Positions 1-14,639 of a stretch of 14,639 nt of DNA are shown here, piece after piece. Under the pieces are notes generated by a model. That model made no database searches and was not told where the DNA came from. It saw only the letters and a program-made list of their open reading frames with translations. The stretch is taken from contig CASEZU010000006.1 of assembly GCA_949292445.1 (NCBI GenBank), positions 1 through 14,639 on the forward strand, in the 5' to 3' direction. Numbering within the stretch: position 1 is the stretch's first letter; each line of letters opens with the position of its first letter. The position numbers and the translations under genes were made by a program. This stretch comes from an uncultured Spirochaetales bacterium (lineage in GTDB: Bacteria > Spirochaetota > Spirochaetia > Sphaerochaetales > Sphaerochaetaceae).

Positions 1-243
1 GTGAGCGAGGTGCTTGTATCGTTCGTGACGCTTGTGCAGATGCTCTTGGGCTGGACGATTGTCCTCGAAGGCTTCTGGATAGTGTTCGCGTCGGTGTATC
101 AGTTCTTCTATTCGCGCGTGATGTGCCTGCAGCCTATGCTGCTCACGGTGCTGAGAATGGCTGTCTACTTCGTCATATCGATTGTGCTCGACATACTGAA
201 TACGGTCATTCTGCGGGGATTCTCGTTCGGAGGAGGTGTTTGA
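1..243 (+). CDS. Small integral membrane protein, unrecognised; possibly cut at the 5' window edge
   Basis: This is an 80-residue, strongly hydrophobic reading frame with two likely membrane segments, about residues 4-30 and 45-70, separated by a short loop with a single Arg. It ends in a Gly-rich tail. I recognise no family. A GTG sits at the first base of the window, so I cannot see a ribosome binding site and the true start may lie further upstream. Its stop codon overlaps the start of the chorismate mutase gene (TGATG), and the downstream gene's GGAGGAGG lies inside this one, so the two are probably translationally coupled. That coupling supports it being a real gene. A role in transport or a membrane complex cannot be inferred from the sequence. 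Confidence 0.55.
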   Translation: MSEVLVSFVTLVQMLLGWTIVLEGFWIVFASVYQFFYSRVMCLQPMLLTVLRMAVYFVISIVLDILNTVILRGFSFGGGV

Positions 244-623
244 TGGATGAGTGTGTATATGCCCTTAGAGGAGCCACGACAGTGGCCCACGATTCCCCAG
301 CGGAAGTTGATGAGGCTGTAGGGGAGCTCATGGGCAGACTGTATGAGGAGAATGGCATAACGGATAGGGATGCGGCTTTCATTCTTTTCTCGCAGACGAG
401 GGATATAAAGACGAGAAATGCCGCTGCGGCATGCAGGGCAGCCGGTTACGGCACTCTCACTCCTCTTTTCTGCGTCCAGGAGGCTGATATAGCGGGAGGC
501 CTTCCGCTTGCCATCCGTGTCATGGTGCTTGTTAATCACAGGAAGGAAAGGGAGGCGCGGATGGTATATCTTCGCGGTGCATCCTCGCTGCGCCCTGAAT
601 ACAATAAAGGAGAGGAAAAGTGA
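243..623 (+). CDS. aroH: Chorismate mutase, monofunctional AroH type
   Basis: This 126-residue protein matches the Bacillus subtilis AroH family in length (127 aa) and motif order. It would convert chorismate to prephenate, the first committed step towards phenylalanine and tyrosine, in the cytoplasm as a trimer. Visible family landmarks are the N-terminal LRGATT (Arg9, equivalent to the family's Arg7), Arg65 in the middle helix, FCVQE with Cys77 and Glu80, GGLPLAIRV with Arg92, and VYLRGASSLRP with Tyr109. Together these supply the known active-site residues. I chose the ATG at 243 because GGAGGAGG lies 5-6 nt upstream. An in-frame ATG at 123 would add 40 non-homologous residues overlapping the upstream gene. 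The 3' end overlaps the epimerase start by 4 nt. It is an orphan: no other shikimate-pathway gene is in the window. Confidence 0.93.
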   Translation: MDECVYALRGATTVAHDSPAEVDEAVGELMGRLYEENGITDRDAAFILFSQTRDIKTRNAAAACRAAGYGTLTPLFCVQEADIAGGLPLAIRVMVLVNHRKEREARMVYLRGASSLRPEYNKGEEK

Positions 624-1498
624 TCGAGAGAATTGAAAACGGCCATTTCATCGCAGAGGTGAATACGCTTGGCGCCCAGCTCAACAGAATCTATTCGAAG
701 GATACTGATACAGAGTATCTCTGGAATGGAGATGAGAACTACTGGAAGAAACATGCCCCCGTGCTGTTCCCGTTCGTGGGAAGGCTCTATGAGGGCAAGT
801 ACATGTACAAGGGCAGTGTCTATGAGATGACGCTTCACGGTTTCTGTCAGCAGGCAGAGTTCAGCGTCGTATCCAATGACGGGGATTCGGTGACGTTCCG
901 CATCTCTTCCGATGCGGAGAGAAAGGCCATGTACCCGTTCGATTTCATTTTCAGCGTGACGTACCGCCTCACAGATGAGGGCCTCGAGGAGATAGCTGAG
1001 GTCAGGAATACCGGAGATGGGGAGATGCTCTACGGGTTCGGCGGACACCCCGGCTTCAATGTTCCGCTTGAGAAGGGGCTTGAGTTCGAGGATTATGAGG
1101 TTGTGTTCCCGGAGGCTGGAAAGATCGAGAGGAGGACCTTCACGGACAATCATCTTGATGCAGGCTCCTATGCTCCCACAGATACCGTGAAAGATGGCTC
1201 CATGCCTCTCCATCATGATCTCTTTGACGACGATGCCGTTGTCCTTCATGGAACAGGAGAGCGTGCGATTCTCCGCAGCGCAAAGGGCAAGAGGAGCGTT
1301 GAGGTGGTCTATAAGGGCGCACCGTACTGCGGTATCTGGCATTCAATCGGCCTCAAGGCACCGTTTGTCTGCATTGAGCCGTGGTGGACGCTTCCCGGAC
1401 GTGATGAGACGATGGTCGACATCTCGGAAAGGGAGGATTTCATCCATCTCGCTCCTGGTGCCGTGAATACGCATGTGATAGCCATGATTCTCCGCTGA
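620..1498 (+). CDS. Aldose 1-epimerase family protein (GalM/LacX-like)
   Basis: This 292-residue cytoplasmic protein belongs to the galactose mutarotase superfamily, closest in look to the LacX/YphB branch, which interconverts alpha and beta anomers of aldoses or sugar phosphates. Likely catalytic residues are His73 (TLHGF), His143 (GFGGHPGFNVP) and Glu253 (CIEPWWTLPG); the last motif is typical of this branch. The N-terminal GAQLNRIY and the VLFPFVGRL stretch at 48-56 also fit the family's sugar-binding region. The start is GTG at 620, overlapping the aroH stop (GTGA), with GGAGAGG just upstream. It is likely co-transcribed with aroH and the small membrane gene, although no pathway link between the three is obvious. 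The substrate cannot be told from sequence. A perfect 14-nt palindrome and a hairpin follow the stop codon. Confidence 0.88.
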   Translation: MIERIENGHFIAEVNTLGAQLNRIYSKDTDTEYLWNGDENYWKKHAPVLFPFVGRLYEGKYMYKGSVYEMTLHGFCQQAEFSVVSNDGDSVTFRISSDAERKAMYPFDFIFSVTYRLTDEGLEEIAEVRNTGDGEMLYGFGGHPGFNVPLEKGLEFEDYEVVFPEAGKIERRTFTDNHLDAGSYAPTDTVKDGSMPLHHDLFDDDAVVLHGTGERAILRSAKGKRSVEVVYKGAPYCGIWHSIGLKAPFVCIEPWWTLPGRDETMVDISEREDFIHLAPGAVNTHVIAMILR

Positions 1499-1536
1499 GA
1501 AAATTTTCTCCGGGGTACTTGACCATAGTGCCCCGG
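1497..1536 (+). terminator. Palindrome plus 10-bp hairpin after the epimerase gene
   Basis: A perfect 14-nt palindrome, GAGAAAATTTTCTC, overlaps the stop codon (1497-1510). It abuts a hairpin with a 10-bp stem, 1510-1519 paired to 1527-1536 with one G-T pair, and a 7-nt loop. No T-run follows, so this is not a classical intrinsic terminator. It may pause or process transcripts at the operon end, or stabilise the 3' end. The -35 element of the putative tRNA promoter begins at the end of the left arm and lies in the loop. Confidence 0.45.
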
Positions 1537-1546
1537 ATGATTTAAC
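1519..1546 (+). promoter_or_regulatory. Putative promoter of the tRNA-Thr gene
   Basis: TTGACC (1519-1524) and TTTAAC (1541-1546) are separated by 16 nt and lie about 20 nt before the mature tRNA 5' end. They match the sigma70 -35 box at 5 of 6 and the -10 box at 4 of 6. The position fits a short tRNA leader. The call rests on motif match and placement only. Confidence 0.4.
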
Positions 1547-1565
1547 CTTGCCAAGTCGAAAGATT

Positions 1566-1639
1566 GCCGCCTTAGCTCAGCTGGCCAGAGCACGTGACTT
1601 GTAATCTCGGGGTCGTTGGTTCGAATCCGACAGGCGGCT
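1566..1639 (+). tRNA. tRNA-Thr (anticodon UGU)
   Basis: The cloverleaf folds by eye. The acceptor stem 1566-1572 pairs fully with 1632-1638. The D arm is GCTC/GAGC, the anticodon loop CTTGTAA carries TGT, and the T arm GTTGG/CCGAC has the TTCGAAT loop. The discriminator is T and CCA is not encoded, so CCA must be added after transcription. The anticodon stem CGTGA/TCTCG contains one U-U mismatch in the middle. The gene has its own probable promoter and a strong terminator 6 nt after its 3' end, so it is a single-gene transcription unit reading ACA codons. Confidence 0.95.
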
Positions 1640-1644
1640 TGAAG

Positions 1645-1678
1645 CCCTGCAGTATCCTCTGCGGGGTTTTCTTTTTTT
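1645..1678 (+). terminator. Intrinsic terminator of the tRNA-Thr gene
   Basis: An 8-bp GC-rich stem (1645-1652 with 1659-1666, one G-T pair) with a 6-nt loop is followed directly by TTTTCTTTTTTT. This is a textbook rho-independent terminator on the + strand. Confidence 0.9.
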
Positions 1679-1727
1679 ACTGGCAGTCCTGTTGTCTGCA
1701 GGAGCAATTGGAATTTTTCTGTATGTG

Positions 1728-1757
1728 AAAAGGGCGGGACCCGATGGATCTCCGCCC
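1728..1757 (-). terminator. Probable intrinsic terminator of the glt operon
   Basis: Read on the - strand, GGGCGG (1757-1752) and CCGCCC (1737-1732) form a 6-bp GC stem with a 14-nt loop, followed by only TTTT. It lies about 50 nt after the stop of the last glt gene. The short U-tract and large loop make it weaker than the other terminators here. The stretch 1758-1809 otherwise holds only AT-rich 3' untranslated sequence. Confidence 0.5.
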
Positions 1758-1809
1758 AGGAAACAAGGAGTATGATCTATATATAATACAATCCGGCTAG
1801 GGAATGTAA

Positions 1810-2541
1810 TTATATCGCTGCATATAGTTCGCTGTAGCGGTTCTCCGGATCGGGTTCCACTGCTATGAACTCGGAGGAGAGTATCCTTTCTGCATCTTCC
1901 TTGAATGCATGCGCGAATTCTTCGACAACAGGACGGAGGATGCTTTCCTTTTCCTCCGCAGAGACTTTCTTCAGCAGAAGATGATCCGAAAGTCCGATCG
2001 GACGCTCCGTTGTGCGGAGGTATATCTTCCCGCTGTACATTCCGTTGCCGCAGAAGTATCCGGTGAGGGGAGCATTTTTCCTTTCGCCAAGTCCGAGCAC
2101 CACGATGGTTCCTCCTGCAAGATATTCCCCGAGGAAGCTGCCTGCGCGTCCGCCGATGACGAGGAGGGGGGACTTTTCCTTATAAGCCTTCATGTTCACG
2201 CCGGCCCTGTATCCGGCGCTTCCGTGCACGAAGAGCTTCCCGCCGCGCATTGCATAGCCGGCCGCATCTCCTATAGAACCGTCGATGTAGATACTGCCGC
2301 CGTTCATTGTGTCTCCGACTGCATCCTCGGCATTCCCGTCGACCCTGATCGTGCCGCTGTCCAGAAATGCCCCGAGAGCATTTCCCGGAGTGCCTATTAT
2401 CATGATACTGGCATCTTTCATGCCGCAGCCGATGTACCTCTGCCCGCAGCAGTTCCTTATCTCTATGGCCTGATGCCGCTCTTTCTTGACGATATCGCAG
2501 AGCTCGCGCTGCGACATTCCTCTGGCGTTGATGATCTCCAT
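1810..2541 (-). CDS. Glutamate synthase, GXGXG domain subunit (archaeal-type GltB3)
   Basis: This 243-residue protein is the detached C-terminal domain of the glutamate synthase large subunit, a right-handed beta-helix that scaffolds the synthase core. The repeating glycine turns are clear: GNALGAFLDSG (53-63), GDTMNGG (76-82), GYAMRGG (95-101) and GSFLGEYLAGG (134-144). A helical tail follows from about 190. I chose the ATG at 2541 because AGGAG lies 6 nt upstream and it follows the GltB2 stop by one base. Earlier in-frame ATGs (2589, 2556) fall inside the GltB2 gene. In classical bacteria this domain is fused to the rest of GltB. Here, as in methanogens and some deep-branching bacteria, it is separate. 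It is the last gene of the operon and presumably assembles with the two upstream products. Confidence 0.9.
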   Translation of the reverse strand: MEIINARGMSQRELCDIVKKERHQAIEIRNCCGQRYIGCGMKDASIMIIGTPGNALGAFLDSGTIRVDGNAEDAVGDTMNGGSIYIDGSIGDAAGYAMRGGKLFVHGSAGYRAGVNMKAYKEKSPLLVIGGRAGSFLGEYLAGGTIVVLGLGERKNAPLTGYFCGNGMYSGKIYLRTTERPIGLSDHLLLKKVSAEEKESILRPVVEEFAHAFKEDAERILSSEFIAVEPDPENRYSELYAAI

Positions 2542-2542
2542 G

Positions 2543-4054
2543 TCATTCTCCTGCATGCTTGATGCCAAGCACCTCAAGTTCCTTCGCATTGAGGCCCACG
2601 CCCCTCAGTGCGAGCCTGTTTCCGCGTAGTGCCTCGATCGAGTTGATTCCCATGCCTCCCATGATTTCCTCGATCTCCCTCTTCCATGCCCTGATGAGGC
2701 GGCAGAGCCTCTCCGCACCTTTCTCAGGATCGAGACGTTTCATCAGCTCCTCATCCTGGGTTGCAATGCCCCATGCGCATTTTCCTGACTGGCAGGAAGC
2801 GCAGAGGTGGCAGCCGAGTGCACAGAGCGCTGCTGTTCCGATCGATACAGCATCCGCCCCGAGGGCAATTGCCTTCGCGACATCGGCGGCATTTCTTATC
2901 GAGCCGGAGACTATGATGGATATCTGGCTTCTGATGTGCTCATCCCTGAGCCTCTGATCGACAGCTGCCAGCGCAAGCTCCACAGGAATGCCGACATTGT
3001 CTCTGATCCTTACCGGAGCCGCTCCTGTACCTCCGCGGAATCCGTCGATCTCGATGATGTCAGCACCGCTTCTGGCTATGCCGCTGGCTATCGGGGCGAT
3101 GTTGTGGACAGCTGCGACCTTTACGATCACGGGTTTTGTGTAGTTGGTCGCCTCCTTGATCATCGAGACAAGCTGCCTGAGATCCTCGATGGAGTAGATA
3201 TCATGGTGCGGGGCAGGGCTGATGGCATCGATTCCTTCCGGAACCATCCTTGTCTTCGCTATGTCTCCGCGTATCTTCGCACCTGTCAGATGCCCGCCGA
3301 TTCCTGGTTTTGCCCCCTGTCCGATTTTTATCTCCACGGCAGCTCCTGCCCTGAGATAATCCGGGTGGACACCGAAACGCCCTGACGCAACCTGCACGAT
3401 TGTGTTCTTCCCGTATTTGTAAAGCTCCTCGTGCAGTCCGCCTTCGCCGGTGTTCCAGTATGTGCCGAGCTCCTGAGAGGCCATCGCCAGTGCCCTGTGC
3501 ACATTGAGGCTCACAGCTCCATAGCTCATCGCTGAGAACATGATCGGCTCTTCCATCTCAAGATGCGGAGGAAGATTGTCTACCAAAGCGCCGTTCACAT
3601 CGCGGGCGATCTTCTCGGGCCTTCTTCCGATGAAAGTCGTTGTCTCCATCGGCTCCCTAAGCGGATCGATTGAGGGGTTTGTCACCTGGGATGCGTTGAG
3701 AAGCAGGCGCGGGAAGTATGACGGCACATCGTCCTTGGAAGCGCCCATTGACTGCAGCAGCACGCCTCCTGTCTCTGCCTGACGGAAGATCTCATTCATT
3801 GCATCCTCGGTCCATGCCGAGTTCGGGTGCATGATGTTCGGATTCAGCGTTATTGACAGGGCATCCACCGGGCAGAAGACAACACAGCGCTGGCAGTCAA
3901 CGCACTTGGAGCTGTCTGCTTTCATCACCTTCCTCTTCTCATCCCATGAGTGCACGCCGAATGAGCATTCCTCTATGCATTTCCTGCAGTTCACGCATTC
4001 CGGACTTCTCACGACGCGGAATCTGGGCTGTATTACTGAACCGTTCCTGATCAT
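2543..4054 (-). CDS. Glutamate synthase core subunit with N-terminal ferredoxin domain (archaeal-type GltB2)
   Basis: This 503-residue protein is the FMN- and iron-sulfur-containing synthase part that condenses 2-oxoglutarate with ammonia and reduces the imine to glutamate. The N-terminus carries two 4Fe-4S motifs: Cys20/23/26/30 and Cys51/54/57/61. The FMN barrel follows, with MSYGAVS (176-182), GEGG (203-206), GQGAKPGIGGHL (245-256) and ISPAPHHDIYS (278-288). A phosphate-binding GSIRNAADVAKA (384-395) precedes a cysteine cluster (411, 415, 418, 421, 426) expected to hold the 3Fe-4S centre. The start ATG overlaps the GltB1 stop (ATGA) and has a G-rich binding site. No GltD gene is adjacent, so electrons may come from ferredoxin through the N-terminal clusters or from an NADPH subunit encoded elsewhere; this is inference. 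Confidence 0.93.
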   Translation of the reverse strand: MIRNGSVIQPRFRVVRSPECVNCRKCIEECSFGVHSWDEKRKVMKADSSKCVDCQRCVVFCPVDALSITLNPNIMHPNSAWTEDAMNEIFRQAETGGVLLQSMGASKDDVPSYFPRLLLNASQVTNPSIDPLREPMETTTFIGRRPEKIARDVNGALVDNLPPHLEMEEPIMFSAMSYGAVSLNVHRALAMASQELGTYWNTGEGGLHEELYKYGKNTIVQVASGRFGVHPDYLRAGAAVEIKIGQGAKPGIGGHLTGAKIRGDIAKTRMVPEGIDAISPAPHHDIYSIEDLRQLVSMIKEATNYTKPVIVKVAAVHNIAPIASGIARSGADIIEIDGFRGGTGAAPVRIRDNVGIPVELALAAVDQRLRDEHIRSQISIIVSGSIRNAADVAKAIALGADAVSIGTAALCALGCHLCASCQSGKCAWGIATQDEELMKRLDPEKGAERLCRLIRAWKREIEEIMGGMGINSIEALRGNRLALRGVGLNAKELEVLGIKHAGE

Positions 4055-5142
4055 GCGTTCACCCCCTCGTCAAGATGTACAATGACAGGCTCTCCGCCGC
4101 GGGGAGCGTATATTGAGTCGAGCTCTGGCTCTATTGTCCTGATAGCGGCTTCCTCGCTTGCGAAATAGACAGTGCGTCCTTTCTCGCCCACAACGAGGCT
4201 CCGCAGCTTGAGGCGGTCGTTGAGCCCCATCATGCCGCCCCTGAAACCGACGAGTATCGAAAAGGGGCCTGTGATGAGGAATTCGCTGAACATCTTCCTC
4301 AGATAGGCCAGTTTCCTGCCTTCAGTCTCTCCTTTGAGGGAAATTGTCTTCCAGAAAGGTGCGGCGATGACGCTTGCAGCTTCCTCGAGTGTCAGATGCA
4401 CGCGGCGGGTGAGGTAATCCAGGACATATGTGATGACCTCTGTGTCTGTCAGGAGCGTGCAGTTGTATCCGTACATCTCCACGGCTCTCCTGTTGGCGTC
4501 GTATGAGGATATCTCCCCGTTGTGGACAACAGAAAGATCGAGAAGGGCGAACGGATGAGAGCCTCCCCACCAGCCTGGAGTATTGGTCGGATAGCGTCCG
4601 TGAGCAGTCCATGAGTAGCCTTCGTATTCCTCAAGCCTGTAGAAGTCTGCGACATCCTCCGGGTAGCCTACGGCCTTGAATACACCCATGTTCTTGCCGC
4701 ATGAAAAAACATAGCAGCCCTTGATCGTGCTGTTTATGTTTATGACGGAACGCACAACATACTCCTCTTCATCGAGGTGGCTGTCGGCGAGGCGGTGGGG
4801 CAGCGGCGTGACGAAGTACCTCCAGATAAGAGGCGCGTCCGTTATCCTGGGATTCGGGCGGGTAGGGATCTTTGAGAGGTTAATGATGTCGAAGGTGGCA
4901 TCGAGCCTTCTTTCGCATTCCTCCCTTGCCGCCATATCATCATAGAAGATATGCATGGCGTAGTATTCCCTGTACTGAGGATATATTCCGTAGCCGGCAA
5001 AACCTCCGCCGAGGCCGTTCGATCTCTCGTGCATCACGCGTATCGAGTCGCGGATGCTCCTTCCGCTTATCCTGCGGCCATCCCTGGCGAAGATGCCTGC
5101 TATGGCACAGCCTGACGGTATCCTGACTTCTCCTTCCCTCAT
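4051..5142 (-). CDS. Glutamate synthase glutaminase subunit, class II amidotransferase (archaeal-type GltB1)
   Basis: This 363-residue protein is the separate glutaminase domain of glutamate synthase. It hydrolyses glutamine and supplies ammonia to the core subunit. Class II amidotransferase landmarks are Cys12 in SGCAIAGIF, HGRYPTNTP (181-189), HNGEISSY (207-214), TDTEV (232-236) and ASEEAAIR (328-335). The nucleophile must be N-terminal, so 11 residues have to be removed, as with the propeptide of classical GltB. I chose the ATG at 5142 because AAGGAG lies 7 nt upstream. The longer in-frame start at 5196 lies inside a strong leader hairpin and adds 18 unrelated residues. It is the first gene of the operon, with a promoter and terminator-like hairpin upstream suggesting attenuation. 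The stop overlaps the next start by 4 nt. Confidence 0.9.
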   Translation of the reverse strand: MREGEVRIPSGCAIAGIFARDGRRISGRSIRDSIRVMHERSNGLGGGFAGYGIYPQYREYYAMHIFYDDMAAREECERRLDATFDIINLSKIPTRPNPRITDAPLIWRYFVTPLPHRLADSHLDEEEYVVRSVININSTIKGCYVFSCGKNMGVFKAVGYPEDVADFYRLEEYEGYSWTAHGRYPTNTPGWWGGSHPFALLDLSVVHNGEISSYDANRRAVEMYGYNCTLLTDTEVITYVLDYLTRRVHLTLEEAASVIAAPFWKTISLKGETEGRKLAYLRKMFSEFLITGPFSILVGFRGGMMGLNDRLKLRSLVVGEKGRTVYFASEEAAIRTIEPELDSIYAPRGGEPVIVHLDEGVNA

Positions 5143-5162
5143 AATCAGCTCCTTGAAGGACG

Positions 5163-5209
5163 AAAAAAAGGCGTCATGGGAGGGGTGACCTCTCATGAAC
5201 GCCTTTGTC
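5163..5209 (-). promoter_or_regulatory. Leader hairpin of the glt operon: terminator-like attenuator
   Basis: Read on the - strand, GACAAAGGCGT opens a 40-nt hairpin (5206-5167) whose outer stem AAAGGCG/CGCCTTT continues through TCATG/CATGA and GAGG/CCTC, with one bulge and one mismatch. It ends in seven T. This has the form of an intrinsic terminator, but it lies between a promoter (5219-5248) and the glt start codon, 24 nt upstream of the ATG. That makes premature termination or a 5' stabiliser the natural readings. A leader with the same 11-nt opening precedes asnB. No leader peptide or classical riboswitch core is visible. Confidence 0.7.
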
Positions 5210-5218
5210 CATGGCAGG

Positions 5219-5248
5219 ATTATTCCCCGGACGGGGCGAGGTTGTCAA
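5219..5248 (-). promoter_or_regulatory. Sigma70-type promoter of the glt operon
   Basis: On the - strand a perfect TTGACA (5248-5243) is followed after 18 nt by AATAAT (5224-5219, 5 of 6). Transcription would start near 5212, immediately before the leader hairpin. The spacer contains CCCCG-GA-CGGGG on the + strand (5225-5236), a short GC dyad that could be an operator. The promoter diverges from the + strand promoter at 5281-5308. Confidence 0.75.
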
Positions 5249-5280
5249 TCGACATGCGATGTGATATAAGAAGAAATGAT

Positions 5281-5310
5281 TTGACATTGTCCGTCTAATC
5301 GGTACAATGT
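5281..5310 (+). promoter_or_regulatory. Strong promoter with overlapping inverted repeat, upstream of the 56-aa gene
   Basis: Perfect TTGACA (5281-5286), a 16-nt spacer and TACAAT (5303-5308, 5 of 6) place a start near 5315, about 30 nt before the ATG of the small gene. A perfect 7-bp inverted repeat, ACATTGT (5284-5290) and ACAATGT (5304-5310), covers both core elements with arm centres 20 bp apart, about two helical turns. That is the geometry of a repressor operator. Confidence 0.75.
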
Positions 5311-5346
5311 GTCGGATGGAAAGCCTTTAGACCGGAGGAAAGATAA

Positions 5347-5517
5347 ATGGCAGGAAACGTATCAAAGAACGCACATCGTGAAGGTGCTAAGGTTCTTATG
5401 AGCAGGTGGGGCGGCGCGATCAAGATGAAGAGCGTGTTCGAGAATGGCAAGCTCCGCCATGTGGCATATTGCGAGAAGACTGGAAACACAGCACGCAAGC
5501 CAAAGGATCTGATGTAA
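5347..5517 (+). CDS. Small basic protein of unknown function (56 aa)
   Basis: This 56-residue reading frame starts at an ATG 8 nt after GGAGG (5334-5338) and is driven by the strong promoter at 5281-5308. It is rich in Lys and Arg (MAGNVSKNAHREGAK at the start, TARKPKDLM at the end), with a central WGGAIKMKSVFENGKLRH that suggests a small beta hairpin. There are no membrane segments or signal peptide, and the single Cys42 makes a zinc site unlikely. I recognise no family. A basic, strongly expressed small protein could bind nucleic acid or the ribosome, but that is only a guess. Good promoter, good binding site and a clean open frame support it being a real gene. The following lipoprotein gene may be co-transcribed, as no terminator separates them. 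Confidence 0.75.
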   Translation: MAGNVSKNAHREGAKVLMSRWGGAIKMKSVFENGKLRHVAYCEKTGNTARKPKDLM

Positions 5518-5578
5518 TCATCGGATGAGGTCCATGTTATATGCATGGGCCATTTCTTTACACTTTCGGAGGTTATAT

Positions 5579-6121
5579 ATGAAGAAACTCTTCGCTGTTC
5601 TTGTTGCATCAATGATGCTCTTCGTCCTTTTCGGATGCCAGAGCACGGAAGCTCCTGTCGCAACGACGGAGATCATCGCTCCCGCTCCTGTAGAGCCAGT
5701 TCCGGCTCCAGCACCGGCACCTGCTCCAGCTCCCGAACCGGCACCGGCTCCGGAACCTGCTGCTGAGGAGACAGCGGCACCCGAAGAGGCAGTTCCCGCT
5801 GATGTGAATGAGGACGTTGTCACGGCAGAGTATGAGTATCTCGGACACAAGCTCTCGATAGAGGCAGGCGACGGCAAGGCTGTCCTTTCCTATCCTGACT
5901 GGGTGACAGAGGATGATGTCGCAGCATTCTTCGCAGCAGAAGTTGCTAAGTACAGCGCAGAGCTCGATGGCGTGATGTATATGTTCACGGAACCCGGCAC
6001 AGTGGAGATCGCTTATCCCGCAGGTGTTTCCAGCGATGTCCGCACAGCATACATCGATACATTCGTCGCAGATCTTCTTGCATATGTGGAGGGTTTCGAC
6101 ATCCAGCCCGCTTCCGTATAA
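5579..6121 (+). CDS. Lipoprotein with Pro/Ala spacer and one copy of a novel repeat domain
   Basis: This 180-residue protein begins MKKLFAVLVASMM and has a lipobox ending FG-C with Cys20, so it should be lipidated and anchored in a membrane facing the periplasm or outside. Residues 33-70 are a Pro/Ala/Glu spacer with PAPAPAPAPAPEP-type repeats. Residues about 81-172 form one copy of a domain that occurs four times in the downstream 1029-aa protein. It is most like that protein's first copy: YEYLGHKLSIEA, SYP, DVAAFF, AYPAGVS and DLLAYV all align. I predict beta-beta-alpha-beta-beta-alpha. I recognise no known family. I chose the ATG at 5579 because of GGAGG 6 nt upstream and the signal peptide; the ORF's earlier ATG at 5525 adds a non-signal extension. 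A strong terminator follows, so it is not in one unit with the next gene. Confidence 0.85.
   Translation: MKKLFAVLVASMMLFVLFGCQSTEAPVATTEIIAPAPVEPVPAPAPAPAPAPEPAPAPEPAAEETAAPEEAVPADVNEDVVTAEYEYLGHKLSIEAGDGKAVLSYPDWVTEDDVAAFFAAEVAKYSAELDGVMYMFTEPGTVEIAYPAGVSSDVRTAYIDTFVADLLAYVEGFDIQPASV
5696..5758 (+). repeat. Pro-Ala-coding microrepeat in the lipoprotein spacer
   Basis: Residues 40-60 of the 180-aa lipoprotein are a run of Pro-Ala and Glu-Pro-Ala units encoded by near-repeated CCNGCN hexamers such as CCGGCACC and CCAGCTCC. It gives an extended, flexible arm between the lipid anchor and the folded domain. The synonymous codons vary, so it is not a perfect DNA tandem repeat, but length change by recombination is possible. 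Confidence 0.7.
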
Positions 6122-6140
6122 GAGTGAATGCGGCATGCAG

Positions 6141-6171
6141 TCCCCGATGAGACCCATCGGGGATTTTTTTT
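6141..6171 (+). terminator. Intrinsic terminator after the 180-aa lipoprotein gene
   Basis: A perfect 9-bp stem (6141-6149 with 6155-6163) with a 5-nt loop is followed by eight T (6164-6171). It is a strong rho-independent terminator 19 nt after the stop codon. Confidence 0.95.
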
Positions 6172-6254
6172 CGTTCCCGAGCCTTCATTTTCCTATCCCG
6201 CAGTCTCTGGCTGTGCTAGCATTTGCATAGAAATCAACAATATAGGAGGGGAAC

Positions 6255-9200
6255 GTGAAACGCTTTTCAGGAAATATTCTGATCCTGCTGCTTGCACTTC
6301 TTCTGACATTTACAGCCGCTGCCTGCCAGAGCTCCGCTTCAGATGCTGTGGCGGAAGATGTACAGATTCAGGCTGCTCCGGAGGCAGAGGAGATTGCTGT
6401 TCCGGCTGCTGAGGAGACAGCTGAAGAGGCAGTTTCTGCCGAGACGGAGAGCGCTGAGACACCGGTTTCCGTCACATATGAGTACATGGGGCATGAGCTT
6501 CTGATTGAGGCCTATGACGGATACGCGCTGATAAGCTATCCTGCGGCAGCATCTGAGAGCGAAGTGGGGGCATTCCTTTCCTCAGAGGCTGAACGGTACG
6601 GTATAACGGATGTGACGTACTCATTCACAGGCCCGGGAAGCCTCAGGCTGGACTATCCTGCGGGGATCAGCGCGGAGGAGAGGAAGGAAGCCGCAGATAC
6701 CCTCGCTTCCGATCTTATGATCTATGTGACGCCAGTGCCGGAGATCGAGCCTGAGACAGCGGTCACGACGGCCTATGCATATGATGGTTATAAGCTTTCG
6801 GCCACGATAGGGGATGGCCGTACTGTCATAAGCTATCCGGAGTTCATTGCAGATGCGGACGTGGAAGGTTTCTTTGCTTTCGAGAATGCGAAGAATGACT
6901 TTGCCTCGCTTGGAGTGAAGTACACGCTCTCAGGACCAGGAACCGCTGTCCTCACATATCCGTCCGCATATACAAAGGAGGAGGTGAAAGCCGAGCTGGA
7001 CAGGATCGTCTCAGATCTCACCGCTTATATTGCGGTGGTGCCGGCTGCTGTTCCGGCGCCTGTCGAGAGCGTGGATACTGTCATCAGCGAAGTATACAGC
7101 TATAACGGCTATACGCTCTCTGCTGTCATAACCGATGGCCGCACTGTCCTTAATTATCCGAAGACGGTATCGGATGAGGATGTGGTGCAGTTCTTTGCAC
7201 TGGAGAATGAGAGATACGGCTACAGCAGTCTTGGCGTTGTCTATACGATCGAGGAGCCGGGAGTTACAGTGTTTGAATACCCTGAATCCATCGTGCCGGC
7301 AGCTGTCGCTTCAGAGCTGGATAAGCTCGTCTCCGATCTCATCGTCTATATAACACCAGCCCCTAAGGCTGTCTCAGTGACAATGCCGGAACCGGCAGTG
7401 GAGCCTGCAGAGGAACCTGTGGCTGAAGAGCCAGCTGTTGCTGAAGAGCCCATAGTCCGCACATACAGATATGCAGGTTTCGAGCTTACAGCAGAGATAG
7501 CCACTGGAACGACAGTGATCGATTATCCTGCAGTGACAACTGATGATGAGGTGAATACCTTCTTCGCCATTGAGAATGAGAAGTACGGCCTAGGCGATCT
7601 CGGCGTATATTACACGCTTGAGGAAGACGGCAAGGCAGTCTTCACATATCCTGAGGAGTACAGCAAGGAGACAGTTGCGGCCGAGCTTGATATGCTTGTC
7701 GATGATCTCATCGTCTACATCACGACGCCGGCTCCGGAAACTGCAGCTGCAGAACCGGTAGAGACGGATAAGGAAGAAATGGCAGAGCCTGCTCCGACAG
7801 CATCTTCCCTGCCAGAGGATCCCGTGTCCTATCCCTTCGGTGTCGAACCGATCGTGAAGGCCAGCGGTGATGAAGATGGCTTTAATCTCTATATAGTCCA
7901 CACGAATGATGTGCACGGGCGCATAACAGCCGGAGAGTATGGCAGCATGGGCTATGCCAAGCTCAGCACGCTCCTTGACATGGCAAGGTCAGTCACTTCC
8001 GACATCCTTCTTCTTGACGGAGGCGATACGCTTCACGGGACGAATCTGGCCAATATGTTCGAAGGACAGACTGTGCTGGAGATAATGGATGCTGTCGGAT
8101 ACGATGCGATGGTTCCCGGGAACCATGATTTCAACTACGGTTCGGACCGCCTCCTCGAGGCTGCAAGATGGGCAGAGGACAATGCCTCATTCCGCATCCT
8201 CAGCGCCAATATAACCGATGAGGAAGGATATCTCCTGCTGCAGCCGTATCAGATCTATGATTACAATGGTTTCAAGGTCTGTGTGATAGGACTGACAACA
8301 CCTGACACAAAGACGAAGTCCCATCCTGCGAACACTGTCGGAATCGAGTTCATGAACGAGGCTGTCATTGACAATGCCCAGGCAGCGCTCGATATTGCCA
8401 ACGATCTTGCTGACTTTGTCATCGTTCTCGGTCACATCGGTATTGTTCCAGATGGGGACACCGGCATCACATCCGAGCTGATCTGCCAGAGCTTGGACGG
8501 CATTGACCTCTTCATCGATGCCCACAGCCACACTGTCATGGACGGAGGGGAGATGGTGAACGGCACCCTGATTGTCTCCACCGGGCAGTATATGAACAAC
8601 CTTGGCATTGTCCCTGTTGAAGTCGATGCAGCCGGAAATGCTGAGATAGGAGATGCATTCCTTCTTCCCGCATCAGAGGTGCTCGATCCCTCGACAGGCA
8701 CGCTCCTGCAGTCATTGGGCATAACGGAAGTGCCTGATGACCCTGCAATCGATGCATATGTTGAGGCCAAGCAGGCGGAGCTTGATGAGATGCTCGGCGA
8801 GGTTGTCGCAAGAATACCGGTGAGCCTCAACGGAGAGAGGGAGGATGTGAGGACGAAGAAGACGAATCTCTCCGCACTTATCTGCGAGGCCATGACAGCC
8901 GAGAGCGGTGCTGACTTCACGATCATCAACGGCGGCGGCATCAGGGCTTCCCTTGAGGCCGGTGATGTCACGCTCGGGGATATCAACAATGTGCTTCCGT
9001 TCACGAACATCATAACGGTGTGCGAGATAACTCCTGCCGATGTCTATGCGGCGCTGGAACATGGCTATTCTCTGCTTCCCGAGCAGAACGGAGCATTCTC
9101 GCAGACAGATCTCAAGGTTGTTTACTCAGCCTCAGCTCCTGCAGGAGAGAGAATAAGGCGCGTATATTTCGGGGACACTCTTCTTGACAGGAATGACAAT

Positions 9201-9344
9201 GAGACTGTCTACCGTGTGGCTTCCAACGACTTCATGGCAGCCGGCGGTGACGGATATACGATGTTCGGCCGTGTGCTTTCCGAGGGCGGCATGCTCAACG
9301 AGGTTTTCTGCGATTATCTTTCAAAACTTTATCCTGTGAAGTGA
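6255..9344 (+). CDS. Lipoprotein 5'-nucleotidase (UshA-like) with four N-terminal repeat domains
   Basis: This 1029-residue protein has a signal peptide and lipobox (AAA-C, Cys24), then an acidic Ala/Glu-rich linker (25-70). Four tandem copies of an unrecognised ~90-residue domain follow at about 72-162, 170-262, 277-370 and 400-490. A second linker leads to a complete metallophosphoesterase/5'-nucleotidase module. Metal-site motifs are NDVHGR (551-556), DGGD (588-591), GNHDF (622-626), LGHIG (725-729) and DAHSHT (755-760). The C-terminal substrate domain shows NGGGIRASL (892-900) and ASNDFMAAGGDGY (989-1001). It would hydrolyse extracellular nucleotides, UDP-sugars or cyclic nucleotides for salvage. 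The start is GTG at 6255 with GGAGGGG 3 nt upstream. An extended -10-like TGCTAGCAT lies about 30-40 nt upstream. Typical UshA-family proteins have about 500-550 residues, so the repeat half is an addition, perhaps a binding arm. Confidence 0.9.
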   Translation: MKRFSGNILILLLALLLTFTAAACQSSASDAVAEDVQIQAAPEAEEIAVPAAEETAEEAVSAETESAETPVSVTYEYMGHELLIEAYDGYALISYPAAASESEVGAFLSSEAERYGITDVTYSFTGPGSLRLDYPAGISAEERKEAADTLASDLMIYVTPVPEIEPETAVTTAYAYDGYKLSATIGDGRTVISYPEFIADADVEGFFAFENAKNDFASLGVKYTLSGPGTAVLTYPSAYTKEEVKAELDRIVSDLTAYIAVVPAAVPAPVESVDTVISEVYSYNGYTLSAVITDGRTVLNYPKTVSDEDVVQFFALENERYGYSSLGVVYTIEEPGVTVFEYPESIVPAAVASELDKLVSDLIVYITPAPKAVSVTMPEPAVEPAEEPVAEEPAVAEEPIVRTYRYAGFELTAEIATGTTVIDYPAVTTDDEVNTFFAIENEKYGLGDLGVYYTLEEDGKAVFTYPEEYSKETVAAELDMLVDDLIVYITTPAPETAAAEPVETDKEEMAEPAPTASSLPEDPVSYPFGVEPIVKASGDEDGFNLYIVHTNDVHGRITAGEYGSMGYAKLSTLLDMARSVTSDILLLDGGDTLHGTNLANMFEGQTVLEIMDAVGYDAMVPGNHDFNYGSDRLLEAARWAEDNASFRILSANITDEEGYLLLQPYQIYDYNGFKVCVIGLTTPDTKTKSHPANTVGIEFMNEAVIDNAQAALDIANDLADFVIVLGHIGIVPDGDTGITSELICQSLDGIDLFIDAHSHTVMDGGEMVNGTLIVSTGQYMNNLGIVPVEVDAAGNAEIGDAFLLPASEVLDPSTGTLLQSLGITEVPDDPAIDAYVEAKQAELDEMLGEVVARIPVSLNGEREDVRTKKTNLSALICEAMTAESGADFTIINGGGIRASLEAGDVTLGDINNVLPFTNIITVCEITPADVYAALEHGYSLLPEQNGAFSQTDLKVVYSASAPAGERIRRVYFGDTLLDRNDNETVYRVASNDFMAAGGDGYTMFGRVLSEGGMLNEVFCDYLSKLYPVK
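6468..7724 (+). repeat. Four tandem copies of a novel ~90-aa extracellular domain
   Basis: Within the nucleotidase lipoprotein, copies at residues 72-162, 170-262, 277-370 and 400-490 share Y-x-Y-x-G, L, a DG or TG turn, then (I/L)-x-YP. Next come an acidic helix with (D/E)V-x-x-F(F/L)-x-x-E, a Y-(S/T) strand with a G turn, a second YP, and a closing helix with DL-x-x-Y(I/V). Copies 2-4 resemble each other most, for example DGRTVISYP against DGRTVLNYP. Copy 1 is closest to the single domain of the upstream 180-aa lipoprotein. Copies 1-2 and 2-3 are separated by short Pro-containing linkers, and copies 3-4 by a longer Glu/Pro/Ala linker. Confidence 0.88.
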
Positions 9345-9351
9345 TGTAAGG

Positions 9352-9361
9352 GTGTATACAC
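9352..9361 (+). promoter_or_regulatory. 10-nt perfect palindrome upstream of asnB (possible operator)
   Basis: GTGTATACAC is a perfect palindrome 8 nt after the nucleotidase stop codon. The half-site GTGTAT recurs at 9375-9380, 23 bp on, about two turns away. It lies upstream of the likely asnB start region and could be a regulator site. Such short palindromes also occur by chance. Confidence 0.25.
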
Positions 9362-9384
9362 AGCCTCCGCTTATGTGTATTGTT

Positions 9385-9393
9385 TGGTATAGA
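9385..9393 (+). promoter_or_regulatory. Possible extended -10 promoter of asnB
   Basis: TGG-TATAGA fits an extended -10 (TGnTATAAT, 4 of 6 in the hexamer) without a good -35. A start near 9400 would fall inside the left arm of the leader hairpin, which is awkward. Read-through from the nucleotidase gene is the alternative, since no conventional terminator precedes this point. Confidence 0.25.
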
Positions 9394-9440
9394 CAAAGGC
9401 GTCTGGGAAGAGAGATCTTCCCGGGCGCCTTTCTGCTTTT
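9392..9440 (+). promoter_or_regulatory. Leader hairpin of asnB, matching the glt operon leader
   Basis: After GAC, bases 9395-9411 pair over 17 bp with 9416-9432 (three G-T pairs, no mismatch), closed by a GAGA tetraloop. The sequence TTTCTGCTTTT follows. The hairpin ends 21 nt before the asnB ATG, so no promoter fits between them. The opening GACAAAGGCGT and closing CGCCTTT are identical to the glt leader, and hairpin lengths are 38 against 40 nt. It could be an attenuator, a 5' stabiliser, or an imperfect terminator between the nucleotidase gene and asnB. Confidence 0.65.
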
Positions 9441-9453
9441 CAGGAGGGAAGGT

Positions 9454-11049
9454 ATGTGCACTGTATTCGGATATAATGGCTCGGCCCTGTCTGCGGAGAA
9501 GGTGAAGGCAGCTCTGGAGAAGACCGTATCACGCGGTCCAGATATGGAGAGGATCATGATGCTGCCGGAGGGAGATGGCTTTCTTGCTTTCCAGCGCCTG
9601 GCGATCATGGGACTCGACGAGAGCGGCATGCAGCCTTTCGTCAGCGGTCAGGATGCTGTTGTGTGCAATGGCGAGATATATGGATTCTGGACCATAAGGG
9701 AAGAGCTGAGGAAGAGGGGATATAAGTTTGTCTCAGGTTCAGACTGCGAGGTTTTGCTGCCTCTCTGGCGCGAATATGGAGAGAAGATGTTTGCCATGCT
9801 GGATGCGGAGTATGCGATGATACTCTACGATTCGGCTTCCCATTCGTTTGTCGCCGCGCGCGATCCCATAGGTATCCGTCCGCTGTTCTATGGTTATGCG
9901 CCGGAAGGCGGCATTTTCTTCGCCAGCGAGGCGAGGATGCTGATGGGCCTTGTCGACCATGTGATTCCGTTTCCTCCGGGAACATATTACAGGAACGGAG
10001 AGTTCCATCGTTACAGGGATATCGCGGGACACGAAGGCGATTATATCAGGGACAGCATTGAGACAATCACGGCGAGCATACGCACAAGGCTTGAGAAGGC
10101 CGTGGAGAAGAGGCTTGACTCGGATGCGCCGCTTGGCTTCCTCCTCTCCGGAGGGCTCGACAGTTCGCTCGTCTGCTCGATAGCCGCTTCCAAGCTGTCG
10201 CGGCCGATCAGGACATTCGCAATCGGCATGGAGAAGGATGCCATAGACCTCAAATATGCGAAGGAGACCGCTGATTACCTCGGAGCGGATCATACTGAGG
10301 TCTATATGACTCCCCGCGATGTGATCGGGGCGCTGGAAGAGGTCATATACTGCCTCGGCACCTATGATATAACAACGATCAGGGCCAGCATGGGCATGTT
10401 CCTTCTATGCAGGGCGATACATGAGCGTTCGGATGTCCGCGTGCTTCTGACGGGAGAGGTGTCCGATGAGCTTTTCGGCTACAAGTACACTGACTTCGCC
10501 CCGTCGCCTGAGGAGTTCCAGAAGGAGAGCGAGAAGAGGGTGCGGGAGCTTTATGCCTATGACGTGCTCCGTGCCGACCGCTGCATCGCTGACAACAGCA
10601 TTGAAGCCAGAGTGCCTTTCGGAGATCTGGATTTTGTCTCTTATGTCATGAGCATAGATCCGGCTGTGAAGATGAACACCTACGGAAAGGGCAAGTACCT
10701 GTTAAGAAAGGCATTTGATGACGGCAGGACGCTTCCTGACAACATTCTCTGGAGGGAGAAAGCGGCGTTCAGCGATGCCGTGGGGCATTCAATGGTCGAT
10801 GACCTCAAGGCGTATGCACATGAGGTATACGGAGGGCAGGACTGGCAGGCGATGTGTGCCCAGTACCCGGAGGAGGGAAGGCCGTTTACTGAGGAGTCGC
10901 TCCTGTACCGCACGATATTCGAGAAGTATTACCCGGGCCAGAGCGCGATGATTCCCGGATTCTGGATGCCGAACAGGACCTGGAAGGGCTGTGATGTGTC
11001 TGATCCGTCAGCCAGAGTCCTGTCAAACTATGGCGCCAGCGGTATCTGA
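9454..11049 (+). CDS. asnB: Asparagine synthetase B, glutamine-hydrolysing
   Basis: This 531-residue protein makes asparagine from aspartate, ATP and glutamine. The N-terminal class II amidotransferase domain starts MC, giving Cys2 as nucleophile once Met is removed. It continues with RLAIMG (48-53), NGEIYGFW (72-79), GSDCE (95-99) and RDPIGIRPLFYG (136-147). The synthetase domain carries the PP-loop LSGGLDSS (231-238), TYDITTIRAS (303-312), GEVSDE (334-339, where E. coli AsnB has GEGSDE) and ARVPF (385-389). Length is close to the E. coli enzyme (554 aa). The ATG at 9454 is preceded by AGGAGGG and puts Cys at position 2. The ORF's earlier ATG at 9352 would bury that Cys and run through the leader hairpin. 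The leader hairpin links its control to the glt operon. No terminator separates it from the next gene. Confidence 0.95.
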   Translation: MCTVFGYNGSALSAEKVKAALEKTVSRGPDMERIMMLPEGDGFLAFQRLAIMGLDESGMQPFVSGQDAVVCNGEIYGFWTIREELRKRGYKFVSGSDCEVLLPLWREYGEKMFAMLDAEYAMILYDSASHSFVAARDPIGIRPLFYGYAPEGGIFFASEARMLMGLVDHVIPFPPGTYYRNGEFHRYRDIAGHEGDYIRDSIETITASIRTRLEKAVEKRLDSDAPLGFLLSGGLDSSLVCSIAASKLSRPIRTFAIGMEKDAIDLKYAKETADYLGADHTEVYMTPRDVIGALEEVIYCLGTYDITTIRASMGMFLLCRAIHERSDVRVLLTGEVSDELFGYKYTDFAPSPEEFQKESEKRVRELYAYDVLRADRCIADNSIEARVPFGDLDFVSYVMSIDPAVKMNTYGKGKYLLRKAFDDGRTLPDNILWREKAAFSDAVGHSMVDDLKAYAHEVYGGQDWQAMCAQYPEEGRPFTEESLLYRTIFEKYYPGQSAMIPGFWMPNRTWKGCDVSDPSARVLSNYGASGI

Positions 11050-11101
11050 TGGCGTTTATCACAGTGCTATGCTATCCTTACCTTATCGAGGGAGGAGAGT
11101 T

Positions 11102-12379
11102 ATGTCGGAAAAGAAGGATGACGAAGAGAAATTCCATGAAATAGACGACGACAGATTCGATGATGCTGACAACCGTTACTTCCATTTCAGGAATGAGGAG
11201 AGTGACGGTTCCGATGACGGCCTTCCCTATCTTCCCGAGATGGATGACTCCTTCATGGAGTTTACAGATATGGTCGGCGGCATCTTCGACATGGTCATAT
11301 CCCTCCTGCCTGCGGATATGCAGGAGTACGGCATGACTGCCCTGGATGCGGTCATAGCAGCTGGAAGCGGCAATCCCTCCGCATCCAACAGGATGCTCAA
11401 GGCGCTCAGAAAGATGGCGGAGGATGGAGGGAAGGACTCTCCCGGGATTTTCCTGATGGAGGCCCGGAATTACAAGTCAATGGTCATCAATGCGCTCAGC
11501 ACCGGTTCCGGCACTGTGGAGAAACTCCTGAAGAAGGAGAAGAAGGCTCTTGAGGCGTATATCAGCTATTACGATAAGGCTGATACCTTCGATGATTTCG
11601 ATGAGTACCTCTTCGCCAGGGCGGAGAGGGCCCGTGTGCGCCAGATGCTCGGTGAGCAGAAGGGCGTATTCACTGCCACACTGGAGATCCCCGACGGCAG
11701 TGTCTTTGACATGGATGATCTTCTTGATGCGCTCAATGAGTTCTATGAACCCTCGGAGGATGATGACTATACGGATACGTCATTCGTTTTCCTTTCCGGT
11801 CCGGGGAATGTGGTGCAGATAGAGTACAGCGATCCCGCGATAGTCACGGAGCTCCTGTCGTCAGTACCGCTGGGGCTGAGAGAGAAAATGGATGCGGGTG
11901 CATTCCCCGGAAACGGGGTGGTCACGATCACGATTGATTCCGGCAAGGACATAACATCTGCCGCTGTGGATATGCAGCAGGTGCTTGCTGCTGTCTATTC
12001 TCTCTATCCTGATACTCCGATTGTCACTTTGAATTCCACTGTCGTGCAGCCAGAGCTGATGCCTGTGTTGCTGGAGGACACGAGGTCGAACATGTTCTGT
12101 GAGCTGGTGCTTCTGCAGATCCTCTGTGAGGGGGATGAGGAGAACGCCATTCTCAGGAGCCATACGGCTTCCGCCTGGGGAAGGCCGGACATTGGAATAA
12201 GGATGAATGAGACCACTCTTGAGCCGTTTGCCGTCGTCGGTGTCGCTCTTGACAGGCATCTCCGGCGCACCATCAAGGCCGGTGATCATATCGAGATAGA
12301 GGGGCACACATTCAAGGCTGCTCAGCACAAGGCCGGAGATGATGATATAATCATCCTAATGGAGAAGAAGAATGGCTGA
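11102..12379 (+). CDS. Unknown cytoplasmic acidic protein, first of a paralogous pair (425 aa)
   Basis: This protein has no signal peptide or membrane segment. Residues 1-55 are very rich in Asp and Glu and probably disordered. A helical region follows: LLPADMQEY (68-76), GIFLMEARNYKS (115-126) and a charged helix at 138-158. Then come LGEQKGVFTATLEIPDG (183-199), a mixed alpha/beta part with VVTITIDSGKDITSAAVD (273-290), and a C-terminal GDHIEIEGHTF (394-404). The LLP, KGVF-to-P-G, DI-alpha-helix and (I/F)xIxGxT(F/Y) landmarks recur in order in the next gene, so the two are paralogs. I recognise no family. I chose the ATG at 11102 because GGAGGAGAG lies just upstream; the longer in-frame start at 10991 overlaps asnB. 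The 52-nt gap after asnB holds no clear promoter or terminator, so it may be co-transcribed. Its stop overlaps the next start by 8 nt. Confidence 0.8.
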   Translation: MSEKKDDEEKFHEIDDDRFDDADNRYFHFRNEESDGSDDGLPYLPEMDDSFMEFTDMVGGIFDMVISLLPADMQEYGMTALDAVIAAGSGNPSASNRMLKALRKMAEDGGKDSPGIFLMEARNYKSMVINALSTGSGTVEKLLKKEKKALEAYISYYDKADTFDDFDEYLFARAERARVRQMLGEQKGVFTATLEIPDGSVFDMDDLLDALNEFYEPSEDDDYTDTSFVFLSGPGNVVQIEYSDPAIVTELLSSVPLGLREKMDAGAFPGNGVVTITIDSGKDITSAAVDMQQVLAAVYSLYPDTPIVTLNSTVVQPELMPVLLEDTRSNMFCELVLLQILCEGDEENAILRSHTASAWGRPDIGIRMNETTLEPFAVVGVALDRHLRRTIKAGDHIEIEGHTFKAAQHKAGDDDIIILMEKKNG

Positions 12380-13403
12380 AAAAACGTTTGCACCAGAAGA
12401 TACTCTGCGCATCGCATCAGCGATGGCTGCGGAGACAGTTGATCTCCTTCCTGATGGAATGAAGGAAGCGGTTTCCACCGCGTTCCAGGCCGTCATGCTC
12501 AGCCACGGGGGAATGTATGAGAAGTCTCAGGAGAAGATCCGCAGACTCAGAAATATCTCATACTCCAGAGAGCCGTACTGCGACATACTCAGTGCGAAGA
12601 ATGAATATGAGATGGCGGAGCGGCTGACAGCATCGGATCCCGATCAGGCCCGGCATTTCTCGAGGGCGAGGGCCGCTCTTTCCTCGTATCTCTCATCAGA
12701 TATATCGAAGCGTTCCGAAGAGGAGGTGCTTGAGGCGAGGCTTATGAAAGCCCGTGCTGATTACATCCTCGGACACCGCAAGGGCGTTTTCATGGGAATA
12801 GTGGAGCTTCCAGAGGGGGCTGAAGCTGACAGTGATTCCCTCGGCAGCATAAAGGTCCGCGGCCTGCATGCAGCGGTGCACCACGAAAACGGCGTCATTT
12901 TCACCAGGGGAGAGGGCAGCATTTTCGCAGCGTCCCTTGAGGAACCGGAAATGATGGTGGTAGCAGCTGTATCGCTCGGCGATGACATAATGGAGACAGC
13001 TGAACGGTTCATCCGCCTCACAGCAGCAGTCATGGAGACCTTCGCAGCCTCGTCGTTCTATATAAACGGGGTGATGCTGTCTCATGATGATGTGAATGAG
13101 GCGATCACGGATATGGCGGAGGATGCCTTCCCCGTCTGGTTCTTTGCCAGAGGTTCGGAGGGAATGGAGGATGACAGAATAGTTCTCTCCGCAGAGGGTG
13201 CTGAGAGTTTCGGAGCAAAGGCGATAAGGATCGTCGGAGTTGCACCGGAGGACAGGGAGGAAGCCTCCAGTGCGCTTTCGCTGATTCTTGTCTACCATGT
13301 GTATTCCGCCTCGGCGCGTCGTTCCAGGACTTTTACTATAAACGGAAGGACTTATACGCTTGCCTCTTCCGACAGAGTCAGCGTATCTTACACGATGGCA
13401 TGA
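12372..13403 (+). CDS. Unknown cytoplasmic protein, second of a paralogous pair (343 aa)
   Basis: This 343-residue protein is a shorter, diverged paralog of its upstream neighbour, lacking the acidic N-terminal tail. Shared landmarks in the same order are VDLLPDGMKEA (23-33), a helix-rich part with a Ser/Ala/Arg helix at 95-110, and LGHRKGVFMGIVELPEG (133-149). These are followed by GDDIMETAERF (203-213) leading into a strand FYINGV (229-234), and RTFTINGRTYTLAS (319-332) near the C-terminus. No signal peptide, membrane segment or catalytic motif is apparent. The start ATG overlaps the upstream stop by 8 nt (ATGGCTGA) with GGAGAAG just upstream, and its stop overlaps the next start (ATGA), so it is translationally coupled on both sides. 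The two paralogs may form a heteromer. The function is unknown. Confidence 0.8.
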   Translation: MAEKTFAPEDTLRIASAMAAETVDLLPDGMKEAVSTAFQAVMLSHGGMYEKSQEKIRRLRNISYSREPYCDILSAKNEYEMAERLTASDPDQARHFSRARAALSSYLSSDISKRSEEEVLEARLMKARADYILGHRKGVFMGIVELPEGAEADSDSLGSIKVRGLHAAVHHENGVIFTRGEGSIFAASLEEPEMMVVAAVSLGDDIMETAERFIRLTAAVMETFAASSFYINGVMLSHDDVNEAITDMAEDAFPVWFFARGSEGMEDDRIVLSAEGAESFGAKAIRIVGVAPEDREEASSALSLILVYHVYSASARRSRTFTINGRTYTLASSDRVSVSYTMA

Positions 13404-14125
13404 GCAGCAAGATGATATTCTCCGGCTCCCTGTACAGTTATCTGGGCGGGACAGCTTCGGAGAAGGCTATACGCACATATTCCTCCGAATGGATAAGCGG
13501 CAATCTGGCATACCTCGAGAATGGCGGGGTCAGGATGATTCCGTGGAAGGATGATCCTCGACGTCCGTTCTTCAGGGAGTGCCTGCCAGAGGATATTTAC
13601 CAGGCATTCCTGCTGAAGGCGGCCTCAGCTGTGGCCGGCATGCCGATGCTGAGCCGCATCCCGCATGGATTCAGGAGCCGCCGGCATCCGCTTGTGATGA
13701 AGGTGGCCAAGTCAGGGGACATGATCTGGGAGAAGACGCTTTTCTCAGTGCTCTTCGTCCCTTCTCCTGATATGTTCACATACCGGACGTCCCTTCCAGA
13801 CATCGGTGATCTCCTCGCTTCATCCACTGCGGCGCTCGCGGAGCTTCTTGACCGCATAAATGCAAGGAGCTGGAATGCGTCCCTGTATGACATAGTCTCG
13901 TGGAGCGATGAGTCCAAGGAAGAGGGAAGAAAGGTGATGGCTGCGCTCGTTCCAGACAGCGACGGCACGATAAGCGGAGAGGAGGCGGCCATGTACGCGT
14001 ATTCCGTTCTTTACAGGGCCCTGATCTTCTCACGCTCAGGAGGCACGCCGCTCATCATCGGAAGGGAGGATAGGAATTATGGAAGAATACAGAAGAGAAG
14101 AGGAGATAGAGAGGAGGGGAAGTGA
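13400..14125 (+). CDS. Unknown protein in the paralog operon (241 aa)
   Basis: This 241-residue protein shows no signal peptide, clear membrane helix or known catalytic motif. Its features are a Trp/Tyr-containing N-terminus (LYSYLGG, EWISGNLAYLENGGVRMIPW), a basic stretch GFRSRRHP (90-97), a hydrophobic strand LFSVLFVP (114-121), an Ala/Leu-rich helix at 137-155 and a second helix at 193-210. The tail (222-241) is highly charged. That tail coincides with the overlap with the next gene, so its sequence may be shaped by two reading frames. The start overlaps the preceding stop by 4 nt, which argues for coupled translation and a joint role with the paralogous pair. I recognise no family. The ATG at 13400 is the only sensible start. 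Confidence 0.75.
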   Translation: MSSKMIFSGSLYSYLGGTASEKAIRTYSSEWISGNLAYLENGGVRMIPWKDDPRRPFFRECLPEDIYQAFLLKAASAVAGMPMLSRIPHGFRSRRHPLVMKVAKSGDMIWEKTLFSVLFVPSPDMFTYRTSLPDIGDLLASSTAALAELLDRINARSWNASLYDIVSWSDESKEEGRKVMAALVPDSDGTISGEEAAMYAYSVLYRALIFSRSGGTPLIIGREDRNYGRIQKRRGDREEGK

Positions 14126-14363
14126 TCCCGCCTTCGTGCTCGGGATCCTCTCGATAGTCTTTGTCGCCATCTGTCAGATCGTCGGCCTTATTCTCGGTAT
14201 TATCGGGATAAGAAAGGCGCGGGGACGGAAATCAGAGACAGGCTGGACGCTCTCTGTGATCGGTGTTGTCCTCAATGCCATGGTCATAGCATTCGTCATT
14301 ATATTCATCGTTGTCGGCCTCGTTTTCCTTTCAGAGGCCATGAAGATGGCATATTACTGGTAA
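14079..14363 (+). CDS. Small two-TM membrane protein, DUF4190-like
   Basis: This 94-residue protein has a charged Glu/Arg head (1-15) and two membrane helices, about 17-43 and 57-84, joined by a basic loop IRKARGRKSETGW. The pattern is a first helix with LGILSIVF and GLILGIIGI, an Arg/Lys loop, then GWTLSVIGVVLNA. It is that of DUF4190-type proteins, whose function is generally unknown. GGGAGGA 8 nt upstream supports the ATG at 14079. This makes the gene overlap the previous one by 47 nt, longer than the 4-8 nt overlaps seen elsewhere here. It is the last gene before a terminator, so it probably closes the four-gene operon and could anchor its products at the membrane; that role is inference. 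Confidence 0.8.
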   Translation: MEEYRREEEIERRGSDPAFVLGILSIVFVAICQIVGLILGIIGIRKARGRKSETGWTLSVIGVVLNAMVIAFVIIFIVVGLVFLSEAMKMAYYW

Positions 14364-14372
14364 TCATCAGCA

Positions 14373-14405
14373 GGGCACCCCGATAAGGGGTGTTCTCATT
14401 TTCTC
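14373..14405 (+). terminator. Intrinsic terminator closing the four-gene operon
   Basis: A 9-bp stem with G-T pairs (14373-14381 with 14387-14395) and a GATAA loop is followed by a T-rich tail containing TTTTCT. It lies 10 nt after the stop codon. Confidence 0.75.
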
Positions 14406-14426
14406 CAAAAGTTTAGACAAAAAGGC

Positions 14427-14456
14427 TTGACAAGAATAAACCGGGGGGGGTAGTCT
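14427..14456 (+). promoter_or_regulatory. Promoter with a G8 tract in the spacer, upstream of the last lipoprotein
   Basis: A perfect TTGACA (14427-14432) is followed by an 18-nt spacer ending in eight consecutive G (14443-14450) and then TAGTCT (14451-14456), a poor -10 (3 of 6). Changes in G number would alter the spacer: G7 gives 17 nt, the usual optimum. The start would lie near 14463, about 28 nt before the ATG. The -35 is convincing, the -10 is not. Confidence 0.5.
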
Positions 14457-14490
14457 TATGTCAGTTAAAACTTTGGAGGAGTTGAATACG

Positions 14491-14639
14491 ATGACTAGAA
14501 AAGTATTCATTGGAGTGCTCGCTGCACTTATGCTTTTTGCATTTGTCGCTTGCGATAATTCCGGTTCTAATGCCGCTGCAGGATATGTTGCATATGTAGA
14601 AGCGGCTACAGATGTTGTTTATGTTGAGGGTGAGACACC
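14491..14639 (+). CDS. Lipoprotein, N-terminal part only (runs off the right edge)
   Basis: Forty-nine codons are visible. The protein starts MTRKVFIGVLAALML with a lipobox FVA-C at Cys21, followed by a Ser/Asn/Gly linker and then GYVAYVEAATDVVYVEG, likely beta structure. It should be an exported, membrane-anchored lipoprotein. GGAGG at 14475-14479 lies 11 nt before the ATG at 14491, slightly far but acceptable. The coding sequence here is more AT-rich than the rest of the window. A G8 tract in the promoter suggests variable expression. The visible part is too short to identify a family or to tell whether it carries the repeat domain of the other lipoproteins. Confidence 0.8.
   Translation, partial: MTRKVFIGVLAALMLFAFVACDNSGSNAAAGYVAYVEAATDVVYVEGET

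Follow-up and report, generated by a model that had tools for sequence, protein, structure and literature searches.

An acidic alpha/beta domain, so far without a name, carried singly or in repeats by envelope proteins of one spirochaete order

Two neighboring genes of an uncultured Spirochaetales bacterium encode lipoproteins that contain the same unit of about 90 residues, once in a small protein and four times ahead of a 5'-nucleotidase, which raises the question of what this unit is and what it may do in the cell envelope. The window, by which we mean the whole stretch of DNA analyzed, comprises 14,639 nt (GCA_949292445.1, contig CASEZU010000006.1, positions 1-14,639, forward strand), and its source belongs to the GTDB lineage Bacteria; Spirochaetota; Spirochaetia; Sphaerochaetales; Sphaerochaetaceae. 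The features are listed here in window coordinates; the bit scores of the units (122-138) come from a profile built on these same five units.

5579..6121, forward strand: gene of the 180-aa small lipoprotein with its one unit (lipobox visible in the sequence; 11 homologues)
5822..6094, forward strand: unit S (aa 82-172 of the small lipoprotein; 138 bits)
6255..9344, forward strand: gene of the 5'-nucleotidase lipoprotein (1029 aa, starting with GTG)
6468..6734, forward strand: unit 1 (aa 72-160 of the nucleotidase; 122 bits)
6765..7037, forward strand: unit 2 (aa 171-261; 135 bits)
7086..7358, forward strand: unit 3 (aa 278-368; 135 bits; modeled as window:7080-7370, pLDDT 94.6)
7359..7454, forward strand: Pro/Ala/Glu linker ahead of unit 4 (its end also common to the barrel-like protein P0007)
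7455..7727, forward strand: unit 4 (aa 401-491; 136 bits; 92% identity with unit 2 of P0007)
7893..9269, forward strand: Metallophos (PF00149, aa 547-760, E 5.8e-11) and 5_nucleotid_C (PF02872, aa 851-1005, E 2.3e-32)

The original prediction, made from the sequence of the window, had counted one unit in the first protein and four in the second, and the profile as well as the pairwise comparisons bear this out: the five units are 33-55% identical over ten comparisons, with z values of 19-40 (500 shuffles each), and the unit limits proposed at that time agree with those of the profile to within two residues. Y-x-Y-x-G, both YP motifs and D-L-x-x-Y are invariant in the five units as had been described, but the helix motif had been given one residue too short and reads V-x-x-F-x-x-x-E. 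The two YP motifs represent a single motif that is repeated, since hhalign, run on the halves of a profile of 93 rows, aligns them over 28 columns (probability 95.9; single-comparison E 5.5e-9); judged by this profile comparison, the unit is built from two related halves. G10, G20, Y26, P27, F38, Y55, P68 and D86 are retained in at least 90% of the 93 rows. In a set of 210 units of at least 15 bits and 75 residues, the net charge is negative in 209 cases (mean -11), and the linkers between units are likewise acidic and rich in Pro, Ala and Glu. A separate set, which required at least 25 bits and 80 residues, was thinned from 249 to 88.

A confident and compact fold of the unit was obtained with AlphaFold2 (pLDDT 94.6), with the strand and helix order beta3-alpha-beta2-alpha according to DSSP. 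No solved structure matched it confidently in Foldseek, where no E-value fell below 1e-3; ten of the 50 top rows are secretion chaperones (E 0.02-0.55, query TM 0.35-0.44), including 1xkp_C as the best (E 0.022, probability 0.84), 4gf3_A, 3kxy, 1k3s and 1jyo_A. Type III secretion chaperones possess a beta3-alpha-beta2-alpha core and an N-terminal helix alpha1, and the order of the core is common to the unit, to these chaperones and to the other folds that SCOP classes with them. In contrast to these chaperones, the unit lacks alpha1: the modeled stretch starts one residue before the first strand, the full-length model contains no helix from residue 22 up to residue 71, where unit 1 has its first strand, and the linkers between units, partly of low confidence in this model, are free of helices as well. 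Moreover, the units are arranged in tandem, are extracytoplasmic and often lipid-anchored, unlike type III secretion chaperones, and sequence comparisons revealed no link between the two.

Neither Pfam nor NCBIfam has a model that spans the unit, as judged from the window proteins and from 20 units scanned singly, in line with the original reading as a domain without a name. OmpA and LysM are absent from the 11 Pfam families that matched the 20 single units at E <= 1, and the SPOR and PASTA models likewise gave no match to them. The aRib (PF18938), MIC5 (PF21496) and DUF6484 (PF20093) models have in common with the unit a short helix-plus-hairpin motif ending in YP. The protein database annotates MIC5 on P0009 and P0010 and both aRib and DUF6484 on P0009, which as a whole lies above the cut-offs of aRib (29.6 vs 27) and DUF6484 (28.0 vs 27.6); on the window nucleotidase, MIC5 stays below its cut-off (19.1 vs 27, aa 284-313). 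The best stretches of these matches span 21-30 residues, none of which passes by itself; among the 20 single units, MIC5 matched two (best E 3.9e-5) and aRib also two (best E 0.08). The aRib domain gave no full-length stand-alone match, its best stretch covering 20 of 71 model positions; furthermore, Rib domains are all-beta, unlike the alpha/beta unit of the model. The literature covered, namely titles and abstract openings with most subscription papers outside, describes neither the unit domain nor, for this lineage, any disappearance of peptidoglycan genes. Taken together, these data support a real, compact domain that has no name so far.

As proposed earlier, each of the window proteins has its own lipid anchor, with signal peptides and lipoboxes read by eye as LFGC-QS (Cys at residue 20) in the small lipoprotein and AAAC-QS (Cys at residue 24) in the nucleotidase. 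NDxH, GD, GNHD, GH and HxH motifs have roles in the metal site of such enzymes. N551, D552 and H554, G590 and D591, G622-D625, G726 and H727 as well as H757 and H759 are invariant among 19 nucleotidase proteins, across which the motifs ND.HG, GD, GNHD, GH and HSH are unchanged, and both Metallophos (43.6 bits, cut-off 21.5) and 5_nucleotid_C (112.7 bits, cut-off 23.6) clearly exceed the Pfam thresholds. By its domains and metal-site motifs the large protein is thus a UshA-type 5'-nucleotidase of predicted activity; it stays below all curated NCBIfam cut-offs. It differs from the UshA/Nt5e type (PF00149 plus PF02872) by the N-terminal arm of units on a lipid anchor, and in relatives this arm consists of one to ten units. 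The original reading of the unit as an arm of the enzyme is, however, too narrow: envelope proteins of at least eight kinds bear it, on the N- or the C-terminal side of their own domain, and it is not peculiar to nucleotidases.

These carriers include small lipoproteins, nucleotidases, several barrel-like proteins, a TRAP permease, FKBP isomerases with C-terminal single units, and membrane-anchored helical proteins; in the set of 210 units, carrier labels were assigned by text rules, which left 24 units as 'OTHER'. FKBP_N isomerases are presumably periplasmic, and one FKBP carrier matches a BamJ model below cut-off (77.1 vs 100 bits). The barrel label is a prediction from sequence: among 13 barrel-like proteins compared with Pfam in whole or in part, three gave OMP_b-brl matches below cut-off (P0021, 5.4e-4; L056, 1.3e-5; L008, 4.1e-5) and ten gave none; period-2 amphipathicity, a rough home-made measure counting Tyr and Trp as apolar, was raised in 9/9 barrel-like stretches (z 3.4-5.3; three controls, z 0.1-0.4), eight of which end in Phe. 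Weak, too, is the fn3 label, whose matches stay below the cut-off (E 3.3e-4 to 0.084), and the term 'FecR-like' was abandoned for L014 and its relatives, as Pfam gave no match in their N-terminal ~200 residues. Units stand before the C-terminal barrel-like parts, whose N-terminal side should be periplasmic. One report (PMC9971032) gives the TRAP M subunit an N-out/C-out topology, which places the DctM end of the unit fusion read in one genome in the periplasm. Wherever a carrier indicates a location of the unit, it is therefore the periplasm, for the side before the barrel-like part by inference.

Gene duplication followed by internal expansion and fusion to the enzyme had been suggested as the origin of the arm, with its first copy closest to the single unit. 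Copy 1 is indeed the nearest, albeit narrowly (45%, score 202, vs 42%, score 188, for copy 2), and units 1-3 are most similar to units of other nucleotidases. This scenario, however, accounts only for part of the arm, given that unit 4 and its linker end are shared with P0007; the 92% identity points to an exchange of units between genes, in one direction or the other. At the corresponding locus of the relatives G001 and G011, four units remain and the enzyme is gone.

Of 139 genomes sampled from one spirochaete order, 69 contain unit matches, and in a sample of the phylum all 17 matching genomes out of 392 belonged to that order. Together with the architectures, these results make the unit a new, lineage-specific, acidic alpha/beta envelope domain of spirochaetes that is hung on linkers and moves between genes. 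It recurs in envelope proteins that show no other relationship, across roughly half of the genomes sampled from the order, and offers an entry point for their annotation.

With regard to its function, we hypothesize, as the most likely mechanism and with a rough probability of 0.38, that the unit is an envelope docking module. Units on lipoproteins, barrel-like proteins, soluble periplasmic enzymes (FKBP) and proteins of the inner membrane, such as the TRAP permease and the anchored helical proteins, would bind mutually or to one common periplasmic partner and keep their carriers together in the periplasm; tandem units would add reach and avidity, and in the window the 5'-nucleotidase, as a scavenger of nucleotides, would be fixed into this network together with its single-unit companion. 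The confident fold, the diversity of carriers and of attachment sites, the periplasmic placement by TRAP M and barrel-like parts, the survival of units after enzyme loss in G001 and G011 and the variation of nucleotidase arms argue for this function, as does the unit 4 and linker shared with P0007, a pattern that selection of every copy by a single partner would predict. Furthermore, a unit gene lies at most 2.5 kb upstream in 23 of 33 nucleotidase frames, and 14 genomes, chosen because an earlier scan had matched them, each carry 5-14 unit matches. On the other hand, the majority of the conserved positions (G, Y, P, F, L) seem to have a structural role, the strong negative charge would make direct unit-unit contact repulsive unless cations or a basic partner help, the two window lipoproteins may be exposed on the cell surface, 70 of the 139 genomes gave no unit match, and the TRAP fusion is known from a single genome.

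Copy number variation between one and ten, as well as the acidity of both units and linkers, would also fit a spacer that binds nothing, an elongated stalk or an acidic brush by which the carrier domain is kept at a given distance from its membrane. We regard this as somewhat doubtful, since single-unit small lipoproteins, C-terminal FKBP units and units at the DctM end have nothing to hold off, and the eight positions retained in the profile argue against a mere spacer, even though folding alone may require them. It is improbable that the unit serves to hold envelope proteins as extended chains while they are exported or assembled into barrels: the strand-helix order shared with type III secretion chaperones, their presence among the top Foldseek rows and the FKBP fusions, one with the BamJ match, are in line with such a chaperone-like module, but no structural match is confident, the first chaperone helix is absent, and fusions to permease and nucleotidase do not fit. 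That the unit contacts host ligands, as a surface adhesin or as a repeat varying at the cell surface, appears very unlikely. At least the Ornithospirochaeta relatives are of animal gut origin, copy number changes and exchange between genes occur, and the helix-hairpin motif is shared with the streptococcal adhesin chain 6vs7; this match, however, extends over some 50 residues with weak single stretches, and the TRAP permease end and the FKBP_N isomerases are periplasmic.

Binding of peptidoglycan, one of the functions suggested originally, or of another periplasmic glycan gripped by each unit in the manner of OmpA or LysM domains, is an unlikely alternative to docking. OmpA/Pal, LysM, SPOR and PASTA are kinds of peptidoglycan module, and the unit, too, is a small repeatable module on lipoproteins, barrels and enzymes; its lipoprotein-linker-domain and barrel-plus-periplasmic-domain arrangements resemble the anchoring architecture of Pal and OmpA, and the OmpA domain itself is nearly absent from the order (1/139 genomes). 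Unlike those modules, the unit is found in one order and reaches its highest copy number in genomes without detectable peptidoglycan genes: all 19 genomes with at least seven units lack matches to PF00905, mraY and PF01225 (transpeptidase, MraY and Mur ligase). When the 139 genomes were divided into those without detectable MraY, Mur ligase and transpeptidase genes (PG-, 72 genomes) and the others (PG+, 67 genomes), murG matches of E 7e-67 or better were obtained in 8/8 PG+ and 0/19 PG- genomes tested. These absences, the acidity of the units and the missing matches to OmpA and LysM models disfavor peptidoglycan binding. LysM was nevertheless kept in all 19 PG- genomes tested, and the majority of PG- genomes retain an FtsW, though a divergent one, so that some glycan may exist there; in addition, 22 of the 67 PG+ genomes carry units.

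The simple idea that the unit replaces peptidoglycan is weakened by these 22 genomes and by 25 of the 72 PG- genomes without any unit; these 25 include 13 of the 14 genomes of one subclade. A more elaborate version, which we consider improbable, would be that units form a periplasmic protein network that ties the outer membrane, through lipoproteins and barrels, to inner-membrane proteins in diderm spirochaetes devoid of peptidoglycan and takes over part of what the wall does mechanically or as an organizer, the module predating the loss and having been amplified and spread afterwards. The unit is a candidate for part of what holds the membranes of a two-membrane bacterium without a wall together, or at least a marker of this envelope. 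In the one genome pair compared, murF and mraY are gone from between rsmH and ftsW.

The unit of about 90 residues carried by both window lipoproteins is best accounted for as a mobile envelope domain with a candidate docking role. A profile built from the five window units matched once in the small lipoprotein and four times in the nucleotidase; their pairwise identity was 33-55%, and all ten pairs lay 19-40 standard deviations over shuffles. Since Metallophos and 5_nucleotid_C both exceed the Pfam cut-off in the enzyme half and the metal-site motifs are invariant across 19 aligned proteins, the 5ʼ-nucleotidase is, judging from sequence, probably active.

Genes of the window
1566-1639, +: tRNA-Thr (TGT)
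1810-2589, -: glutamate synthase GXGXG domain (Pfam)
2543-4054, -: glutamate synthase ferredoxin plus FMN domain (Pfam)
4051-5196, -: glutamate synthase amidotransferase (Pfam)
5579-6121, +: small lipoprotein, one unit
6255-9344, +: lipoprotein 5ʼ-nucleotidase, GTG start, four units
10991-14125, +: three neighbouring genes (462, 343 and 241 aa), no Pfam match exceeding cut-off

Glutamate synthase is thus split over three genes (1810-5196, minus strand).

The unit was covered by no model in the Pfam or NCBIfam searches, and unit proteins gave short matches to aRib, DUF6484 and MIC5 models. A motif made of a helix and a beta-hairpin and closing with YP had short matches to aRib, MIC5 and the PDB adhesin 6vs7_A (seen with the unit protein P0009), a likeness that may reflect chance, convergence or old kinship. 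From a 93-row alignment, AlphaFold2 modelled a 97-residue stretch around window unit 3 with a mean pLDDT of 94.6 and a pTM of 0.83, placing strands at 2-8, 11-18, 21-25, 54-59 and 62-66 and helices at 32-46 and 73-91; G10, G20, Y26, P27, F38, Y55, P68 and D86 are near-invariant in the alignment. The halves of the unit are alike, strand 2 into helix 1 matching strand 4 into helix 2 with an hhalign probability of 95.9 over 28 columns (E 5.5e-9, for one comparison). On this sequence likeness both YP motifs are a single motif repeated, which suggests that the unit arose long ago by duplication of a beta-beta-YP-alpha piece. Net charge is negative in 209 of 210 units (mean -11.0).

Querying with the repeats of the large window protein gave 55 proteins, among them P0003, identical (100%) to the window nucleotidase over that region; no nucleotidase domain was listed for nine (P0007, P0009, P0010, P0021, P0022, P0025, P0051, P0053 and P0056). 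A genome contig scan with one pattern gave 23 loci. All lie in MAGs of spirochaetes, among them two Candidatus Ornithospirochaeta species; the others are uncultured Spirochaetaceae or Spirochaetales. The carriers are as follows, barrels being predicted throughout.

Carriers of the unit (L, locus)
Small lipoproteins: 1-2 units
Nucleotidases: 1-5 units; ten in L130
Secreted proteins: weak fn3-like domain, 1-5 units, barrel-like C-terminus with GFTF or GFSF as its last residues
Proteins of 1230-1591 aa (L014, L063, L131, L132, L141): N-terminal domain without assignment, 1-5 units, long C-terminal part, barrel-like in both tested (L014, L063)
TRAP permease DctM (L068, sole example; DctM E 1.1e-109): two C-terminal units
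Anchored proteins (L010, L017, L020): N-terminal hydrophobic anchor, helical-looking region, 1-2 units
FKBP_N/FKBP_C isomerases (L034, L067; FKBP_C E 3.9e-20, 8.4e-19): one C-terminal unit
Divergent-unit proteins (L055-L057, L059): 1-3 divergent units, barrel-like end; of two scanned with Pfam, OMP_b-brl under cut-off in L056, none in L059
Anchored barrel-like proteins (L054, L058, L143, L147, L156): one unit, barrel-like end

Units also occur at this locus without the enzyme. In L002 (genome G001) and L048 (G011) the small lipoprotein is followed by a four-unit lipoprotein gene lacking it, and tblastn searches of the two loci (11,780 and 3,267 bases) did not find a nucleotidase; the next genes, three in L002 and one in L048 (like the first of the run), resemble those at 10991-14125 by their opening residues. 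The enzyme can be missing here while the units are kept. There are 33 nucleotidase frames, several being one gene seen in loci that overlap. A unit gene lies at most 2.5 kb upstream of 23 of them, though in L041 and in L152 it and the frame may be fragments of a single broken gene; of the other ten, eight start near the locus end and L088 and L150 have no upstream unit gene. In L029/L041 (G013:C56), one stop codon breaks the nucleotidase frame past the fourth unit, and the enzyme part resumes further on.

For window units 1, 2 and 3 the nearest units belong to other nucleotidases (71, 71 and 64% at best), each at the corresponding position. Window unit 4 shares 92% and 91% identity with two units of the barrel-like protein P0007, its second and third, and the likeness takes in the linker; next comes a barrel unit of L001 (73%). 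Units thus appear to pass between genes, and the transfer may have run either way. Even between close relatives, entire units are present or missing (for example P0005 five versus P0011 four; P0018 four versus P0023 three), and some such differences may be assembly repeat collapse.

FKBP_N isomerases are periplasmic, and units N-terminal to a barrel should be so too by the usual barrel insertion rule. The DctM-fused units should likewise sit in the periplasm, because the TRAP M subunit is described as having both termini on the outward side of the inner membrane (PMC9971032). The loop preceding the last predicted membrane segment of the L068 DctM (3 basic, 1 acidic residue) agrees weakly with outward ends, the scan being crude, with 9 of 12 expected segments found. 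This gene is preceded by a DctQ-sized gene and one with a receptor-like signal peptide, named by size and signal. The two window lipoproteins may lie on either face of the membrane.

In the spirochaete order of G001, which we take to be GTDB Sphaerochaetales, units occur in 69 of 139 genomes (E <= 1e-3). Each of its 59 transpeptidase-positive genomes has exactly one match, which agrees with this assignment, as exactly one transpeptidase is reported for Sphaerochaeta coccoides (PMC4423922). A phylum sample of 392 genomes, taking in genomes of the order itself, had units in 17, all in this order (alignment A5), and a whole-database search with small lipoproteins gave 47 matches among 7,997 candidates scored, the sole named one being a Spirochaetes MAG. 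Assemblies probably under-count units, because in 10 of the 23 loci (L001, L011, L012, L013, L015, L016, L019, L021-L023) a unit match lies some 420 bases or less from where the contig ends.

At E <= 1e-3, the PF00905 transpeptidase was found in 59 of the 139 genomes, mraY in 63 (13 exceeding the curated cut-off) and Mur ligase PF01225 in 66; 57 have all three and 72 none (PG-), all counts being on MAGs of unstated completeness. The 67 genomes with one marker or more are called PG+, among them G017, G122 and G133 by a single marker only. The control searches, with FtsZ in 134/139, FtsW/SEDS in 132/139 and Omp85 in 26 of 27 tested, mark these bacteria as diderms that have a division cluster. 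The order mraZ, rsmH, short gene, murF, mraY, ftsW, ftsQ, ftsA, ftsZ of G027 (PG+) compares with mraZ, rsmH, ftsW, ftsQ-like position, ftsA, ftsZ in G009 (PG-), without murF and mraY; Pfam checks covered rsmH, ftsW, the ftsQ position and ftsA in G009 and murF, mraY, ftsQ and the transpeptidase in G027, the other genes being identified from family searches, by their appearance or by where they lie, and the ftsQ match was just below cut-off in G027 and absent in G009. Loci L126 and L128 show a wall-gene contrast within the order. MurG matches of E 7e-67 or better occurred in 8/8 PG+ versus 0/19 PG- genomes tested, 12 of the latter having weak matches only (7e-8 or worse). Because most PG- genomes keep a divergent FtsW (best E 3e-45), and LysM occurs in 27/27 genomes tested, 19 being PG-, we speak of no detectable synthesis genes rather than of no wall. 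Such absence would be loss, since the last spirochaete ancestor is inferred, in a preprint (PMC12236494), to have had murABCDEFGJ and mraY. For the windowʼs genome, the wall-gene state is inferred from relatives.

Uncorrected for shared ancestry, units occur in 47/72 PG- versus 22/67 PG+ genomes, and at least seven units in 19/72 versus 0/67, so that high numbers are confined to PG- genomes of the 139. The unit is not obligatory in PG- genomes, being absent from 13 of the 14 members of one PG- subclade. A protein network of units standing in for the missing wall seems to us improbable. Roles as a spacer, in glycan binding, as a chaperone-like module or at the surface were also weighed, and a mobile envelope domain with a candidate docking role was preferred.

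In an FtsZ tree of 109 genomes, PG- genomes form two separate groups, which, if the tree is right, means at least two wall-gene losses. The first (support 0.99) contains G133, with its one Mur ligase match, and adjoins PG+ genomes with 2-3 units; the second, with nearby PG+ genomes of 1-6 units, has a support of 1.00 only with G017, G018 and G020, and 0.22 without them. As PG+ genomes beside both groups carry units, the unit probably predates the losses. G017, G018 and G020 keep mraY (G018 and G020 also Mur ligases), the PF00905 transpeptidase not being found, possibly a half-way state.
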